The notes under the pieces were generated by a model, which saw only the letters and a program-made list of their open reading frames with translations, searched no databases and was not told the origin of the DNA. From Orobanche coerulescens (taxonomy: Eukaryota > Streptophyta > Magnoliopsida > Lamiales > Orobanchaceae): a DNA stretch of 64,000 bases. Of this stretch, positions 1 to 64,000 are shown one piece after another (within the stretch, counting starts at the first letter, position 1; each line of letters starts with the position of its first letter). Both the position numbers and the translations under genes were made by a program. Where the stretch lies: the NCBI GenBank assembly GCA_033398695.1, contig CM065801.1, positions 5,642,001-5,706,000 of the forward strand, read 5' to 3'.

Positions 1-281
1 GAAACACCAATAAAACTTCACAACATCCATAATAACATGAGATGGATTTGTGGGAACCCCAAATGGTGGTTCCAAACAGTGATTACGAGAATTGAACCCA
101 ACGGCGACAAAAATGACATCCAACACGGAAATGAGTAAAATAAGTTCGAAACAAGCTCGGATGATGAGGAGTTTAATATCACATATTCTCAAAATACTCA
201 TACGGTTACAAGCGAGCCACTAGGAACGAAAATTACACCAAAAATGAAAATACCGGAAAAGGGAAAAATGCGGATATTACA
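1..281 (-). repeat. D-family LTR, 5' terminal part, cut by window edge
   Basis: Read on the minus strand an LTR starts at 281 with TGTAATATCCGC and runs off the left edge. It aligns by eye with the start of D's 3' LTR (6875 downwards), sharing the ggttacaagcgag and ttccaaacag-type blocks. The sequence just upstream of the LTR start (282-320) is not purine-rich, so this is the start of a 5' LTR or a solo LTR, not a 3' LTR. The target duplication partner lies outside the window. Confidence 0.75.
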
Positions 282-344
282 TCGGGCATCTATCCATTTG
301 GGAGTAAAGACTCCCGACTCAGCTTCTCCCTCCACTAGTTGATC

Positions 345-872
345 CTCACGGCTGCCCTCACCAATTTTTTTTTTCTTTTTATGCTTTCCATTTCTTTCGT
401 ATTGGTGATGTGAGTCTTCATGAAGGCCAAAGGATTAAAAATTGGTTCCTCTACCGGCCTCACCCTCTCGCATGCTGGTCTTTGGTACATCTCAGATGCA
501 GCATCAGTCGCCTATGCATTAACATAAAACATTAACAATATTGATGATGACACATAATTGAAGACAACATATATTATATAATAAAACATTGACAGAATTT
601 AGACGCACCATAGAATGAGCATGATCGTACATGCTCATACTACCTCCAGTATATGTACCCGGTGCCTTTTGCGTAATCACACCGGTACTTTCATCGTAAA
701 GAGTACCCCTATTTTTACATTTCTGAAAGGCCTCGTTCTTCTTCTCTTCGGTCTCCCAACGCTTCCACAAGATCTTAAACTCTTTTTCCTTCAACCACTT
801 CTCCCGCTGACCGACTGGTTTTTGATATATTTTATTTTTAGCGTGCGTAAGCATATCAATAAATCGTCTGTG
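345..872 (-). pseudogene. Relic of CACTA (En/Spm, Ptta) transposase-family protein
   Basis: Minus-strand reading gives RRFIDMLTHAKN, then WLKEKEFKILWKRW, CKNRGTLYDESTG and PGTYTGGSMSMYDHAHSM. After a likely short intron (acceptor near 512) it continues with SEMYQRPACERVRPVEEP and NPLAFMKTHITNTKEM. The order of a lysine-rich W..W stretch, an N-R-G block, a Y/H-T-G-G-S motif and a later 'FMKTH' block matches my memory of the plant Transposase_24 (Ptta/En/Spm) family. Only a C-terminal part is visible and no terminal CACTA repeat was identified, so it is a fragment. The family call is from motif memory and could be wrong. The D-family LTR begins about 60 bp beyond its 3' end. Confidence 0.5.
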
Positions 873-1214
873 GCTATTAAATTTTAATTTAATATAAAAC
901 TACAACTTAATTATCAACTGAAAAGATAATTCTATTTCGTATTAACAACAAGAAAATAAGTATAGTCATATTTGCATACAAAATTAATATGCAAATTAAA
1001 TTTCAACTGTTTCTACATACCTTATAATATCGACCGATATTTCTTCAAAATACTCAATATATCCTTGAATATATATTTCGGAAAAAAATTCAGAACAAAA
1101 AAATGATTCTCCAGAAAAATGATTTTCTTTTCGTGATAGCTTCTCTGTAATTTGCGTGAGTTCTTCTTTGTCAAACGATATCTGAGCTTTATAAAATACT
1201 TACTCAAATATTGG

Positions 1215-1230
1215 CTTCACATATGTGAAG
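1215..1230. repeat. Perfect 16-bp palindrome CTTCACATATGTGAAG, copy 1
   Basis: CTTCACAT followed by its exact reverse complement ATGTGAAG. An identical copy lies at 1437-1452 and a degraded one near 1291. Such repeats resemble the subterminal repeats of CACTA elements, which would fit the relic at 345-872, but this link is inference. Confidence 0.7.
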
Positions 1231-1390
1231 TCAAAGAATAAGTCCAAAATCATTGCACATGCGTCAGGTGGTGCACTTGATAGGATTTAGCTTCACATTA
1301 TGTGGAGGACAAAATCCGTAGCCTAAAGGCGTCACAAGCGTTTCGAAATTTTTGGCAGAAGTTTGAAATTTTTGGCGTGGACGCGGGGAA

Positions 1391-1407
1391 GGGGGGGGGG
1401 GGGGGGG
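1391..1407 (+). repeat. Poly-G tract, 17 consecutive G
   Basis: Seventeen uninterrupted G residues, preceded by GGGGAA and followed by AGG. It is a potential G-quadruplex or slippage site; exact length is often unreliable in assemblies. Confidence 0.8.
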
Positions 1408-1436
1408 AGGAAATTCGATTTTATGAAATACTTTAC

Positions 1437-1452
1437 CTTCACATATGTGAAG
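1437..1452. repeat. Perfect 16-bp palindrome CTTCACATATGTGAAG, copy 2
   Basis: Identical to the copy at 1215-1230, 222 bp apart. It lies about 20 bp upstream of a TATA-like sequence (1472-1479). Confidence 0.7.
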
Positions 1453-1471
1453 CTATTGGGTTCAGAATATT

Positions 1472-1668
1472 TTATAAATACAACATGGCTATAAACTTTC
1501 ATTCATTCCAAAATTTCAATCTTCATTTCATCTCATTTCTTCCACTTTCATCTCTCAATCTTCAAGGTAATTTCTAAATTATTTTTAATTTTGTTAACAA
1601 TTTACTTATATTATTGTTTGTTTATACTAACTTATTAATATTTTTTTGTTTTTTTCTTTGTTTTGCAG
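1472..1668 (+). promoter_or_regulatory. Possible promoter, 5' leader and first intron of a lost gene
   Basis: TATA-like TATAAATAC near 1472 and CTATAAAC near 1489 are followed by a pyrimidine-rich leader. A donor-like CAAG|GTAATTTC (about 1563-1574) and an acceptor-like TTTTGCAG|A (about 1661-1669), with T-rich sequence between, resemble a plant 5' leader intron. No coding exon follows before D-derived sequence begins. It could be the 5' end of a transposon gene. Low confidence. Confidence 0.3.
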
Positions 1669-1924
1669 AATTTTTATTCATTTAAATATAAGTCAATTAT
1701 ATTTTTTCATATTAATATTGTTGCAACATAACATACTCTTTTCAAAATCAATTTTACAAAAATGATGATATTTATTTTCTAATTAAAATAAATATCTTTT
1801 TAGTATAATATAATTTATTTTTAATAACAATGGAAGTGTAGTTTTTAACATTTATTTTTAATTACAACAAAATAATTATTTTTAAACACACAGTAAAAAC
1901 ACACATCATCCATATGAAAATCAA
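1669..1924. other. Very AT-rich sequence, nothing recognised
   Basis: Runs of A and T with no coding potential and no repeat structure seen. The left boundary of D's 3' LTR lies at or near the right end of this stretch but could not be placed exactly. Confidence 0.4.
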
Positions 1925-2202
1925 ATAACCCGCCCGGTACAACCAGCGGAATAATCAACACGACAAACGTAAATAACTTCAACGAATACAAACCACAATC
2001 CGAAGGGAAAAGTCTAAGTACTTGCGAGTACAATCTATAAGTTTATAAAGTAGACAACAACCATATCGAAGGGAACAACGAAAATAAAAGGACTCAAATG
2101 CACATGTCAACGACCCTGGTCAGCATCCTCGTACTGTCCAGCACCCGCTCGTCCGACTGAACATAACCAGAAATCCATAACAAGAATTTTCCCAAAACGG
2201 GT

Positions 2203-2228
2203 CCCCAAATGGGTTAGCAATTACGCTA
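2203..2228 (-). other. Stem-loop pair in D 3' LTR
   Basis: Minus strand: the CTTGTACTAG block, then TAGC-GTAATT-GCTA (2215-2228), then a CCC-ATTT-GGG type hairpin (about 2204-2213). Position and order match the stronger pairs in A, B and G. This is the weakest member of the set. Confidence 0.45.
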
Positions 2229-2346
2229 GTACAAGTAATCAAGTCAAACCATTCGCTTACACATTTCATAGTACAATGCACCAAATTCATTTCAAAACCA
2301 AAAACAGACATGTCTTTTCCGGAAACAAACAGTCAATCATCAATTT

Positions 2347-2572
2347 GCCTAGGACCGGGGTGAAGCCACTGGTCCCACTCGAGGCCTCTAAGGACCCTCC
2401 CGAGCTGGCCATATCATAAAACAAATCACGCACATGCATCGCCTAGGACCGGGGTGAAGCCACTGATCCCACTCGAGGCCTCTAAGGACACTCCCGAGCT
2501 GGCTAGCGAATCAAACTCGTGAATCCAGAGTGAAGTCATAGATTCCCTCGAGGCCCCGTCGGACCCTCCCGA
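2347..2572 (-). repeat. LTR minisatellite of D, about 94-bp unit, 2.5 copies
   Basis: Copies begin near 2347 and 2441, with a divergent partial copy at about 2518-2572. Minus-strand units contain GGGAGGGTCC and GAGGCCTCGAG. The partial copy reads GGGAGGGTCCGACGGGGCC on the minus strand, the same core as the 97-bp repeats of A. Confidence 0.75.
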
Positions 2573-3250
2573 GGTAAGTAAAGCACACACAATATACATT
2601 ACCATTTCATGTTAAGCATAAAGGTTTCCAAAAATACTTGCCTAGAGTAATTGACGACGACTCGAACAGAAGGAATCAAACACGACCGCTAGGAACCGAC
2701 GAAACCGAACCTAACGATTCGAAGAATATAATCACAACCACTTCTTAGCAACTTAGCAATTACCTAAGCTTTTGAATTACAAGTCATTATTACGGATTCG
2801 GAATACCATATAGTTGCAACAATTATGGAAATGGAATACACCCGAAAACCGCCTACGATTCATGTGTATTCGTGCAAAAACAACAATGAGGGCGGATCGC
2901 AACCAAACCCTCTCGATTACGCAAAAACCACGAAATACACCATGAATTCATAGGGAAATAAGAATACCAACTAGATTAATCATATTCATCATGAATTAAT
3001 CAACAACACGGAACGAATTGGACGAAAACGTGAAAACCCCCAAATCTCCCCAAAATAGGGTTCTAGAAGATTTACCTTGATTCAAGAGGTGGGGGATGAT
3101 TATATGATGATAACTTGGTGTTAGAGACTCAAGGTCTTGGATGGATGATGATACTCGCTCAATTCCATGCTCCCAAATGCTCCAAATCGCCTATCTCTTG
3201 GAGAAGAAAAGAAGAGGGGGAAGAAATGAGCTCCCCCGGTCAACTCTCTG

Positions 3251-3260
3251 GTTTTTATAG
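3251..3260 (-). promoter_or_regulatory. TATA box of D 3' LTR
   Basis: Minus-strand CTATAAAAAC directly downstream of the TAGCG palindrome cluster and followed by a pyrimidine-rich stretch, as expected of an LTR promoter at the U3/R boundary. Confidence 0.55.
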
Positions 3261-3264
3261 CCAG

Positions 3265-3686
3265 CGAGTTATTAGCGTGCACTAACCTTCAAAGTTAGCG
3301 TGCGCTAACAGTCAAAACTCCAGTCCAGAAAGCTAATACCCCAGCCCAGAACCTATAGTTCTGGACCCCTAGCGTGCGCTACCAATAATTATCGTGCGCT
3401 AATAGCCTATCGGTAGCGCGCGTTATCAGGCCATAGCATGCGCTACCTGGACACCAAACCGACAGAAGCAACTGCCCAGTACTGGACTATCGCGTTAGCG
3501 CACGCTACCGGACACCTAGCGCGCGCTAGTCCGCAACAACAACGTGCGCTAGACAAAACGTAGCGTGCGCTAATCTGTCTGTCCAGAGAGCAGAGACCAG
3601 AACCAAACTCACCGCCACTTCCAGACTCGACTCGCTAGCACGCGCTACGAAGCAAACGTAGCGTGCGCTACTAATGATGCTTAGCG
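3265..3686. repeat. Cluster of TAGCG-NN-CGCTA palindromes, D U3
   Basis: About twelve copies such as TTAGCGTGCGCTAA, GTAGCGTGCGCTAC and CTAGCGCGCGCTAG at irregular 20-60 bp spacing. All lie upstream of the TATA box on the minus strand. Two more copies continue at 5891 and 5914 beyond the F insertion. Fragments of a TCCAG/CTGGA motif are interspersed. Confidence 0.85.
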
Positions 3687-3724
3687 TGTAACACCCCCAA
3701 TATATTCAGGAATATTACAGCGCC

Positions 3725-3749
3725 GTAAATCCTTTACATAAGAATTTAC
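3725..3749 (-). other. Terminal stem-loop near the 3' end of F LTR
   Basis: Minus strand GTAAATTCTT, loop ATGTA, then AAGGATTTAC: ten pairs with one U.G wobble and a five-base loop, flanked by GCC and GGC. It sits 38 bases before the LTR end, the same place as the stem-loops of A (GTAGAACCTT/AAGGTTCTAC) and B (GTAGATCCTT/AAGGGTCTAC), but with a different stem sequence. Confidence 0.7.
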
Positions 3750-4033
3750 AAGGCTAAATAAATGAAAAGACAATGACAGATACCAAATTATGAAATCACT
3801 GAAAATACATTTCGACAGTTCTGGTTCAATACCGAAAATACAGATATCCAAAGGAGAATATTAATACACCACTGAAATCCAAACATCACAAATTACGACG
3901 TACTCGAGTACTTATTAAAATAACCAACAACAGATAATAAACCCGACCGGAACATCACTCTGCACCCTCGTCGTCATGCAGCTCCAGTGGTTGTTTCCCC
4001 GCTCTCCTGGATCCTGAACATAAACAAATGTTC

Positions 4034-4063
4034 ACCCCCGAAGGAGTTAGCACAACGATGCTA
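4034..4063 (-). other. Stem-loop pair of F LTR, second loop UUCG
   Basis: Minus strand TAGCA-TCGTTG-TGCTA (4048-4063), followed at once by ACTCC-TTCG-GGGGT (4034-4047). As RNA the second is a C(UUCG)G tetraloop. The preceding block CTTGTACTAG is shared with D and, as CTTGCACTAG, with A, B and G. Confidence 0.65.
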
Positions 4064-4183
4064 GTACAAGTACAATAATCATACAACAGTGATGTAATCA
4101 ACAATCATCATAACAAGTTTCTCCAACGAGAAATAACAACAACACTTATCACATCAGAACAGTCTCAACATACTGATGGTATT

Positions 4184-4322
4184 CCAACGATCCAGCGCAC
4201 ACAGCTATAGAATCCCATGATGATCCCGTCGGACCAACGCATGGTGGAACTACCTGTCCAACGATCCAGCGTACACAGCTATAGATTCCCATGATGATTC
4301 CCGTCAGATCAACGCATGGTGG
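4184..4322 (-). repeat. LTR tandem repeat of F, two copies of about 74 bp
   Basis: Each copy carries CCAACGATCCAGCG and ends AACGCATGGTGG. The minus strand contains GGTCCGACGGGATC, related to the GGGTCCGACGGGGCC core of the A repeats. Confidence 0.75.
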
Positions 4323-4589
4323 ATATTTAATCACAACACATATACACAATACAATCACAATATAACTTGTCATAATATAAACCATTCTAATTAGAGTACT
4401 TGCCTCGGTTCGATGACAAGAATAAAACTTCCACGAATATCAAAATACTCGAAGGTCGTCCCTTTGATCAATCACGTTGCTAAGCTCGAACCTTAACAAA
4501 ATAAATTATATAGAATTCATCTCAAGTCGAACGATTATCTAACAATCCAAATTACAGTCGGAAGTTCTTAGAATGAAATATGTCTGGCT

Positions 4590-4812
4590 TGCTTAATGCA
4601 CGCTACGTATCCTATGTAGCGTACGTTAAGGCTATTCGTTAGCGCACGCAATTAAACGCAGCCTAGCGTACGCTAACCATGCATGGTCAGTACCTCACTG
4701 ATCAGTCGATTGACTCGTCTGATGATATAACGCACGCTAAGTTCTAAGCGTAGCGTACGCTAAACATGCCAATAGCGTACGTTAATTCACATAGCTTAGC
4801 GTACGCTAAGCG
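4590..4812. repeat. TAGCG palindrome cluster downstream of the F promoter
   Basis: About eight copies, including CTAGCGTACGCTAA and TTAGCGTACGCTAA. Unlike the other clusters this one lies inside the presumed transcribed part of the LTR (minus strand). Confidence 0.75.
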
Positions 4813-5484
4813 TGCATGGCAGTTTCACTGCTGGGCAGCAGGCCGTTCTAACGGTGATGAAATTTACAAACTCCTCAGTGATTAACCTACGTTATCCGTC
4901 TACATGTCATGTTCATAAACTTATGAATGATCTTACGGATTCAAACATCTTTGAATTTCAAGGAAATGAATATCATCACAACTCTTATATTCAAACTCGA
5001 TTATCATTCTCGTGTGAAGTTTGGTGATCTCAGGTTGATGCACTAGATTCCATTTTCATTATCACATTCAGACTTCATCTTGAAGGTGAACTAACAATTC
5101 CAACTACGATGTTTCAACGACGATATTATAAGCATAATCATTCCCACTTCTAAACATGATGTTTGTTGAATAATTCACTAGTGAAACTCAATATCTTGAT
5201 AGCATGATTCATCTAACTCTTCAGGACACGAATCTAAGCCTGGAGAAAGAATTAATATACCTTAAGATGAAGGAAACACCGAGTTAAAAAGGTAGAATCC
5301 AGCTACGGTTGTTTGTGTGCCAATCCAAGGTGTTTCTCCACTTCAACAATCAATCACAAGTGACATTCAATCTCCAATGATCAAGTAGAGGTGGTCTAAG
5401 TGTGTTTAAGGAGAATAATAGACTCTCTGGACTATCAAGTAATGAGGACGAGTGAAGGGAACAAGAAGAAATGGAGTGATGTCT

Positions 5485-5495
5485 CTTAAATAAAG
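5485..5495 (-). promoter_or_regulatory. TATA-like box of F LTR
   Basis: Minus-strand TTTATTTAAG just downstream of the upstream palindrome cluster (5509-5736) and followed by a CT-rich leader. It resembles the TATTTAAG boxes of A and B. Confidence 0.5.
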
Positions 5496-5508
5496 TTTCT
5501 ACACATTA

Positions 5509-5736
5509 GCTGATTAGCGCACGCTATCCTACTCTCCTTAGCGCACGCTAATAAGAGTTGACTCCAAAACTATCCAGTTCCGCCCGCGGGAATCTTATCC
5601 GGACCCACATCCGGCTGGCGCATGTGCTAGCCGTCTAGCTCAATAATTGACGCCTAGCGCACGCAATTCTTCATTCGTAGTGTGCGCTAGTTATAGACGA
5701 TAACGCACGTTAAGCTACATTCTTAGCGTGCGCTAT
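5509..5736. repeat. TAGCG palindrome cluster in F U3
   Basis: Six copies of the 5-2-5 palindrome, for example TTAGCGCACGCTAA and TTAGCGTGCGCTAT, all upstream of the F TATA box. Confidence 0.75.
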
Positions 5737-5921
5737 CACGAGTTTGCATGAGAAATTTTGCATGTTGTTATACTTATGTACAAGGATACAAATGTGAGAA
5801 ATATCATACTCCAATTATCGAGATCACAATTCCGAATAATACAGGGTTCAAATACAGATGAAATACATAATAATAAATCCGGATATTACATAGCGTGCGC
5901 TATACAACGATGATAGCGCGC

Positions 5922-6608
5922 TGTCACTCCCCACCTTAAGGCAGCAAGCATCGAACAACATCCGACCGAAGCCGTGCGGATGTACAGGCGGCATGGCCGC
6001 GCATGTGCAGGGACTGTGTCAAGCTCACAGAGGACTACCCTCCCTATAATAGGCTTAGACGGAAAAAGCCTTGTGAGTGCAGTGGACATTAAAAGGCCGA
6101 GGAGCACACTCTTCAGAAAGAAGACCTTAGAAGCTTCAAGATGGAAACCAATCAGTTCCCGAAGGTCAAAGAGGATTCCGGAAGCTCCGAAATCGGTTCG
6201 GATTGCTATGGGCCGAATCGGGCCTTAGCCGTGCCGGGCCGGGACACTTCGGGCTGGGTCGGGCCGGACGTTCCAGAGAGGTCTGAGGACTCCAAGGAGT
6301 CTTCTTAGAATTGTATAGATCATTATAGATGATGGCATTCTTGTAAATACGTGGCATAGTAATGTACTAATGGTAATTTACAAGACTAGGAGGATTAGTA
6401 TAAGTACCCCCCTTGGGGCTCATTTGTAACCAATCTTGAGAAATCTGATTTGCTATAGTAATACAAGCAAAATTTTCCCCAAGCATTCTCCTACTTTCCT
6501 TCCTAGCAATCTTAGTTATTGAAAGGCTTACTACTTAGACTTGTGACAATCTAAGATAGTGCCGCACGGCAAGGTAACTTAGCGAGGCGCAAGTACAACC
6601 CCATGACA
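5922..6608 (+). mobile_element. Solo LTR, TGTCA...TGACA ends, 687 bp
   Basis: It begins TGTCACTCCCC and ends TGACA, a 5-bp terminal inverted repeat. It is flanked by GCGCGC on both sides (5916-5921 and 6609-6614), a six-base duplication that may be five plus one shared base. A TATA-like TATAAGTA at 6399-6406, followed by a pyrimidine-rich leader, sets the plus orientation. No coding sequence inside. It split a TAGCGCGCTA palindrome in D's LTR. The superfamily is not certain. Confidence 0.7.
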
Positions 6609-6875
6609 GCGCGCTAGGTATATGATAACGACGGTTCCAAAACACCGAAACACGGGCGAAACATCAAACGGAAGATCACAACACTCATGATAACATAGGA
6701 TTGATCCACGGCAACCCCGAAGCGGCGGTTCCGAACAACAATTACGAGAATCGGATGGCAAAAAGTCCAGTATTAGCTATTCTCAAAATATCAATACGGT
6801 TACAAGCGAGTCGCTAAAAACGAAAAATACACCAAAAATGAGAGTACCATGAAAAGAAAAAATGCGGATATTACA

Positions 6876-6907
6876 TTCTACCCCTCTAAAAATAAGTTTC
6901 GTCCCCA
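6876..6907 (-). promoter_or_regulatory. Polypurine tract of D with upstream hairpin
   Basis: Minus strand AGAGGGGTAGAA directly before the LTR start at 6875, preceded by GGGGACGAAACTT. The GGACGAAA block before the tract is the same as in A, B, C and G. This would prime plus-strand DNA synthesis. Confidence 0.8.
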
Positions 6908-6910
6908 AAC

Positions 6911-8250
6911 TTAAGAAACAAACAACTCGGGGTACCTAGCACGCATGCTATCCTCGATTTCCCAAGTTGCCTCCTCGACACCATGCCTCGACCACTGCAC
7001 CTTGACCAAGGGATGGTCTTATGCCTCAGTCGCTCTAAAATCTTCAAGGGGCGCTCCTCGAAGGTAATGTCCTCGGCGACGCTAATCTCACCATAGTCGA
7101 TGATGTGACTAGGATCCGGAATGTATTTCCTCAACTGGGAAACATGAAAAATGCTATGAACGTGACTCAAGGCCGGAGGTAACGCTAAACGGTATGCCAA
7201 TTCGCCGACTCTCTCGAGAATCTCAAAAGGCCCAATAAATCTCGGGCTCAATTTTCCCTTCTTCCCAAAGCGGAAAACTCCCCTCGCCGGCGACACCTTT
7301 AGCAAAACGTGGTCTCCCAACTCGAACTCCAAAGGTCGACGACGGACGTCGGCATATGACTTCTGTCGACTTTGAGCAGTCAACATCCTCTCCCGAATCA
7401 ATTCCACTTTCCGTCTCATCTCTAAAGCGATATCTGGTTCGGTTCCGACCAAATCGGACGCCTCATTCCAACAAATCAGCGATCGACAACGCCGCCCATA
7501 AAGCACCTCATACGGTGCCATTCGAATCGACGCGTGTCAACTATTATTGTACGTGAATTCGATCAACGACAAGTGTTCCTCCCAATCACTGCTCCAATCG
7601 AGAGCACAAGCACGCAACATATCCTCAAATGTCTGGATAGTGCGCTCCGACTGCCCATCTGACTGATGATGAAAAGAAGTACTCACGCAAACGAGTTCCC
7701 AACGCCCTATGCACCGCCTGCCAAAAGTGCGATACAAACGACCATCACGATCCGAAACAATAGACTTCGGAGTACAGTGAAGCCTCACAATCTATGCAAT
7801 AAACACACGAGCCAACCTATCTGGGCCCCAAGTATCCTTGATGCCCATAAAATGTGCCGACTTGGTCAGACGATCAACTATCACCCAAACCATACATGCC
7901 CGACCTCGATATCGGCAAACTCGTGATGAAGTCCATCGAAATATCTTCCCATCTCCATTTTGGAACGGGAAGTGACGGCAATAAACCAGCCGGTCGCTGA
8001 TGTTCGATTTTGACCTGCTGACAAGTCAAACATCTCGCAACATACTGTGCGACCTCCTCCTTCATATCATTCCACCAAAAGTTCTTCCTCAGGTCCTTGT
8101 ACATCATACTCAAACCAGGATGAACGGAGTAAGGCGTAACATGGACCTCACGCAAAATACCCTGCCTCAATTCCAGGTCGTTCGGCACACACAGCCGACT
8201 ATGGAATCTGAATACACCATCTTCATGAATCACAAACCCAAGAGACTTTC
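6911..8250 (-). pseudogene. D pol: integrase with C-terminal chromodomain-like tail, broken
   Basis: Minus-strand reading shows the integrase zinc-binding region (HVTPYSVHPG and CLTCQQVK), then MDFITSLP, IVDRLTKSAHF, KSIVSDRDG and QSDGQSERTIQTFEDML. These hold the D, D and E positions of the catalytic core, followed by GPFEILERVGELAYRL and HSIFHVSQLRKY. The last part, LVKVQW..HGVEEATWE and RARYPELF before the stop at 6911, matches the chromodomain tail typical of Tekay/Del chromoviruses. Frameshifts near 7870, 7780 and 7030 and stops (for example after YNNS near 7537) break it. It belongs to the same lineage as C but is clearly diverged. Inactive. Confidence 0.85.
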
Positions 8251-9196
8251 CCTTAATAACATTCTCTCGAATTTGAATAATCATAGGATCCTCCATCTGC
8301 TTCAGTTTAATTTCATCGATCAGAGACGACGAAATCTCTAAAGCGCAAAGTTGCCCGATAGCCCCCGACAACAAAATCTCAACATCCAACTCGATCAAAA
8401 CCCGCTGAAGCTCAGATTGAGACGTAAGGATCTCAAGCGTCCGCAACGCGACCGGTTTCCGACTCAAGGCGTCGGCCACGACGTTCTCCTTGCCCGGATG
8501 ATAAATGATTTCGAGATCATAATCCTTAATCAACTCTAACCACATTCTCTGCCTCATATTCAACTCCCGCTAAGTAAATATGTATTTCAGACTTTTATGA
8601 TCGGTAAAAATCTGACATGCAGAGCCAAAAAGATAGTGACGTCAAATATTGAGCGCAAAATCAACTGCCGCTAACTCTAAATCGTGAGTAGGGTAGTTAA
8701 GCTCATACGACCTCAACTGCCTCGACGCAAACGCAATAGTCTTGCCGTGCTGCATCAACACGCACCCAAGACCCTGACCCGAAGCATCGCTATAAACGGA
8801 AAAACCTTCGTTGCCACACGGCAACGCTAAAATCAGGGCTGAAGTCAAACACCTCTTCAGCTCCTCAAAACTCGACTGCCTCTCGTCATTCTAGACGAAC
8901 TTCTCGGACTTTTGGAGCAACTGAGTAAGTGGTCGAGCTAGTTTCGAGAACCCCTCTACGAACCTACGGTAGTAGCCAGCCAAATCCAAGAAACTACGGA
9001 CCTCCTTCACGTTCTGGGGCGGTGACCAATGCAACACTGCCTCAATCTTCTGTGGATCCATACGGACTCCCTCGGCTGAAATCACGCGACCCAGAAATAT
9101 CACTTCCTTCAGACAGAACTCACATCTCGAGAACTTCGCATAGAGTCACTCGGTCCTCAAAATGTCTAACACCTCATGCAGATGATGGGCATGCTC
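8251..9196 (-). pseudogene. D pol: reverse transcriptase C-terminal part and RNase H, broken
   Basis: Minus strand: [18 protein letters not shown] and [19 protein letters not shown] (RT thumb region), then [43 protein letters not shown] and [11 protein letters not shown]. The last four hold the D, E, D and D positions of RNase H. Stops occur where homologues have W or Q (near 8891, 8642 and 8572). The N-terminal RT, protease and gag are missing because element C inserted at 9197 and a later deletion removed the rest. Inactive. Confidence 0.85.
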
Positions 9197-9416
9197 TGTA
9201 ATACCCGATTGTAAATTCATTCATTATCATTCAGTTAATTTTCATTCAGTAATATTTCACTCAGTATTAATCATTCATCATTTATGTTCATTCATCGTGT
9301 TCACTGTTTGACGTACTTGGAATCCTGGATCAGTTATCATTCGTCTTTCTACCTTATTTGAGATTTGAGCCGAGTTTATATTCATCGTCATCTTTGTGGT
9401 GGACTGTGCGTGAGGA

Positions 9417-10006
9417 GTAGCACACGCTACGTACTCTTTTTAGCGCGCGCTAATTGAGTACAAATAGTGCACGCTAACCTTTTAGTATTAACGCACGCTA
9501 ATGCATTTGGGCAGACAGTCCAAAAGGCACTGGACTGAATTTGGGGTTTCAGTAGCGCACGCTACCGGCTTTTGACTAGCGCGCGCTACTTGTGTAATTG
9601 TGTCAGACTGTCCACTAGGTACTGGACTGATTGGGAATTTATAGCGCACGCTACGATTGGAGTATAACGTGCGTAATGGTGATTGTAGTGCACGCTATCA
9701 GAATTCATCAGCGCGCGCTAGCGTGTTGGAACAGACAGTCCAGTGGGTACTGGACTGAGATGGGAGATAATTAGCGCACACTAAGGTCATCAGTGTAGCG
9801 CACGCTAAGGTTGAATCAGACCAGAGGACAGTAAGTTCTGGACTCCAGTTACTGGGCATCAACTTTCAGGTAACGCACGCTAACACAAGGTTAATGTACG
9901 CTAAGGAGGAGGCATTAGCGCACGCTAACGATGCAGGCAGTGGGTACTGGACTAACCGTTGTGCTCACTAGTGCATGCTAAGCATCAGGGGTTAGCGTGC
10001 GCTAAA
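9417..10006. repeat. TAGCG palindrome cluster and CAGTCCAG hairpins in C U3
   Basis: About 17 copies of the 5-2-5 palindrome in 590 bp, for example GTAGCGCACGCTAC, CTAGCGCGCGCTAC and TTAGCGTGCGCTAA. One intermediate form, ATAACGTGCGTAAT, occurs near 9663. Between them lie CAGTCCAG-TGGGTA-CTGGACTG (near 9737) and several partial copies. All are upstream of the TATA box. The 3' LTR keeps the cluster at 53590-54180. Confidence 0.9.
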
Positions 10007-10016
10007 CTGGCTCAGG

Positions 10017-10024
10017 TATAAATT
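10017..10024 (+). promoter_or_regulatory. TATA box of C 5' LTR
   Basis: TATAAATT following the palindrome cluster and followed by a CT-rich leader. The equivalent stretch is deleted from the 3' LTR. Confidence 0.6.
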
Positions 10025-10164
10025 GGACAGTCCAGTCCAGTTTCGTCATTTTTCATCTCACTTCCTCCCTTCGGCGTTTCCGGGCGATTTCGGGCGATTT
10101 GGAGAAATCTTTACGAGCTTCACTCACCTATCATCACCTTCAAGCTTCTAAGTCGGATTAATCA

Positions 10165-10326
10165 TGTAATATCCGTGATTTTCGATTTTCGGTAATTTTT
10201 TTTTTTTGCGGAAGTCCATCTTAGCGACTCTGTTATGACCGTTCCGTCATTACGATAATGATTAATTCTGCACTTTTTGTCATCCGAGTTCGTTTCGGTA
10301 TCGTTTTGTTGAGTTCCGTGTTCTTA
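10165..10326 (+). repeat. Array A outer 5' LTR fragment
   Basis: The first 160 or so bases of the A LTR, matching 11308-11470. The remainder of the LTR and the first part of the internal region are lost at the fold-back junction 10326-10348. Confidence 0.85.
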
Positions 10327-10348
10327 ATACGGGTATTACATTCGGCCT
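10326..10348. other. Fold-back deletion junction with inverted 23-bp filler
   Basis: These 23 bases are the reverse complement of the sequence found at 15898-15920 in the next copy (AGGCCGAATGTAATACCC onwards). Directly after it the sequence resumes in normal orientation from the equivalent of 15915. Confidence 0.85.
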
Positions 10349-10576
10349 CGTATTATTTTTGACTTCTGCATTTTCTCCTTCTAAATTCTATCGACTTGCT
10401 CGTATTCGTTGATACTTTTTGAACTTGTTTGGTATCTCGGTTGTCATCGATCGAATGGGTTGTGACCTTGTTTCAGATCGATCTATTTATCGTTGTGACT
10501 TTTCCGGGTTCGGTTCGATTCTTGTGAACCTTGTTCGAAAGTAACAACCTTTAGTTTCTATCATTGTTCGACCGTT

Positions 10577-10747
10577 GTCATTAGATCATTGTTGTTGGAT
10601 CGTTGTTACTCGATCATTGATTTTCAATCGTTGTTGTTCGATCATTATTATTGATCATTGTTGTTCGATCGTTGTTGTTCGATCGTTGTTGTTCGATCGT
10701 TGTTGTTCGGTCGTTGTTGTTCGATCGTTGTTGTTCGATCGAGGTTG
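10577..10747 (+). repeat. 14-bp tandem repeat GATCGTTGTTGTTC
   Basis: Six near-perfect tandem units at 10662-10745 with degraded units upstream. It lies just before the zinc knuckle. The same block recurs at 16170-16330, 21785-21945, 27467-27625 and, more degraded, at 60318-60475. Confidence 0.85.
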
Positions 10748-10805
10748 TCTGACTGTTGTTGCCTGATCTCGTACCGCGAAGAATTGTCGTTTACCGTTAG
10801 TCTGT

Positions 10806-10847
10806 TGTTTCGAGTGTGGCCAGGTGGGCCACCGAGCCGTGCGTTGC
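10806..10847 (+). pseudogene. gag zinc-knuckle relic CFECGQVGHRAVRC
   Basis: An intact CX2CX4HX4C knuckle, the nucleic-acid-binding motif of retroelement nucleocapsid. It continues ETVAKRFGGSR downstream. No capsid-like sequence precedes it; instead the 14-bp repeats abut it. A relic of gag rather than a working gene. Confidence 0.75.
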
Positions 10848-11267
10848 GAGACAGTAGCTAAGAGATTTGGGGGATCGAGGTTGCGTCTCTGATCCGAAAG
10901 GGCACGTATATGCCTAGTATGCTTTTTGAGGATTTCGGCGTAGTCCGAATTGTTTGTGATTGTCCTTGTGGATCGTTTGTGTTTATTTTCTATTTTCTCG
11001 ACTCTGCATGTTTCCTTGTAATAGGTGCTTTGTGTTTTGTGATAGTTCGGATAATCGACTTGATTGTATTATCTGTTTGATGACGCTTGTCACTTATTGG
11101 TTTTATTATGTCTCTACCGGTGGCGTTGTGTTGGTCGTCGTGGAGCGTGTTTTCACACCGTATATTCCTTTGCGTTGCTTGTAACGTTTCGCCGTTGGGC
11201 GTAAGTTACGCGTTTCTTGTGTATCTCGTTGAGTTTTCCTGGCGGGATATTGCTTATGCCTACTTGT

Positions 11268-11307
11268 TTTAAGTTTCGGGACGAAACTTTTTTTAAGGAG
11301 GGTAGTA
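11268..11307 (+). promoter_or_regulatory. Hairpin and polypurine tract before A LTR 1
   Basis: AAGTTTCG-GGA-CGAAACTT (8-bp perfect stem) followed by AAGGAGGGTAG and then the LTR start TGTAATATCC. It is the presumed plus-strand primer. Repeated before LTR 2 (16850-16887) and LTR 3 (22464-22501). Confidence 0.8.
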
Positions 11308-11852
11308 TGTAATATCCGTGATTTTTGATTTTCGGTAATTTCTTTTTTTTGGCGGAAATCCATCTTAGAGACTCTGTTATGACCGTTCCGTCATTCCTAG
11401 GATGACTAATTCTGCACTTTTTGTCATCCGAGTTCGTTTCGGTATCGTTTTGTTGAGTTCCGTGTTCTCAAACGGCTTTTCCGCACTTGAGTTCGATTCT
11501 TGTTAAGCTCGTTCGAAACTGTTGTTTCGAGTTTCTCATAAGTTCATTTAATGTTATTATTCATGTTGCGAGCTTTGGCTTGGTGTTTCGATCGTGTATT
11601 GTGTATTTCGGACGTTTTGGGCCGTTTTCGTAATTTTTCAAAGTTTGGGGTAATTACTTTCCATTGTCGAATTTCGAGCCTTCGGGTGGTCGGAATCGTG
11701 TGTTTTCTTAGCGCTTGGATTCGTCTTTGCGAGTACTTCGTAACCGTATATTCGTTTCATATTTAGGTTCGGGTTTCGGGGTCGTTCGGACCGTCGGAGT
11801 TGGCCACGGCCGAGTCATGGCCGCACGTGCTAGGGCATTGGCACACCTGGCC

Positions 11853-12006
11853 GGTTACGACCGCAAGGGTCCGGCAGTTACGGACGTAAGTCCTGTTAAT
11901 ACGTAGGCCCTGGCCGGTCACGTACGTAACACTGCCGGCAGATTTGGGCAGTTGGGTCGACATGGCCGGTTACGATCGTAAGGCCATGGCCGGTTACGGC
12001 CGTAAG
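11853..12006. repeat. TTACG-NN-CGTAA palindrome cluster in A LTR 1 U3
   Basis: Five copies in 150 bp, including GGTTACGATCGTAAGG, GGTTACGGCCGTAAGC and GTCACGTACGTAAC, mostly preceded by GGCC. Immediately upstream of the TATA box. Same 5-2-5 architecture as the TAGCG palindromes. Copies in LTR 2 near 17433-17586 and LTR 3 near 23033-23188. Confidence 0.85.
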
Positions 12007-12023
12007 CGCCCGACATGGTCCGG

Positions 12024-12033
12024 CTATTTAAGG
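12024..12033 (+). promoter_or_regulatory. TATA box of A LTR 1
   Basis: CTATTTAAGG, just downstream of the palindromes. The same box lies at 17604-17613 (LTR 2) and 23215-23224 (LTR 3). Confidence 0.6.
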
Positions 12034-12992
12034 CCTGAGCACGGGTCACTCGGCCATTTCTTCCTTTTTCTTCATTTTTCGCGATCCTTCGACAGAAATT
12101 GAGGGTTTTGATCGGGAGCATCTTAGAACAACATCTTTTGGAAGGCTTATGTTGATTATACCATCTAATCCTTGTTCTTCGTCGGATCGAGGTAATTTCT
12201 TGAAATCTCCTAGAATTGACTTTTGAGATTTCCGTCTTGATTTTCATTGTTCGTCCGATTTTCATGAATCGGTTGGTGTTATTGAACATTATTAATCGTG
12301 TTCTATGTATTGTATATCCATATTTCGAGTTTGTTCAACTCGATTGGTGATTCGAGTGTTCTTGGGAGTTATCGAGCGTTAAGTGTTCGATTAAATATCC
12401 CAATGAGTTTCCCTTCGATAGATTGGTGGGATTTCCGTTGTTTTTTACCTTGATTCCCATTGTAATCGTATCTTCGTTGTTTTTATTGTTCCTTCCGGGG
12501 GATTATAGGTGCTCGAGGATTCCGTGTTGAATCCCGTTTGGTGATTGATAATTTGTATGGAGTTATTCTCGTAGTACTCGTGGTGCTATCGCGTGCTTGA
12601 TAGTGTTCGAGGGTTCGGGGCTGTTTGACCGCATCCCATCCGTCGTCTCGTTGCGATCGTGGTTTTGAGGCAAGTACCTTGTCCATACATCTCTCGTTTT
12701 GTGGATATAATGATCGGTGATTGTCTTGCTATGTTTGTTTGATTGTTTGAGATAAATTTTCAAAAGATTCGGTTTAGCCTCATCAAAGGCTCACTTTCAA
12801 AACGCGTGTGTTTTGCGAATGTCGTGTCTCGTGAATGGTTAAGTGAACTCTATGAATACGCTTGGTATTGTTGTTTTGCTTTGATAATATATATACATAT
12901 ATTATCTCATTTCGGTACGTTATGATTTGACCATTGTGTCGTGGTTTGTGTTTGTTGCCTTTGGGTGAATTTCTTGAATATCCTTGGTGTAT

Positions 12993-13570
12993 ATAATTGT
13001 GCGAACGCATTTGCTCACCTCGGGAGGGTCCGACGGGGCCACGGAGGGAATCCAATGGTATAGCCCTGGATTCACGAGTTGGTGTGTATATGATTTGTGA
13101 ACGCATTTGCTCACCTCGAGAGTGTCCGACGGGGCCACTGAGGGAATCCAATGGTATAGCCCTGGATTCACGAGTTGGTGTGTATATGATTTGTGAATGT
13201 ATTTTGCTCACATCGGGAGGGTCCGACGGGGCCACGGAGAGAATCCAATGGTATAGCCCTGGATTCACGAGTTGGTGTGTATATGATTTGTGAATGTATT
13301 TTTCTCACCTCGGGAGGGTCCGACTGGGCCACGGAGGGAATCCAATGGTATAGCCCTGGATTCACAAGTTGGTGTGTATATGATTTGTGAATGTATTTTG
13401 CTCACCTCGGGAGGGTCCGACGGGGCCACGGAGGGAATCCAATGGTATAGCCCTGGATTCACGAGTTGGTGTGTATATGATTTGTGAATGTATTTTGCAC
13501 ACCTCGAGAGGGTTCGACGGGGCCACGGAGGGAATCCAATGGTATAGCCCTGGATTCACGAGTTGGTGTT
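12993..13570 (+). repeat. 97-bp minisatellite, 6 units, A LTR 1
   Basis: Each unit contains GGGAGGGTCCGACGGGGCC, then GAATCCA and TGGATTC as a 7-bp inverted repeat 12 bases apart, then GAGTTGGTGTGTATATG. Because 97 is not a multiple of three, open frames appear in several phases on both strands; these are by-products of the repeat and not genes. Confidence 0.95.
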
Positions 13571-13959
13571 GTATTTGTGTGAACAAGATTTGCGTATCTT
13601 GGGTGATTATGTTGTGTTGATTTTATGCCCATCGAGGACACGTGACGTGGATTTTAACCCCGTGAATTGTTGGTTTTATTTGTGAAAACAAAAACCTTTG
13701 AGCTGTGACCCCTGTTGATTTTTGGAAAGAGAAGGATTCGATAATCCCAAATTGTTTTCTATTAAAACTCCTGATGGCTTATTAAACCATTTTATAAATT
13801 GTTTCTCTCGAATTGTGATCTTTCGATTTTGGAATGTTTTACCCAAACTCTTACCTCGGGAAGTACTTGTTTTTACGTTTGAATCTTGGAGGATTTCCTG
13901 GTTATTATTGTTCTTGGAACTTGAATCGTATGGCTCGTATTTGCACTTTGTACTTGCAC

Positions 13960-14003
13960 TAGCAAAATAGTGGAATTTTGCTAACCCCCGAGTAATCGGG
14001 GGT
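13960..14003 (+). other. Adjacent stem-loop pair, A LTR 1
   Basis: TAGCAAAAT-AGTGGA-ATTTTGCTA (13960-13983, nine perfect pairs) is followed with no gap by ACCCCCGA-GTAA-TCGGGGGT (13984-14003, eight perfect pairs, a GNRA-type loop as RNA). About 360 bases before the LTR end. In B and G the first stem is TAGTAAAAC/GTTTTACTA: two changed base pairs, both compensated. Confidence 0.85.
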
Positions 14004-14299
14004 GCATGTCTGTATTGCATTCAGGTTTTGGGGGGCATAGCACAGGGTCGGCATGAAGGATGATGAAAGATGATCGATACTAATCACATGAGGACCCGTT
14101 TATTGTTGTATTGGTTTAGTTGTATTTTATTTCCGCTGCAGTATTCTTTCCCCGTTGTACGGGAGTGTGTTGTATTCGACCCCTACGTGGGCATGTATTG
14201 TGATTGAGTTGTATGCACTTATTTAAAGAACAAATCGGTCTACTGAGTCATTTTAGCCTTAAAGGCATTGTTGAGTTGTTCGATTTTGTTACCAGTCTG

Positions 14300-14324
14300 G
14301 TAGAACCTTGAGGAAAGGTTCTAC
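14300..14324 (+). other. Terminal stem-loop, A LTR 1
   Basis: GTAGAACCTT-GAGGA-AAGGTTCTAC, ten perfect pairs, flanked by GCC on the left and GGC on the right that can extend the stem. It ends 37 bases before the LTR end and about 42 before the primer site. Confidence 0.8.
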
Positions 14325-14365
14325 GGCGTGTAATATCCCTTTGGAGATTGGGGGTGTTACATAAA

Positions 14366-14382
14366 TGGTATCGGAGCTTAGG
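14366..14382 (+). other. Primer-binding site, A internal 1
   Basis: TGGTATCGGAGCTTAGG, four bases after the LTR end. It matches the plant initiator tRNA-Met primer site TGGTATCAGAGC with one difference. Confidence 0.85.
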
Positions 14383-15639
14383 TTGTGGAAACCTAACCTG
14401 TCGGGTTTAGTAGTGTCTGTTGAGTTTTTGTCTAGTCGGATTTTGTCTGACAGAGTCGTGTCGCGACGCGTCGTCTAAGTTGGTTGGTCGTGATTAGTAT
14501 CGTGGGGCGATCATCATCTTCGTGCGACCTGTGGATGTAAATCTCCCTTCTTTGTGATTGTGCCTCGTCTGATGCGAGCTACTGGTATGATTATCTATTA
14601 AGTGATGGAATCTTTATGCAGATTCTCGGTTTCATAATGCGTTTATGTGACTCTCATGTTTCGTTTATATGAGGAGTGTTGTCATTATTTATGTCTTTTT
14701 TTACTATGATATTTGACTGATTGTTTCCGGTAAAGGACAGGTGTTGTCTTGGTTTTGAACGAGTTGATGCGTGTATTGTGATGTATATAAGTGAATGATG
14801 TTACATGTGAGTTTTTAGGCATTCTAGCCTAATAGATTTTCGAAAACCTTGAGTATCTTAGAAAATAAATTTCGAGACGTACTTTTAAAATGAATTATTT
14901 TCTCGCGGTACTTTCAAGGTGATTTCTAGTGCCGCAATATATTTCAAAATTATTCCAGTTGAGGACCAAAATATTTTGAGATATTTTCAATTATTTAGAA
15001 ATGCTTTGCTTAGACCCGAGGGTCGAATATTTCTGAAAGTTTTTCACTAAAAGGAAAGTGTCCTCGTTTTATCAAACGCAATATGGTTTTCAAAGTCTCG
15101 ACAACGATGTTTGTACAACTTTTTGAAAGGTGATACTCAAGATCAACTAGTGTTTCCAAAAATATTTTTTTTCAAAGGTGGTTTTCGTTTTTAAAACCTA
15201 TCATTCCTGTTTGCGGTCCGGGAATGTATGTTAATGTTCGCACTTTCGTTAGAGTGTTAACCCCCGAGTTGTGATTGAATTGGTGGTGTGAGTGCTGAGT
15301 CGTTCGCCACGCAATTGTTGTATTAGCCCTCGGTGATAAGTGTGATGTTGATCTTTAACGTTGTCATTCCGTAGTGATTTGCGTGCTATCGCACCTATGC
15401 GAGTTGTTAGAGCTTGGGTGTATGATTGTGTACATCTGTGATTGTTTCATGATGTTTTGTATTTGTGTGCTGGTTATCATTCGGGCCGTTGAAATCGCCG
15501 AGTGTATGTCGTCGTTGCTATGATTCTGTGTTTGTGGGCTACCTTACGTTGATATGTTGTGTGGAATTGGCATATCTGGTATGTAATTTTGCGATGTTAT
15601 ATTCCATTGTACCTAGCAGTTATATTTTCGGTATGCCGA

Positions 15640-15790
15640 GGCGCTTCGACTGTATTGTGCCGGGGGCATGTACGTACAAATTGTCCTTCTCGTCAGTAAC
15701 GCTTTTCAAGTGTGGACTCGAGGGACACAGAATTCAGTTTTGTGAATTGGTTACCGAGACTTCCGGAGTTCGCGCCTTAGCACAGACATC
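15640..15790 (+). pseudogene. Degraded two-knuckle gag tail, A internal 1
   Basis: In the frame from 15465, RRFDCIVPGACTYKL aligns with B's first knuckle and LFKCGLEGHRIQFC with its second. The second keeps three of four ligands (first Cys is Leu); the first is destroyed. ELVTETSGVRAL follows. Equivalent relics lie at about 21226-21376 and 26908-27058. An open frame around it has no capsid features. Confidence 0.6.
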
Positions 15791-15871
15791 AGGATCGGCT
15801 CTGAGAGGCCAATGGGAGATGTTTCTGTCGGTTGCTTTTTGTGTTGTTACATTGCTTTCGTTGTTGTGAGT

Positions 15872-15916
15872 TGCGGGGACGATATTTCTTTTATAAGAGG
15901 CCGAATGTAATACCCG
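15872..15916 (+). other. Inner polypurine/LTR-start-like junction, A internal 1
   Basis: GCGGGGACGATATTTC, then TTTTATAAGAGGCCGAA and TGTAATACCCG (15906). It is a recognisable but decayed version of the functional junction at 16850-16898. Copies have the LTR-start-like TGT at 21492 and 27174. Confidence 0.65.
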
Positions 15917-16385
15917 TATTATTTCTGACTTCTGCATTTTCTCCTTCTAAATTATATCGACTTGCTCGTGTTCGATGATACTTTTTGAACTTGTTTGGTA
16001 TCTCGGTTGTCATCGATCGAATGGGTTGTGACCTTGTTTTATCGTTGTGATTTTTCCGAGTTCGGTTCGATTCTTGTGAACCTTGTTCGAAAGTAACAAC
16101 TTTTAGTTTCTACCAGCTCTTTTAATGTCTTGAGTTGAAGTGTGAACTTCGAAGACATTGTTCGACTGTTGTCATTAGATCATTGTTGTTGGATCGTTGT
16201 TACTCGATCATTGATTTTCGATTGTTGTTGTTCGATCATTAGTATTGATCCTTGTTGTTCGATCATTGCTATTCGATCGTTGTTGTTCGATCGTTGTTGT
16301 TCGGTTGTTGTTGTTCGATCGAGGTTGTCTGACTGTTGTTGCCTGATCTCGTACCGTGAAGAATTGTTGTTCACCGTTAGTCTGT

Positions 16386-16427
16386 TGTTTCGAGTGTGGC
16401 CAGGTGGGCCACCGAGCCGTGCGTTGC
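16386..16427 (+). pseudogene. gag zinc-knuckle relic, A internal 1
   Basis: Same CFECGQVGHRAVRC knuckle as at 10806, following the 14-bp repeat block and about 430 bp before the polypurine tract. Confidence 0.75.
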
Positions 16428-16887
16428 GAGACAGTAGCTGAGAGATTTGGGGGATCGAGGTTGCGTCTCTGCTCCGAAAGGGCACGGAGATGCCTACTAT
16501 GCTTTTTGAGGATTTCGGCGTAGTCCGAATTGTTTGTGATTGTCCTTGTGGATCGTTTGTGTTTATTTTCTATTTTCTCGACTGTGCGTGTTTTCTTGTA
16601 ACAGGTGCTTTGTGTTTTGTGATAGTTCAGATAATCGACTTGATTGTATTATCTGTTTGACGACGCTTGTCACTTGTTGGTTTTATTATGTCTCTACCGG
16701 TGGCGTTGTGTTGGTCGTCGTGGAGCGTGTTTTCACGCCGTATATTCCTTTGCGTTGCTTGTAACGTTTCGCCGTTGGGCGTAAGTTACGTGTTTCTTGT
16801 GTATCTCGTTGAGTTTTCCTGGCGGGATATTGCTTCTGCCTACTTGTTTTAAGTTTCGGGACGAAACTTCTTTTAAGGAGGGTAGTA

Positions 16888-19800
16888 TGTAATATCCGCG
16901 ATTTTTGATTTTTGGTAATTTCTTTTTTTTTTTGCGGAAGTCCATCTTAGCGACTCTGTTATGACCACGTCATTTCTAGAATGATTAATTCTGCACTTTT
17001 TGTCATCCGAGTTTGTTTTGGTATCGTTTTGTTGAGTTACGTGTTCTTAAATGGCTTTTCCGCACTTGAGTTCGATTCTTGCGAATCTCGTTCGAAACTG
17101 TTGTTTCGAGTTTCTCGTAAGTTCATTTAATGTTATTATTCATGTTGCGAGCTTTGGCTTGGTGTTTCGATCGTGTATCGTGTATTTCGGACGTTTTGGG
17201 CCGTTTTCGTAAATTCCCAAAGTTTGGGGTAATTACTTTCCGTTGTTGAATTTCGAGCCTTCAGGTGGTCGGAATCGTGTGTTCTCTTAGCGCTTGGATT
17301 CATATTTGCGAGTACTTCGTAACCGTATCTTCGATTCATATTTAGGTTCGGGTTTCGGGGTCGTTCGGACCGTCGGAGTTGGCCACGGCCGAGTCATGGC
17401 CGCACGTGTTGGGGCATTGGCACACCTGGCCGGTTACGACCGCAAGGGTCCGGCAGTTACGGCCATAAGTCCTGTTACATACGTAAGCCCTGGCCGGTCA
17501 CATACGTAACACTGCCGGCAGATTTGGGCGGTTGGGTTGGCATGGCCGGTTACGGTCGTAAGGCCATGGCCGGTTACGGTCGTAAGCGCCCAGTAGGGTC
17601 CAGCTATTTAAGGCCTGAGCACGGGTCACTCGGCCATTTCTCCCTTTTTCTTCATTTTTCACGATCCTTCGACAGAAATTGAGGGTTTTGATCGGAAGCA
17701 TCTTAGAACAACATCTTTTGGAAGGCTTATGTTGATTATAACAAAATCTAATCCTTGTTCTTCGTCGGATGGAGGTAATTTCTTGAAATCTCCTAGAATT
17801 GACTTTTGAGATTTCCTTCTTGATTTTCATTGATCGTCTGATTTTCATGAATCGGTTGGTGTTATTGAACATTATTAATCGTGTTTTATGAATTGTATAT
17901 CCATATTTCGAGTTTGTTCAACTCGATTGGTGATTCGAGTGTTCTTGGGAGTTATCGAGCGTTAAGTGTTTGATTAAATATCCCAATGAGTTTCCCTTCG
18001 ATAGATTGGTGGGATTTCAGTTGTTTTTTTACCTTGATTCCCATTGTAATCATATCTTCGTTGTTTTTATTGTTCCTTCCGGGGGATTATAGGTGCTCGA
18101 GGATTCCGTGTTGAATCCCGTTTGGTGATTGATAATTCGTATGGAGTTATTCTCGTAGTACTCGTGGTGCTATCGCATGCTTGATAGTGTTCGGGGGTTC
18201 GGGGCTGTTCGATCGTATCCCATCCGTCGTCTCGTTGTGATTGTGGTTTTGAGGCAAGTACCTTGTCCATACATCTCTCGTTTTGTGGATATAATGATCG
18301 GTGATTGTCTTGCTATGTTTGTTTGATTGTTTGAGATAAATTTTCAAAAGATTCGGTTTAGCCTCATCAAAGGCTCACTTTCAAAACTTGTGTGTTTTGC
18401 GAATGTCGTGTCTCGTGAATGGTTAAGTGAACCCTATGAATACGCTAGGTATTGTTGTTTTGCTTTGATAATATATATACATATATTATCTCATTTCGGC
18501 ACGTTGTGATTTGACCATTGTGTCGTGGTTTGTGTTTGTTGCCTTTGGGTGAATTGCTTGAATATCCTTGGTGTATATAATTGTGTGAACGCATTTGCTC
18601 ACCTCGGGAGGGTCCGACGGGGCCATGGAAGGAATCCAATGGTATAGACCTGGATTCACGAGTTGGTGTGTATATGATTTGTGAACGCATTTGCTCACCT
18701 CGGGAGGGTCCGACGGGGCCACGGAGGGAATCCAATGGTATACCCCGGATTCACGAGTTGGTGTGTATATGATTTGTGAATGTATTTTACTCACCTCGGG
18801 AGGGTCCGACGGGGCCACGGAGAGAATCCAATGGTATAGCCCTGGATTCACGAGTTGGTGTGTATATGATTTGTGAATGTATTTTGCTCACCTCGGGAGG
18901 GTCCGATAGGGCCACTGAGGGAATCCAATGGTATAGCCCTGGATTCACGAGTTGGTGTGTATATGATTTGTGAATGTATTTTGCTCACCTCGGGAGGGTC
19001 CGACGGGGCCACGGAAGGAATCCAATGGTATAGCCCTGGATTCACGAGTTGGTGTGTATATGATTTGTGAATGTATTTTGCACACCTCGGGAGGGTCCGA
19101 CGGGGCCACGGAGGGAATCCAATGGTATAGCCCTGGATTCACGAGTTGGTGTTGTATTTGTGTGAACAAGATTTGCGTATCTTGGGTGATTATGTTGTGT
19201 TGATTTTATGCCCGTCGAGGACACGTGACGTGGATTTTAACCCCGTGAATTGTTGGTTTTATTTGTGAAAACAAAAACCTTTGGGCTGTGACCCCTGTTG
19301 ATTTTTGGAAAGAGAAGGATTCGATAATCCCAAATTGTTTTCTATTAAAACTCCTGATGGCTTATTAAACCATTTTATAAATTGTTTCTCTCGAATTGTG
19401 ATCTTTCGATTTTGGAATGTTTTACCCAAACTCTTACCTCGGGAAGTACTTGTTGTTGCGTTTGAATCTTGGAGGATTTCCTGGTTATTATTATTCTTGG
19501 AACTTGAATCGTATGGCTCGTATTTGCACTTTGTACTTGCACTAGCAAAATAGTGGAATTTTGCTAACCCCCGAGTAATCGGGGGGTGGATGTCTGTATT
19601 GCATTCAGGTTTTGGGGGGCATAGCACAGGGTCGGCATGAAGGATGATGAAAGATGATCGATACGAATCACATGAGGACCCGTTTATTGTTGTATTGGTT
19701 TAGTTGTATTTTATTTCCGCTGCAGTATTCTTTCCCCGTTGTATGGGAGTGTGTTGTATTCGACCCCTGCATGGGCATGTATTGTGATTGAGTTGTATGC

Positions 19801-19945
19801 ACCTATTGAAAGACCAAATCGGTCTACTGAGTCATTTTAGCCTTAAAGGCATTGTTGAGTTGTTCGATTTTGTTACCAGCCTGGTAGAACCTTGAGGAAA
19901 GGTTCTACGGCGTGTAATATCCCTGAGCGGATTGGGGGTGTTACA
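16888..19945 (+). repeat. Array A full LTR 2 (3058 bp)
   Basis: Near-identical to LTR 1. Palindromes before the TATA box at 17604, six 97-bp units (18578-19154), stem-loop pair at 19543-19586 (one extra G in the second hairpin) and terminal stem-loop near 19885-19909. Confidence 0.9.
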
Positions 19946-22501
19946 TAAATGGTATCGGAACTTAGGTTGTGGAAACCTAGGCTGTCGGGTTTAGTAGTGT
20001 CTGTTGAGTTTTTGTCTTGTCGGATTTTGTCTGACTGAGTCGTGTCGCGACGTGTCGTCTAAGTTGGTTGGTCGTGATTAGTATCGTGGGGCGATCATCA
20101 TCTTCGTGCGACCTGTGGATGTAAGTCTCCCTTCTTTGTGATTGTGCCTTGTCTGATGCAAGCTACTGGTATGATTATCTATTAAGTGATGGAATCTTTA
20201 TGCAGATTCTCGGTTTCGTGATGCGTTTATGTGACTCTCATGTTTCGTTTATATGAGGAGTGTTGTCATTATTTATATCCTTTTTTACTATGATATTTGA
20301 CTGATTGTTTCCGGTAAAGGACATGTGTTGTCTTGATTTTGAACGAGTTGATGCGTGTATTGTGATGTATATAAGTGAATGATGTTACATGTGAGTATTT
20401 AGGCATTCTAGCCTAATAGATTTTCGAAAACCTTGAGTATCTTAGAAAATAAATTTCGAGACGTACTTTTAAAATGAATTTTTTTGTCGCAGTACTTTCA
20501 AGGTGCTTTCTAGTGCCGCAATATATTTCAAAATTATTCGAGTTGAGGACCAAAATATTTTGAGATATTTTCAATTATTTAGAAATGCTTTGCTTAGACC
20601 GGAGTGTCGAATATTTCTGAAAGTTTTTCACTAAAAGGAAAGTGTCCTCGTTTTATCAAACGCAAGATGGTTTTCAAAGTCTCGACAACGATGTTTGTAC
20701 AACTTTTTGAAAGGTGATACTCAAGATCAACTAGTGTTTCCAAAAACATTTTTTTTCAAAGGTGGTTTTCGTTTTTAAAACCTATCGTTCCTGTTTGCGG
20801 TCCGGGAATGTATGTTAATGTTTGCACTTTCGTTGGAGTGTTAACCCCCGAGTTGTGATTGAATTGGTGGTGTGAGCGCTGAGTCGCTCGCCACGCAATT
20901 GTTGTATTAGCCCTCGGTGATAGGTGTGATGTTGATCTTTAACGTTGTCATTCCGTGGTGATTTGCATGCTATCGCACCTGTGCGAGTTCTTAGAGCTTG
21001 GGTTTGTATGATTGTTTACATCTGTGATTGTTTCATGATGTTTTGTATTTGTGTGTTGGTTATCATTCGGGCCGTTGAAATCGCCGAGTGTATGCCGTCG
21101 TTGCTATGATTATGTGTATGTGGGCTACCTTACGTTGATATTTTGTGTGGAATTGGCATATCTGGTATGTAATTTTGCGATGTTATATTCCATTGTACCT
21201 AGCAGTTGTATTTTCGGTATGCCGAGGCGCTTCGACTGTATTGTGCCGGGGGCATGTACGTACAAATTGTCCTTGTCGTCAGTAACGCTTTTCAAGTGTG
21301 GACTCGAGGGACACAGAATTCAGTTTTGTGAATTGGTTACCGAGACTTCTGGAGTTCGCGCCTTAGCACAGATATCAGGATCGGCTCTGAGAGGCCCATG
21401 GGAGATGTTTATGTCAGTTTCTTTTTGTGTTGTTACCTTGCTTTCGTTGTTGTGAGTTGCGGGGACGATATTTCTTTTATAAGAGGCCGAATGTAATACC
21501 CGCATTATTTCTGACTTCTGCATTTTCTCCTTTTAAATTCTATCGACTTGCTCGTGTTCGTTTATACTTTTTGAACTTGTTTGGTATCTCGGTTGTCAGC
21601 GATCGAATGGGTTGTGACCTTGTTTCAGATCGATCTGTTTATCGTTGTGACTTTTCCGAGTTCGGTTCGATTCTTGTGATCCTTGTTCGAAAGTAACAGC
21701 TTTTAATTTCTACCAGCTCTTTTAATGTCTTGAGTTGAAGTGTGAACTTCGAAGTCATTGTTCGACCGTTGTCATTAGATCATTGTTGTTGGATCGTTGT
21801 TACTCGATCATTGATTTTCGATCGTTGTTGTTCGATCATTATTATTGATCCTTGTTGTTCGATCATTGCTGTTCGATCGTTGTTGTTCGATCGTTGTTGT
21901 TCGGTCATTGTTGTTCGATCATTGTTGTTCGATCGAGGTTGTCTGACTGTTGTTGTCTGATCTCGTACCGCGAAGAATTGTCGTTCACCGTTAGTCTGTT
22001 GTTTCGAGTGTGGCCAGGTGGGCCACCGAGCCGTGCGTCGCGAGACAGTAGCTGAGAGATTTGGGGGATCGAGGTTGCGTCTCTGCTCCGAAAGGGCACG
22101 GAGATGCCTAGTATGCTTTTTGAGGATTTCTGCGTAGTCCGAATTGTTTGTAATTGTCCTTGTGGATTGTTTGTGTTTATTTTCTATTTTCTCGACTGTG
22201 CGTGTTTCCTTGTAACAGGTGCTTTGTCTTTTGTGATAGTTCGGATAATCGACTTGATTGTATTATCTGTTTGATGACGCTCGTCACTTGTTGGTTTTAT
22301 TATGTCTCTACCGGTGGCGTTGTGTTGGTCGTCGTGGAGCGTGTTTTCACGCCGTATATTCCTTTGCGTTGCTTGTAACGTTTCGCCGTTGGGCGTAAGT
22401 TACGCGTTTCTTGTGTATCTCGTTGAGTTTTCCTGGCGGGATATTGCTTCTCCCTACTTGTTTTAAGTTTCGGGACGAAACTTCTTTTAAGGAGGGTAGT
22501 A
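19946..22501 (+). other. Array A internal region 2 (2556 bp)
   Basis: Same layout as internal 1. Primer site at 19950 (TGGTATCGGAACTTAGG), degraded gag tail, inner LTR-start-like TGTAATACCCG at 21492, 14-bp repeats 21785-21945, knuckle 22000-22041, hairpin and polypurine tract before 22502. Confidence 0.8.
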
Positions 22502-25500
22502 TGTAATATCCGCGATTTTTGATTTTCGGTAATTTTTTTTTTGGTGGAAGTCCATCTTAGCGACTCTATTATGACCATTCCGTCATTCCTAGAATGATTA
22601 ATTCTGCACTTTTTGTCATCCGAGTTCGTTTCGGTATCGTTTTGTTGAATTCCGTGTTCTCAAACGGCTTTTCCGCACTTGAGTTCGATTCTTGCGAATC
22701 TCGTCCGAAACTGTTGTTTCGAGTTTCTCGTAAGTTCATTTAATTCATGTTGCGATCCTTGGCTTGGTGTTTCGATCGTGTATCGTGTATTTCGGACGTT
22801 TTGGGCCGTTTTCGTAATTTCCCAATGTTTGGGGTAATTACTTTCCGTTGTCGAATTTCGAGCCTTCGGGTGGTCGGAATCGTGTGTTCTCTTAGCGCTT
22901 GGATTCGTCTTTGCGTGTACTTCGTAACCGTATATTCGATTCATATTCAGATTCGGGTTTCGGGGTCGTCCGGACTGTCGGAGTTGGCCACGGCCGAGTC
23001 ATGGCCGCACGTGCTGGGGCATTGGCACACCTGGCCGGTTATGGCCGCAAGGGTCCGGCAGTTACGGCCGTAAGGCCTGTTACGTACGTAAGCCCTGGCC
23101 GGTTACGTAACACTGTCGGCAGATTTGGGCAGTTGGGTCGGCATGGCCGGTTACGGCCGTAAGGCCATGGCCGGTTACGGCCGTAAGCGCCCGGCAGGGT
23201 CCGACTATTTAAGGCCTGGGCACGGGTGCCATTTCTCCATTTTTCTTCATTTTTCGCGATCCTTCGACAGAAATTGAGGGTTTTGATCGGGAGCATCTTA
23301 GAACAACATAATTTGGAAGGCTTATGTTGATTATAACAACATCTAATCCTTGTTCTTCGTCGGATCGAGGTAACTTCTTGAAATCTCCTAGAATTGACTT
23401 TTGAGATTTCCTTTTTAATTTTCATTGTTCGTCCGATTTTCATGAATCGGTTGGTGTTATTGAACATTATTAATCGTGTTCTATGGATTGTATATCTGTA
23501 TTTCGAGTTAGTTCAACTCGATTGGTGATTCGAGTGTTCTTGGGAGTTATCGAGCGTTAAGTGTTCGATTAAATATCCCAATGAGTTTCCCTTCGATAGT
23601 TTGGTGGGATTTCCGTTGTTTTTTACCTTTATTCCATTTGTAATCGTATCTTCGTTGTTTTTATTGTTCCTTCCGGAGGATTATAGGTGCTCGAGGATTC
23701 CGAATTGAATCCCGTTTGGTGATTGATAATTCGTGTGGAGTTATTCTCGTAATACTCGTGTTTGATAGTGTTCGGGGGTTCGGGGCTATTCGACCGCATC
23801 CCATCCGTCGTCTCGTTGTGATCGTGGTTTTGAGGCAAGTACCTTATCCATACATCTCTCGTTTTGTGAATATAATGATCGGTGATTGTCTTGCTATGTT
23901 TGTTTGATTGTTTGAGATAAATTTTCAAAAGATTCGGTTTAGCCTCGTCAAAGGCTCACTTTCAAAACGCGTGTGTTTTGCGAATGTCGTGTCTCGTGAA
24001 TGGTTAAGTGAACCCTATGAATACGCTTGGTATTGTTGTTTTGCTTTGATAATATATATACATATATTATCTCATTTCGGTACGTTATGATTTGACCATT
24101 TTGTCGTGGTTTGTGTTTGTTGCCTTTGGGTGAATTGCTTAAATATCCTTGGTGTATATAATTGTGTGAACGCATTTGCTCACCTCGGGAGGGTCCGACG
24201 GGGCCACGGAGGGAATCCAATGGTATAGCCCTGGATTCACGAGTTGGTGTGTATATGATTTGTGAACGCATTTGCTCACCTCGAGAGGGTCCGACGGGGC
24301 CACTGAGGGAATCCAATGGTATAGCCCTGGATTCACGAGTTGGTGTGTATATGATTTGTGAATGTATTTTGCTCACATCGGGAGGGTCCGACGGGGCCAC
24401 GTAGAGAATCCAATGGTATAGCCCTGGATTCACGAGTTGGTGTGTATATGATTTGTGAATGTATTTTGCTCACCTCAGGAGGGTCCGACGGGGAGGCCAC
24501 GGAGGGAATCCAATGGTATAGCCCTGGATTCACGAGTTGGTGTGTATATGATTTGTGAATGTATTTTGCTCACCTCGGGAGGGTCTGACTGGGCCACGGA
24601 GGGAATCCAATGGTATAGCCCTGGATTCACGAGTTGGTGTGTATGTGATTTGTGAATGTATTTTGCTCACCTCGGGAGGGTCCGACGGGGCCACGGAGGG
24701 AATCCAATGGTATAGCCCTGGATTCACGAGTTGGTGTGTATATGATTTGTGAATGTATTTTGCACACCTCGGGAGGGTCCGACGGGGTCACGGAGGGAAT
24801 CCAATGGTATAGCCCTAGATTCACGAGTTGGTGTTGTATTTGTGTGAACAAGATTTGCGTATCTTGGGTGATTATGTTGTGTTGATTTTATGCCCGTCGA
24901 GGACACGTGACGTGGATTTTAACCCCGTGAATTGTTGGTTTTATTTGTGAAAACAAAAACCTTTGGGCTGTGACCCCTGTTGATTTTTGGAAAGAGAAGG
25001 ATTCGATAATCCCAAATTGTTTTCTATTAAAACTCCTGATGGCTTATTAAACCATTTTATAAATTGTTTCTCTCGAATTGTGATCTTTCGATTTTGGAAT
25101 GTTTTACCCAAACTCTTATCTCGGGAAGTACTTGTTGTTACGTTTGAATCTTGGAGGATTTCCTAGTTATTATTATTCTTGGAACTTGAATCATATGGCT
25201 CGTATTTGCACTTTGTACTTGCACTAGCAAAATAGTGGAATTTTGCTAACCCCCGAGTAATCGAGGGGTGGATGTCTGTATTGCATTCAGGTTTTGGGGG
25301 GCATAGCACATGGTCGGCATGAAGGATGATGAAAGATGATCGATACTAATCACATGAGGACCCGTTTATTGTTGTATTGGTTTAGTTGTATTTTATTTCC
25401 GCTGCAGTATTCTTTCCCCATTGTACGGGAGTGTGTTGTATTCGACCCCTGCGTGGGCATGTATTGTGATTGAGTTGTATGCATTTATTGAAAGACCAAA

Positions 25501-25626
25501 TTGGTCTACTGAGTCATTTTAGCCTTAAAGGCATTGTTGAGTTGTTCGATTTTGTTACCAGCCTAGTAGAACCTTGAGGAAAAGTTCTACGCGTGTAATA
25601 TCCCTGAACGGATTGGGGGTGTTACA
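22502..25626 (+). repeat. Array A full LTR 3 (3125 bp)
   Basis: Longer than LTR 1 and 2 mainly because it has seven 97-bp units (24159-24837). TATA box at 23215. The stem-loop pair (25225-25268) carries one mismatch in its second stem (TCGAGGGGT). Confidence 0.9.
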
Positions 25627-28248
25627 TAAATGGTATCGGAGCTTAGGTTGTGGAAACCTAGGCTGTCGGGTTTAGTAGTGTCTGTTGAGTTTTTGTCTTG
25701 TCGGATTTTGTCTGACTGAGTCGTGTCGCGACGCGTCGTCTGAGTTGGTTGGTCGTGATTAGTATCGTGGGGCGATCATCATCTTCGTGTGACCTGTGGA
25801 TGTAAGTCTCCCTTCTTTGTGATTGTGCCTCGTCTGATGCGAGCTACTGGTATGATTATCTATTAAGTGATGGAATCTTTATGCAGATTCTCGGTTTCGT
25901 GATGCGTTTATGTGACTCTCATGTTTCGTTTATATGAGGAGTGTTGTCATTATTTATGTCCTTTTTTACTATGATATTTGACTGATTGTTTCCGGTAAAG
26001 GACAGGTGTTGTCTTGGTTTTGAACGAGTTGATGCATGTATTGTGATGTATATAAGTGAATGATGTTACATGTGAGTTTTTAGGCATTCTAGCCTAATAG
26101 ATTTTCGAAAACCTTGAGTAACTTAGAAAATAAATTTCGAGACGTACTTTTAAAATGAATTATTTTCTCGCGGTACTTTCAAGGTGCTTTCTAGTTCCGC
26201 AATATATTTCAAAATTATTCGAGTTGAGGATCAAAATATTTTGAGATATTTTCAATTATTTAGAAATGCTTTGCTTAGACCCGAGGGTTGAATATTTCTG
26301 AAAGTTTTTCACTAAAAGGAAAGTGTCCTCGTTTTATCAAACGCAAGATGGTTTTCAAAGTCTCGACAACGATGTTTGTACAACTTTATGAAAGGTGATA
26401 CTCAAGATCAACTAGTGTTTCCAAAATCATTTTTTTTCAAAGGTGGTTTTCATTTTTAAAAGCTATCGTTCCTGTTTGCGGTCCGGAAATGTATGTATAA
26501 TGTTCGCACTTTCGTTAGAGTGTTAACCCCCGAGTTGTGAGTGAATTGGTGGTGTGAGCGCTGAGTCGTTCGCCACGCAATTGTTGTATTAGCCCTCGGT
26601 GATAGGTGTGATGTTGATCTTTAACGTTGTCATTTCGTGGTGATTTGCGTGCTATCGCACCTGTGCGAGTTGTTAGAGCTTGGGTTTGTATGATTGTGTA
26701 CATCTGTGATTGTTTCATGATGTTTTGTATTTGTGTGCTGGTTATCATTCTGGCCATTGAAATCGCCTAGTGTACGCCGTCGTTGCTATGATTCTGTGTA
26801 TGTGGGCTACCTTACGTTGATATGTTATGTGGAATTGGCATCTCTGGTATGTTGTTTTGTGATGTTATATTCCATTGTACCTAGCAGTTGTATTTTCGAT
26901 ATGCCGAGGCGCTTCGACTGTATTGTGCCGGGGGCATGTACGTACAAATTCTCCTTCTCGTCAGTAACGCTTTTCAAGTGTGGACTCGAGGGATACAAAA
27001 TTCAGTTTTGCAAATTGGTTACCGAGACTTCCGGAGTTCACACCTTAGCATAGATATCAGGATCGGCTCTGAGAGGCCCATGGGAGATGTTTCTGTCGGT
27101 TGCTTTTTGTGTTGTTACCTTGCTTCCGTTGTTGTGAGTTGTGGGGACGATATTTCTTTTATAAGAGGCCGAATGTAATACCCGTATTATTTCTGACTTC
27201 TGCATTTTCTCCTTCTAAATTCTATCGACTTGCTCGTGTTCGTTGATACTTTTTGAACTTGTTTGGTATCTCGATTGTCATCGTTCGAATGGGTTGTGAC
27301 CTTGTTTCAGATCGATCTGTTTATCATTGTGACTTTTTCGAGTTCGGTTCGATTCTTGTGAACCTTGTTCGAAAGTAACATCTTTTAGTTTCTACCAGCT
27401 CTTTTAATGTCTTGAGTTGAAGTGTGAACTTCGAAGTCATTGTTCGACCGTTGTCATTAGATCATTGTTGTTGGATCGTTGTTACTAGGTCATTGATTTT
27501 CGATCGTTGTTGTTCGATCATTATTATTGATCCTTGTTGTTCGATCATTGTTGTTCGATCGTTGTTGTTCGATCGTTGTTGTTCGATCGTTGTTGTTCGG
27601 TCGTTGTTGTTCGATCGGGGTTGTTTGACTGTTGTTGCCTGATCTCGTACCGCGAAGAATTGTCGTTCACCGTTAGTCTGTTGTTGCGAGTGTGTCCAGG
27701 TGGGTCACCGAGTCGTGCGTTGCGAGACAGTAGCTGAGAGATTTGGGGGATCGAGGTTGCGTCTCTGCTCCGAAAGGGCACGGAGATGTCTAGTATGCTT
27801 TTTGAGAATTTCGGCGTAGTCCGAATTATTTGTGATTGTCCTTGTGGATCGTTTGTGTTTATTTTCTATTTTCTCGACTGTGCATGTTTCCTTGTAACAG
27901 GTGCTTTGTATTTTGTGATAGTTCGGATAATGGACTTGATTGTATTATCTATTTGATGACGCTTGTCACTTGTTGGTTTTATTATGTCTCTACCGGTGGC
28001 GTTGTGTTGGTCGTCGTGGAGCGTGTGTGGATCGTTTGTGTTTATTTTCTATTTTCTCGACTGTGCATGTTTCCTTGTAACAGGTGCTTTGTATTTTGTG
28101 ATAGTTCGGATAATGGACTTGATTGTATTATCTATTTGATGACGCTCGTCACTTGTTGGTTTTATTATGTCTCTACCGGTGGCGTTGTGTTGGTCGTCGT
28201 GGAGCGTGTTTTCACGCTGTATATTCATTGGCGTTGTGTTGGTCGTCG
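25627..28248 (+). other. Array A internal region 3, rearranged 3' end
   Basis: Primer site near 25631, degraded gag tail, LTR-start-like TGT at 27174, 14-bp repeats 27467-27625, and knuckle 27682-27723 where Phe is replaced by Cys. The 3' end is rearranged: a 183-bp tandem duplication (27843-28208) and then a jump straight into the last 60 bases of an LTR, losing the polypurine tract. Confidence 0.8.
27843..28208 (+). repeat. 183-bp direct tandem duplication
   Basis: 27843-28025 and 28026-28208 are near-identical (GTGGATCGTTTGTGTTT ... GTCGTGGAGCGTG), with one or two differences. A third short piece, GGCGTTGTGTTGGTCGTCGT, recurs at about 28230-28249 at the junction with the LTR fragment. Confidence 0.85.
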
Positions 28249-28309
28249 TAGAACCTTGAGGAAAGGTTCTACGGCGTGTAATATCCCTGAGTGGATTGGG
28301 GGTGTTACA
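28249..28309 (+). repeat. Array A outer 3' LTR fragment
   Basis: The last 61 bases of the A LTR, including the complete terminal stem-loop (GTAGAACCTT-GAGGA-AAGGTTCTAC) and GGGGTGTTACA. Followed by the target duplication AATCA. Confidence 0.85.
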
Positions 28310-29486
28310 AATCATCACCTTATCCTCTCCAACACATTAAATCAAGTTAATCATTTCTTGAATCTAGAATGTCGGAGTTCGAGTGTTTTTCTTCCGATCT
28401 CTTCGTGTGAGCTTGCTATGATGTTGTAATATGTTAGATATGGATTATCTTCCTTGGATCATGTATTCCTACGGATTTATTGGTGTATATTTCGGATTTG
28501 ATGAATATTGGGGGATTTATTCAAGAACCATTGGTGGTTGAGTTTGGTTATATGGGGGTTTCCGTTTGATGTTATCGTAAGCTCGATTTGAGTATTCTTA
28601 TTGGATTATCGATTGTGTCGATAGTGTTTTGTTGGATTGAATCATTCTTTAGAGGTTGGTGTTCGATACAATTGGGATTAGTTGTAAATAATGGGAGATT
28701 GGTTACAAAGTGTTTGTCGAAATGCCCCAATGAGTTTGGATTTGTGGTATCGACCTCTTGTAGTGGTTATTATCATAATTGATACGTATATTAAGCTACT
28801 TGTTGGTAATTGTGTTATTCAAGCTTGTTCGAGCGACCGATATCTCCATTAGAGACGTTTGTTCGAGAGAAGACATTTCATCACCGGTGTTGAGTACGTT
28901 AATTCTTACTCGGTTAAAGAGATATTCATTCCTTACGTTGTTGTTCATTCATACATGTAATTCACTCATAATATATCATTCATGTCTAGACTTGTAATTA
29001 TCAACTAATCATGTAACTCACGAGGAACGACGGTTCTAAATCATTTCATTGAAGCTATCACTCGTTGTATCATTATTTCATCTCGGTGAGTCGTTCTTGA
29101 TCCTTGTCGGATTTTATTCAATATCTCTCATCTTGGTCGCTTTTGTTCTTGTGACTTTCCGGGATTGTATTGCGTGACCGGGTGGCGGATGTGTGGAATT
29201 TTTAGTCGGACACACTATGGTGATATGTATATGCGGGACTCCGGGCACATTGGACTGTGCACACGGTAAAGTACCTCCGTGAGACTAATTAGGCCTAGTT
29301 ACGGGTGTATATGCGGGACTCCAGACACTCGGCTACTTGTAACTCGTACATTCCATTCGGGCGTACCATGATGCCCATCAATGAACTCTGTTTATTAATT
29401 CATTCATGTGATTGTTGTATATTGTTAAACTCTTGAGGATTGTTGTTCTGTGTAACTGACCCCGTTTGGGATATTGTTTTTAGGTC

Positions 29487-29594
29487 ATGGCAAGGCAAAA
29501 ACACGGGAAGAGAACGTTGACGGCGAGGAGTCCCAGTGATACTAGTAGGGGGGCCCAGTCTCTTCATTTCATTCATGTTTCTTGTTATGTTTTT
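29487..29594 (+). other. Short reading frame inside C LTR, function unknown
   Basis: ATG after an acceptor-like TTGTTTTTAG. The start reads MARQKHGKRTLTARSPSD and the 3' LTR copy at 55286 MARQKNGKSRLTVRSSSD. Basic N-terminus, no known domain. Both copies keep the ATG but differ at several residues. It may only be part of the leader, and the end coordinate is arbitrary. Confidence 0.2.
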
Positions 29595-29783
29595 TTTTTC
29601 GCTGCACTTACTTTTGGATTGTCATTCGTTCAGTGTTGTATATTTTATCTTCATATAAAATATACATGTATTCAGTGTTCTTTGGGTGTGTGGTATTTGA
29701 AACTCCTCATCAGAGTAATTGATGATGTAATGTGGTTCGGTACTACATTTGTATTGTGTAATTCATTAATTTTCATTCGTCTG

Positions 29784-29806
29784 GTGGGTCCCAGTCGGGG
29801 GTCCAT
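29784..29806 (+). other. Terminal stem-loop, C 5' LTR
   Basis: GTGGGTCCC-AGTCG-GGGGTCCAT (CAC in the 3' LTR copy at 63766-63788). Nine pairs including two G.U wobbles, five-base loop, followed by GGCACTGTAATA. Same position and loop length as the A, B and F stem-loops with a different stem sequence. Confidence 0.6.
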
Positions 29807-29845
29807 GGCACTGTAATACCCACCTAGTTTGGGGTGTTACAGAGT

Positions 29846-29861
29846 TGGTATCGGAGCGTGG
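29846..29861 (+). other. Primer-binding site of element C
   Basis: TGGTATCGGAGCGTGG, four bases after the LTR end at 29841. Matches initiator tRNA-Met with one difference. Confidence 0.85.
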
Positions 29862-30341
29862 TTTTAAATACTACCTTCTGAGTGATGTATCATTTGAAAT
29901 AATCGTTCATCAGACTATTATCATTGGAATTTCGCGTCACGTGTGACCTGTGCAAGCGCCAAGCCCCTCAGACCGAAAGAACTGTAAGATTTGTGACGCC
30001 ATGGTATGATTTCTGGCAATAAGAATCACTCATTCATCATTCATCAGTCACCAATCCTCAATCATCATTTTCATTTTGATCATGTCGATCATATTAACTC
30101 ATTAATCACTCAATTCATTTCATCACTCAGTTGTTGATCTTGTGGATCGATTCATTAATCTTGTCAACTTGTTCAAGATAATCATTTCAAAAATTTGATC
30201 AGATAATCATGTCATCTCAGTTGATCCTTCATGCAATCATGCTGTTAGAGCGCGTATGCTCATTATTATCATCTCATAACTCAATCATAATGTGATATTC
30301 ATGCGGGATCTATAATTATCATGTGTTCTCTTACCTTCAGA
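29862..30341 (+). other. C untranslated leader
   Basis: Non-coding leader with many ATCATT/CATTCATC low-complexity stretches. An acceptor-like TTACCTTCAG ends one base before the gag ATG. Nothing else seen. Confidence 0.5.
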
Positions 30342-31253
30342 ATGGATCGAGCTGGCAGAGGACGCAGGGGAAGAGGCCGCGGTGCGGGCCGAAACCCGGG
30401 AGATCGAATGAATACTCGTGCGAACGCGAGTAATAATGCTAACTCATCGAGCAGCAACGCTGCCACACATTCACCTGGAAATAATCCTTCACTGTCAGGG
30501 AGTCGTACCCGGGACACGGCTCAATCAGAAGGTGTTCGAGTTGACCCTCTCGCTTTTATGCAGGGCATGATGGCCCAAATGACTCAGATGGCACGTCTGA
30601 TGGAGACGATGCAAAACTCAACGGCTCAGAATCAGCAGGCTCCTTCGCCGCCACCTTAGAGGCAAGAGAGGAGTGTGAGCAGCATCATCAACGACATTTC
30701 TCGCCAGAGGCCGCCTACCTTCGAGGGCTCATCTGAGTCGGCGGACATTATTCACTGGCTGGAGCATTTCGAGAAATTATTTGCTATGGTGGAGTGTCCC
30801 GAAGGACATAAAGTTTCAGTCGCGGCTTACTATCTGGGTAAGAGCGCTCACTCATGGTGGCTATCTCTGAAGCCCACCGACGGAGCTTGCACGTGGGACC
30901 AGTTCAAAACTCTCATGATGGAAAGATATTATCCGGCCCCATTCAGGGAGGCCAATCTGTCAGAGTTACTCAGTCCCAACCCCTCAACGGAAGAAGATGT
31001 TCTCGCCAATGCCGAGAAAATTCAGGAGCTACTGCCTTTCGCCTCATCTATTATCCACTCGGAGGCAGATAAAATCAAGTATTTCAGTAAGAGGTTGAAA
31101 CCTCTTATGAGGCTTCAATTGCTTAATCATCATTGCACCACTCTAGCTGAATTCGTCGAGAAAGCTCTTGCTTATGAGCATACTGCTAAGGAAATTTCTA
31201 AGAAACAGACTTCATCTTCTAGCAAGAAATTGAAGAAGCGTAATCAGTCTTAA
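30342..31253 (+). pseudogene. Element C gag, one internal stop
   Basis: From ATG 30342: MDRAGRGRRGRGRGAGRN, an Arg/Gly-rich start, then a Gln/Met-rich stretch (FMQGMMAQMTQMARLMETM), an in-frame TAG at 30657-30659, and then the capsid core in the same frame: RPPTFEGSSESADIIHWLEH, YYLGKSAHSWWLSL, WDQFKTLMMERYYP and ALAYEHTAKEISKKQ. The 'FEG...W...F......YL.G.A..WW' pattern is the Retrotrans_gag signature. The stop most likely arose from CAG. Frame ends at 31253. No zinc knuckle is recognisable downstream (31254-31596). Structural protein relic. Confidence 0.85.
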
Positions 31254-31596
31254 GGCAGTCAGGCCACTTTCAAGAAGCCTCGTAGGGGCTCTACTTTTTC
31301 TGAGCGACCTCCTGCGGCGCCTAAACTCGCGAATCTCGGGCCCCGAGCTGGCCACCGCCATCACTTGCTACAACCCATTTCAAAGACGAAATGTCCGAGG
31401 CAGATCATCACGTGTAATAATCAGGATTGCCGGGCATAAGGCCCGTCAAGGGACTCCAAACCTACTTGACGACATCACAGCCCCGGCGGTTCGGCTAATC
31501 AAAGCCACCTGGGCCGCATCGTTTAAGATGACGGGAGCTAACAAAGGCGGAGCCCACAGCTATCAGACATGAGCATCCAGTTTCGAGGCTGGCAAG
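31254..31596 (+). pseudogene. Degraded gag-protease linker of element C
   Basis: Lys/Arg-rich remnants (KKPRRGSTFSERPPAAPK) then multiple stops in all frames. The expected CCHC knuckle is not visible; a CNNQDC piece near 31410 might be a trace. No other feature seen. Confidence 0.4.
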
Positions 31597-31976
31597 CTCC
31601 GAATTTATGAGATGAAGAGAGCTGACGATCCGGAGGCCCGAATGATCTCAGGTACACTCGAAATTTTATCTCAACCTGTGTGTACCCTTTTTGATACTGG
31701 TGCATCGCATTCATTCATTTTCGAGTCATGCTTGAGTAGACTTCATCTGGACAGTGCTACTAGTTGTGAGCCTTATATCATTAGACTACCTGACGGTAGG
31801 AGAACTATCGGAGATCGTCAGATTAAGAATTGTCCGATTTAGCCTCATGGTCGTGATTGGTTGGCAGACCTGATCGTGGTGGATTTACCTAGAAACGATG
31901 TCATTTTGGGTATTGATTGGATGGATCGTCACGATGCCATCCTTAGTGTCCGTAAGCGTATGGTCACTATTATTTC
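31597..31976 (+). pseudogene. Element C protease, broken by a stop and by hAT
   Basis: YEMKRADDPEARMISGTLEI leads into CTLFDTGASHSFI, the aspartic-protease active-site DTGA. It continues with LPDGRR, stop TAG at 31840-31842 and then WLADLIVVDLPRNDVILGID in the same frame. The ILGIDWM block is typical of the protease end. The hAT element begins at 31977 and the frame resumes at 33514 with DDGVECVFQG. Confidence 0.85.
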
Positions 31977-32384
31977 TAGACCTGGCAAACGGGCGGGCCA
32001 AGCCCAAACGGGCTGGGCTGATGACGGGCGGGCTTTTCTTGGGCTGGGCTGAAAAGGCCCGGAAATTTTTGGGCTGAAATATTGAAGCCCGTGGCCCGCC
32101 CTGGGTGGGCTCGGCCCAGCCCGCGGGCCTCCAGTACATTATTATCCCAGTTTTTTTTTTTGAAAGCGTATGCAAGTAAAATATTCATTCCAAAAACATA
32201 ATATCCCAACACATCCATGTTCCAGCCCATTAAAAAAACATCACAGAAAAAATAACAGTAAAAAAGCAACAAAAAACACAAGTAAAAAACAGCAGCAAGG
32301 AACACAAGTGTTAAAGTATACAACAATCAACATATCGAAATAATTAAAATTAAAATAGAGTTCCACTTTGCTTCCAACTTCATC

Positions 32385-32520
32385 GGCCACTATGCATTTC
32401 CTGATTCTTTATTTTCAATACTATTGGAACCATTTGACTCTTGTGTTGCAACTAGCGGCACGGAAAGCAGCTCATCGCTCGGCCCATCATCTGGATTAAA
32501 TTGCAAAATATCAACAATCT
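32385..32520 (-). pseudogene. Possible N-terminal remnant of hAT transposase
   Basis: Minus strand reads ILQFNPDDGPSDELLSVPLV, then ATQESNGSNSIENKESGNA and a stop. The acidic, Ser/Asn-rich composition resembles the start of plant hAT transposases, but no BED finger or dimerisation domain is present. Weak call resting mainly on its position in an hAT element. Confidence 0.3.
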
Positions 32521-33330
32521 AAACTAAAAAAAGCAACTTTACAATTAACTAAATACTTATTCAAAACATCTGCTCAGGGACGAAAAGGGTCAGGGACTGA
32601 TCTGGACTCCATTTTCAAACATGTTTTTTTTTAAAATACTTATTCAAATACTTTTTTTCACAAACATAATATTTTTTCACAAACATAATATTTTTATGCT
32701 CAGGGACGAAAAGGGTCAGTAGAATGTTTTTTTTTTTCACAAACATAATATTTTTACAAAAATAATATTCATTCCCATAGGCAGACGAATAAAGGCTTTT
32801 ACAATACAAACATAATATTTTTCATATTGTAGGAATAAATATTCATCACAAACAGGCATAATTAATCATGCATAAGAAAAAAAAAGGAAGAAATTCCTAA
32901 ATTTTCACCTTTTCAGGTTGACAATCAGTAGTCGGTACTGATGGCGACGGCGTGGCGGATGTTGCTCAGAAGTCGTGACTGATGGCGGCAGTGGTCTGAA
33001 TGTGACGCGAAATGCCGATGGCCGACGTGCTGTGGATCTGAATCTGAGATTCTGAGAGACAGGAATCTGGACTGATGGCAGGGCGGTCTGAATCCGACGC
33101 GAAAAGTCCGCCCGGAAAATATTATTTCCGATTCTTCGTCTACCTTCGATCGGCCCTGATGAAACTGAAGGAGAGAGAGAGAGATGGGGTGAGAGAAATG
33201 TTAAGTGAGAGAGATGAAATGAAGAATGATGAGTGAGGTGAGGATTGAGGCGGGGGCGGATGTAATGTTCAGTTAATGAATAATTATAAATGTATGTCAG
33301 CACTCAGCAGTCAGCAGGTTTTTAACCTAG
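32521..33330. other. hAT interior, non-coding
   Basis: Contains short AT-rich repeats (CACAAACATAATATTTTT about five times at 32650-32825, CAGGGACGAAAAGGGTCAG twice) and a GA-rich microsatellite (about 33170-33235). A minus-strand open frame here (32905-33303) is Ser/Pro/His-rich without a recognised domain and is not called a gene. Confidence 0.5.
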
Positions 33331-33513
33331 TTTAGTTTCATCACTGGGCTGGGCCGGGCGCCGCAGCCGGGCCATCTGGGCGAGCGAAGTGCAGGCGGGT
33401 AAAAAAGGCCCGGTTTTTTTGGGCCTAAAAAGTGAGGCCCGATGCCCGCCCAAAAACGGGCGGGCTGGGCAAGCCCACGGGCCTGGGCCTATTTTTCCAG
33501 GTCTAATTATTTC

Positions 33514-34278
33514 AGACGATGGAGTCGAGTGTGTATTTCAGGGGGGTAACACAGCCGTTCCGGAAAAGTTATCAATATGATGAAAGCAGTGAGATTGCTC
33601 AATCAGGGGTGTGTTGGTTATTGGTGCTATATGACCAAGACCGAGAAATCATCGGTGTCATTGGCGGACATTCGGGTAGTGAGGGAATACGTCGATGTAT
33701 TTCCGGACGAGTTACCTAGTTTGCCTCCACAGAGAGATGTGGAATTCACGATTGAGTTGGAGCCTGGTACATCTCCAATATCGAAAGCACCATATTGTAT
33801 GGCCCCGAGCGAAATGCAGGAATTAAAGAATCAGCTGGAGGAATTGACCGAGAAGGGTTATATCCGACCGAGTGCGTCCTGTGGGGAGCACCAGTGTTAT
33901 TTGTCAAGAAGAATGATGGTTCTTTTCGCTTGTGTATTGATTATCGAGAGCTGAACAGAGTGATGATCAAGAATAAATATACCCTACCCCGCATCGATGA
34001 TCTTTTGGATCAACTTCAGGGAGCTTCAGTATTTTCCAAGATCGATTTAAGATCTGTGAATCATCAGTTGCGAATTCGAGAGTCAGATATCGCTAGAACG
34101 GCGTTTCGAACACGCTATGGTCATTACAAGCTTGTGGTAATGCCATTTGGGTTAACTAATGCACCTGTTGTATTCATGGAGTTGATGATCCGAGTTTTCA
34201 TCGACTATTTAGATCGGTTCGTGGTTGTTTTCATTGATGACATTTTGATTTATTCTCGTGACCGAGAGGAGCACGGAC
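33514..34278 (+). pseudogene. Element C reverse transcriptase, N-terminal and catalytic part
   Basis: Begins with the protease-RT linker (DDGVECVFQG), then [40 protein letters not shown] and [11 protein letters not shown] one-base deletion near 33880 shifts the frame, which continues [51 protein letters not shown] and [13 protein letters not shown]. The catalytic motif is F-I-D-D. The usual GYHQ is VNHQ here. Cut at 34278 by the copia solo LTR. Confidence 0.9.
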
Positions 34279-34407
34279 TGTTGGAATATTTATTCCACAT
34301 ATTAATAAATTATGTTTTGATGATTAAAGTTGCTAAACAACAAAATAACATCAAGGCGAAGCAAAACGACGAAGCAGACGAAGACGCAAAAAGTTGCAAT
34401 CTGGACT

Positions 34408-34932
34408 GCATTAGCGCACGCAAGTCATCACACGTTAGCACACGCTAACGGGAGTTCTCTACATATCAGCCAAGTTCGAAGTTACCTGAAGTGAGGTTAG
34501 CTGATGAGGTAGCGCACGCTACACCTTATATCTAACGCACGCTATCGAGCCATGTTACCGTTGTGAAGATATTCAAACACAGAATGACGTATGCAATGAA
34601 GTCAGTATTAGTGCACGCAAGGAATGATATTTAGCGTACGCTAAATATCAGTTTGAATTCTAGTCAATTAGATCATTGGGAAAAACAGGTCAAAGTTAGC
34701 ATATCAAACGGATACTTTGACAAATAAAGGCAACGGATATATTGCTTAGCGCACGCTATATTATATTATTAACGCACGCTAAAGCAAGAGTATAACGTAC
34801 GTAAGAAAGAAGTCATAACGTACGCTAAGGGAAGAAACGAAGCCACTGGACTGAAACTGGGAACAGTCTAGCGCACGCTACAGGCACGCTAATGATATTA
34901 GCACACGCTAAAGAAGGCTAGTGCACGCTAGC
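34408..34932. repeat. TAGCG palindrome cluster in the copia LTR
   Basis: About 14 copies in 520 bp, for example TTAGCACACGCTAA, GTAGCGCACGCTAC and TTAGCGTACGCTAA. One copy reads ATAACGTACGTAAG, bridging to the TTACG form of A and B. CTGGACTG appears at 34403 and 34848, as in C's U3. Confidence 0.85.
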
Positions 34933-34973
34933 AAGTCAAAACAGCCAGCAACGACAAGTTTGTGGAAAATGCC

Positions 34974-34981
34974 TATAAATA
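34974..34981 (+). promoter_or_regulatory. TATA box of the copia LTR
   Basis: TATAAATA about 45 bp downstream of the last palindrome. Confidence 0.6.
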
Positions 34982-35529
34982 CCATCCCTATGGTATTGTC
35001 TGATAATAACAACCTTGAGCAAATTGTTTATACTTGTGATATTATTATACACATTCTTGTTGATTGATATTGAGCTTAATTGTAAATGTTTGAGTGAGAA
35101 TTCACGAAAACATACACGAGTGGTAAAAGAAAAGATACGATTGGATTCGGTGTTATTAGGATCAAGGATCTGGCATTATTAGAATCACAATCGATATCTA
35201 AGTGAGGTTTATCTAGTACCCATAGAAAGCTAGAGCGGTTGATTCCTTGTCCGATAGAAAAGGAAAACGGTTTAACTTAGACCGACGCAAAGACAAGTAC
35301 GAGTGGTTTATCACGGACCAATAGAAGACGTGATTGTAACGGTAATCCCTCGACAGATAGAAGAGAGGCGTAGAGGTTTTTCTTTAGCCTATTGAAAAAT
35401 ATACCGAGAGAGGACGTGGGCTCATTTATAGCCAAACCTCTATAAATCCTTGTGTGCTTTAAATTTCCGCACTTGATATTTACGCTTCCGCAACACAGCA
35501 CAATATCCGACCCCGTACCCAACACGGAC

Positions 35530-36468
35530 TTCACCTTCATCAGGTTCTCGACGTGTTGAGACGAGAGCAGCTCTATGGGAAGTTTTCCAAGTGTGAATTC
35601 TGGATGTCCGAGTTGACGTTTCTCGGACATATAATTTCAGCAGACGGAGTTCGTGTCGACCCTCAGAAGACGGAGGCTATCCGAGATTGGCAACCTCCGA
35701 AGAATGTTATGGAAATCCGAAGCTTTCTCGGATTAGCTGGCTATTATCGGCGATTTGTGGAAGGATTTTCTAAAATAACCCAACCCTTGACGAACCTTTT
35801 GCGGAAGGATAAGAAATACACATGGTCTGACGCGTGTCAGCAGAGTTTTGAGAAACTCAAGAGTCATTTAATTTCAGCGTCTGTCCTTTATTTACCACAA
35901 GGGACGGAGGGATTCGTAGTTTATAGTGACGCGTCCGGACAGGGTCTCGGATGTGTACTAATGCAGAACGGGAAAGTGATTGCCTATGCTTCGCGACAAC
36001 TGAGGCCTTATGAGGTCAACTATCCGACCCACGGCATGGAGCTAGCGGCCGTGGTTTTCGCATTGAAGATTTGGCGTCATTATCTTTATGGCATCACCTG
36101 TCAGATTTTCACTGATCATAAGAGCTTGAAGTATATATTTACTCAGACGGAGTTAAATATGCGTCAGAGACGGTGGTTAGAACTGATTAAGGACTATGAT
36201 ATCGAGATCCAGTATCACTCGGGTAAGGCGAATGTTGTCGCCGATGCCTTGAGCCATAAGTCCGTTCAGGAGAAAATATTTGCTCGTTTAACTGTTCAGA
36301 AGGAACTTCAGTGGGAATTCCTTAGGCATGAGATCGAGGTTTGGTTACAGCGTATACAAGGGCAGCTTTGTATGCTGGAGATTTCATCGCCACTTGAGGA
36401 AGCGATCAGGGTGAAACAGGGTTCAGACTCATGTTTGTTACGCATTCGAGATGATGTGACTCGGGGGT
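35530..36468 (+). pseudogene. Element C reverse transcriptase C-terminus and RNase H
   Basis: [40 protein letters not shown] and [15 protein letters not shown] are the RT thumb/connection. RNase H follows: [17 protein letters not shown] (first Asp), [15 protein letters not shown] (Glu), [13 protein letters not shown] (Asp) and [10 protein letters not shown] (Asp). The frame is open to the end, where IRDDVTRG runs into a truncated B LTR at about 36469. Compared with D, about 35 residues are missing before integrase resumes at 52089. Confidence 0.92.
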
Positions 36469-36801
36469 GTTGAGTTCTGTGTTCTTAAACGACTGTTGTT
36501 TCGAGTTTCTCGTAAGTTCATTTAATGTTATTATTCATGTTGTAAGCTTTGGTTTAGTGTTTCGATCGTGTATCGTGTATTTCGGACATTTTGGGCCGTT
36601 TTCGTAATTTCCCAAAGTTTGGGGTAATTACTTCCGTTGTCGAATTTCGAACCCTCTGGTGGTCGGAATCGTGTGTTCTCTTAGCGCTTAGATTCGTCTT
36701 TGCGAGTACTTCGTAATCGTGTTTTCGGTTTACATTCAGGTCTGAGTTTCGGGATTTTTCGGACTGTCGGATCGCCCGAGTCCCGACTGGCAGGACCTGG
36801 C

Positions 36802-36962
36802 CGAGTAACGGCCGCTATGGCCCGGCAGTTACGGCCGCAATGGCCGGTTACGTACGTAAGGCCCTGGCCGGTAACGTACGTAACGGGCCGGCAGATTTGG
36901 GGCAGTGGTTCGGCCATGGCCGGTTACGGCCGTAAGCCATGGCCGATTACGTACGTTATGTG
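36802..36962. repeat. TTACG-NN-CGTAA palindromes in B LTR 0 U3
   Basis: GGTTACGTACGTAAGG, GGTAACGTACGTAACG, GGTTACGGCCGTAAGC and GATTACGTACGTTATG plus partial copies, just before the TATA box at 36976. Repeated in LTR 1 (about 41190-41342), LTR 2 (about 45570-45722) and LTR 3 (about 49956-50105). Confidence 0.85.
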
Positions 36963-36975
36963 GCCGGCAGTCAGC

Positions 36976-36984
36976 CTATTTAAG
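36976..36984 (+). promoter_or_regulatory. TATA box of B LTR 0
   Basis: CTATTTAAG following the palindromes. Same box near 41361, 45742 and 50122 in LTR 1-3. Confidence 0.6.
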
Positions 36985-37891
36985 ACCCAGCAGACGGGTT
37001 TTTCATCATTTTTCTCACCCATTTCATCCTCTTCCGCGGATGGAGGTTGGTTAATCATGGAGGCATGTTGTTAGACTATGAATCTATGAAATTTTGAGGT
37101 TCATATCATCAATCATCCGTCCTATAACATCCTTTGATCAAGCGAATCAGGTCAGATTTCCTCGAAATCCTAGTTTGGGTAAATTGGGGGTTTTGTTCGT
37201 TTTCGTCCGATTCAACCGTAATAACTTGGGATTGTGATGGATTGATGATTATTTAGATGTATTAGATCATTTCCCTTGTTATTCCATTGTTGGATCGTAT
37301 CGATTCGTTGTTTTGGTTGAGTTCTTAGTCGACGCCTTGAAGGTGTCCGACAAAAGGTCTTAAAGGGGGATATTGGGCGTTGTGTGATTATTGTCCATCG
37401 TACGATTGTTGATTTATCATTGGTATGACTTAGGGACGAAATTCTGTGAAGAACTCGAGTCGGAACCCTTCCGTTCGTTGTCTTCTTCGGGGTCCGAGCT
37501 TCCCAGTCGAACCGTGTTCTTCGGAGTATTCGGTAGCGGTTATTAAGGCAAGTATTTTACTATACGAATTGTGTCTTGTGAATAGGGACGTTGTGTTATG
37601 GTTATGATGAATTGATTTATCTTAGCGAATATGCTTCGTATGAATTGATTATTATGAACGATTGACGGTAACGATAATACCTTCACTTAGTTAACATCGT
37701 GGAATTGTGTTGGATGTGCAAATCATCTAAGTTTGCGCCAGGCGTGGTTGGTCATTGTTGAGATGTTGTGACGATTATGATATGTGTGTTGTTTTGGTTT
37801 ACATACTTGATTATACATTTCGGTGTAATGTGGAATGGCTTGACATTTGATGATTATGAGTTGTGTCGTGTCGATGTGTGTGTGTGTGTGT

Positions 37892-38206
37892 TCCAGGTAG
37901 GGTCTGACGAGGCCTCTGGAGTTTGGTACATGATGTGTACGAACAAGGTGTGTGATCCAGGTAGGGTCTGACGAGGCCTCTGGAGTTCGGTACATGATGT
38001 GTACGAACAAGGTGTGTGATCCAGGTAGGGTCTGACGAGGCCTCTGGAGTTCGGTACATGATGTGTACGAACAATATTTGTGGCCGGGTAGGGTCCGTTG
38101 AGGCCTCCGGAGTTCGGTACATGATGTGTACGAACAGTGCGTGTGGTCCGGGTAAGGTCCGTCGAGGCCTTCGGAGTTCGATACATGATGTGTACGAACA
38201 ATGATC
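37892..38206 (+). repeat. 64-bp minisatellite, 5 units, B LTR 0
   Basis: Units contain GGTAGGGTCTGACGAGGCC, then TTCGGTACA-TGATG-TGTACGAA, an inverted repeat with one bulged base. The core resembles the A core GGGAGGGTCCGACGGGGCC although the rest of the unit differs. Frames on both strands are repeat by-products. Confidence 0.93.
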
Positions 38207-38514
38207 GTATAACAGTGATTGTTTGGATAACATTTTAAATGTGGGTCTCGGACTCATAATGATATCTTATCTAGTGTGTTTTGAACGAGAATCGGGCTGA
38301 GGCCCTAATGTTTACGAAAAGGTTTTGTAAATTGGGACTCGAGGTCCAAAAGAATTTCTACTTAAAAAATCCCCGAGATGATGAGTTCCTTTTCAAATAT
38401 CTCTTCTTGAGTTCGAAATTTTAAAACTTCTCGGGAACATTTGATAATGAATTTCCGTATTAAATTCGTAGTTGCTATTTACTTGTTGCATTTCGTATCG
38501 TATTATACTTGCAC

Positions 38515-38558
38515 GAGTAAAACAGTGGAGTTTTACTAACCCCCGAGTAATCGGGGGG
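38515..38558 (+). other. Adjacent stem-loop pair, B LTR 0
   Basis: GAGTAAAAC-AGTGGA-GTTTTACTA (outermost pair lost here), then ACCCCCGA-GTAA-TCGGGGGGT. Intact copies: 42898-42941, 47279-47322 and 51661-51704. Confidence 0.8.
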
Positions 38559-39621
38559 TGGATGTCTGTTTTGCGTCCAGGTACATACAGGTTCAGGGGA
38601 GCAGTCACATGATTGGCACAAGTGGATGACGAGCTGCGATACTAATCAAGAGTTGAGAGTTGCTTTGATTCTTGTAGTGTTGTCAGAGTTGATTCCAGTC
38701 TTCCGTTGTATTGTGTTTCGACCCCGGTGTGGGTAATGTTATTTTAGTCAGTTCTATTATTGGAGTAGTGTGACCTCATCGGTCGGTGTATTCATGTGTA
38801 AGTGACCTTAATGGTCTGTATTATTATATTGTTTGACCCAGGCCGGGCAAGCATTTGGTTGTTTATGGATATTTAGCCTGGTAGATCCTTGTGGAAAGGG
38901 TCTACGGCGTGTAATATTCCCATACGTTTTGGGGGTGTTACATTTATGGTATCGGAGCTTAGGTTGCGGAAACCTAGGTTTTCGGGTCGAGTCGAGTCGT
39001 GATTTGTCGAGTAATGTGTTGTCTTGTCGTTCGAGTCGTCTGATGACAAGTTGAGTTGTGCATAGTCACAACGTGTCGGATATGTTGTCGGATGAGATTA
39101 GTATCGTGGGCGACCGTCATCTCCGTGGAGCCTGTGGACGTAAGTCTCCTCTTTTATGCGAGGTACCTGTGTGTCGTGATTTTATCTAAGTGAGTTAATT
39201 GCGGTGCATAATTTTATTTGCACGGTGTTGTGAATATAGTTGTATTTAATACGTGTGACACATAGTATATGTATAAAACTGGGCCTATTGTTGTTTTACC
39301 TTTGAACCACTGTGGGGGTGGTATGGTGTGAAAATTGAGAACCTTGGTGGGTTTCGAATAAGATATCAACGATTGAGTTCGTGAGAAACTCCGAGGAATG
39401 GTTTTGTTGTATGTTTAAACTTGATGTTGTGAGATGTATTCAATTGGATTGGCGATCCTATTTGCCGTTTGGGCATGTGATTTTTAGTTTGATTGTTTTT
39501 AGATTGTTATGTGTATGCCGTTACGGGTAGGTTTTAGAATGTTCTTCCTTTTATGTTTATGTTTATGCAGTGTATGACTCCTTTTATGTGTACAACCTTG
39601 AAGGGCTATTAGGATCGAGCC

Positions 39622-39998
39622 TTGGCATTTGAGATGGTTATAATGTCTACTGAGTCTGTATCGGTAGCGAAGAAGCAAAAGATCTCCTATGACGCATCGG
39701 GAAGTGAGGGAATTGGGATTCCCACACCTCAATCTTTGTATCAGTCGAGTATGGGACCTGTTCGGTCAACTGTGGGACCTAAAAGACCCAAGCCGGTGTC
39801 TTTGAGTTTTGGTAATGCTCCTAGGTGTTTCAACTGTAACGTTCTAGGCCATGAACGCGCGCATTGTAAGAAACCGCAAGTGACTTGTTATAATTGTGGA
39901 CACGAGGGGCATCGAGTTTAGTACTGCGAGATTGTTGCCGAGATGATAGGGGACCGGAGTTCCACTCCTACTTCCGGAGGGCCCAGTGATGTCCAGTG
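39622..39998 (+). pseudogene. gag tail with two zinc knuckles and a stop, B internal 1
   Basis: From ATG 39622 a Ser/Pro-rich stretch leads to CFNCNVLGHERAHC (residues 69-82) and CYNCGHEGHRV (from residue 89). A TAG at 39919-39921 falls inside the second knuckle, and YCEIVAEM continues in frame to a second stop near 39998. A's copy has CAG at the stop position, so the TAG is a likely C-to-T change. No capsid or polymerase domain. Confidence 0.8.
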
Positions 39999-40219
39999 AT
40001 AGTGTTTTTGGTACTCGTTGCGCGGATTATTTCTCGTGTAGAGATGTACTTTGTGACGCTTTTATGTTTGGAACTTGTTGAATGATATTTTGTTTTGTAT
40101 AAGTTCCTGTTTAGTTGTTGAACCTACGGAGGCGTGTCAGTGGACCGCAGGGTCATGAACATGGTATTTTATTATGTGTCGTTATGTTTTGTTTCGTATC
40201 ACTGTGATAACCTTAGTTT

Positions 40220-40267
40220 AAGTTTCGGGACGAAACTTATTTTTAGTATGATGGAATGTAATATCCG
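40220..40267 (+). other. Inner hairpin/LTR-start-like junction, B internal 1
   Basis: AAGTTTCG-GGA-CGAAACTT, then TTTTTAGTATGATGGAA and TGTAATATCCGG at 40257. Same arrangement as the functional junction at 40634-40683 but with a decayed purine tract. Copies have the TGT at 44633 and 49023. Confidence 0.65.
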
Positions 40268-40672
40268 GTATTCTCGTTTTCTATTATCTTGAATTGTTTG
40301 TGTTTTGACGTCGGACATTTTCTTGTTGATGAGAAATCGGAGTGATTTCTATCGTGATACTCTATTTGTTTCTATTGCATAGCCATTTTAGTCGGGTGCG
40401 ACTTGTTGTCGCGTGCGTTTCTTTGATTAAATGTGTGCATGTGATGTGTCGTTAATTGCTCGTTATTGTTTTGAATCATAGTCGGTGGCGTTGTGTTGGC
40501 CGCCGTGGGGCGTGTTTTCACGCCGCATATTCCTTTGCGTTGCTTGTAACGTTTCACCAATGAACGAAATGTACGCGTTTCTTGTGTATCTCGTTGAGTT
40601 TTCCTGTCGGGATATTGCTTCTCCCTACTTGTTTTAAGTTTTGGGACGAAACCTCTTTTAAGGAGGGTAGTT

Positions 40673-43318
40673 TGTAATATCTGCAATTTCGATTTCTGGT
40701 AATTTTCTTTTTTCGGCGGGGGTCCGTTTCGACAACTTTCTTATGATCGTTTCGTCATTCTGAGAATGATTAATTCTGCACTTTTTGCCATCCGAGTTCG
40801 TTTCGGTATCGTTGTGTTGAGTTCTGTGTTCTTAAACGACTTTTCCGCTCTCGAGTCCGATTCTCGCAAATCTCGTCCGAAACTATTGTTTCGAGTTTCT
40901 CGTAAGTTCATTTAATGTTATTATTCATGTTGTAATCTTTGGTTTAGTGTTTCGATCGTGCATCGTGTATTTCGGACGTTTTGGGCCGTTTTCGTAATTT
41001 CCCAAAGTTTGGGGTAATTACTTCCGTTGTCGAATTTCGAACCCTCGGGTAGTCGGAATCGTGTGTTCTCTTAGCGCTTAGATTCGTCTTTGCGAGTACT
41101 TCGTAACCGTGTTTTCGGTTTACATTCAGGTCTGAGTTTCGGGATTTTTCGGACCGTCGGATCGACCGAGTCCTACCGGCAGACTGGCCGAGTAACGGCC
41201 GCTATGGCGGCGATTACGGCCGCAATGGCCGGTTACGTACGTAAGGCCCTGGCCGGTAACGTACGTAACGGGCCGGCAGATTTGGGGCAGTGGTTCGGCC
41301 ATGGCCGGTTACGGCCGTAAGCCATGGCCGATTACGTACATTATGTGGCCGGCAGTCAACCTATTTAAGACCCAGCAGACGGGTTTTTCATCATTTTTCT
41401 CACCCATTTCATCCTTTTCCGCGGCTGGAGCTTGGTTAATCATGGAGGCATGTTGTTAGACTATGAGTCTATGAAGTTTTGAGGTTCATATCATCAATCA
41501 TCCGTCCTATAACATCCTTTGATCGAGCGAATCAGGTCAGATTTCCTGGAAATCCTAGTTCTGGTAAATTGGGGGTTTTGTTCGTTTTCGTCCGATTCAA
41601 CCGTAATAACTTGGGATCGTGATGGATTGATGATTATTTAGATGTATTATATCATTTCCCTTGTTATTCCATTGTTGGATCGTATCGACTTGTTGTTTTG
41701 GTCGAGTTCTTAGTCGACGCCTTGAAGGTGTCCGACAAAAGGTCTTAAAGGGGGGGATTGGGCGTTGTGTGATTATTGTCCATCGTAAGATTTTTGATTT
41801 ATCATTGGTATGACTTAGGAACGAAATTCTTGTGAAGAACTCGAGTCGGAACCTTTCCGTTCGTTGTCTTCTTCGGGGTCCGAGCTTCCCGGTCGAACCG
41901 TGTTCTTCGGAGTATTCGGTAGTGGTTATTAAGGCAAGTATTTACTATACGAATTGTGTCTTGTGAATAGGGACGTTGTGTTATGGTTATGATGAATTGA
42001 TTTATCTTAGCGAATATGCTTCGTATGAATTGATTATTATGAACGATTGACGGTAACGATAATACCTTCACTTAGTTAACATCGTGGAATTGTGTTGGAT
42101 GTGCAAATCATCTAAGTTTGCGCCGGGCGTGGTTGGTCATTGTTGAGATGTTGTGATGATTATGATATGTGTGTTGTTTTGGTTTACATACTTGATTATA
42201 CATTTCGGTGTAATGTGGAATGGCTTGACATTTGATGATTATGAGTTGTGTCGTGTCGATGTGTGTGTGTGTTCCAGGTAGGGTCTGACGAGGCCTCTGG
42301 AATTCGGTACATGATGTGTACGAACAAGGTGTGTGATCCAGGTAGGGTCTGACGAGGCCTCTGGAGTTCGGTACATGATGTGTACGAACAAGGTGTGTGA
42401 TCCAGGTAGGGTCTGACGAGGCCTCTGGAGTTCGGTACATGATGTGTACGAACGATATTTGTGGCCGGGTAGGGTCCGTCGAGGCCTCCGGAGTTCGGTA
42501 CATGATGTGTACGAACAGTGCGTGTGGTCCGGGTAAGGTCCGTCGAGGCCTCCGGAGTTCGATACATGATGTGTACGAACAATGATCGTATAACAGTGAT
42601 TGTTTGGATAACATTTTAAATATGGGTCTCGAACTCATAATGATATCTTATCTAGTGTGTTTTGAAACGAGAATCGGGATGAGGCCCTAATGTTTACGAA
42701 AAGGTTTTGTAAATTGGGACTCGAGGTCCAAAAGAATTTCTACTTCAAAAATCCCCGAGATGATGAATTCCTTTTCAAATATCTCTTGCTTGAGTTCGAA
42801 ATTTTAAAACTTCTCGGGAACATTTGATAATGAATTTCCGTATTATATTCGTAGTTGCTATTTACTTGTTGCATTTCGTATCGTATTACACTTGCACTAG
42901 TAAAACAGTGGAGTTTTACTAACCCCCGAGTAATCGGGGGTGGATGTCTGCTTGCGTCCGTACATGCAGTTCGGGAGTAGTCACATGATTGGCACAAGTG
43001 GATGACGAGCTGCGATACTAATCAAGAGTTGAGAGTTGTTTTGATTCTTGTAGTGTTGTCAGAGTTGATTCCAGTCTTCCGTTGTATTGTGTTTCGACCC
43101 CGGTGTGGGTAATGTTATTTTAGTCAATTCTATTATTGGAGTTGTGTGACCTCATCGGTCGGTGTATTCATGTGTAAGTGACCTTAATGGTCTGTATTAT
43201 TATATTGTTTGACCCTGGCCGGGCAAGCATTTGGTTGTTTATGGATGTTTAGCCTGGTAGATCCTTGTGGAAAGTGTCTACGGCGTGTAATATTCCCATA
43301 CGGTTTTTGGGTGTTACA
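40673..43318 (+). repeat. Array B LTR 1 (2646 bp)
   Basis: TGTAATATCTGC to GTGTTACA. Palindromes before TATA near 41361, five 64-bp units (42273-42585), intact stem-loop pair 42898-42941. Terminal stem-loop near 43256-43280 with one damaged pair (AAAGTGTCTAC). Confidence 0.9.
42898..42941 (+). other. Adjacent stem-loop pair, B LTR 1
   Basis: TAGTAAAAC-AGTGGA-GTTTTACTA (nine perfect pairs) followed directly by ACCCCCGA-GTAA-TCGGGGGT. Compared with A (TAGCAAAAT/ATTTTGCTA) pairs 4 and 9 are swapped C-G to T-A and T-A to C-G, while the loop is unchanged. Confidence 0.85.
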
Positions 43319-45048
43319 TTTATGGTATCGGAGCTTAGGTTGCGGAAACCTAGGCTGTCGGGTCGAGTCGAGTCGTGATTTGTCGAGTAATGTGTTGTCT
43401 TGTCGTTCGAGTCGTCAGGTGACAAGTTGAGTTGTGCGTAATCACAACGTGTCGGATATGTTGTCGGATGAGATTAGTATCGTGGGCGACCGTCATCTCC
43501 GTGCAGCCTGTGGACGTAAGTCTCCTCTTTTATGCGAGGTACCTATGTGTCGTGATTTTATCTAAGTGAGTTAATTGCGGTGCATAATTTTATTTGCATG
43601 GTGTTGTGAATATAGTTGTATTTAATACGTGTGACACATAGTATATGTATAAAACTGGGCCTATTGTTGTTTTACCTTTGAACCACTGTGGGGGGTGGTA
43701 TGGTGTGAAAATTGAGAACCTTGATGGGTTTCGAATAAGATATCAACGATTGAGTTCGTGAGAAACTCCGAGGAATGGTTTTGTTGTATGTTTAAATTTG
43801 ATGTTGTGAGATGTATTCAATTGGATTGGCGATCCTATTTGCCGTTTGGGCATGTGATTTTTAGTTTGATTGTTTTTAGATTGTTATGTTTATGCCGTTA
43901 CGGGTAGGTTTTAGAATGTTCTTCCTTTTATGTTTATGTTTATGCAGTGTATGACTTCTTTTATGTGTACAACCTTGAAGGGCTATTAGGATCGAGCCTT
44001 GGCATTTGAGATGGTTATAATGTCTACTGAGTCCGTATCGGTAGAAAAGAAGCAAAAGATCTCCTATGACGCATCGGAAAGTGAGGGAATTGGGATTCCC
44101 ACACCTCAATCCTTGTATCAGTCGAGTATGGGACCTGTTCGGTCAACTGTGGGACCTAAAAGACCCAAGCCGGTGTCTTTGAGTTTTGGTAATGCTCCTA
44201 GGTGTTTCAACTGTAACGTTCTAGGCCATGAACGCGCGCATTGTAAGAAACCGCAAGTGACTTGTTATAATTGTGGACACGAGGGGCATCGAGTTTAGTA
44301 CTGCGAGATTGTTGCCGAGATGATAGGGGACCGGAGTTCCACTCCTACTTCTGGAGGGCCCAGTGATGTCCAGTGATAGTGTTTTTGGTACTCGTTGCGC
44401 GGATTATTTCTCGTGTGAGATGTACTTTGTGACGCTTTTATGTTTGGAACTTGTTGAATGATATTTTGTTTTGTATAAGTTCCCGTTTAGTTATTGAACC
44501 TACAGAGGCGTGTCAGTGGACCGTAGGGTCATGAACATGGTATTTTATTATGTGTCGTTATGTTTTGTTTCGTATCACTGTGATAACCTTAGTTTAAGTT
44601 TCGGGACGAAACTTATTTTTAGTATGATGGAATGTAATATCTGGTATTCTCGTTTTCTATTATCTTGAATTGTTTGTGTTTTGACGTCGGACATTTTCTT
44701 GTTGATGAGAAATCGGAGTGATTTCTATCGTGATACTCTATTTGTTTCTATTGCATAGCCATTTTAGTCGGGTGCGACTTGTTGTTGCGTGCGTTTCTTT
44801 GATTAAATGTGCGCATGTGATGTGTCGTTAATTGCTCGTTATTGTTTTGAATCATAGTCGGTGGCGTTGTGTTGGCCGCCGTGGGGCGTGTTTTCACGCC
44901 GCATGTTCCTTTGCGTTGCTTGTAACGTTTCGCCAATGGACGAAATTTACGCATTTCTTGTGTATCTCGTTGAGTTTTCCTGTCGGGATATTGCTTCTCC
45001 CTACTTGTTTTAAGTTTCGGGACGAAACCTCTTTTAAGGAGGGTAGTT
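43319..45048 (+). other. Array B internal region 2 (1730 bp)
   Basis: Same layout as internal 1. Primer site at 43323; gag tail 43999-44375 with the same TAG (44296-44298); inner LTR-start-like TGT at 44633; terminal hairpin and polypurine tract before 45049. Confidence 0.85.
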
Positions 45049-47707
45049 TGTAATATCTGCAATTTCGATTTCCGGTAATTTTCTTTTTTCGTCGGGGGTC
45101 CGTTTCGATGACTCTCTTATGACCGTTTCATCATTCTGAGAATGATTAATTCTGCACTTTTTGCCATCCGAGTTCGTTTCGGTATCGTTTTGTTGAGTTC
45201 TGTGTTCTTAAACGACTTTTCCGCTCTCGAGTCCGATTCTCGCAAATCTCGTCCGAAACTATTGTTTCGAGTTTCTCGTAAGTTCATTTAATGTTATTAT
45301 TCATGTTGTAATCTTTGGTTTAGTGTTTCGATCGTGCATCGTGTATTTCGGACGTTTTGGGCCATTTTCGTAATTTCCCAAAGTTTGGGGTAATTAGTTC
45401 CGTTGTCGAATTTCGAACCCTCGGGTGGTCGGAATCGTGTGTTCTCTTAGCGCTTAGATTCGCCTTTGCGAGTACTTCGTAATCGTGTTTTCAGTTTACA
45501 TTCAGGTCTGAGTTTCAGGATTTTTCGGACCGTCGGATCGACCGAGTCCCGGCTGGCAGGACCTAGCCGAGTAACGGCTGCTATGGCCCGGCAGTTACGG
45601 CCGCAATGGCCGGTTACATACGAAAGGCCCTGGCCGGTAACGTACGTAACGGGCCGGCAGATTTGGGGAAGTGGTTCGGCCATGGCCGGTTACGGCCGTA
45701 AGCCATGGCCGATTACGTACATTATGTGGCCGGTAGTCAACCTATTTAAGACCCAGCAGACGGGTTTTTCATCATTTTTCTCACCCATTTCATCCTCTTC
45801 CGCGGCTGGAGCTTGGTTAATCATGGAGGCATGTTGTTAGACTATGAGTCTATGAAGTTTTGAGGTTCATATCATCAATCATCCGTCCTATAACATCCTT
45901 TGATCGAGCGAATCAGGTCAGATTTCCTGGAAATCCTAGTTCGGGTAAATTGGGGGTTTTGTTCGTTTTCGTCCGATTCAACCGTAATAACTTGGGATCG
46001 TGATGGATTGATGATTATTTAGATGTATTATATCATTTCCCTTGTTATTCCATTGTTGGATCGTATCGATTCGTTGTTTTGGTCGAGTTCTTAGTCGACG
46101 CCTTGAAGGTGTCCGACAAAAGGTCTTAAAGGGGGGATTGGGCGTTGTGTGATTATTGTCCATCGTACGATTTTTGATTTATCATTGGTATGACTTAGGG
46201 ACGAAATTCTTGTGAAGAACTCGAGTCGGAACCCTTCCGTTCGTTGTCTTCTTCGGGGTCCGAGCTTCCCGGTCGAACCGTGTTCTTCAGAGTATTCGGT
46301 AGCGGTTATTAAGGCAAGTATTTTACTATACGAATTGTGTCTTGTGAATAGGGATGTTGTGTTATGGTTATGATGAATTGATTTATCTTAGCGAATATGC
46401 TTCGTATGAATTGATTATTATGAACAATTGACGGTAACGATAATACCTTCACTTAGTTAACATCGTGGAATTGTGTTGGATGTGCAAATCATCTAAGTTT
46501 ACGCCGGGCGTGGTTGGTTATTGTTGATATGTTGTGATGATTATGATATGTGTGTTGTTTTGGTTTACATACTTGATTATACATTTCGGTGTAATGTGGA
46601 ATGGCTTGACATTTGATGATTATGAGTTGTGTCGTGTCGATGTGTGTGTGTGTTCTAGGTAGAGTCTGACGAGGCCTTCGGAGTTCGGTACATGATGTGT
46701 ACGAACAAGGTGTGTGATCCAGGTAGGGTCTGACGAGGCCTCTGGAGTTCGGTACATGATGTGTACGAACAAGGTGTGTGATCCAGGTAGGGTCTGACGA
46801 GGCCTCTGGAGTTCGGTACATGATGTGTACGAACGATATTTGTGGCCGGGTAGGGTCCGTCGAGGCCTCCGGAGTTCGGTACATGATGTGTACGAACAAT
46901 GCGTGTGGTCCGGGTAAGGTCCGTCGAGGCCTCCGGAGTTCGATACATGATGTGTACGAACAATGATCGTATAACAGTGATTGTTTGGATAACATTTTAA
47001 ATATGGGTCTCGGACTCATAATGATATCTTATCTAGTGTGTTTTGAAACGAGAATCGGGCTGAGGCCCTAATGTTTACGAAAAGGTTTTGTAAATTGGGA
47101 CTCCAGGTCCAAAAGAATTTCTACTTCAAAAATCCCCGAGATGATGAGTTCCTTTTCAAATATCTCTTGCTTGAGTTCGAAATTTTAAAACTTCTCGGGA
47201 ACATTTGATAATGAATTTCCGTATTAAATTCGTAGTTGCTATTTACTTGTTGCATTTCGTATCGTATTACACTTGCACTAGTAAAACAGTGGAGTTTTAC
47301 TAACCCCCGAGTAATCGGGGGGTGGATGTCTATTTTGCGTCCAGGTACATGCAGGTTCAGGGGAGTAGTCACATGATTGGCACAAGTGGATGACGAGCTG
47401 CGATACTAATCAAGAGTTGAGAGTTGTTTTGATTCTTGTAGTGTTGTCAGAGTTGATTCCAGTCTTCCGTTGTATTGTGTTTCGACCCCGGTGTGGGTAA
47501 TGTTATTTAAGTCAGTTCTATTATTGGAGTTGTGTGACCTCATCGGTCGGTGTATTCATGTGTAAGTGACCTTAATGGTCTGTATTATTATATTGTTTGA
47601 CCCTGGCCGAGCAAGCATTTGGTTGTTTATGGATGTTTAGCCTGGTAGATCCTTGTGGAAAGGGTCTACGGCGTGTAATATTCCCATACGGTTTTCGGGG
47701 TGTTACA
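45049..47707 (+). repeat. Array B LTR 2 (2659 bp)
   Basis: Same structure. Five 64-bp units (46654-46966), stem-loop pair 47279-47322, TATA near 45742. Confidence 0.9.
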
Positions 47708-49438
47708 TTTATGGTATCAGAGCTTAGGTTGCGGAAACCTAGGCTGTCGGGTCGAGTCGAGTCGTGATTTGTCGAGTAATGTGTTGTCTTGTCGTTCGAG
47801 TTTTCAGGTGACAAGTTGAGTTGTGCGTAGTCACAACGTGTCGGATATGTTGTCGGATGAGATTAGTATCGTGGGCGATCGTCATCTCCGTGCAGCCTGT
47901 GGACGTAAGTCTCCTCTTTTATGCGAGGCACCTGTGTGTCGTGATTTTATCTAAGTGAGTTAATTGCGGTGCATAATTTTATTTGCATGGTGTTGTGAAT
48001 ATAGTTGTATTTAATACGTGTGACACATAGTATATGTATAAAACTGGGCCTATTGTTGTTTTACCTTTGAACCACTGTGGGGGGTGGTATGGTGTGAAAA
48101 TTGAGACCCTTGATGGGTTTCGAATAAGATATCAACGATTGAGTTAGTGAGAAACTCCGAGGAATGGTTTTGTTGTATGTTTAAACTTGATGTTGTGAGA
48201 TGTATTCAATTGGATTGGTGATCCTATTTGCCGTTTGGGCATGTGATTTTTAGTTTGATTGTTTTTAGATTGTTATGTTTATGCCGTTACGGGTAGGTTT
48301 TAGAATGTTCTTCCTTTTATGTTTATGTTTATGCAGTGTATGACTCCTTTTATGTGTACAACCTTGAAGGGCTATTAGGATCGAGCCTTGGCATTTGAGA
48401 TGGTTATAATGTCTACTGAGTCCGTATCGGTAGCGAAGAAGCAAAAGATCTCCTATGACGCATCGGGAAGTGAGGGAATTGGGATTCCCACACCTCAATC
48501 CTTGTATCAATCGAGTATGGGACCTGTTCGGTCAACTGTGAGACCTAAAAGACCCAAGCCGGTGTCTTTGAGTTTTGGTAATGCTCCTAGGTGTTTCAAC
48601 TGTAACGTTCTAGGCCATAAACGCGCGCATTGTAAGAAACCGCAAGTGACTTGTTATAATTGTGGACACGAGGGGCATCGAGTTTAGTACTGCGAGATTG
48701 TTGCCGAGATGATAGGGGACCGGAGTTCCACTCCTACTTCCGGAGGGCCCAATGATGTCCAGTGATAGTGTTTTTGGTACTCGTTGCGCGGATTATTTCT
48801 CGTGTAGAGATGTACTTTGTGACGCTTTTATGTTTGGAAATTGTTGAATGATATTTTGTTTTGTATAAGTTCCCGTTTAGTTATTGAACCTACGGAGGCG
48901 TGTCAGTGGACCGCAGGGTCATGAACATGGTATTTTATTATGTGTCGTTATGTTTTGTTTCGTATCACTATGATAACCTTAGTTTAAGTTTCGGGACGAG
49001 ACTTATTTTTAGTATGATGGAATGTAATATCCGGTATTCTCGTTTTCTATTATCTTGAATTGTTTGTGTTTTGACGTCGGACATTTTCTTGTTGATGAGA
49101 AATTGGAGTGATTTCTATCGTGATACTCTATTTGTTTCTATCGCATAGCCGGTTTAGTCGGGTGCGACTTGTTGTCGCGTGCGTTTCTTTGATTAAATGT
49201 GTGCATGTGATGTGTCGTTAATTGCTCGTTATTGTTTTGAATCATAGTCGGTGGCGTTGTGTTGGCCGCCGTGGGGCGTGTTTTCACGCCGCATATTCCT
49301 TTGCGTTGCTTGTAACGTTTCGTCAATGGACGAAATTTACGCGTTTCTTGTGTATCTCGTTGAGTTTTCCTGTCGGTATATTGCTTCTCCCTACTTGTTT
49401 TAAGTTTCGGGACGAAACTTCTTTTAAGGAGGGTAGTT
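47708..49438 (+). other. Array B internal region 3 (1731 bp)
   Basis: The primer site at 47712 is TGGTATCAGAGCTTAGG, a perfect match to the plant initiator tRNA-Met consensus. Gag tail 48388-48764 with the same TAG (48685-48687); LTR-start-like TGT at 49023; hairpin and polypurine tract before 49439. Confidence 0.85.
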
Positions 49439-52088
49439 TGTAATATATGCAATTTCGATTTCCGGTAATTTTCTTTTTTCGGCGGGGGTCCGTTTCGACG
49501 AATCCCATAGGACCTTTTCGTCATTCTGAGAATGATTAATTCTGCACTTTTTGCCATCCGAGTTCGTTTCGGTATCGATTTGTTGAGTTATGTGTTCTTA
49601 AACTACTTTTCCGCTCTCTAGTCCGATTCTCGCGAATCTCGTCCGAAACTATTGTTTCGAGTTTATCGTAAGTTCATTTAATGTTATTATTCATGTTGTA
49701 AGCTTTGGTTTAGTGTTTCGATCGTGCATCGTGTATTTCGGACGTTTTGGGCCGTTTTCGTAATTTCCCAAAGTTTGGGGTAATTACTTCCGTTGTCGAA
49801 TTTCGAACCCTCGGGTGGTCGGAATCGTGTGTTCTCTTAGCGCTTAGATTCGTCTTTGCGAGTACTTCGTAACCGTGTTTTCGGTTTACATTCAGGTCTG
49901 AGTTTCGGGATTTTACGGACCGTCGGATCGACCGAGTCATTGCGAGGACTGGCGAGTAACGCCGCTATGGCGGCGATTCTGCCGCAATGGCCGGTTACGT
50001 ACGTAAGGCCCTGGCCGGTAACGTACGTAACGGGCCGGCAAATTTGGGGCAGTGGTTCGGCCATGGCCGGTTACGGCCGTAAGCCATGACCGATTACGTA
50101 CGTTATGTGGCCGACAGTCAGCCTATTTAAGACCCAGCAGACGGGTTTTTCATCATTTTTCTCACCCATTTCATCCTCTTCCGCGGCTCGAGCTTGGTTA
50201 ATCATGGAGGCATGTTGTTAGACTATGAATCTATGAAGTTTTGAGGTTCATATCATCAATCATACGTCCTATAACATCCTTTGATCGAGCGAATCAGGTC
50301 AGATTTCCTGGAAATCCTAGTTCGGGTAAATTGGGGGTTTTGTTCGTTTTCGTCTGATTCAACCGTAATAACTTGGGATCGTGATGGATTGATGATTATT
50401 TAGATGTATTATATCATTTCCCTTGTTATTCCATTGTTGGATCGTATCGATTCGTTGTTTTGGTCGAGTTCTTAGTCGACGCCTTGAAGGTGTCCGACAA
50501 AAGGTCTTAAAGGGGGGGATTGGGCGTTGTGTGATTATTGTCCATCGTATGAATTTTGATTTATCATTGGTATGACTTAGGGACGAAATTCTTGTGAAGA
50601 ACTCGAGTCGGAACCCTTCCGTTCGTTGTCTTCTTCGGGGTCCGAGCTTCCCGGTCGAACCGTTTTCTTCGGAGTATTCGGTAGCGGTTATTAAGGCAAG
50701 TATTTTACTATACGAATTGTGTCTTGTGAATAGGGACGTTGTGTTATGGTTATGATGAATTGATTTTTCTTAGCGAATATGCTTCGTATGAATTGATTAT
50801 TATGAACGATTGATGGTAACGATAATACGTTCACTTAGTTAACATCGTGGAATTGTGTTGGATGTGCAAATCATCTAAGTTTGCGCCGGGCGTGGTTGGT
50901 CATTGTTGAGATGTTGTGATGATTATGATATGTGTGTTGTTTTGGTTTACATACTTGATTATACATTTCGGTGTAATGTGGAATGGCTTGACATTTGATG
51001 ATTATGAGTTGTGTCGTGTCGATGTGTGTGTGTGTTCCAGGTAGGGTCTGACGAGGCCTATGGAGTTCGGTAAATGATGTGTACGAACAAGGTGTGTGAT
51101 CCAGGTAGGGTCTGACGAGGCCTCTGGAGTTCGGTACATGATGTGTACGAACAAGGGGTGTGATCCAGGTAGGGTCTGACGAGGCCTCTGGAGTTCGGTA
51201 CATGATGTGTACGAATGATATTTGTGGCCGGGTAGGGTCCGTCGAGGCCTCCGGAGTTCGGTACATGATGTGTACGAACAGTGCGTGTGGTCCGGGTAAG
51301 GTCCGTCGAGGCCTCCGGAGTTCGATACATGATGTGTACGAACAATGATCGTATAACAGTGATTGTTTGGATAACATTTTAAATGTGGGTCTCGGACTCA
51401 TAATGATATCTTAGCTAGTGTGTTTTGAAACGAGAATCGGGCTGAGGACCTAATGTTTACGAAAAGGTTTTGTAAATTGGGACTCGAGGTCCAAAAGAAT
51501 TTCTACTTCAAAAATCCCCGAGATGATGAGTTCCTTTTCAAATATCTCTTGCTTGAGTTCGAAATTTTAAAACTTCTCGGGAACATTTGATAATGAATTT
51601 CCGTATTAAATTCGTAGTTGCTATTTACTTGTTGCATTTCGTATCGTATTACACTTGCACTAGTAAAACAGTGGAGTTTTACTAACCCCCGAGTAATCGG
51701 GGGTGGATGTCTGTTTTGCGTCCAGGTACATGCAGGTTTAGGGGAGCAGTCACAGGATTGGCACAAGTGGATGACGAGCTGCGATACTAATCAAGAGTTG
51801 AGAGTTGTTTTGATTCTTGTAGTGTTGTCAGAGTTGATTCCAGTCTTCCGCTGTATTGTGTTTCGACCCCGGTGTGGGTAATGTTATTTTAGTCAGTTCT
51901 ATTATTGGAGTTGTGTGACCTCATCGGTCGGTGTATTCATGTGTAAGTGACCTTAATGGTCTGTATTATTATATTGTTTGACCCTGGCCGGGCAAGCATT
52001 TGGTTGTTTATGGATGTTTAGCCTGGTAGATCCTTGTGTAAAGGGTCTACGGCGTGTAATATTCCCATACGATTTTGGGGGTGTTACA
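49439..52088 (+). repeat. Array B LTR 3 (2650 bp)
   Basis: Complete right-hand LTR, ends GTGTTACA at 52088. Five 64-bp units (51036-51348), stem-loop pair 51661-51704. Followed directly by C's integrase. Confidence 0.9.
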
Positions 52089-53339
52089 CATGCTACCCCT
52101 TATTCTATTCATCCGGGGTCTAGCAAGATATACAAAGATTTGAAACAAAATTAGTGGTGGAGTAATATGAAGCGAGAAGTCGCAGAGTTTGTTTCGAGAT
52201 ATCTCACCTGCCAACAAGTCAAGATAGAATATCAGCGACCGGCGGGCATTCTGAAATCGCTTCCTATCCCAGAATGGAAGTGGGAGAATATTTCAATGGA
52301 TTTCATCACGAGTTTGCCGATGAGTCGGCGACGCATGAATACAATTTGGGTGATTGTGGACCGTTTAACTAAGTCAGCTCATTTCCTTGAGATTAAGGAT
52401 ACGTGGGGTCCCGAGAGGCTTGCCCAGTTGTTCATCAAAGAGATAGTGACATTGCACGGTACTCCTAAGAGTATCATTTCTGATCATGACGGGCATTTCG
52501 TGTCACATTTTTGGAAATTAGTTCATCGTGCCATGGGAACTCAGCTCAACTTCAGCACGGCTTTTCACCCTCAGTCCGACGGCCAATCAGAGCGAACTAT
52601 TCAGACGTTGGAGGACATGTTGAGGGCATGCGTCCTCGATTGGAAAGATGATTGGGAAGCCCAGCTACCATTGATCGAGTTCACGTATGATAACAGTTGG
52701 CACGCTTCGATTCAGATGGCACCTTACGAGGCCTTATACGGTCGTTGTTGTCGATCTCCCCTATGCTGGGATGACTTATCAGAATCAATCGGCACTGAGG
52801 CCGATATGCTTATAGCCGCCCTCGAGAAGGTAGCTTTGATCAGGAATCGTTTGTTGACCGCTCAGAGTCGACAAAAATCATATGCCGATAACCGTCGTCG
52901 ACCCTTGGAGTTCGAGACAGGTGATCACGTTTTGGTCAAGGTATCCCCGAGTCAAGGTATTTTTCGTTTCGAAAAGTGGGGGAAGTTGAGTCTGAGATTC
53001 ATTGGACCGTTTGAGATTTTGGATCAAGTGGGCGATCTGGCTTATCGATTGGATTTACCTCCAGCCTTGAGCCGAATTCATAACGTATTTCATGTCTCTC
53101 AGTTGTGGAAGTATGTTGCCGACCCTAGTCACATACTTCAGTTCGATGAAATTGAGATCGCGGATGATCATACGTACGAGGAGCGTCCTGTACGAATCTT
53201 AGAGCAGCGAATCAAACAGTTGAGGAACAAGACGATTTCTTTGGTTAAGATTCAGTGGTCTATACACGAAGTCGAAAAGGCTACTTGGGAAACTGAGGAT
53301 AGTATGCAGGAGAGTTATCCCGATTTGTTTGACCCTTAG
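52089..53339 (+). pseudogene. Element C integrase and chromodomain-like C-terminus
   Basis: Starts mid-domain with HATPYSIHPGSSKIYKDL, has a TAG at 52152-52154, then SRYLTCQQVK, where the first zinc-binding Cys of CLTC is Tyr. The catalytic core is clean: SMDFITSLP, VDRLTKSAHF, SIISDHDGHF and QSDGQSERTIQTLEDML. GPFEILDQVGDLAYRL and HNVFHVSQLWKY follow. The tail ILEQRIKQLRNKTI, VKIQW and EKATWETEDSMQ, with YPDLFDP, matches chromodomain-type tails of Tekay/Del elements, thought to steer integration to heterochromatin. From 52167 the frame is open for 390 codons. Confidence 0.92.
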
Positions 53340-53373
53340 TTTCGAGGATGAAACTATTTTTAAGGGGGGAGTA
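53340..53373 (+). promoter_or_regulatory. Polypurine tract of element C
   Basis: AGTTTCG-AGGA-TGAAACT (hairpin-like) then TTTTTAAGGGGGGAGTA directly before the 3' LTR start at 53374. Confidence 0.85.
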
Positions 53374-53589
53374 TGTAATACCCGATTGTAAATTCATTCA
53401 TTATCATTCAGTTAATTTTCATTCAGTAATATTTCACTCAGTATTAATCATTCATCATTCATGTTCGTTTATCGTGTTCACTATTAGACGTACTTGGAAT
53501 CATGGATCAGTTATCATTCGTCTTTCTACCTTGTTTGAGATTTGAGCCGAGTTTATCTTCATTGTCATATTTGTGGTGGACTATGCGTG

Positions 53590-54180
53590 AGGAGTAGCAC
53601 ACGCTACGTACTCTTTTTAGCGCGCGCTAATTGAGTACAGGTAGCGCACGCTAACCTCTTAGTATTAGCGCACGCTAATGCATTTGGGCAGACAGTCCAG
53701 AAGGCACTGGACTGAATTAGGGGTTTCAGTAGCGCACGCTACCGGCTTTTGACTAGTGCGTGCTACTTGTGTAATTGTGTCAGGCAGTCCAGTAGGTACT
53801 GGACTGATTGGGAATTTATAGCGCACGCTACGATTGGAGTATAACGTGCGTAATGGTGATTGCAGTGCACGCTATCGGAATTCATCAGCGCGCGCTAGCG
53901 TGTTGGAACAGACAGTCCAGTGGGTACTGGACTGAGATGGGAGATAATTAGCGCACGCTAAGGTCATCAGTGTAGCGCATGTTAAGATTCAATCAGACCA
54001 GAGAACAGTAGGTTCTGGACTCCAATTACTGGGCATCAACTTTCAGGTAGCACACGCTAAAACAAGGTTAACGTACGCTAAGGAGGAGGCGTTAGCACAC
54101 GCTACCAAGTACGTAGCGTATGCTAACGATGCAGGCAGTGGGTACTGGACTAACCGGTGTGCCCACTAGCGCACGCTAAG
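53590..54180. repeat. TAGCG palindrome cluster in C 3' LTR
   Basis: Counterpart of 9417-10006 with about 17 copies, including GTAGCGCACGCTAC and GGTAGCGCACGCTAAC. CAGTCCAG-TGGGTA-CTGGACTG is near 53914. Confidence 0.85.
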
Positions 54181-55583
54181 CATCAGGGCTAAGCATCAGG
54201 GCTTTTCGAGCTTCACTCACCTATCATCACCTTCAAGCCTCTAAGTCGGATTAATCATCACCTTATCCTCTCCAACACATCAAATCAAGGTAATCATTTC
54301 TTGAATCTAGAATTTCGGAGTTCGAGTGTTTTCCTTCCAATCTCTTCATGTGAGCTTGCTTAGATGTTGTAATATGTCAGATATGGATTATCTACCTTGG
54401 ATCATGTATTCCTATGGATTTATTGGTGTATATTTCGGATTTGATGAATATTGGGGGATTTATTCAAGAACCCTTGGTGGTTGACTTTGGTTATTTTGGG
54501 GGTTTCAAAGTGTTTGTCGAAATGCCCCAATGAGTTTGGATTTGTGGTATCGACCTCTTGTAGTGGTTATTATCATAATTGATACGTATATTAAGCGAGT
54601 TGTTGGTAATTGTGTTATTCAAGGTTGTTCGAGCGATCGATATCTCTTAGAGACGTTTGTTCGAGAGAAGACATTTCATCATCGGTGTTGAGTAAGTTAA
54701 TTCTTACTCAGTTAAAGGAATATTCATTCCTTACGTTATTGTTCATTCATACATGTAATTTACTCATAATATATCATTCATGTCGAGACTTGTAATTATC
54801 AACTAATCATGTAACTCACGAGGAACGATGGTTCTAAATCATTTCATTTAAGCTATCACTCGTTGTATCATTATTTCATCTCGGTGAGTCGTTCTTGATC
54901 CTTGTCAGATTTTATTCATTATCTCTGATCTTGGTCGCTTTTGTTCTTGTGACTTTCCGGGATCGTATTGCGTGACCGGGTGGCGGGTGTGTGGAATTTT
55001 TAGTCGGGCACACTATGGTCATGTGTATATGCGGGACTCCGGACACATTGGACTGTGCACACGGTAAAGTACCTCCGTGAGACTAATTAGGCCAAGTTGT
55101 GGGTGTATATGTGGGACTCCGGACACTCGGCTACTTGTGCACTTGCACATTCCATTCGAGCTTACTATGATGCCCATCATTCAACTCTTTTATTAATTCA
55201 TTCATGTGATTGTTGTATATTGTTCAACTCTTGAGGATTGTTGTTCTGTGTAACTGACCCCGTTGGGGATATTGTTTTTAGGTCATGGCAAGGCAAAAGA
55301 ACGGGAAGAGCAGGTTGACGGTGAGGAGTTCCAGTGATACTAGTAGGGGGCCTCAGTCACTTCATTTCGTTCATGTTTCTTGTTATGTATTTTTTTTTTG
55401 TTGCACTTCCTTTTAGATTGTCATTCGTTCAGTGTTGTATATTTTATCTTCATATAAAATATACATGTATTCAGTGTTCCTTGGGTGTGTTGTATTTGAA
55501 ACTCCTCATCGGAGTAATTGATGATGTAATGTGGTTCGGTACTACATTTGTATTGTGTAATTCATTAATTTTCATTTGCCTGG

Positions 55584-58157
55584 TGTAATATCCGCAATTT
55601 CGGATTTCCGGTAATTTTCTTTTTTCGGCGGAAGTCCGTTTCAACGACTCTCTTGGGACCGTTTCATCATTCTGAGAATGATTAATTATGCACTTTTTGT
55701 CATCCGAGTTCGTTTCGATATTGTTTTGTTGAGTTCCGTGTTTCTTAACGACTTTTCCGCACTCGAGTTCGATTCTTGTGAATCTCGTTCGAAATTACTG
55801 TTTCGAGTTTCCCGTAAGTCCGTTTAATTTTGTTAGACGTGTTGTGAACTTCGGTTTGGTTATTCGATCACGTATCATAATTTTCGGACGTTTTGGGCCG
55901 TTTTCGTAATTTCCCAAAGTTTGGGGTAATTACTTCCGTTGTCGAAATCCGACAATTCGGGTGGTCGGAATCGTGTGTTCTCTTAGCTCTTAGATTCGTC
56001 TTTGCGAGAACTTCATAACCGTATCTTCGATTCGTATTCAGGTTCGGGTTTCGGGGTCGTTCGGATCGTCGTTGTGGTTCGGTCGTAATTTTCGGTCTGT
56101 CTGGAGGTGGCTGGACGGACCTGTGCGACACGGACCTGAAAACGGCGCTGCCGAGCACCGTGTCTTGCGCCGGGTCGGCCAGGACCAGCAGCCTGCCGAG
56201 ACACGGCCGAGACACACGGCGCTGGTGTGGGCCGTTTGCTGCGCCGTGTTCGGCAGGGGTATAAATATGGCAGAGCAGTCGGGTTTCACCCATTTTTCTC
56301 ACTTCGTTCTTCCTCTTCCGCGGCTGGAAACTTCTTGTACGTGGAAACATGTTGTCATACAACAAATCTATGAAGTCTTGGAGTTCATATCATTGATTAT
56401 CCATCCTATAACATCCTTTGATCGAACGAATCAGGTAAGATTTCCTGGAAATCCTAGTTTGGGTAAATTGGGGTTTTTGTTGAATTTCGTCCGTTTGAGC
56501 CGTAATAACTTAGATTATTGATGGATTATTGATTATTTAGATGTATTATATCGAATTCCTTGTTATTCCATGGTTGGATCGTATCGATTCGTTGTTTTGG
56601 TCGAGTTCTTAGTCGACGCCTTGAAGGTGTCCGACAAAAGGTCTTAGAGGGGGGATTGGGCGTTGTATGATTATTATCTATCGTACGATTGTTGATTTAT
56701 CATTGGTATGACTTAGGGACAAAATTCTTGTGAAAAACTCGAGTCGGAACCCTTCCGTTCGTTGTCTTCTTCGGGGTCCGAGCTTCCCGGTCGAATCGTG
56801 TTCTTCGGAGTATTCGGTAGCGGTTATTAAGGCAAGTATTTTACTATACGAACTGTGTCTTGTGAATAGGGACGTCGTATTATTGTTGTGATGCATTGGT
56901 TTACTTTCGTGTATATGCTTCGTATGAATTGATTATTACAAACAATTGATGGTAACGATAATACCTTCACTTAGTTAACATCGTGGAATTGTGTTGGATG
57001 TGCAAATCATCTAAATTTGTGCCGGACATGGTTGGTCATTGTTGAGTCGTGATGATCATGATATTTGTGTTGTTTTGGTTTACATACTTGATTGTACATT
57101 TCGGTGTAATGTGGAATGGCTTGACATTTGATGATTATGAGTTGTGTCGTGTCGATGTGTGTGCCTGTGTTCCAGGTAGGGTCTGACGAGGCCTCTGGAG
57201 TTCGGTACATGATGTGTACGAACAAGGTGTGTGATCCAGGTAGGGTCTGACGAGACCTCTGGAGTTCGGTACATGATGTGTATGAACGATGTTTGTGGTC
57301 GGGTAGGGTCCGTTGAGGCCTCCGGAGTTCGGTACATGATGTGTACGAACAGTGTGTGTGGTCCGGGTAAGGTCCGTCGAGGCCTCCGGAGTTCGGTACA
57401 TGATGTGTACGAACAATGATCGTGTAGCAGTGATTGTTTGGATAACATTTTCAATATGGGTCTCGGACTCATAATGATATATTATCTAGTGTGTTTTGAA
57501 ACGAGAATCGGGCTAAGGCCCTAATGTTTACGAAAAGGTTTTGTAAATTGGGACTCGAGGTCCAAAAGAATTTCTGCTTTAAAAATCCCCGAGATGATGT
57601 GTTCCTTTTCAAATATCTCTTACTTGAGTTCGAAATTCTAAAAGTTCTCGGGAACATTTTGATAACTGATTTCCGTATTAAATTCGTAGTTGCTACTTAC
57701 TTGTTGCATTTCGTATCGTTTTATACTTGCACTAGTAAAACAGTGGAGTTTTACTAACCCCCGAGTAATCAGGGGGTGGATGTCTGTTCTGCATCCAGGT
57801 ACATGCAGGTTCAGGGGAGCAGTCACAGGATTGGCACAAGGGGATGACGAGCTGCGATACTAATCAAGAGTCGAGAGATGGTAGAGTTTGGTTGTATTGT
57901 TAGAGTTGATTCAGTCTTCCGCTGTATTATGTTTCGACCCCTGTGTGGGTAATGTTGTTAGTCAGTTCTGTTGATAGAGTTGTGTGACCTCATCGGTCGT
58001 TGTGTTTATGTGTAAGTGACCTTAACGGTCTGTATTAATATATTGTTTGACCCTGGCCGGGCAAGCATTTGATTGTTTATGGATGTTTAGCCTGGTAGAT
58101 CCTTGTGGAAAGGGTCTACGGCGTGTAATATTCCCATACGGTTTTGGGGGTGTTATA
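55584..58157 (+). repeat. Element G 5' LTR (2574 bp)
   Basis: TGTAATATCCGC to GTGTTATA (one change from TGTTACA). TATA box TATAAATA 56260-56267, four 64-bp repeat units (57171-57420), stem-loop pair 57733-57776 (one mismatch, TCAGGGGGT). Upstream of TATA it has ACACGG/CCGTGT motifs instead of TTACG palindromes. Confidence 0.9.
56125..56255. repeat. ACACGG/CCGTGT motif cluster in G U3
   Basis: GCGACACGGAC, GCACCGTGTC, GAGACACGGCC, GACACACGGCG and GCGCCGTGTTCGG, in both orientations, in a GC-rich stretch directly before the TATA box. Same cluster at about 61728-61860 in the 3' LTR. It replaces the 5-2-5 palindromes found in the same place in A and B. Confidence 0.6.
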
Positions 58158-61100
58158 TTTATGGTATCTGAGCTTAGGTTGTGGAAACCTAGGCTGTCGG
58201 GTCGATTCGAGTCGTGGTTTGTCTGGTAATGTGTTGTCTTGTCGTTCGAGTCGTCAGGTGACAAGTTGAGTTGTGCGTAGTCACAATGTGTCGGTTATGT
58301 TGTCGGATGAGATTAGTATCGTGGGCGACCGTCATCTCCGTGCGGCCTTTGGACGTAAGTCTCCTCTTTTATGCGAAGTACCTGTGTATCATGATTTTAT
58401 CTAAATGAGTTAATTCCGGTGCATAATTTTATTTACACAGTATTGTGTAATATAGTTGTGTTTAATACGTGTGACATATAGTATATGTATAAAACTGGGC
58501 CTATTGTTGGTTTACCTTTGAACCACTGTGAGAGGTGGTATGGTGTGAAAATTGAGAACCTTGTTGGGTTTCGAATAAGGTATCGACGATTGAGTTCGTG
58601 AGAAACTCCGAGGAATGGTTTTGTTGTATGTTTAAACTAGATGCTGTGAGATGTATTCAATTGGATTGTGCATGTTGGACTGTATTCCTTTTTCCGCTGC
58701 GTGAGTTCTTTTGTAATGGTTTTTGGTATTTTACCGGCTGAGTTTTATTTCGAAAACCGATTCCCTTAACCGAGTTTTTGGCATTATGGCCTTGATCGTT
58801 TTGGCGAAATTCTTATGATGGTATTTAGTATTTTGTAAATGGCTTTTGTGAGTTTTTGAAATATTACCGTCATCGGCCTTTTTGGCGTTTTTGTAAATGG
58901 TTTTTAGCCTGGTTGGTTCCGACGCGGGACCCACGGCGCTATAATGTTCCATGTAATTATCTGAAATTTTTGGGCATTCTAGCCCATTGAATTATCTTTG
59001 AAAACCTTGAGTATCTTAGAAAATAAATTTCGAGACGTACTTTTAAAAGGAATTATTTTCTCGTGGTACATCCAAGGTGCCACAATATGTTTCAAAATTC
59101 TTCTACCTCGAGGACCAAAATATATTGAGATATTTCCAATGTTTTAGAAACACTTTTACTTAGACCCGAGGGTCGAATATTCTGAAAGTTTTTCACCAAA
59201 AGAAAAGTGTCCTCATTTTTGTTCCAACGCAAGCTGGTTTTCAAAGTCTCGACAATAATGTTTGCTCAACTTTTTGTATAGTGATACTCAAGATCAACTG
59301 GTGTTTCCAAACTGTTTTCAAAGGGTGGTTTTCGTTTTTAAAACCCATCATTTCCTGCTTGTGGTCGGAGAAGGTGTGTATGATGTTGGTATTGTCGTTA
59401 GGGTGTTAGCCCTCCGAATTGTGATTGAATTAGTGGCGTGAGCGTTGAGTCGTTACCACGCATTGGTTACGTTAGCCCTCTGTGAGAGGTGTGATATTGA
59501 TCTTTAATGTTGTCGTTTCGTGGCGATTTGCGTGCTATCGCTTTGTCTGTTTATTAGAGCTTGGGTTATTATGATCGTGTACATCTGTGATTGTTTCATG
59601 ATGTTTTGTGTTTGTGTGCTGGTTATCATTCGGGCCGTTGTAATCGTCGAACGATGCCGTGGTTGTTGTGATTTTAGTATGTGTTGATATGTTATGCCAA
59701 ATTGGCATCTCAGGTTTGTTGCTTTGTGATGTTACATCCCATTGTATCTAGCATTTGTATTTTCAGTATGCCGAGCCGAGGTGTTTCAACCGTGTTGTGC
59801 CGGGGCATGCACGTGTAAATTGTCCTTCTCGTCAGTAACGCGTTTCAAGTGAGGACTCGAAGGACACCGAATTCAGTTTTGCGAATTGGCTACCGAGACT
59901 TTCGGAGTTCGCGCTTCAGCACAGATATCAGGATCGGCTCTGAGAGGCCCATGGGAGATTTTTCTGTCGGTTGCTTTTTGTGTTGTTACCTTGTTTCCGT
60001 TGTTGTGAGTTGCGGGGACGACATTTCTTTTATAAGAGGTCGGGTGTAATGCCTGTACTATATTTGACTTCTGCAGTTTCTCCTTCTAAATTCTATTGAC
60101 TTGCATGTGTTCGTCGATACTTTTTGAACATGTTTGATGTCTCAGTTGTCATCGTTCGAACTGGTTGTGACCTTGTTTCAGATCGATCCGTTTATCATCG
60201 TGATTTTTCCGAGTTCGGTTCGATTCTTGTGAACCTTGTTTGGAAGTAACATCTTTCACTTTCTACCAGTTCTTTTAATGTCTGGAGTTGAAGTGGGGAC
60301 TTCGGAGTCATTGTTCGACTGTTGTCATTCGATCATTGTTGTTCGATCGTTGTTGTTCGATCATTGTTATTTGATCATTATTGTTCGATCATTGTTATTT
60401 GATCGTTGTTGTCCGATCATTGTTATTTGATCGTTGTTGTTCGATCGTTGTTGTTCGATCGGGGTTGTCTGCCTGTTGTTGCCTGATCTCGTACTGCGAA
60501 GAATTGTCGTTCACCGTTAGTCAACTGTTTCGAGTGTGGCCAAGTGGGTCACCGAGCGGTGCATTGTGAGACCGTTGCCAAGATGTCGGGAATTGGGTTT
60601 TCGTTCCTACTCGGGGAGTGCCCGGTGGTGTCCCGTGATGTAGTTGTGTATCGTACTTCGTGCTGTAATTCGTGTAGAAATTGATATTTGTTGCGTGAAC
60701 TTTTTGGTTTTGTTTGTATTCTACCATGATGTTTTATTTTATGTTTCGGGATGAAACTTATTTTTAATAAGATAGAATGTAATGTCCGGTATTCTCGTTT
60801 TCTGTTATCTTGAATTGTTTGTGTCTTGACGTCGGATATTTTCTTGTTGACGAGAATCGGAGTGAATTCTATCATAATACTATATTTGTTTCTACCGCAT
60901 AATCGTTGTGGTCGGGTGCGACTTGTTGTCGCGTGCGTTTATTTGATTAAATGTGTGCATGTGATGTGTTGTTAATTACTCGTTGTTGTTTTGAAACATA
61001 GTCGGTGGCGTCGTGTTAGTCGTCGTGGGGCGTGTTTTCACGCCGTATATTCCTTTGCGTTGCTTGTAACGTTTCGCCGTTGGGCGCGATTTTTTTCGGT

Positions 61101-61193
61101 TCTTTTGTATCTCGTTGAGTTTTCCTGGCGGGATATTGCTTCTACCTACTTGATTTAAGTTTCGGGACGAAACTTCTTTTAAGGAGGGTAGAA
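58158..61193 (+). other. Element G internal region, composite (3036 bp)
   Basis: B-like leader to about 58680. A fossil LTR-end stem-loop like that of C (GCCTGGTTGGTTCC ... GGGACCCACGGC, 58907-58940). A-like sequence with a degraded knuckle (near 59870) and LTR-start-like TGTAATGCC at 60045. Degraded 14-bp repeats (60318-60475) and an intact knuckle CFECGQVGHRAVHC (60526-60567). A B-like junction TGTAATGTCC at 60778, then the shared terminal module to 61193. It thus carries three successive polypurine/LTR-start junctions. Confidence 0.7.
60526..60567 (+). pseudogene. gag zinc-knuckle relic, G internal
   Basis: CFECGQVGHRAVHC, a complete CX2CX4HX4C motif, continuing ETVAKMSGIGFSF. Same relic as in array A. 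A second relic upstream near 59850 has lost a Cys to a stop (TGT to TGA). Confidence 0.7.
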
Positions 61194-63761
61194 TGTAATA
61201 TCCGCAATTTCGGATTTTCGGTAATTTTTTTTTTTTGGCGGAGGTCCGTTTCGACGACTCTGTTGGGACCGGTTCATCATTCTGAGAATGATTAATTCTG
61301 CACTTTTTGTCATCCGAGTTCGTTTCGATATTGTTTTGTTGAGTTCCGTGTTTCTTAACGACTTTTCCGCACTCGAGTTCGATTCTTGTGAATCTCGTTC
61401 GAAATTACTGTTTCGAGTTTCCCGTAAGTCCGTTTAACTTTGTTAGACATATTGTGAACTTCGGTTTGGTTATTCGATCACGTATCGTGATTTTCGGACG
61501 TTTTGGGCCGTTTTCGTAATTTCCCAAAGTTTGGGGTAATTACTTCCGTTGTCGAAATCCAACAATTCGGGTGGTCGGAATCGTGTGTTCTCTTAGCTCT
61601 TAGATTCGTATTTGCAAGTACTTCGTAACCGTATCTTCGATTCATATTCAGGTTCGGGTTTCGGGGTTGTTCGGATCGTCGTTGTGGTTCGGTCGTAATT
61701 TTCGGTGCATGCGGAGGTGGTGGCGGACACATGCGACACGGCCACAGCAGCGCTTCCAAGCGCCGTGTCTTGCGCCGGGTCGGCCAGGACCAACAGCCTG
61801 CCGAGACACGACCGAGACACACGGCGCTGGTGTGGGCCGTTTGCTGCGCCGTGTTCGGCAGGGGTATAAATATGGCAGAGCAGTCGGGTTTCACCCATTT
61901 TTCTCACTTCGTTCTTCCTTTTCCGTGGCTGGAAACTTCTTGGACGTGGAAACATGTTGTCATACAACAAATCTATGAAGTCTTGGAGTTCATATCATTG
62001 ATTATCCATCCTATAACATCCTTTGATCGAGCGAATCAGGTCAGATTTCCTGGAAATCCTAGTTTGGGTAAATTGGGGTTTTTGTTGAATTTCGTCCGTT
62101 TGAGCCGTAATAACTTAGATTATTGATGGATTATTGATTATTTAGATGTATTATATCGAATTCCTTGTTATTCCATGGTTGGATCGTATCGATTCGTTAT
62201 TTTGGTCGAGTTCTTAGTCGACGCCTTGAAGGTGTCCAACAAAAGATCTTAGAGGGGGGATTGGGCGTTGTATGATTATTATCCATCGTACGATTGTTGA
62301 TTTATCATTGGTATGACTTAGGGACGAAATTCTTGTGAAGAACTCGAGTCGGAACCCTTCTGTTCGTTGTCTTCTTCGGGGTCCGAGCTTCCCGGTCGAA
62401 TCGTGTTCTTCGGAGTATTCGGTAGCGGTTATTAAGGCAAGTATTTTACTATACGAATTGTGTCTTGTGAATAGGGACGTCGTATTATTGTTGTGATGCA
62501 TTGGTTTACTTTCGTGTATATGCTTCGTATGAATTGATTATTACAAACAATTGATGGTAACGATAATACCTTCACTTAGTTAACATCGTGGAATTGTGTT
62601 GGATGTGCAAATCATCTAAGTTTGTGCCGGACGTGGTTGATCATTGTTGAGTCGTTGTGATGATCATGATATTTGTGTTGTTTTGGTTTACATACTTGAT
62701 TGCACATTTCGGTGTAATTTGGAATGGCTTGACATTTGATGATTATGAGTTGTGTCGTGTCGATGTGTGTGCGTGTGTTCCAGGTAGGGTCTGACGAGGC
62801 CTCTGGAGTTCGGTACATGATGTGTACGAACAAGGTGTGTGATCCAGGTAGGGTCTGACGAGACCTCTGGAGTTCGGTACATGATGTGTACGAACGATGT
62901 TTGTGGCCGGGTAGGGTCTGTTGAGGCCTCCGGAGTTCGGTACATGATGTGTACGAACAGTGTGTGTGGTCCGGGTAAGGTCCGTCGAGGCCTCCGGAGT
63001 TCGGTACATGATGTGTACGAACAATGATCGTGTAGCAGTGATTGTTTGGATAACATTTTAAATATGGATCTCGGACTCATAATGATATATTATCTAGTGT
63101 GCTTTGAAACGAGAATCGGGCTAAGGCCCTAATGTTTACGAAAAGGTTTTGTAAATTGGGACTCGAGGTCCAAAAGAATTTCTGCTTTAAAAATCCCCGA
63201 GATGATGTGTTCCTTTTCAAATATCTCTTACTTGAGTTCGAAATTCTAAAACTTCTCGGGAACATTTTGATAATTGATTTCCGTATTAAATTCGTAGTTG
63301 CTACTAGTTGCATTTCGTATCGTTTTATACTTGCACTAGTAAAACAGTGGAGTTTTACTAACCCCCGAGTAATCGGGGGGTGGATGTCTGTTCTGCGTCC
63401 AGGTACATGCAGGTTCAGGGGAGCAGTCATAGGATTGGCAAAAGGGGATGACGAGCTGCGATACTAATCAACAGTCGAGAGATGGTAGAGTTTGGTTGTA
63501 TTGTTAGAGTTGATTCAGTCTTCCGCTGTATTGTGTTTCGACCCCTGTGTGGGTAATGTTGTTAGTCAGTTCTGTTGATAGAGTTGTGTGACCTCATCAG
63601 TCTGTGTGTTTATGTGTAAGTGACCTTAACGGTCTGTATTATTATATTGTTTGACCCTGGCCGGGCAAGCATTTGATTGTTTATGGATGTTTAGCCTGGT
63701 AGATCGTTGTGGAAAGGGTCTACGGCGTGTAATATTCCCATACGGTTTTGGGGGTGTTACA
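61194..63761 (+). repeat. Element G 3' LTR (2568 bp)
   Basis: TGTAATATCCGC to GTGTTACA. TATA box 61865-61872, four 64-bp units (62779-63028), intact stem-loop pair 63337-63380, terminal stem-loop near 63700-63724 with one base change. Confidence 0.9.
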
Positions 63762-63815
63762 CCTGGTGGGTCCCAGTCGGGGGTCCACGGCACTGTAATA
63801 TCCACCTAGTTTGGG

Positions 63816-64000
63816 GTTAGCAATTACGCTAGTACAAGTAATCAAGGCAAACCATTCACTTACACATTTCATAGTATAATGCACCAAATTCATTTCAAAA
63901 AAACTAGACATGTCTTTTCCGAAAACAAACAGTCAATCATCAATTTGCTTAGGACTGGGGTGAAGCCACTGTTAGGAATGCCCTCGAATGCCACTCAGAG
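63816..64000 (-). repeat. D element 5' LTR, downstream part, cut by window edge
   Basis: Minus-strand LTR sequence matching 2207-2365 with few differences, including the TTAGC-AATTA-CGCTA block and the first bases of the minisatellite (GGACTGGGGTGAAGCCACT). The last 30 bases diverge. Orientation and position fit the 5' LTR of element D, brought next to C's truncated 3' LTR by a deletion. Confidence 0.7.

Follow-up and report, generated by a model that had tools for sequence, protein, structure and literature searches.

Three successive hairpins with a splice-acceptor-like core: a probable RNA structure in the long terminal repeats of plant Ty3/gypsy elements

A large group of plant Ty3/gypsy elements very probably carries in its long terminal repeats (LTRs), on the sense strand, an RNA structure of three hairpins (H1, H2 and H3) located some 360-450 nt upstream of the LTR end. 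Its consensus layout is ACTTGYAC, H1 (TAG..CTA), H2 (ACYCC..GGGGT), H3 and AGG, in this order. The window analysed here is a stretch of 64,000 nucleotides of the Orobanche coerulescens genome (assembly GCA_033398695.1, contig CM065801.1, positions 5,642,001 to 5,706,000 of the forward strand). It contains nine sense copies, which belong to the families A, B and G, and one more that has diverged, belongs to family E and is on the minus strand; all ten lie within Ty3/gypsy LTRs. An earlier note on this DNA described a pair of adjacent hairpins with compensatory changes. Both the adjacency and the compensation are real, but the pair is part of a triple, as H3 directly follows H2. In many plants LTR retrotransposons account for much of the genome, and we know of hardly any conserved features inside plant Ty3/gypsy LTRs apart from their ends. 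The triple hairpin is most likely a cis-acting signal and would not be part of a gene, because it is kept where its flanks no longer align, including in elements without an open reading frame (ORF) of more than 200 amino acids. Its preservation points to an RNA feature needed for some step in the life cycle of these elements.

Copy A1 (13952..14025; all A, B and G copies are on the plus strand) consists of ACTTGCAC, H1 (13960-13983), H2 (13984-14003), H3 (14004-14022) and AGG. The first two hairpins lie exactly where they had been placed earlier. In copy A2 (19535..19609) H1 occupies 19543-19566, H2 19567-19587 and H3 19588-19606, followed by AGG; in A3 (25217..25291) the hairpins are at 25225-25248, 25249-25269 and 25270-25288, again followed by AGG. 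Family B has four copies: B1 (38507..38581), B2 (42890..42958), in which the H3 region is shortened and the AG is gone, B3 (47271..47345) and B4 (51653..51726), with H1 at 51661-51684, H2 at 51685-51704, H3 at 51705-51723 and AGG. The two G copies are at 57725..57799 (G1) and 63329..63403 (G2). All the copies listed previously are present, but two were omitted: B1, where H1 begins at 38515 with CTTGCACGAG and its first pair is broken, and the E copy. The H2 letters given for the whole set apply to A1, B2 and B4 only; the other six copies are one base longer in the 3' arm, which has one extra G in A2, B1, B3 and G2 and one extra base, with an A inside the G run, in A3 and G1. The distance of 360-380 nt to the LTR end is right when counted from the end of H2 (358 nt in A1, 377 nt in B2), but becomes 402 and 421 nt from the start of H1. 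The motif CTTGCACTAG occurs eight times in the window, compared to 0.04 expected. The AG of CCAGG or CAGG is absent at 42941-42970 and at loci L043, L072, L077, L115 and L130, and several such copies are also short of one base in homopolymer runs. The loss may be a base-calling error at methylated assembly sites rather than biology.

The E copy (4013..4071, minus strand) shows how far the sequence can diverge. It has three hairpins followed by AGG: H1 (4048-4063) is TAGCAT-CGTT-GTGCTA, H2 (4034-4047) is ACTCC-TTCG-GGGGT and H3 (4016-4033) is GAACAT-TTGTTT-ATGTTC. A covariance model built from the nine other copies picked it up at 4023-4070 with 24 bits and an E-value of 1e-4 for the window.

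The LTRs that contain the structure are long. The A2 LTR (15906..19945, plus strand) measures 4.0 kb and is followed by a primer-binding-site-like TGGTATC at 19950, the B2 LTR (40673..43318, plus strand) is about 2.65 kb and the G1 LTR (55584..58157, plus strand) about 2.57 kb. The LTR ends of A, B and G read GGGTGTTACA, and in G1 GGGTGTTATA. The TGGTATC primer binding site follows those A, B and G LTRs that have an internal region behind them. None of the three families has an ORF of more than 200 amino acids. The inverted LTR ends, the TGGTATC and the pol domains found in D and E place the hosts in the Ty3/gypsy class. Element D, a longer Ty3/gypsy element, has RVT_1, RT_RNaseH and SH3_Tf2-1 domains, and E has Integrase_H2C2 and SH3_Tf2-1. 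The E integrase pieces (6886-8569, minus strand) are 39-54% identical to their relatives among the best 120 of 3,161 matches, with Tanacetum among the named plants; no relatives were found in the viral contigs. D is represented by an LTR part from 9197, by 28310-29841 and by a second LTR from 53374, with the reverse transcriptase near 33756, RNase H at 35463 and the integrase end at 52155. A and B form head-to-tail LTR-internal-LTR-internal tandem arrays with periods of about 5.6 and 4.4 kb; the A, B and G spans are 10349-28309, 36492-52088 and 55584-63761, respectively. The 5' end of the first LTR of the B array (B1, from 36492) looks cut. As read from the coordinates, A, B and G seem to be inserted in D, which itself probably lies inside E.

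When the last 2.3 kb of the A2 LTR are aligned with those of B4 and G2, blocks of 60 columns are mostly 36-65% identical, with about 50% identity overall. The block containing the hairpins is 84-88% identical, the following block 71-76%, and the last 92 columns of the LTR about 76-81%. Thus the hairpins have been kept where the rest of the LTR was turned over or exchanged. The minimum free energy fold consists of the successive hairpins H1-H2-H3 in all 12 chosen family representatives, and the sense strand folds more stably than the antisense strand in every one of them. The gaps between the hairpins are 0-1 nt in representatives other than F8b, which has a shifted H2 with four unpaired nucleotides before it; in F8 a fourth hairpin separates H2 from H3. 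In 10 of the 12, AGG is found at the foot of H3, either overlapping it or just after it, with AG only in F5 and GGG in the F11 copy.

A wider set of 19 representatives was cut from ACTTG to about the AG, with H3 right after H2 in most of them. Their single folds have z-scores from -4.8 to -0.7; the weakest are those of F7b (-0.7), F11 (-1.2), F3b and F8b (-1.4 each) and F8 (-1.6), some segments being badly cut. The members omitted from the tests on 12 families, as second members or decayed, are F3b, F4b, F6b, F7b, F9b, F10b and F1x. F6b and F10b fold into the plain three hairpins, in F4b and F9b an additional outer helix encloses the three hairpins, and one of the three is missing from each of F3b, F7b and F1x. 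F11 forms three hairpins only if cut at its own H3 end. Within the window, none of 200 shuffles folds as well as the H1-H2 segment of A1 (z -4.1) or B4 (z -4.4), one does for A2 (z -3.5) and two for G2 (z -3.1); the E fold is weak (z -1.4, 19 of 200). A closing stem TGC/GCA lies beneath H1 and H2 in the A1 fold, a rival 3-bp stem CAC/GTG appears in A2 and G2 if these are cut before H3, and the B4 fold has neither.

Two compensated pairs in H1 distinguish A (TAGCAAAAT/ATTTTGCTA) from B and G (TAGTAAAAC/GTTTTACTA), as had been noticed before. In the H1-H2 model of 40 distinct copies, 97.8% of the cells are paired. At the fourth H1 pair 30 copies have CG, six UA, one UG and three another combination; at the ninth, 21 have UA, 16 CG, one UG and one another combination. 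Changes on both sides occur in 22 cells, compared to 8.2 +/- 2.9 in shuffled alignments (0 of 500 as many), and just two pairs vary in this way. Neither the number of pairs varying on both sides (360 of 500 shuffles) nor the number of pair types (370 of 500) is above the shuffles. The swap test for H1 is not significant (3,262 of 20,000); its outer five pairs are nearly invariant.

The best covariation is found in H3, the hairpin that the earlier note did not list. The MAFFT alignment of the 12 families had misplaced the H3 arms, which were therefore aligned from the base by hand, and two of the 12 families were dropped as arm duplicates, leaving ten distinct arm pairs. The true partners form canonical pairs in 60 of 60 cells, versus a mean of 43.8 after swapping of the arms, with 1 of 20,000 swaps reaching 60, and Watson-Crick pairs in 50 of 60 versus a maximum of 46 among the swaps (0 of 20,000); these figures are not strict probabilities, because of the dependence among related families. 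Four forms are seen at pair 4 (A-T, T-G, C-G and T-A) and five at pair 6. There are 10 G-U cells and no A-C cells, although this absence and the full pairing are partly by construction, as both the representatives and the arms were taken from folds. What does not follow from the construction is the constant starting point of the 6-bp helix between H2 and the AG. A stem with one side changing freely, named earlier as an observation that would speak against the pairing, was found in none of the families, but 37 of 77 A/B-like copies, among them A1, have a C.U mismatch at the second H3 pair. With this covariation and the successive folds, the wider collection of LTRs backs the reading as a putative cis-acting structure in LTR RNA.

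The loops are variable. The letters between TAG(C/T) and (G/A)CTA of H1 include AAAATAGTGGAATTTT, ATCGTTGT, TATTCGACG, AGTTGTC, GTAATT and more, so that the AGTGGA loop, unchanged in the related families, is not conserved beyond them. Similarly, all nine A, B and G copies of the window have the GNRA-type GUAA as their H2 loop, but GUAU, GUAC, GAAA, UAAA, UUCG, UUUAU, UUAAAU and UCU are found elsewhere, and a GNRA tetraloop is not a feature of H2 across the families. The H3 loops are often U-rich. The invariant parts are ACTTGYACTAG, CTAAC, the runs of C and of G and, in most cases, AGG; their constancy is partly by construction, since parts of these motifs were written into the searches.

A loose pattern, ACTTGYACTAG..CTAAC..GGGG, has 56,158 forward matches in the genome from which the window was taken (3.65 Gb), whereas its reversed control has none genome-wide; the reverse-strand figure of 110,855 counts places more than once, through overlapping matches. 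The sample comprised 40 A-like matches, 30 loci from 40 matches of a search with E, 30 LTR ends chosen only by the hairpin H5 (described below) and the primer site, being the first ones on one chromosome, 20 stretches picked for differing H5 loops and not at random, two of which repeat earlier LTRs, and 12 short stretches from other families. L120 and L121 overlap the LTRs of L083 and L090, so that 48 of the 50 loci chosen by H5 are distinct, and L002 and L044 are repeats of window copies. The pattern of H5 and primer site occurs at 23,236 forward and 23,245 reverse places and nowhere in the control, but these 46,481 matches are no test of H5, because the hairpin and its two G-U pairs were written into the pattern.

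Of the 30 LTRs that were sampled without regard to the structure, 23 have the H1 motif, at most 2 mismatches being allowed in the first 11 nt. H1 starts 388-445 nt before the LTR end in 22 of these and 716 nt in one. The remaining LTRs include three with an acceptor-like sequence of the type found in D and four with neither (L073, L085, L091 and L093). Across the 19 representatives the structure lies 360-453 nt before the LTR end. The H1 pattern has no match in the viral and genome contigs. A looser version gave 13 and 14 matches, none with H2 or H3 in the letters that follow, and these were attributed to chance. The exact 20-nt H2 has a sole viral match (L001:862-881, minus strand), whose surroundings are unlike LTRs; a T run follows, and the match is likely a terminator-like coincidence. 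Rfam has nothing in the window at gathering score, and a search of 13560-14420 at E-values up to 5 gave two weak matches, both under their gathering scores.

The mechanism ranked first, tentatively, is that the triple hairpin could be a structured, self-restraining 3' splice site. The earlier note had offered packaging, dimerisation, 3'-end formation or translation as functions, and a splice-acceptor-like core was not one of these. The CUAAC at the junction of H1 and H2 would be the branch point, the U-rich loop of H3 the pyrimidine tract and the AG/G at the foot of H3 the acceptor. The folded hairpins would bury the branch point and the AG, so that most of the RNA would stay unspliced and usable as genome, and melting of the hairpins would permit splicing. 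This reading is placed first because of the CUAAC, the position of AG/G, the similarity ending there and the open acceptor-like sequences of the D type. CUAAC is a standard branch-point sequence, the plant consensus being CTRAY. A CTRAY upstream of the AG is general: CTAAC is found in 131 of 134 copies, a count partly due to the search, which demanded CTAAC or CTAAT, and CTGAC is found in the D type. Of the 134 copies, 120 have CAG or TAG where it would be expected; the AG is absent in the other 14, of which at least one is probably a false match. The similarity between families ends just after CAGG.

Element D carries an open branch-point/acceptor-like sequence in both LTRs, where the hairpins would stand in the other families, at 29444..29484 on the plus strand (TAACTGACCCCGTTTGGGATATTGTTTTTAG/G) and in a second copy at 55243-55282. 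The D-type LTRs L083, L089, L090 and L107 have an open CTGACCCC..GGG..UUUUUAG/G and no recognisable H1 or H3. In these LTRs a U-rich tract with AG is clear (CTTTCTTTTTAG/G), whereas the hairpin families have just the U-rich H3 loop. The start of the D-type sequence is 356-606 nt from the LTR end, in a position similar to that of the hairpin structure or 50-200 nt further upstream. The motif GTAAGATTAC is found 92-93 nt upstream in L083, L090 and L107, and is absent from L089 and D. An extension of the splice-site model, itself somewhat unlikely, is that families tune or lose the fold, as in the open acceptor of the D type, and that the stacked hairpins would set the share of full-length RNA. 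Non-coding parasites would keep the fold because their genome RNA, too, must escape splicing.

Several results do not favor a splice acceptor. A matching 5' donor was not found within 1 kb upstream, most families being in the range of random sequence. In random 1-kb stretches of LTR composition the best donor score has a median of 7.4, a 95% point of 9.7 and a 10% point of 6.2. A2 (5.6), L101 (5.6) and D (6.3) score no higher than about the 10% point, and only L079 (9.8) and L097 and L104 (10.0 each) are above the 95% point. Because of this background, the probability given to the buried acceptor, and that given to the version in which the fold is tuned, were both lowered slightly. The spacing from branch point to AG is too short while H2 and H3 are both folded, so that splicing would need melting. 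The invariant 11 nt ACTTGYACTAG have no role within the model. Furthermore, A, B and G offer no long ORF that a spliced RNA could serve.

A genomic search for traces of splicing, in which the sequence downstream of the E structure would lack the preceding H3, gave one place (G000:C14:69995060-69995093); H2 and H3 are deleted there right after H1 and there is no splice junction, the pattern being so tight that the best donor candidates were excluded. In a local look for H3-less copies, the odd rows had the AG altered or shifted or were unrelated; that look was biased, as the loci had mostly been fetched by the hairpin. In many families the letters after H3 read CAG/GT, which resembles a splice donor (B4, 51722-51731, score 7.6), and in E they read CAG/GA. 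The site after H3 could thus be a donor or a two-sided site.

A packaging or dimerisation signal, with which a shared Gag would recruit the RNA of autonomous and non-autonomous families alike, is a somewhat unlikely alternative. The structure is kept both in A, B and G, with their lack of long ORFs, and in E, with its adjoining integrase pieces, and in the alignment of 12 families the unpaired ACTTGYAC on the 5' side never varies, partly owing to the way these were searched for. Retroviral packaging regions typically have several hairpins in a row, and H2 is palindromic in one copy (CCCCCGAGTACTCGGGGG, L028). However, the loops, which are the usual contacts of Gag or nucleocapsid, are the least conserved part, the structure sits in the LTR several hundred nucleotides 5' of the primer binding site, and the D-type LTRs are without recognisable H1 and H3.

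It is unlikely that the hairpins belong to an R region, comparable to the TAR and poly(A) hairpins of HIV, and act in first strand transfer, choice of the poly(A) site or transcription. The fixed distance from the LTR end in the 19 representatives, the succession of hairpins and their presence in both LTRs would agree with such a role. In A-like LTRs (A2, L087, L088, L092, L096 and L101) a TATAAAT is found 559-572 nt before the end, and if this is the promoter, the hairpins would lie within the first 200 nt of the transcript. The one copy that lost H2 and H3 just after H1 might have arisen by a reverse transcriptase skipping folded hairpins. Outside the A-like LTRs, however, there is no TATA box at a shared place, and no family has an AATAAA-like signal at a shared place.

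A nuclear export or stability element for unspliced RNA, resembling the transport elements of mouse IAP and MusD, is quite unlikely. It would explain a structure kept in non-coding elements, and according to a review it is unclear whether plant LTR elements possess motifs for export (PMC12786077), but there is no specific pointer to export in the sequence. It is very improbable that the hairpins are DNA-level inverted repeats (a site of protein binding or an integration hot spot) or gene-converted palindromes with no RNA role: perfect inverted repeats can be homogenised without selection on RNA, LTRs recombine and the similarity of A to B and G is patchy along the LTR, but the sense strand is the better folder in all 12 representatives, H3 uses G-U pairs, and the three helices stay in line while their loops vary in length and sequence.

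Tandem hairpins are well known from retroviral leaders, which contain TAR with the poly(A) hairpin as well as packaging stem-loops. The present structure is similar in being a succession of stem-loops in LTR-derived RNA, but it has three helices, belongs to plant Ty3/gypsy LTRs, and is constant at the helix feet and the 5' flank instead of the loops. Retrozymes, reportedly hammerhead ribozymes in plant LTRs, are likewise structured RNA in non-autonomous LTR elements; unlike them, the hairpins matched no Rfam family in the window at gathering score. If the structure is a splice site, the closest parallel would be the spliced plant elements Ogre, EVADE and BARE1, in which RNA that is also needed unspliced has a branch-point/acceptor-like motif (PMC12786077, PMC3735527). 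The BARE1 intron is 104 nt within gag and that of EVADE removes the protease part (PMC12786077, PMC3735527). The candidate acceptor described here differs from these introns in lying within the LTR and in probably being folded. Benachenhou et al. describe short conserved modules in otherwise variable LTRs, which the hairpins resemble, and built no models for the LTRs of plant Metaviridae because of their length variation (PMC3601003). Among the titles listed by literature searches, in a collection lacking most subscription journals, none describes such a structure for plant Ty3/gypsy LTRs, which is weak evidence of novelty. A structure present in tens of thousands of copies amid sequence turnover can serve as a marker for working LTRs and as a handle for grouping families, and would be an RNA signal common to coding and non-coding elements. 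Should splicing be under its control, it would reveal how the RNA of these elements is kept intact.

The LTR end contains a second structured block, directly 5' of the primer binding site. In A1 (14286-14361) it comprises H4 (14300-14324, plus strand; GTAGAACC..GGTTCTAC) and H5 (14329-14361, plus strand; TGTAATATCCC..GGGGGTGTTACA). Similar blocks are found in the remaining LTRs of A, B and G, in E (3687-3749, minus strand) and in D (29776-29841). The H4 arms vary among A, B, D and E, and the changes are mostly compensated, although the swap test is weak (110 of 120 versus 106.6; 443 of 20,000; 15 arm pairs from 30 matched loci of 50). The A LTRs also have 97-bp tandem repeats (12987-13583, 18571-19166 and 24152-24848), and the B and G LTRs have 64-bp repeats (37884-38203 and further copies). 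A GGTCCGACG-like motif is common to both kinds of repeat and occurs once in E. A second conserved branch-point-like motif, GATACTAATCA, is located at 14076-14086, with counterparts in B and G, about 50-60 nt after the hairpins in A and B.
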